Shown: in pieces, positions 1 through 20,730 of the stretch
Layout: every line of letters begins with the position of its first letter
Numbering within the stretch: the first letter of the stretch is position 1
Assembly (NCBI GenBank): GCA_027604665.1
Contig: JADGIZ010000184.1
Location: forward strand, 1 to 20,730
DNA from: Polyrhizophydium stewartii
Taxonomy: Eukaryota > Chytridiomycota > Chytridiomycetes > Rhizophydiales
Direction of reading: 5' to 3'
DNA length: 20,730 nucleotides
The notes under the pieces: model-generated
Databases searched by the model: none
What the model was told of the DNA's origin: nothing
Seen by the model: the letters and a program-made list of their open reading frames with translations, nothing else
Position numbers and translations under genes: made by a program

Positions 1-363
1 GGGGGCGCCGGGGCCCGCGGGGCGCCCATCTCCGCCGCGCCGGCCGCCGCGCCGCCCGCCGGCCCATCTCCGGGCCCATCTGCATTGCCGCGCGACCCCC
101 CCCCCCCGCAATCCGCTTGGCCGCGCCGCATCGCGCCGCCCGGCCAGTGCGCCGGCATGCCGCACCACCCCTCTCGGGCGACCCCGCCGTGTCTCCGGCC
201 GGCCTCCCCTCAAGCCTGTGCCCGCAACCGTCTCCGCACTGGCACCTTGGACGCGGCCGGTCGCGGCTGGGCCGCGTCGCGGCCAATCGCGCCTCGGTTG
301 GGCCGCGTCGCGGCCCCAGTCATGATATCAGGCTGCCCCAACTCCCCACACACACTCAGCCCC
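1..363. promoter_or_regulatory. Very GC-rich region upstream of LRR-A with a twinned palindrome and CCAAT box
   Basis: I find no convincing coding exon here; the open frames are explained by extreme GC content. A 17-nt sequence, TGGGCCGCGTCGCGGCC, occurs at 268-284 and again at 299-315. Its core is an inverted repeat (GGCCGCG, one central T, CGCGGCC). A CCAAT pentamer lies at 283-287, at the end of the first copy. A palindrome repeated 31 bp apart around a CCAAT box would fit a promoter for the downstream LRR gene, but an upstream signal-peptide exon could also be hidden here. The promoter role is inferred. Confidence 0.35.
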
Positions 364-3300
364 ATGCTGCCCTCCGACCACCGTTGCAACGCGGCGGCCG
401 TCTTCGGCATCGACCCCCGGCTTGCCGGATGCCCCGGTCCCTGGATCCCCACCCGCAGGTCCGCACGAGCCCCGGTCGTCCGTGTCTCCCTCACCACCCT
501 GGTCGCCCCCAATCCCGGGCGGCTGCCTTTGCCCGCCGGACGCCCCTCCTCTGCACGCTGCCCACCGGCGGGCGGCCGCGGGCCTCTGCGCGCAGTCCGC
601 CCGCCGCCGGCCTGCTGCTGACAGCCTTGCGCCTGCTCGCCTCTCCGTGTCCCGGCGGCCGTCTCATCGCCGTCGTCGCCCGGCGACTTGCGCCACCGCC
701 AAGCAGCCCTCCCCCTGTCATTGTCCAGTCTCCCGCCGACTTTGACGTCGCTCTGCGCAACAATCTCAACAGGCTCGCCCGGTACGGTCAGTCCATGTGA
801 GTCGATCCTCGCCGCCGCCACCGCCCGGACGTCGCCTGTTCGCCCCTCACCCAGCCTGCTGACCCGCCCCGCCCAGCTGGCTCCATGCCACCGGCTCCCG
901 CTTCTCCATCCCAGAGTCCGTCGGCACCCTCACCACTCTGAAGCATCTGTGAGCCCTGTGCACGCACCCAGAGTCCCACGCCGCGCCGCTGCGTCGCGCT
1001 GACCGCCCTGCTCGCAAAGCACTCTCTCCGGCACCTTCACCGGCCCGATCCCGGACGCCATCGGCAATCTCGTCGACCTCGAGATCCTGTGAGCCCCGAC
1101 ACCTGCCGCTGCAAGATCCCGCCCCACACAGAGTCCTCACCAATGCTCTCGTGCCGCTCCACCTCCCACAGCGAGATCTTCAACACAGAAATCACCTGGG
1201 GCTTCACCGAATCCCTCAAAAGCCTCAAGAAGCTCGAGAAGCTGTGCGCAGCGCACTGCATGCTCGCTTGAATGGCCCCTTGCCCCAAAGACGCTCACAC
1301 CCAACCCAACCTCGCCAAAACAGCATCATCAGGGACAGCCGCCTCAGCGGCTCGATCCCAGACTTCATCAACGAGCTCCATTCTCTCACCGAAATGTGCG
1401 CATGCGGCTCTGCCCGGCAGCTCGTGCCGTTGCGCCGTGCGGCGACCGCTGATGCAGTCTCTGCGTCCCCGCCGTCGTCCACAGCAATCTCTCCAACAAC
1501 AACCTCAGCGGCGTGATCCCCAAGCAGATCACGCTCCTGCCCAGCCTGCGCACCCTGTGAGCTACACTGCCATGTCCCGCATCCGCCCACTTTCCCGCAC
1601 TGACGCCCTGCACAAGCGATCTGCACGGAAACAACCTCAATCAGTACATCCCTGTCGAGATTGGCAGGCTCACCAACCTCGAGCATCTGTAAGCCATCCC
1701 CTTGGTCTGCATGTGCGGCCCAGAGTCACGCCATCCGCCCGCCGCTCACAATCCCCAACCGCCCGGCAGCGACCTGCACAACAACAGGATCTACAGCCCC
1801 ATCCCAATGACCATGCGGAGCCTCGAGAACCTCGTCACCGTGTGCGTTCCCCAGTGCTCGCGCGCCGCCGCCCCCGCACGCGCCGCAGCTGCTGACGCTA
1901 ACGACCATATTTGCCCCTGCGTGCACAGCGATCTCTCCAACAACATCTTGGTTGCTTACGTTCCGGACATTTTCTCGTCGCTGCGGCGGCTGCGAGTCTT
2001 GTGCGTCATCGCCGCCCATGCGATCATCTCGCTCATGGCCCACGCTGACCCGCTAGCTTGCCGTTGGTCAATCTGCCGGCCTGCACTGCATCTCGCATCG
2101 CATGCTCGTCGGAAGCAATGTCGCCGGAAACAGACTGAGCGGCCCGCTCCCCGTCAGCCTCCTGGCCGCCGAATCGCTGCAGTACATGTGCGTGCAGCCC
2201 ATCGCTGTCCTGACCAAGTCTCATCGCCTCTTGCTTCTGACGCACTGCGCTGCTTCGATTCGTTTCTTTCAGCGACATTTCGGACAATGTCGATCTTGGT
2301 TCGCTGCATGCCGCATCTCCCAACTCGAGCATGGAGAGCTTCTTTGAGACGTACGTTGCTGCCGGCCATGGCCAGACAGACCTGCCCGCGTCTTACTGAC
2401 CTGGCCGCGACGCGCAGCAACAAGCCATTTGGAGCCAACGCCGCCAAGACCAGCCTCGGCGACCTCCCGCCCCTTCCGTCTCTCCTCGGCATGTGAGTTT
2501 AGCGGCATCGCTTCTCGCACGACAGCTCAACGGGACTGAGGCGACTGACGGATACGTGCTGCTTGCTGCGGGCTTTTGTAAAACAGCGACATCGCCAATA
2601 CTCGCTTCCGCATCAAGGACCTGTCGTTCCTTGCCGGCCGGACGCTCTACAAGCTGTGAGTATGCCGCGGATCTCGCCGTTGCTGACACCGCATCGCGGA
2701 CCATGCATGCACACGCCTCTGGCCCAGGAACTGCCGAAAATGCTGACGCCTGTTCGTCTGCGTGTCTGCAGTGGCTTCTCGCTCGACGGCGACATGATTC
2801 CGCGCTGGATCTCGTTCCCACCGACGCTCATATCTCTGTGCGTATCAGTCGGCTGAGGGCCACTGCTCACGGCTTTTGAACGGCAAACGCTGCTTTCACC
2901 GCTGACGTTGCGCCACCCAGCCGCCTGTCCGACAGCGGCCTCACGGAGCTGCCTCAGTGGATCACCCGCCTCCAAGACCTCGCCGAGCTGTGGGTCGTGG
3001 CGATTTTGAACCAGACGCCAGCATCCGCCTCAAGTAGCTGATAAGCAGTCCTCCTTCTTTGATGCAATCGATCCCCGTGTATATTGCTTTGGACCTGTCC
3101 GACAGCAATATTTCCGGCAATCGCTTCTACTCTGTGCCTCCGATCCTGCGCGAGCTGCCTTGGCTCAGATCTCTGTGAGAACCGTTTTGTGGCATGACTT
3201 GCTCCTTTCAGTCTCGAGGGACGCTGAGCTGCTTTCTGACGCTGACTTTGTGCCGTGCCATGATTGTCGCGCCGCAGCGACATCTCGAGGAACCACCTGC

Positions 3301-4329
3301 ACCCGGAAGAAAACGGCATCACTCACCTGCCTGGGCTGTATTCGCTGTGAGCTTTGATTGACCGCATCGGTTTTATGCGTTCCTGGCTGCCGGACTGACG
3401 ATGGCTCGGCTGTCATGCGTTGCACAGCAACATTTCAAACACTGGACTTGGCGGCGTGTTCCCTTCGTACGTGTTCAGAACGCTGCTTCGCCTGTGAGTC
3501 CCGCGATGCACCATGGGCAAACATGAGTGTGTCTCTTGCGCTGCGTGTGTGGAGGTGCGCTGATGCTCGGTTGGGTGTCGATGCCATTGCAGAGACATCT
3601 CCAACAACAACTACAAAGGCTTCAGTGGAACGCTGGACCCTTTACTCACGACGCTGTGAGTTGGCTTGTGGTCGCATGAGATGCCTGCTTCTCGCTCTCA
3701 GCACGCCACTGTTTGATGACTCGCTCACCTTGATTTGGCGCTCTGTTAGGCGCACCGTTGGCAACCCGAACCTGTCTGGCGAAGCTTGGCGACATGGCAA
3801 CTTAATGCCTACTGAAGAATCCATCTCGTGCGACCTATCCGGAACGAGCGTCTGCGTGCCGCTTGACCTTGTGACAAAGTGCAATGCAACCTGTGAGTTC
3901 CCCCGCCCTGCCCCGATGGCTTGAACTCACCGCGGCGATCTCGGACTGCAAGCACATGCTGCCGCCGCCACCACCCTCACCACCCCCACCCAAACAGTCG
4001 GCGCACCAAGTTCCGCTCAGATCTGACCGCCCAGCACGCGCACACACGCATACACATGATGTTGCGTTTATGCAGGCTCCTTTCCTTCCGAGTATCCGCC
4101 GAACATGGGCATGCCCTACCGCGCGTTCCCGACCGTGCTCATGTCCGTCTTTGGCGTGCTGCTCGTCGTGATCCTGGCTTCGGCCGGCGTCTTTTGGATC
4201 CGCAAGAAGCGTGCGGCCGAGAGCGTGCCTGGTGTTGGCAGGCCCCGCGGGGGGTCGGCGTCGGCGCAGGGCGGCGGCATCATTGTCAATGAGCAGCAGG
4301 CGCTGCTTTCTGACGACGCCGAGGCTTGA
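364..4329 (+). CDS. Single-pass membrane protein with plant-type leucine-rich repeats (LRR-A), about 21 exons
   Basis: Probable cell-surface or endomembrane LRR protein of about 623 residues; ligand unknown. Exons: 364-501 (LRR N-cap, tentative), 729-796 (start tentative), 877-948, 1020-1088, 1172-1243, 1324-1395, 1485-1556, 1617-1688, 1770-1841, 1929-2000, 2116-2187, 2273-2350, 2418-2492, 2587-2655, 2772-2837, 2921-2989, 3106-3174, 3278-3346, 3428-3493, 3593-3655, 3750-3892, 4076-4329. The early repeats show LSxNxLSGxIP motifs; later ones are shorter and more divergent. The cap has cysteines spaced C-X7-C-X8-C-X3-C, the last codon being split by the final intron (phase 1). A transmembrane helix spans about residues 559-581, then RKKR and a 42-residue tail containing EQQALL (612-617), an acidic dileucine sorting motif. 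There is no kinase or other signalling domain. No clear signal peptide is visible, so the N-terminus is provisional. The 3' half is secure. Confidence 0.8.
877..3655 (+). other. LRR-A exon ladder: 18 one-repeat exons in phase 2
   Basis: Eighteen consecutive internal exons measure 72, 69, 72, 72, 72, 72, 72, 72, 72, 78, 75, 69, 66, 69, 69, 69, 66 and 63 nt. All are multiples of three, and all begin and end in phase 2. Each starts one base into the codon of the last conserved hydrophobic position of the preceding repeat. Introns are 60-116 nt, begin GTGNG, GTAAG or GTACG, end AG and mostly carry CTGAC or CTGAT. One exon therefore equals one repeat of 21-26 residues. Confidence 0.85.
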
Positions 4330-4630
4330 AGGATCTCCGATCCGCTTCGGTCGTGGACCTCTACCGCCGCTGCCTCCACCTCTCCCTCTCCCTCTCCCTC
4401 TTTGCTTTCAACCGTGCACTGGTGGTCGCTGCCTCGCTTCTCGCATCATCTTCATTCGCATGCTCAATGAATCCGCATTTCTGGGGAGGGAATCTGGATC
4501 GGCTCGATGCGGTGGAGGACGGATCAAGCCGTCATCTTGCATCCGATGAAACTTTCCCGCAGGGGATTGCATCCGTCCCGCCAGCCTCCGCCCACCCACT
4601 CCCGACTTCCCGTCTCCGCCACCGCCCGTC
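4330..4630. promoter_or_regulatory. Intergenic spacer between LRR-A and LRR-B with a CTCCCT pyrimidine tract
   Basis: This 301-bp spacer separates the LRR-A stop codon from the first usable LRR-B start codon. Positions 4374-4402 form a pyrimidine tract with repeated TCCCTC units, a common element of fungal promoters. No AATAAA signal is visible. An open frame just after the tract encodes a hydrophobic stretch resembling a signal-peptide core, but it has no ATG, so I did not use it. The spacer probably holds the LRR-A 3' end and the LRR-B promoter, and possibly an unrecognised first exon. Confidence 0.35.
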
Positions 4631-7600
4631 ATGCAGGCCGCTGCCGGAGGAGGAGGAGGAGGAGGAGAGCCGTCGCCGGCCGCAAGCGAGTGCCAGGCGC
4701 TGCAGGGCGCTGGCGTCGTCGAGTCCCCCGCCGAGTGCTGTGGGCAGGAATCCCCGACGCACGCATGCGAGGGCGGGCACGTTGTGGCCGTGTGCGTCCC
4801 GCCCCACGCCGGCGCCGTCTCCCCCCAACGCCGCGTCCACAGCGTCGTGCGGGAGGGGGTAAGGTGCTCTGCCCGTGTCATGCTGATGCTCACCGGCTGC
4901 CTTGTCATGTCTCTCTCGCCGCTCGCCGCTCGTTGCTCGGCTGCTCGGCTGCTCGGCTGCTCGGCTGCTCGGCTGCTCGGCTGCTCGGCTGCTCGGCTGC
5001 TCGGCTGCTCGGCTTGTCTGGTGCTCCAGCGAGCTTGTCGGCGATGCCAGGGCTCTTGTCGAGCGTCTGACTGCTCTCGCGCAGCTGCCGATGCTGCGGA
5101 GCCTGTAAGCTGCGTTTGGCTCCCCCTCCCCCCTTTCTCCTCTGGTGTCTTGTCAGCCCCTGCCGTGCGGCCAGCGTCGCACGCGGCGGCGGGGGGGGGG
5201 GTCGGTCTGCTGACTCGAGCTTGCCGTCGTGTGCAGCGATATCCGTGTCTCATCTGCCCGTGGCCTGCGCGCATCTCCGTCGGCTTCCATCCCCGCTCAG
5301 ATCGGGCTGCTGCGCCAGCTTCATCGGCTGTACGTTGGCGGCGGCGGTAGCGTCCTATCCGCCTTGCCCCGCCTTGCCCCCGCCCCCGCCTGTGCCAGAC
5401 TCGGTTTGCATATTGACGTTGCTTGTGCGTGTATGCATCGGCTCTTGGACTTGGATTTGGGGTTTCCGTGTTTGCTCGTCCTGGCGTGGTTGCGTGCGGG
5501 CAGATCGGTTGTTGCTGAGGATCCAGAGGCGCTGTACGGACGTTTGCCGGACGAGATGGGTGCACTCGTCAACCTGACATCGCTGTGAGTCGGCTCGCGA
5601 GTGTATGCCTGGGTGAAGGATGTTTGTCTGGGTGATGATGCGAGGTGGCTGACTTGGTTGTGCGATGTGCGCTCTTTTTTTTTGGGGGGGGGGCTGCTCG
5701 CAGATCCGTCGAGGGGAACCGTGACAGCGGTCCGTTTCCCGAGTGGATTGCCCGCCTGGTCCGCCTTCAACGGCTGTGCGTGGTCATGCGTGCATGGATT
5801 GGTCGTGTCACGTCCGCCTGGTGCACAGAGCTGATCTGGGTTGTGGGGCTGCCGCTTGGATCTTGCACACGCCGTTGCAACTTTTCTTGGTTTGGCCGAG
5901 AATGCAGGCGTATCGTCAACTGCGGCCTCTCGGGGCCGATCCCAAAACCGATCGCGGGTCTCAAGGACCTCAAGGAGCTGTGCGTGTTGATATGAGCAGC
6001 CGCGTCTGAAGTCGGGTGCGAGGCTGATGATGCCTGATGTCAGGGTTCTTGTGCGGAACGCTATCACGGGGGACATTCCCCCTGCGATTGGCGCGATGCC
6101 CAGTCTCGAGATCCTGTGGGTCGGGCAAATGCATGCTGGTGCTGTGCTTTCGGCAGAGGCTGACTAGTCTATGCTGAAAGCGATCTTGGATTCAATGAGC
6201 TCGGCGGCACTCTTCCCGGCTGGATTGGCGACATGCCGAGCATCAAGTCGCTGTAAGCTCGCCGTATCTCCGTGGACGGGCAGGAGGATAAGGCGAAAGT
6301 GGCGCTGGCTGACAGTTCTGCTCATCAAGTGGGTTGGCGTTCAATGCTTTTAAGGGCACCGTTCCGGCCAGCCTGGCGCGCGCGCAGAGTATGGTTTCAA
6401 TGTGAGACGCACGAGCGGACCTGTGGGCTGCAAGAGGGGGATGCACCAGGCAAGCTGCGTGTGTTAATGCTCGCTTCGTCGCAGCGAGCTACAGGGAAAC
6501 AGCGGTCTCCGCGGACGTATCCCCGACGAGCTCGCTGGTCTCAAGTCCCTACACAGCCTGTGCGGATCTTGCTGCCGATCGAATCTATTTGAGAAGCTTG
6601 CTGACTGGCATGCCTCTTCTGTGCGCCGTGGCAGCGATCTGCACATGACCGAGCTCTCTGGCGGCCCGTTTTCTGGCGTCGATGCGTTCCCGGCCCTGAC
6701 GTCCATGTAAGGCACTGTTTGCACGACCAGGGGATGTCGCCTTTGTGTTGTGTGTGCGGAGACTGGGCATCTGACGACTGTCTGCTCTGGCTGCAGCAAC
6801 ATTGCCAACACGGCGTTTTCGCCGAATGCGTTCGCCTTCCTGGCCGGAAGGCAGATGGACGCCATGTGCGATCTCGCAAGCGCTGTTTGGCTTCCGCGCT
6901 ATGCTTGGATTCGTTTTGCCATGTCTGACAGCTTTCTGTTCAACGTGCGCAAACACACATGCGCAGCGCGCTCTCTGCCCCCGACGGCACCGTACCGGCG
7001 TGGATCAAAGACACCAATCCGGCGTCGCTGTCGATGCGTAAGAGTGGTATCGCGCAGCTGCCCGAATGGTTCTCGTCCTTCAAGCGGCTTGCAAGCCTGT
7101 GCGTCTTGCTCTGCCGCTGAGCGCCGTGATGCCGCCCCATCGACGATGCTGATGGTGGTGGTGCTGCTGTGTTGGTACATCCCGCCAGTGATCTCTCGGG
7201 CAACAAGCTTGCGCGAGTTCCGTCCGTCGTTGGTACCATGACTCGCCTCGAGATCATGTGCGTACACCCACACCCACACCCACACTCTCTCTCTGTATGG
7301 TGAATTCGCGGCAGGCGGCTATCTCGCTGACTGACTCCCACCACTCATGCTTGCTGTCAGAAACCTTGCCGATAACGCCATCTCGGGAGATCTGGCCGTG
7401 CTGCGTGTCCACCCGAGGCTAAGAAGCATGTGCGATGATCGTGGTTTACTTGGATTGTCTTTTTTGGAAGCGCATGCTGATTTGGCGGCGGCTGACGGCT
7501 GTTTCTTGCATCCTGGATGAGCAGCAACCTGGCGCGCAACAATCTCTCGGGACCTGTCAGGAACACGTGCTTCCGCAAGCGCAGCTTCCCGCAATCTCTG

Positions 7601-8271
7601 TAAGATCTGCGGGCAGTGGATGGCGCGCGCGGGGGAGGGCGGATCAAGCTTGATATCTTGCGCTCGAATCACGCAGCGAGATGGGATCTGACTTTGCCCC
7701 GTGGATGAACTCGATGCAGGGATATTTCGGACAATGACTTTGAGGGCGACGTGGGCGGATGCTTTGACCACCAGGCGTACACGCTCCTGTAGGCACAAGA
7801 GCGGTGTTTCTGACGCACATGTGGGCATATGCCAGTCAACGCTGACAAGACGATGCGATACCGCTCGACTCGCTCGCGATCGTCCTCAACTCCAGCAACC
7901 TGCGCGGAAACAGCAAGTTGCACGGCAACGCGGACGCCGAGTTTGTGGTCGGCGTCGGAGGCGGCTGGCGCAAGGTGTGCGACTTTTCGAGCACCGCTGT
8001 GTGCGCGCCGGGCGAGGACGGCATGGCGCTGTGCACGGCGAGCTGTGCGTTTGAGCCGGCCGGAGCGCTGCCGCCTGCCGTGTACATTGGCGCCGTGGCC
8101 TTGTTCATCGTGGTTGCCGTCGTCGGGAGCGCCGTGGCGGCGGTGTACGGCAAGCGGCGCGACGGCGGTGCCGATGGCGGCAATGCAGCACAGGCGGCAC
8201 AGGCGGACGAGCGCAGGCCGCTGCTTGCGGGTGCCGGCAGTGCACCTGGCAGTGGAGGCGGAGATGCGTGA
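4631..8271 (+). CDS. Single-pass membrane protein with plant-type leucine-rich repeats (LRR-B), paralogue of LRR-A
   Basis: Probable membrane LRR protein of about 591 residues. Exons: 4631-4791, 5030-5104, 5237-5329, 5504-5584, 5704-5775, 5908-5979, 6044-6115, 6181-6252, 6330-6401, 6485-6559, 6635-6706, 6797-6865, 6967-7098 (two repeats), 7189-7257, 7361-7429, 7525-7599, 7720-7788, 7896-8271. Exon 1 encodes a poly-Gly run from a GGA repeat, then an LRR N-cap (SECQALQG, a CC pair, CEGGHVVAV). The repeats are plant-type (for example LSGPIPKPIAGL). The last exon holds a cysteine cap (C-X7-C-X9-C-X3-C), a transmembrane helix at about 530-552, KRR, and a tail with ERRPLL (572-577). The same architecture and tandem position mark it as a paralogue of LRR-A. 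LRR-A has an extra intron before the transmembrane exon that is absent here. No signal peptide follows the first ATG, so an upstream exon may be missing. Confidence 0.8.
4643..4666 (+). repeat. GGA trinucleotide run encoding poly-Gly in LRR-B exon 1
   Basis: A short GGA microsatellite near the 5' end of the first LRR-B exon encodes about seven consecutive glycines. It is in frame with the N-cap and may vary in length. Confidence 0.6.
4935..5014 (+). repeat. Tandem repeat, ten copies of the 8-mer GCTCGGCT, in LRR-B intron 1
   Basis: Ten perfect head-to-tail copies of GCTCGGCT fill 80 bp shortly before the 3' splice site at 5029. The 8-bp period is not a multiple of three. The array is open in several frames, where it would encode RLLGCSAA-type repeats. 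Splicing exon 1 (ending 4791, phase 2) to exon 2 (starting 5030) removes it and restores the LRR frame, so it is intronic. Confidence 0.85.
5676..5694 (+). repeat. Homopolymer pair (T run followed by G run) in an LRR-B intron
   Basis: A run of about nine T is followed directly by about ten G inside the intron 5585-5703, just upstream of its AG. The T run could serve as the polypyrimidine tract. The exact run lengths may be unreliable in sequencing. Confidence 0.5.
7262..7294 (+). repeat. CACACC / CT microsatellite in an LRR-B intron
   Basis: The intron 7258-7360 begins GTGCGT and continues with repeated CACACC units, then a short CT run. It is simple-sequence DNA with no coding role. Confidence 0.5.
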
Positions 8272-8303
8272 CGGGGACCTCGTCGGAAGTTTCTTTTGTG
8301 GCA

Positions 8304-8981
8304 ATGAACACGCTGGTGACAGAGGCCGGGGTCGGTGCTACGAGCGACGGCGACGGCGACGGCGGCGCGGCACACGACGGACAGCCGAGACCGACGCTCG
8401 TGTGGGAGCGGTACGCCGACCAGGTTGCGCACTGGCCGACCGAGGGCCGCCACGTGCTGGCGCAGTTCACGGCGGACACGGTCGTGGTCTATCAGGCATT
8501 CAACCAGGCCATCGGACACGCCGCCGTCCGCCAGCAGCGGCTCGCCGGCGCGCCGGGGTTCAAGCTCGACCGCATGTCGTGGATCAAGCCGGGCTTCCTG
8601 TGGATGATGCACCGCTGCGGGTGGGGCAGCGGCCTGCGCGGCCAGGAGGCGGTGCTGGCCATCCACATGCGGCGGGCGGCCTTTGAGGCGCATCTCGCCG
8701 CCGCGCTGGTGCTCGGGCCTGGTGTTGTGCCGGGCACCGCGCGCGGCCGCGACGTGGTCGTGCAGTGGGACCCGGACTACGACCCGCGCGACGTGCGGCT
8801 GGGCCGCCGCGCCGTGCAGATCGGCCTGCGCGGCGATGCGCTCGGCCGCTTCGCGAGAGACGAGATCGTCGCCATCGAGGACATCACGCAGCGGTGTCGC
8901 GCCGCGCACGCCGAGGCGGCCGTCGGCAGCGCGTCGCTCGAGACGCCGCGCGAGCGGGTGCTGGTGCTCGGCGGCGAATGA
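8304..8981 (+). CDS. DUF4291 family protein, intronless
   Basis: A 225-residue protein of the DUF4291 family, a domain of unknown function known mainly from bacteria and some fungi. Family signatures are visible in order: TADTVVVYQAFNQAIG, MSWIKPGFLWMMHRCGWG, VLAIHMRR, QWDPDYDP, RAVQIGLRG and IVAIEDIT. The ATG at 8304 is the first in-frame start; the frame is open upstream to 8268 but only with GTG. The first 30 or so residues are low-complexity and the conserved part starts near WERYADQ. The gene lies only 32 bp after the LRR-B stop and has no intron, whereas every other gene here is split. That contrast suggests acquisition from bacteria or a retrocopy, but this is inference. No function can be given beyond the family. 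Confidence 0.85.
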   Translation: MNTLVTEAGVGATSDGDGDGGAAHDGQPRPTLVWERYADQVAHWPTEGRHVLAQFTADTVVVYQAFNQAIGHAAVRQQRLAGAPGFKLDRMSWIKPGFLWMMHRCGWGSGLRGQEAVLAIHMRRAAFEAHLAAALVLGPGVVPGTARGRDVVVQWDPDYDPRDVRLGRRAVQIGLRGDALGRFARDEIVAIEDITQRCRAAHAEAAVGSASLETPRERVLVLGGE

Positions 8982-9092
8982 AGCGCCGGATCGGCGAGCG
9001 CATGGCACGGGCTCGGGCACGGATCCCTGCGGCGGGCTGCATCGATCTGGCGGCGTCCGCGGCCGCGGGCCGTGGTTGCCGCCGTCCCCGCC
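8982..9092. promoter_or_regulatory. Short spacer between DUF4291 and threonine aldolase genes
   Basis: This 111-bp GC-rich spacer must hold the 3' end of the DUF4291 gene and the promoter of the threonine aldolase. I see no TATA-like or AATAAA element in it. Confidence 0.3.
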
Positions 9093-10929
9093 ATGCCAAT
9101 CCGCTTCGTGCTGTCGCCCGCCACCCGCCTGCCGTCCGCCGTGGCGGCCATGCCGCGCGCCGCGGTCCGCGCCCGCCTCGCCGCCCGCCTGCCCGCACCC
9201 GCCGCGCTGCTGCGCCCGACCGCCTTCAAGCCCGCCGCCCCGGCGCAGCTGGCCGTCGCCACCGCCGCCGTCGTCACCGTTGCCGCGGCGCCGGAGCAGC
9301 AGCACGCGACTCGCGCTGCCGAGGCCGCCGCGAGCGAGCAGCCGCCCGCCGCTGGTGCCGCCGCAGGCGCCGAGGCCGCCGACGCCGCCGACGGCCCGCG
9401 CACTGCGTCCATCTACACCCGCCGCCAGCTCGCCATCGAGGACCCGCAGGCCTTTGCCGACGTGCGCAGCGACACGGGTGCGCGGTCGATCCGCGGAACT
9501 CGGCGGCCGAGAGATGCCTGGCGGTGCTGACGCTGGTCCGCCGGCAGTGACCCGCCCGTCGCCCGACATGCTGCAGGCCATGATCGCCGCGCCTGTTGGC
9601 GATGACGTCTTTGGCGTGAGTTCCGCTTGCACTTGCTTGCCGCTCGGCATCAGATGCTGAAGCCGCTCGCCTCGTGCAGGAGGACCCGACGATCAACGAG
9701 CTCGAGAGGACCGTCGCAAGGCTCGCGGGCAAGGAAGCCGCGCTCTTCTGCGCCAGCGGCACCATGAGCAACCAGGTGGCGATCCGCTCGCATCTCACGC
9801 AGCCGCCGTACTCGGTGCTCTGCGATGCGCGCGCGCACGTCCTCAACCACGAGGCTGGCGGCATCGCCTTCCACTGCGGCGCGGCCGTCGTTGCAGTTCC
9901 CCCGCGCGAGCACACGGGCCACCTCACCGCTGCCCTCGTCAAGCGTCACCTGATCACCTCGACCGACATCCACACCACGCCGACCCGGCTCGTCTGCCTC
10001 GAGAACACCTTGAACGGCAGCGTGCGTCGTCGCCGAGGTGCGTGCACTGGCGTCGCTCTGACCGCTCTGCTGACTGACGCATACCCGTGCGTTGGCCATC
10101 GCCCCCGCCCCGCGTGCTCCAGGTCATGCCCATCGACGACATCCGCGCCATCTCAGAGTTTGTGCGCGGCAAGGGCATCCCGATCCACCTCGATGGCGCG
10201 CGCCTCTGGAACGCATCGGCCGCGACCGGCATCTCCATCAAGGATTACTGCTCGCACTTTGACAGCGTGTCGCTCTGCTTCTCCAAGGGTGGGTTCAACA
10301 CGCCATTGTGCTCGCAGCCTGGCCAATGTGCGCCTGCCGGGGTGGAAGGGAGCGCGGTGCTGACGAGTGCGGTGCGGGGACAGGTCTTGGTGCTCCCGTC
10401 GGGTCGGTTCTTGTTGGTGAGCCTGCATGCCTTGCCCAGCAATACAACCATCTCGCTCGCCCCTTCGAATCACTGACGGCTGTCCTTGAACCTCGCCTCG
10501 CCGCCGCTTGCCGCAGGATCGACCGAGTTCATCGCCAAGGCACGCCACTTCCGCAAGCTCTACGGCGGCGCGATGCGCCAAGCTGGCATCCTGGCCGCCG
10601 CATGCCTGTACGCGCTCGACCACTACTTCCCGACCCTGTCAGAGGTCCACGCCAACGCGCGCTACTTTGGCGACGCGCTCGTGGCCCTGGGCTTTGGCCT
10701 CGACCGCCCCGTCGAGACCAACATGGTTTGGCTCGACACGGCGCCGCTCGGCCTCGTTGCCGACGACGTCGCCAAGGTCCTGCTCAAGGCCCGCATCCGC
10801 GCTTTTGGCGGCGAGGACACGGTCATGCGGATTGTGCTGCACCACCAGGTCTCGCGCGAGGACCTTGAGCGCGCGGTTGCTGAGCTCACGGTGTATGTCG
10901 CCACGCTTGGACCGCGGCGCGCAGCCTGA
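9093..10929 (+). CDS. GLY1: Low-specificity L-threonine aldolase with mitochondrial-type presequence, six exons
   Basis: PLP-dependent enzyme cleaving L-threonine or L-allo-threonine to glycine and acetaldehyde. Exons: 9093-9477, 9548-9615, 9680-10021, 10123-10288, 10384-10416, 10517-10929, giving 468 residues. Motifs in order: DVRSDT joined to VTRPSPDML across intron 1, EDPTINELE, ASGTMSNQVAI, AHVLNHEAGG, ENTLNGSV, IHLDGARLWNA, then CFSKG with the PLP-binding lysine at the end of exon 4. GLGAPVGSVLV is encoded by a 33-nt microexon and is needed to restore the conserved core. About 120 residues precede the catalytic domain. They start MPIRFVLSPATRLPSAVAAM and are rich in Arg and Ala, with no acidic residue in roughly the first 65, as in a mitochondrial presequence. 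The first conserved-frame ATG is 9093. Introns of 64-101 nt mostly carry CTGAC. Confidence 0.92.
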
Positions 10930-11137
10930 ACCACCACGCTGGGATGTGTGCATGAGTGTGGGGTGAATGTGGGTGTGGATGCTGTTGCCTGCGATCATGT
11001 GCGATTGCATTCTCTCCGTCTCGGAAACGCTGCTGTACTCTTCTTTCGCTCTCCTTGTCCATCAGCCGAAATGAAGCCAGAGGGACCACACAATTCATAT
11101 TCATGCTTGTTTTGAGAATGTCGCGGGCAGCCTCGTC
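10930..11137. other. Tail-to-tail spacer between threonine aldolase and ATG7
   Basis: The 208-bp region is flanked by two stop codons on opposite strands and must hold both 3' ends. It is less GC-rich than its surroundings, with GT-rich sequence after the threonine aldolase stop. I see no canonical AATAAA on either strand and no gene. Confidence 0.5.
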
Positions 11138-14118
11138 TCACATGGCGTCGTCGTCGTCGTCGTCGTCCCACTCGACGTCAAGCGTATCGCCGGCCGAGTG
11201 CAGCTCAGCAAGCCCCGAGACTTCCTCGAGGTATTTTGGCGACGCGAGGCCCTTGAGTACAAAGTCGTGGCCGTTGCGGGCGTACAGATCCAGCACCCGC
11301 GCAGAGCATGCAGGGCACTTGTCGAATGCCTGTGCTACGACAAGCAGGTTGGTGAACTGCCCGAGCGAGCCACGGATCTGGTGTGGCATCGCGCCGAGGA
11401 CCGAGTTGCCCGGAACGCCTGTTTCGTTGACGGCCGGTGCCCAGGCGCTGCGATCAACGGTGCAATGTCAGCCGCACGGCACTCGCAGCATCTTTGGGGG
11501 GGATGCGGGACAAGAGCGGGATGCGCACCCCTGCGGATGGCTCAGGATCGAGGAGAGCAGCTCAACAACGAGCGCGCTGGCGATGCCCGACAGCCCCGGC
11601 CGTGTCACCGTGCACTGCTGGTCGAGCGTGCGGTCCGCGAGCGACTGCCGTGCACCATCCAGTGCGTGTCAGCTTGCCTGCTGATGCCGTCATTGCACAA
11701 CACAAGCGACGCAACGCTCGCCCTACATCCGTCGGTGCGACCACGTCCGTGCAAAAGTAGCATCCCAGGCTGACGGGTGAGTCGCTGCCCTCGGCGCTCG
11801 CAGCAAACGGATTGGTACCACGCATGCCGTGGCGCATAACCAGGAACGTGTCGAACCCAAGCGCCGCATTGAGCACAATCTAGGCATGCATCACCGTCAG
11901 CTGATGCGGCGTCGAGTCGCACGACTCCTGCAAGGTGCTGTTGATGCAGACGCATCCTAACCTTGCCCATGCTGGCGCCAAGCAGCGTCGGCAGCCAGCG
12001 GCTCTCGCGGCTGTCCGTCAGCAGAAACACCGCGTCATGAGCGCGCACAAGATCTTCGAGCGCCGCAATGTTCTTCTTGATCACGTCCGCGGACTGGATC
12101 GAGTGTCCAGGCATGGGAATGCTGAGCTCGCATCCGACGGCATTCTGACGCACAGCAAACAGTCTGGCGGTCAGACCATGCGCATCTCCTGGCACGCACA
12201 TCTGCAGATCAGCGCGACGCTCACCACGCCTGGAAAGACCTCCTTGAGGGCCGCCGCTGCCGCAATGGCTTTGGGTTTCCCGCCGTCGAGGCAGTCGGCA
12301 AACTTGAACAGCGGCTGGCGCACTGGGTTCGAAAACGAGACCTTGCCATTGTCCACGAGCGTGATGTTGCGCACACCCCACGCCTGGCAGCCGTCGGCAC
12401 CACGCGCGTCAGCTCAGTATCTCCAGCCGGCGTCACAGCCTGCACCACTGCGCACCATCAGGATGCGCGCAACGTAGCATCCCAGCGTGCCGGCGCCGAG
12501 CAAAAGACACTTTGTCTGCGAGATGCGGTCGAGCTGCAGCTCGGGCAGGATGCGCCACCGCATGAGCTTGAGGTTCAGATCAACGGCCGTCTCAGCCAGC
12601 CGCGTGGGGTCCATCAGCGGGGCCAGATCCGCCACGCGCGGGCTGGGCTTGCCCTGCACGCCCTTTTCCCATCCCACGGACTTGGGCTCGTCTGCACCAA
12701 AAACCGCATGGCAAGAGATCACGGTAAGCTGCGGTCACGCATTCCTGCTCGGCACATGCGAGAGAGAGACCACGCACCGGCAAACGCCGACAGCTGCACG
12801 TCCAGAACGATGCTCGCCGAGATGTCGTCGCGGCGGCGGGACGACTCGCGATAGCACACAACGCGCACGCTGCGTGCAAACCACTGCGTCGCCACCAGCG
12901 CCAGGAAGTTGCGCAGCGGCCAGCCCGGGTTCTCGGATAGCCCCGACGGATCGACAAACCCGATCGTCTGCTGCTTGCCACACATAAAAAGGATCAGCGA
13001 CGGATATTTCGCATGGTCGAGGGAGAGCCCGGATCCACCTTCTGTCCTTCGCCAAAGAAGGTGCCAAACTCGGCCACATCTGCAATCGCAAATCCGCCGT
13101 TCTCGAGCGTTTTGAGGAGGAAGAATCCGGGCGAGACCGAGACCGCGCGGAAGCGCTCGTACTCGGAGCGCAGGCGGTCGAGCTGTCCATACGCCATGAA
13201 AGACCTTGTAAGCTTATCGCCCCACATGAAAGCAACCATTCCTGCCATAGGCTTTCCATGCTTCAACACCCACCGATTCGGCGCCGTAAACCTCGGCAAG
13301 CGGCCGCACGGGCGTCTCGAGCTTGAAAGGCTCGAGCGGCAGGATGGCCGGGAAGGCGAACCAGTAATAGAACTTGTACTTTTTCAGATCTGCAAAGGTG
13401 AGCAGCAGGAAGCGGCCCAGCAGGCGCGGGTCTTGTGCCGCTGCGCCAGAGAGGATGTCCTGCCAGATCTGCCGCGCCGGGGCGAAGCGAACCACGTCAG
13501 GCGCCTGTGTCGGGGTCGGAAAGCAAGGCCGAGCTGGCAGCCAGGTGGTCACGCACCTCGAGCGTGATGGTCTTGAGCAGGCTGTTCTTGTCGACGGCCT
13601 TGAACTCCTCGATGGTGTTGGTGTTCTTGAGCGTGCCCGGCACGAGGAACTCGCGCGAATTGATCTGGCTGCTCGGTTGCCGCGCAGTGTGTCAGCGGCC
13701 GCTGGCGGCGTGCTGATCGCAGCGGCTCAGGCCTGGCTCGGGTAGATGCGGCCGCGCTGCGGCTGCCTCCGCCGAAGCCAGGGTGCTTATGGAGGGCGAG
13801 AGCAAGGCGGTCGACGCACCGCTTGAGCTTGGAGAAGGACGTTGCGTTCACGCAGAGCCGCGCTGGCAGCACGTCTTGCGGTGCAGCTGCCGCACCGGCT
13901 GTGCCTGCTGCGCCCGCGCCGCCGCCGGCCGACGCGGGCTGGCTGCTACCGGCGCGGTCGAGCGGGAAGGCATCGCCGCTCGAGTAGAAGCCCTGGATCG
14001 GCACGGTGGCATCGTCGAGCTTGTACACGTTGATCTTGTTGTTGCCCAGGGTGTGCCAGAACGTCGCCTCGATGGCGCTCTGGAAGGGCTCGAACTGCAG
14101 CAGCGTCGGCTCGGCCAT
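11138..14118 (-). CDS. ATG7: Autophagy E1-like activating enzyme Atg7, 11 exons
   Basis: E1-like enzyme that activates Atg8 and Atg12 and passes them to Atg3 and Atg10 during autophagosome formation in the cytosol. Exons in gene order: 14118-13820, 13668-13557, 13504-13274, 13212-13039, 12970-12778, 12691-12456, 12383-12225, 12144-11962, 11879-11727, 11644-11529, 11447-11138, joining to 721 residues. The N-terminal domain shows [45 protein letters not shown] and [18 protein letters not shown]. The C-terminal E1 domain shows the nucleotide-binding loop GAGTLG (402-407), [29 protein letters not shown] and [13 protein letters not shown]. It also has the zinc-type pairs CYFC and CPAC, and the catalytic cysteine in [13 protein letters not shown] (about Cys591). 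[11 protein letters not shown] follows, and the protein ends in a poly-Asp tail. A Gly/Ala-rich insert lies near residues 59-80. Exon 5 starts at a triple NAG acceptor, so its first residues are uncertain by one or two. Confidence 0.95.
11146..11166 (-). repeat. GAC trinucleotide run encoding the poly-Asp C-terminus of ATG7
   Basis: GTC repeats on the plus strand encode seven consecutive aspartates just before the last two residues of Atg7. An acidic C-terminal end occurs in other Atg7 proteins, but the pure run looks like a microsatellite that has expanded in frame. Confidence 0.7.
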
Positions 14119-14228
14119 GTCGGAGTGCTTGCTTTCCTGCGTGCGGAGAAGGAGCAGAAGGCATGCGGCCGTGGGCAGGTGAGGGGTCGGTGGATGCCCC
14201 GCGGACACGACGCGGACACGACCACCTG
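14119..14228. promoter_or_regulatory. Shared divergent promoter region for ATG7 and the Som1-like gene
   Basis: 110 bp separate the ATG7 start codon (minus strand) from the chosen Som1-like start codon (plus strand). An alternative plus-strand ATG at 14163 would shorten this to 44 bp. No TATA box is recognisable. Promoter function is inferred from gene orientation alone. Confidence 0.4.
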
Positions 14229-14659
14229 ATGGATGCCGACGCTCGCCAGCTCGCCCCGAGCACGCTGCACCACGGGATGTCGCCCGACAGCATCGCGAGG
14301 CCGCGGCCGCTGCCGCCGTCCGTCACAAGCGCCGGCTGGCCGGCCGGCCGCGCGGGGATCGCGGCCTCGGCGGCCGCGGCCGGCGGCGGCGACTGCGTCG
14401 TCGACAAGGTCGTGCAGTTCGAGTGCCGGCTCGACTTTGACCGCATCGTCTGTGCGCCGGTCGAGCGCTTCTTCCAACGGTCGGTCGTGCTCGGCCGTGC
14501 TGTTCATTGGCTGCATGCCCGTGCGCTGACGCCGGCCGCGCCGTCGACGCTGCCGCGTGCTGCAGGTGCGCCGGCTTCGCGGCTGTCGAGATCACGCCGA
14601 CGGCAAAGGACCGGTCGGCCAACCCCGAGGTCGTCAAGGGGGTGCCGCACTGGGGTTGA
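14229..14659 (+). CDS. SOM1: Twin-CX9C Som1-like mitochondrial intermembrane-space protein, two exons
   Basis: Exons 14229-14479 and 14566-14659 give 114 residues. Splicing in phase 2 joins VERFFQR to CAGFAAVEITP and creates the last cysteine. The result has a twin CX9C arrangement: C56 and C66 (CVVDKVVQFEC), then C75 and C85 (CAPVERFFQRC). This is the hallmark of small proteins oxidised by Mia40 in the mitochondrial intermembrane space. The pattern C-X9-C, V-C-x-PV-x-R-x-F-x-R-C followed by VE-x-T resembles fungal Som1, a partner of the inner-membrane peptidase Imp1/Imp2. About 50 low-complexity residues precede the domain. The donor (CG|GTCGGT) is weak, but the frame and motif support it. 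An ATG at 14163 in the same frame is possible. The last 26 bp overlap the end of the LRRC43-like gene on the other strand. Confidence 0.7.
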
Positions 14660-17570
14660 GGCGCAACTCTGCGTGCAGCATGCCCACGACCGGCGGCCCA
14701 TAAGGCGGCGCTGGATCGGCGGCATCGGCTGCCGCGGGCTGGGCAGTGCGGGTCGACTCCGCCGAGGACGGCGCCTGCGAGTGGGCAGCTGGCGCGGGCG
14801 ACGGCGCCTGGGATGCCTGCGTGGCTGGTGCAATCTGTCCGTCGGCCGCCACGACGCCCGCTGCCACAGACGCTACAGAAGCCGCCTTTGCCGCCGACCC
14901 AGGGCCTGCATCGGCTGCCGCACTCGCCTGGTCTGCCGGCGACTTGCCCGGAGACGGAGGCGGAGCCAGCCGGAACGGCCCGCCGACGAGGCTCTGCAAC
15001 GGGCCTGCTCAGCAAGGTGAAGCCCGCAGCACCGCTCGCACCAGCGCACGCACCGATCCCATCAGAAAGTCCCTCAGCGACACCTTGCAGACGCCCTGCA
15101 GCGTCGTCTCGGCCTCGGACAGCACCCACTGCATCGCTATCGCCACGGAGCCAGATCGCCGGCTGTCAGCACCCACTGCCAATAACACCCATCTGCATCG
15201 GCATCCGAGTCCGCTTCGGCAGCTGCCTCTCACCTTGGTCGTCCTTGCCGCGCTTGCCCTTGCCCGATGCGCCGCCAGCCCCGGCTGCGCCGGATCCGCT
15301 CGCAGGCGGCCCGCCAGGCTTGCCGCCCTTGGCGTCGGCGGGCTTCCTCGCCCCAGGGTTCGCACTGCCGAGCGGCTTGCCGCCGGCTGCTCGCGACTTG
15401 ATGGCCGCCGACCCCGCGCGCGACGGTGCCTCGGATCCGCCGTCGGCCGTGGCCGGGCGGGACACGTAAGTCGAGCGACGCCGGAACAGACTGACTGTCA
15501 TGCCGTCTGCGAGTCCATGGCGGCGGCATCGTCGATCAGCTTTGGCTGTTACAGGATGCGCGATCAAGGCGCTCTCGCTTGCCCGCTAGTGCGTCGCGCA
15601 ACTCCACGTTGACCTGCAACTCGGCAAGGTTAGCGAAGCGCAGCTCCATGGATGTCGGTGACCATGCGATCGGCTGCGTCGTCACGGGCGTGTTGGCAAG
15701 CGTCTTGAGCGCAAACTCGAGGTAAAAGTGGAACCTGCGAGGCGGGTGTCAGCTCGCTTGCTCAAACATCACACAAACGCAGACGCAACTCCTCGTTTGC
15801 GCCAAGTGCACTCAACTCGTCTGGCGGCTGATCTGGGTTCTCTGCGGCTGGCGCGACAGGCTCTGCGATACCGGTGATCTCGGTCACGGCGATCCGAAGC
15901 TGCACTGCAAACGCGATGTGTGTCAGCCATGATCCCTCCTGCGACCGAGTCGGCTGACATGTCTCACCGCTCGAGCGCTGCCCAAGCAAGCCAATCTTTC
16001 CCGACGCTGTGTAGCGCTCGCCGTCAGGCACGGCCGTCTCGTCGAGAAACGCGAGCTTGGTCAGGCTGCCGATGAGATACTGGCGGTACACGCTGAAGAG
16101 CGAGAGCGGGTTGCCCTTTGCGTCGCCCAGCATCAGCAAAACGAGCACACCGCCCATATCGCCAGCATGCTGCATATCGGCTCGCGCGCACCTGCAAGAC
16201 AAGGATCTTGAGCGATGGAAGAGTCTGCAGGTATGCCACGGTCTCGTCGAGCGCCGTCAGGCTGTTCCACGATAGATCCAGCGAGACGATCGTCGGCGGC
16301 AGCCACTGGGTGAAGGAACCTGGAACGAGCGACGGGCCAAGCAGGCGGCTGCCCGACGTGGCCACGGACCGCGCGAGCGACCGGTTCCCGAGCGACATGT
16401 TCAGGTTCCCGCGCGAGGCGAGCATGTCGCCCATGGACCCGCGCACGCCCGCGCCGGCGTCCGGCTGCATCTCGCCGCCGGAAACAAGCAGCGTATCGAG
16501 CTTGTTGAAGCTGAGGCCCAGGTGCATCAGCTTGTCCAGATGCGCGACGTTTGGCGCCACGGTGATCATGTTGGCGTTGAGATGCAGGATCTGAACGGAT
16601 GCTGGGATGTGCTCGACTTGTGCGATCAGGTTGCCCGTCAGGCTGAGCTCGGTCAGGTTCTTGAACTTGAGCAGGCCCTCGTCGATGCGCGCGATCTTGC
16701 GGCCGTGCAGTCGCAGCGTGCGGAAGTGCGTGTGGAGGAAGTCCATCGTGGACAGTATGCCAATATCGGCAGCGTCTTTCTTTTGGGCGAGTACAGTGCT
16801 CGAGTGTGTGTTGCCGCGGCGAGCATGCGATGGCTGTTGTGGCTCGTGTTCTTGATCGCCTGGGGCAAGAGACTCGAGTGTCTGCTTGCGGAGGTGCTCT
16901 AGGAACAGCTCCTTGAGTCTCGGCGCCTCACTGCTCCACGAGAGATCGGCTGCAGGTCGAGCAGGATGCAGAGTCAGCGACTTTGGGAACTCATTGCTTG
17001 CGCGACAAGGCACCCACCATCGCGCCATGGGTCCAGATCGGCGTCGCACAGCACCTGCTCCACAGAGCCCGCTGGCAGCTGCGAGGTGAGCAGCGGCGGC
17101 GGTTGGACGTCGTCGTAGAGCGTCTGGAAGTTGGACTCGGTCTTGGACGGCACGCGTCGATGAGACGAGCGAGTCTTGTTGGCGCTGAAGCGGTTGAGCA
17201 TCTGCTGGTACTCGCGGCGTTCGTCCTTGGTCGGGCGGGCGGGACGTGAGCGCGGCGTGGACCCACGCGCGCCCGCAGACGCTGGTGCCGACTCTGCCGA
17301 GCCTGTTGTGCGCTTGCCCGCCGCCGCTGCCTGCTGCAGCGCGGAATGCGGGTGGACTGCCTTCTGTGCCTTGGTCGCTGAGCTGGATCCCGCGCCACCG
17401 TCGGCAGCACGAGCTGCGGCGCCACCGCGCGGAGCAAGCAGTGTGCGTGGTGATGAAGCCGTGGCCGCCTTGTGAGCGCCACCGCGGTCGCGCTCGCGCG
17501 GCTTGATGCCCGTGGTCTGGCCGAGCACGGTCTTGAACGCCGCCGTCACTGTGCCTGGCGCGTCGCCCAT
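14634..17570 (-). CDS. LRRC43: LRRC43-like leucine-rich repeat protein of the axoneme, eight exons
   Basis: Likely ciliary/flagellar LRR protein; LRRC43 is linked to motile cilia in animals. Exons in gene order: 17570-17018, 16949-16192, 16115-15968, 15904-15775, 15734-15553, 15506-15234, 15136-15050, 15004-14634, giving 833 residues. A basic, disordered N-terminus of about 185 residues precedes the LRR region in exon 2. That region shows FRTLRLHGRKIARIDEGLL, KFKNLTELSLTGNLI, SVQILHLNANMI, LMHLGLSFNKLD and IVSLDLSWNSLTALDETV. LKILVLQ then joins GNPLSLFSVYRQYLIGSL and LAFLDET, the characteristic LRRC43 end of the repeats. VQLRIAVTEITGI and FHFYLEFALKTL follow, then Gly/Ala/Pro/Lys-rich linkers. 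The repeats carry no per-repeat introns, unlike LRR-A and LRR-B. The last two exon joins are the least certain. The gene follows the glycosyltransferase-like gene by 99 bp on the same strand. Confidence 0.8.
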
Positions 17571-17669
17571 GCTTTGTCGGTGCCCTGCTTCTGTCGGGTG
17601 AACCCGCACATCCACATGCTAAGCGCTATTTGGCACCGGTGAAGCACGCCCAGCGCACGACAGCCATGT
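17571..17669 (-). promoter_or_regulatory. Spacer upstream of the LRRC43-like gene with an overlapping upstream ORF
   Basis: 99 bp separate the stop codon of the glycosyltransferase-like gene from the LRRC43 start codon on the same strand. An upstream ATG at 17617 opens a 23-codon reading frame that ends at 17546, past and out of frame with the main start at 17570. If transcription starts above it, it would reduce LRRC43 translation. No TATA-like box is seen. Confidence 0.35.
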
Positions 17670-19182
17670 TCATTCCGCGCGCGTCAAGTACTGCGGGGCC
17701 ACGAGTCCGTACTTGGTCAGCTGCGGCATCTTGCTCTCGATGCTGCCGCGCTCCTCGGTGGTGGCCGGCAGCGTCACAAGAAGATCTGCAACCTCCTGAC
17801 GGCCAAAGAGCTCGCGTGGGGCGTCGTGTGCCTCTGCGGCGGTATCAAGCACGAAGGTGCGGTTCTCTGGGATGTTGAGCGCGACAAAGAAATGGCGGCT
17901 GTGATGCAATCTTGAGGCGAGGAAACTGCGATTGCTGGTCAGCAAGCTCGGCAAGATGGACAGGTCGGGATTGCGCGAGCACCGACCTCATCCACAGCGG
18001 CTGCGTCGTTGGCGCGGGAACATCTTCAAATGCATGGCCGCTCGAAGCCGCGAATGGGACGTATTCGCCGAGAAGCACCCGGCGGGCGAGCACCGACGAG
18101 CGGGGGTCTGTCTCATGCGCAGAGTCGAGCAAGCGCTTCCAGTCCGCAAACTCAGTGCTAAAGTCCCGCCAGATAGCCTTGCGCGCCAGCACACCCGAGG
18201 CCGGCACGCTTGCCGAGTAAACCAAACGCGATGCGGCGATGTTGCGGCGACTGTCGCTGGATCCGGGCCAGTAGCCGAGCGTCGCTGCCACGTGTGGCTG
18301 CGTGACGAGGTTGCATCCGGCCAGCTGCGATCCGAGATGGAAGGGCGGCCGCTCGAGAAAGACTTTTACGCACCAGCGGGCGTACTGGAGCGCAGCAGGA
18401 GACACCGAGGCGGTCTCGTCGAGCACGAGTGCGTATGGCGACCCGGATGGCCAGCGCGCAGCAACGATGCTTGGGAGATCGTCTCGTGCCATGCGCACAT
18501 CGATGCGCTTGGTGCCATGGCGCCATAATGCGGCATGCACAGCCTTGACGACCTTGACAGGCGCGTCCAAAGCCATGTGCAGGTGCAGCTCGATGTTGTC
18601 GCGGATGCCGGTCGAGTCGGCGGCATCGAGTTGCGCGAGGAGTCGCTGGAGGGCCGTGTGGTTGCGATCGACAAAGATATGCACCGAGAACAGCGTCTGA
18701 GAGGGATATTGATCGCTGGGCTGGTCGGCGCTCCCAGCTGCGGTGACAGCGTCGAAGCTGAGCGAGGCATCCATCCCGACCGTGCCGCGCTGCCGCGCAC
18801 GCTCGGCACGACGGCGAAGCTCGTCCGCCTCGATGCTCTCTTGGATGTGGTCGATCCAACCGTCGAGCGGCCTAGACAGCATCGGCTTACGCGCTGCTCG
18901 GCTCATCGTCACTGCAGCCAAGGCCTGCGTGCGCAGACGCCAGAGTGAGACTTGCAGGGCGGTCGCAAACAACGGCGGCGACGCTCCGACTCCGCCGCGC
19001 CGGCTGGTGGGGGCATCGGAGCCGTCGTCGTCGGGCCCCGCGAGCACGGCGAGTGCGTGCGAGGCGTGCGTCGCACTCTCCTGGACCGCATCTCTGTGAA
19101 GGCGCCCAGGCGTGTCGACCAGCAGCGTCAGGTGCAGCGCCAGCAGGGCCAGCAGCACCACGACCAGCGCACGGCGCAGCAT
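17670..19182 (-). CDS. Type II membrane protein, glycosyltransferase family 2-like, two exons
   Basis: Exons in gene order 19182-17987 and 17925-17670 give 483 residues. The start ATG at 19182 is the first in this frame. It is followed at once by MLRRALVVVLLALLALHLTL, a short basic end and a hydrophobic signal anchor (about 5-22), as in Golgi type II enzymes. The lumenal part resembles GT2-like proteins of fungi and plants: SVHIFVDRNHTALQRLLAQL, IELHLHMALD, then YALVLDETASVSP, where a D/E-D-D type metal motif is usual. The C-terminal exon carries FFVALNIPENRTF, matching the family's late YPNFPNxTS-like segment. Phase-2 splicing across a CTGAC-containing intron is needed to reach it. In place of the acidic triad the protein has DET (255-257), so metal binding and activity are uncertain. 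It could be a divergent or inactive member. Confidence 0.7.
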
Positions 19183-19192
19183 CTTGCGCGAG
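19183..19192. promoter_or_regulatory. 10-bp gap between two divergent start codons
   Basis: The only sequence between the glycosyltransferase-like ATG (minus, 19182) and the L2HGDH-like ATG (plus, 19193) is 10 bp. If both starts are correct, each promoter and 5' UTR must lie inside the other gene's first exon, and the two transcripts overlap head to head. An additional upstream exon of either gene would remove the problem. Confidence 0.4.
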
Positions 19193-20476
19193 ATGCGGAA
19201 ACTCGAGGCGCTGGCGGTCGACCACCTGGTGCGCGGGACCCAGCCTGCGCTCCGCCGTGCGTGCGCACCCCTGCTCGCCCTGCTGACGCTCGCGCGGCCG
19301 CGAGGTGGTCGGCGCCGGCGTGGTGGGGCTTGCCGTTGCGGCCCGGCTCGCGCGGCGAGCAGGGACCTCGACGCTGCTGGTTGACAAGTGGCCAAGCTTT
19401 GGCAGCGAGACGTCGTCGCGCAACTCCGAGGTCATCCACGCAGGCATATACTACGCGGACGACTCGCTCAAGACCCGGCTGTGCATACGCGGCCGCGAGC
19501 TGCTCTACGAGCTGTGCAGGCGCGAGCGCATCCCGCACGCCAACGTCGGCAAGTGGATCGTTGCGACGTCGGCCGAGCAGGCGGGCGATCTGGATAAGCT
19601 GCGACGCAAGGCCGCAGGTCTTGGCGTCCCTACACACTTTATCGGGCAGCAGGAGGCCGCGGCACTGGAGCCCAACGTGCGGGCGCACACGGTGCTTGTC
19701 AGCCCGACGACGGGGATCGTCGACTCGCACACGTATATGCAGCATCTCGAGGTGCGGGTGCACCCTTGCCGCCACAGCAGTGAGGCATCGTTGCTCACAC
19801 CCGATTGTGTGATCTGCTTTAGAACACGTTTGCCGACCGCGGCGGCGTGGCGGCGTACGGCCAGACGGTAGTTGGACTCGAGAAGCGCGGTGCTGGCTAT
19901 CGTGCCTTGCTGCGCGGCAGTGATGGAACCGAGTCAGCCGTCGAAGCAGCGACGGTTGTGAACGCCGCAGGGTTGGGTGCTTCCGCCGTCGCATCGATGC
20001 TTCTGCCGCCGTCCATGACCGCGCATCTCAAGATGCACTTTTGCAAGGGCCACTACTTTGCGTACAGCCCATCGCGCAAGCTTGTCTCGCGGCTTGTGTA
20101 TCCGATGCCCGAGAAGAATGTCCAGAGTCTCGGCATCCACTGCACGATTGACCTGGCCGGCAAGGCCAAGTTTGGGCCTGATGTTTTGTTTATTGATAAC
20201 AGCAGCGACTACAGCATTCGAGACGAGGACGTGGAGGGGCTCCGGCAAAAGTTCCACGAGGCAGTCAAGGCATACATGCCCGGGATCAGGCTTGAAGAGC
20301 TGCGGCCGGACTACACAGGCATCCGACCCAAGCTGTATGGCGCCGGCGAGCCGTTCCGTGACTTTGTGATCGAGGTGCCGGACGGATACGCCGGATTCGT
20401 GAACCTGGTCGGCATCGAGTCGCCGGGGCTTACGTCCAGCCTGGCCATCGCAGAGCACGTTGAGACGCTGCTCTGA
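19193..20476 (+). CDS. L2HGDH: L-2-hydroxyglutarate dehydrogenase-like FAD oxidoreductase, three exons
   Basis: FAD-dependent enzyme expected to oxidise L-2-hydroxyglutarate to 2-oxoglutarate, a metabolite-repair reaction. Exons 19193-19228, 19305-19751 and 19823-20476 give 378 residues; all introns are phase 0. The 36-nt first coding exon ends LAVDHL and splices onto VVGAGVVGLAVAARL, rebuilding the Rossmann GxGxxG loop. Family motifs follow: TSSRNSEVIHAGIYY, GKWIVAT, SPTTGIVDSHTYMQHLE, VVNAAGLGA, GHYFAYSP, LVYPMPE, LGIHCTIDL, KFGPDV, DYTGIRPKL and GIESPGLTSSLAIAEH. The plant branch of the family looks closest. Known L2HGDH proteins are mitochondrial, but no presequence follows the ATG at 19193. 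The open frame upstream to 19112 reads like one yet lacks an ATG, so an unseen 5' exon is possible. Confidence 0.9.
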
Positions 20477-20730
20477 TCGCAGACCCTGGAGCACCACGGA
20501 CGGAATAAACTTGGCGGCCGACAACCGCTGGCCGGACGATGGTCCCGAGCACGGGCGATCATCGCGTGGGCAGCGCCGCATTGGGCATGACGATTGCGGT
20601 GAGTCGGACCCAGCGACGATGGGCGGCAGGCAGCCGCTTGGCGGGTCCGCGCCAGCAGGGGCCGAAGAAAAAAACGAGCACGTCGTACAGCACTGGTTCT
20701 TACGCCCACCCGCCGCTCCGCCTCGCCGTC
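20477..20730 (+). other. 3' flank of the L2HGDH-like gene
   Basis: This 254-bp stretch follows the stop codon. It contains a poly(A) signal and no coding exon that I can support. A minus-strand open frame covering it has no family features and looks like chance openness in GC-rich DNA. Confidence 0.4.
20504..20509 (+). terminator. Canonical AATAAA poly(A) signal of the L2HGDH-like gene
   Basis: AATAAA lies 28 nt downstream of the TGA in an otherwise GC-rich context. It is the only clear canonical poly(A) hexamer I noticed after any gene here. Confidence 0.65.

Follow-up and report, generated by a model that had tools for sequence, protein, structure and literature searches.

The tandem LRR genes LRR-A and LRR-B of the chytrid Polyrhizophydium stewartii raise the question of what a locus built from frame-compatible single-repeat exons is for: a preliminary description had suggested a combinatorial splicing system, and the alternative is a ladder that matters chiefly to how such genes evolve. 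The window is the whole stretch analysed, 20,730 nt of contig JADGIZ010000184.1, and the exons positioned below lie on its plus strand. Genes were modelled with a Viterbi procedure that permitted all three intron phases and took codon usage from other genes in the window. Without further constraint it returned 18 consecutive LRR-A exons, from 877-948 to 3593-3655, all multiples of three in length and phase 2, exactly the ladder that had been described. The same 18 exons were recovered in a rerun after LRR-A exons had been added to the codon table. With training on outside genes only, the longest phase-2 run was 20 exons in LRR-A and 9 in LRR-B, compared with runs of at most 4 in dinucleotide shuffles (40 per region) and of 2 and 5 in the reverse complements of the two regions.

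The LRR-A ladder consists of exons of 63-78 nt, all placed by the Viterbi model. Exons 1 (877..948) and 3 to 9 (1172..1243, 1324..1395, 1485..1556, 1617..1688, 1770..1841, 1929..2000, 2116..2187) measure 72 nt, exons 2 (1020..1088), 12 (2587..2655), 14 (2921..2989), 15 (3106..3174) and 16 (3278..3346) 69 nt, exons 13 (2772..2837) and 17 (3428..3493) 66 nt and exon 18 (3593..3655) 63 nt; exons 10 (2273..2350, 78 nt) and 11 (2418..2492, 75 nt) are degenerate repeats by inspection. A pre-ladder exon (729..796, Viterbi) covers the N-terminal cap region. Downstream of the ladder, a hand-curated C-cap exon (3750..3892, split by the Viterbi model) has a phase-2 start and a phase-1 end and carries a Cys motif also present in LRR-B. 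The last exon (4076..4329, also hand-curated and read without a 45-nt intron proposed by the Viterbi model) encodes a transmembrane segment, basic residues and an ExxxLL tail.

LRR-B contains 16 ladder exons of 69-132 nt, from 5030-5104 to 7720-7788, and these are likewise open, phase 2 and multiples of three. This part of the earlier claim holds with the qualification that five of the 16, namely exons 1 (5030..5104, 75 nt), 2 (5237..5329, 93 nt), 3 (5504..5584, 81 nt), 4 (5704..5775, 72 nt) and 8 (6330..6401, 72 nt), were never modelled automatically with both borders and were set by hand from the LRR frame and splice sites. The Viterbi model placed exons 5 to 7 (5908..5979, 6044..6115, 6181..6252) and 10 (6635..6706) at 72 nt, exon 9 (6485..6559) at 75 nt, and exons 11 (6797..6865), 13 (7189..7257), 14 (7361..7429) and 16 (7720..7788) at 69 nt. 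It recovered exon 15 (7525..7599, 75 nt) in two of three runs and exon 12 (6967..7098, 132 nt) in one of three, under the second setting only. Exon 12 holds two repeats and corresponds to LRR-A exons 13 and 14; together with the degenerate LRR-A exons 10 and 11 it limits the rule of one repeat per exon, which otherwise applies to most exons. A probable but uncertain N-terminal exon with a Cys-rich N-cap lies at 4631..4791 (Viterbi), and the last exon, encoding the Cys C-cap, transmembrane segment and short ExxxLL tail, at 7896..8271 (Viterbi). Neither a signal peptide nor a certain first exon or gene start was located for either gene. A single reading frame is open through all 18 and 16 ladder exons, and each of them can be skipped singly with the frame kept, so that the ladder exons are swappable by architecture, as had been proposed.

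LRR-A and LRR-B appear to encode proteins of a receptor-like type, in which LRRs and a Cys-rich C-cap are followed by a single transmembrane segment and a short tail; this topology is predicted, and the hydrophobic segment was read from the sequence. A Pfam scan of both proteins matched LRR_8 with E=2.7e-32 (LRR-A) and 2e-29 (LRR-B) and returned LRR families only, with no kinase family and no ROC-COR GTPase domain. The plant N-cap family PF08263 had no match across the LRR-A modelled N-terminus and LRR-B minus exon 4631..4791. Plant LRR receptor-like proteins share the LxxLxLxxNxLSGxIP-type consensus, the single hydrophobic segment and the short tail, but any homology demonstrated with them is confined to the LRR and the host here is a fungus. 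Scoring of 7995 candidates yielded 76 homologues of LRR-A residues 255-577 (including the transmembrane tail). Almost all of them are simply LRR matches, of plant, animal, bacterial or metagenomic origin; fungi named among the matches listed are Hortaea, Funneliformis and Fonsecaea. The search is blind to proteins shorter than 0.55 of the query length, so that it could not have returned the 313-residue public protein discussed next, and it says little about whether the LRR-A gene is absent from other fungi.

That public protein, HK105_201417 (P0001), is a predicted gene model 100% identical to LRR-A. Because it spans exons 3-14 unchanged, all 11 of its internal junctions, beginning with exon 3/4, agree with our model. 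It holds 12 of the 18 ladder exons and is truncated, running into introns at both ends. In the AlphaFold model of P0001, the junction residue lies in an LRR β-strand at 10 of the 11 internal junctions, the remaining one falling in a stretch of low pLDDT (exon 10 has low pLDDT); adding the two borders at the protein ends gives 12 of 13. On this model, one ladder exon is about one solenoid coil. Among the matches listed, the folds nearest to the model are nearly all plant LRR receptors, and the solved structures closest to it are ectodomains of plant receptors.

The two genes are, judged from sequence, colinear tandem paralogues. Their proteins share 28% identity in colinear order (BLASTP E=1.6e-48), and only one of 2000 shuffles of exon order reached the observed chain. 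No intron of either gene resembles another. Exchange of exons between LRR-A and LRR-B was considered and rejected, as the order is colinear and no DNA match exists between the genes. The idea that this pair diversifies by recombination within and between its members finds no support here: identity is low, the order is colinear, the introns are dissimilar and no trace of shuffling was seen.

Ladder exons are found throughout the P. stewartii genome. Phase-2 LRR exons of 72 or 69 nt occur on at least 14 contigs, 11 of which have three or more, and 134 of these exons are exactly 72 nt long. Of 253 candidate single-LRR exons in 14 sequences, 152 are phase 2-2, including 110 of exactly 72 nt; in four further stretches, chosen for ladder-like matches, 26 of 30 are (24 exactly 72 nt). 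Over 13 contigs, the count of LRR-like exons is 172 phase 2-2 out of 251, a figure that retains exons of several loci (C91, C464, C109, C87 and parts of C30 and C465) whose Viterbi models are poor outside LRR stretches. Five loci, L051-L055 (C33, C199, C294, C273, C38), are excluded from the 152/253 and 172/251 counts; L051, the sole one modelled, has no visible ladder. Some other ladder genes carry kinase domains, and one gene model contains about 120 repeats. The C176 model includes exons in which 2, 5, 17 and 26 repeats are fused, n x 72 nt in length, and an exon-intron block of C176 is duplicated with 97.9% identity over 716 bp, three introns included. A second block is shared by C75 and C422 (96.3% over 902 bp), which may be alleles. 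Diversification by duplication of exon-intron units, as proposed earlier, is thus seen in these blocks and not in LRR-A and LRR-B. Exon 3 of the C75/C422 pair holds 10 of the 32 mismatches (binomial 1.3e-4 for one given segment), a lead for a mosaic exon only, and no donor was found among the loci retrieved. Intron families (introners) were rejected, since just three similar pairs exist among 207 ladder introns, all in one duplicated block.

Comparable exon designs are known outside Fungi. Brown-algal ROCO genes have 72-bp phase-2 exons of one LRR each with splice variants, and further LRR-only genes with such exons occur in the genome (Teng 2024, PMC11378527), so the same 72-nt phase-2 design is already published for another lineage. 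The algal ROCO proteins are ROC-COR GTPases, in contrast to the receptor-like and kinase-LRR proteins of P. stewartii. Tetrahymena LRR genes, as described in PMC6564038, form arrays of exons, close to 50,000 in all in ten species, equal in length, bounded by phase-2 introns and spread genome-wide, for which ectopic recombination is held responsible; their exons measure 90 bp rather than 72/69 nt, and one possible fused exon is given for T. thermophila versus several in P. stewartii. All introns of vertebrate gonadotropin receptors are phase 2 (discussion of PMC11378527). Human NLRs place exon borders always at one β-sheet position and have frame-preserving LRR exons, and an NLRP3 isoform lacks exon 5 (PMC6642158). 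Both protein groups are unrelated to LRR-A and LRR-B, and NLRP exons hold two repeats of 28-29 aa each (171 bp; PMC6642158).

Taken as a whole, the locus is probably best explained by tandem receptor-like genes with a module ladder that arose by unit duplication and is spliced constitutively. LRR-A and LRR-B would be tandemly duplicated genes for kinase-less receptor-like proteins, in which an LRR solenoid of plant-type consensus precedes the Cys-rich C-terminal cap, single transmembrane segment and short tail. As the intron lies within the codon of one fixed β-strand residue, the gain or loss of a coil leaves the frame intact. The ladder, part of a genome-wide gene set, most likely stems from duplication of exon-plus-intron units, with some introns lost later, and would be chiefly an evolutionary module system in which recombination alters repeat number. 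Splicing of both genes is probably constitutive and yields one main product, which would bind a ligand outside the cell or in an endosome. Unit duplication is direct only in the C176 block and C75/C422, because similar introns are otherwise absent; for older exons, repeated intron insertion at one repeat site could also account for the pattern. Applied to the entire ladder, such parallel insertion would place independent introns at the same site of an intronless 72-nt array and make the fused exons ancestral. The n x 72 nt exons of C176 and the mutual unlikeness of the introns fit this history, but no intron family is seen, the similar introns sit in blocks duplicated along with their exons and intron loss explains the fused exons equally well, and we regard it as unlikely.

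Putative combinatorial splicing, by which one locus would produce varied repeat sets through skipping of frame-compatible LRR exons, has already been proposed for brown-algal ROCO genes, where annotated variants differ in LRR content (PMC11378527), and in P. stewartii each skip would remove about one coil in frame. However, unit duplication alone already predicts frame compatibility, and exon order and near-equal repeat number are kept in LRR-A and LRR-B despite their 28% identity, suggesting that selection has favoured the product with the complete array; we consider the splicing system improbable. Decay of the two genes, or an artefact in which splice-like sites line up by chance, is highly improbable: degenerate exons 10-11, the truncated public model, the missing 5' ends and the LRR-B exons missed by automatic modelling would agree with it, but the shuffled controls, the single open frame, the shared Cys C-cap and ExxxLL tail and the strong Pfam matches all speak against it. 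We are also doubtful of a wider reading, in which the ladder exons of at least 14 contigs, found in membrane receptors, in kinase-LRR proteins and in the model with about 120 repeats, would form one modular LRR repertoire, diversified by exon-block recombination and splicing and comparable to brown-algal candidate immune receptors of independent origin. If true, a kingdom thought nearly devoid of LRR receptors would possess a recognition repertoire; were exons shuffled or alternatively spliced, P. stewartii would add one more lineage in which this design serves such a repertoire.

The one-LRR-per-exon ladder appears to be new in Fungi, although the design has precedents in brown algae, ciliates and animals. 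No earlier fungal report was found among the titles and abstract openings of the papers listed, and the ladder proved common within the P. stewartii genome. Two papers, PMC2817689 and PMC5296948, gave nothing of use on the phase of LRR exons in the text available. A survey of 49 fungal genomes gives LRR receptors as absent from 45, with Batrachochytrium dendrobatidis among the few exceptions, having chytrid proteins with LRR plus a transmembrane helix or LRR plus kinase, and four LRR-kinase genes; in the text available of that survey no ladder is mentioned and exon structure is not clearly given (PMC2939053). P. stewartii, described as saprotrophic and closely related to Batrachochytrium (PMC12204190), possesses receptor-type LRR genes with ladder exons, for which the sole public protein found is HK105_201417. 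As this model is truncated and reads into introns, such genes could escape surveys of predicted proteins or enter them in shortened form, and part of the reported rarity of fungal LRR receptors may be an annotation effect.

LRR-A and LRR-B are built as exon ladders, runs of consecutive exons that each encode about one repeat. Using a gene finder that permits all three intron phases, with codon training on the other genes of the window, we recovered in LRR-A the 18 consecutive exons claimed in the preliminary description (877-948 to 3593-3655), all multiples of three with phase 2 at both ends. The 16 such exons claimed for LRR-B (5030-5104 to 7720-7788) were borne out by hand curation from LRR frame and splice sites; the gene finder performed more poorly on this gene than on LRR-A, and in five of the 16 (5030-5104, 5237-5329, 5504-5584, 5704-5775 and 6330-6401) the borders were never both predicted automatically. 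When trained solely on sequence from beyond the region, the gene finder gave phase-2 runs of up to 20 (LRR-A) and 9 (LRR-B). Dinucleotide shuffles (40 per region) gave phase-2 runs of at most 4 and reverse complements runs of 2 and 5. The ladder architecture of both genes is real, and the earlier observation was correct.

A public P. stewartii protein independently supports part of the LRR-A ladder and places its exon borders on the fold. HK105_201417 (313 aa; source taxonomy Fungi, Chytridiomycota, Rhizophydiales), found in a protein search among the best 120 of 1213 matches with 100% identity across 58% of the query, contains LRR-A exons 3-14 unaltered, and its 11 internal junctions are therefore those of our model. 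Both of its ends run into LRR-A introns. Its AlphaFold model is an LRR solenoid (mean pLDDT 80.7, second half lower), and the nearest solved folds among the 50 matches listed are plant LRR receptors plus one SHOC2 chain. Located by counting exon lengths of the LRR-A model, 10 of the 11 internal junctions lie in strands of the predicted structure (residues 34, 58, 82, 106, 130, 154, 178, 229, 252 and 274), as do the borders at residues 10 and 297 near the protein ends; the remaining junction, residue 204, falls within a low-confidence stretch. Because the junction residues sit in solenoid strands, loss of one exon by skipping would delete about one coil. Combinatorial splicing of LRR exons, the boldest of the earlier inferences, is a possibility.

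The two genes retain a common repeat order. Their proteins align over nearly their whole length (28% identity, E=1.6e-48), and in repeat-by-repeat scoring, with LRR-B exon 12 cut in two by hand, the colinear chain was equalled or exceeded in 1 of 2000 shuffles of LRR-B order. LRR-B exon 12 (132 nt) is the counterpart of LRR-A exons 13 and 14, where one intron has been gained or lost. No DNA-level match between the genes was found, and in a comparison of 207 ladder introns none of theirs resembled any other. The colinear chain, the lack of a DNA match and the unlike introns mark an old pair whose order was kept, which is evidence against frequent shuffling at this locus. The proposed diversification, taken as duplication of exon-intron units, finds no support in this pair but does in contig C176, where a 716 bp internal duplication including three introns (97.9% identity) shows that modules have been duplicated elsewhere in the genome. 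The exons of its two copies carry 3 silent and 3 amino-acid differences, and the block accounts for all 3 similar intron pairs among the 207. Contigs C75 and C422 have 902 bp in common (L072:487-1388 and L073:1-901 of the fetched stretches; 96.3%, exons and introns alike) and may be alleles; the third exon of this block is identical at 62/72 positions versus 93-99% in its other exons and introns, a hint of exon replacement.

Phase-2 LRR exons of 72 nt, the object of a search named in the preliminary description, were found in this chytrid genome (12.86 Mb, 690 contigs), where 14 contigs carry candidates 69, 72 or 75 nt long that start and end in phase 2. All genome counts are lower bounds, as searches score best candidates only and a small part of the genome, chosen by LRR searches, was fetched. 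When the window and 13 fetched contigs or parts were scanned for 57-89 nt exons carrying an LRR motif, whatever their phase, 253 candidates emerged; these may have a donor or acceptor in common and are therefore not all separate exons. Phase 2 at start and end was seen in 152, with a length of precisely 72 nt in 110 and of precisely 69 nt in 21; the second commonest class was phase 0 to 2 (47 candidates; top length 83 nt, 11 times). Across 110 exons of 72 nt the consensus LRR positions are conserved and the remaining ones variable, as in any LRR. Four extra stretches, selected from a protein search because their matches seemed spaced like a ladder, gave phase 2-2 in 26 of 30 candidates, 24 exactly 72 nt. 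The 69/72/75-nt candidates are distributed over C176 (62), C512 (17), C96 (13), C94 (11), C30 (10), the window contig C184 (9), C575 (7), C580 (3), C310 (2) and C465 (1) in the main scan, and C573 (10), C75 (9), C422 (5) and C477 (2) in the extra stretches; C573 and C75 each include one candidate that is an alternative start of its neighbour. C30:17406-17576 and C465:5556-5726 (in L063 and L045) share a 172-bp stretch, 88% identical.

Viterbi gene models of 13 contigs have phase 2-2 in 172 of 251 LRR-like internal exons. By these models, several of them poor, the LRR genes of the genome are not all ladders, because the share is low in C91 (2/10), C109 (0/2), C464 (0/3), C310 (4/11) and C465 (3/10). 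C176 holds a single gene model of ~15 kb (L036:139-10000, L037:1-5415) of mostly 72-nt phase-2 exons, with phase 2-2 in 74 of 79 LRR-like exons, and fused exons of 2, 5, 17 and 26 x 72 nt. Loose motif counting puts its repeats at ~120, a figure taken from one run in which the 17-repeat exon is split differently. A kinase domain precedes the LRR part within one gene model in C575 (L038) and C310 (L044); in C512 (L039) and C96 (L048) partial kinase matches precede the LRR exons in one model.

This kind of gene design is already known; within the literature searched, a fungal example of it is new. Brown-algal ROCO genes carry phase-2 LRR exons of 72 bp and have splice variants, gonadotropin-receptor introns are phase 2 throughout (PMC11378527), human NLR LRR exons preserve frame with borders at one beta-sheet place (PMC6642158), and Tetrahymena has close to 50,000 exons, each precisely 90 bp long, >96% separated by phase-2 introns (PMC6564038). 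Fungal LRR receptors are described as missing in 45 of 49 genomes; the exceptions include a chytrid, Batrachochytrium dendrobatidis, in which LRR-kinase genes are present as well (PMC2939053); LRR receptors in a chytrid are therefore not new as such. In line with the earlier claim, none of the open-licence papers listed in searches for a fungal LRR-exon ladder describes one in its title or abstract opening, and neither LRR nor leucine-rich occurs as a term in the paper with the P. stewartii nanopore assembly (PMC12204190).

The only Pfam families in LRR-A and LRR-B are LRR. Cys-rich C-terminal caps follow the ladders on the forward strand, at 3750-3892 in LRR-A and within 7896-8271 in LRR-B. 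Read from sequence, each cap is followed by a single hydrophobic segment, basic residues and a short tail; neither a signal peptide nor a certain first exon was located for either gene in this reading. The predicted cytoplasmic tails of both LRR-A (4076-4329) and LRR-B (7896-8271) contain ExxxLL, which we take to be a possible endosomal sorting signal. Downstream of its probable N-terminal exon and ahead of ladder exon 1, the 5' region of LRR-B carries a tandem 8-base repeat (4915-5014). The 207 ladder introns, 35 from the window, start with GTGCG in 57 cases and with GTGAG or GTAAG in 98. If the 35 phase-2 introns of the two genes (797-7895) were retained, 18 would open with a stop at their first full codon (GTRAG read in phase 2); 8 of the 35 are free of in-frame stops. 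Neighbouring genes (8268-20476) encode DUF4291, threonine-aldolase-like Beta_elim_lyase and FAD-dependent DAO proteins and, on the reverse strand, ATG7-like and LRR_4 proteins.
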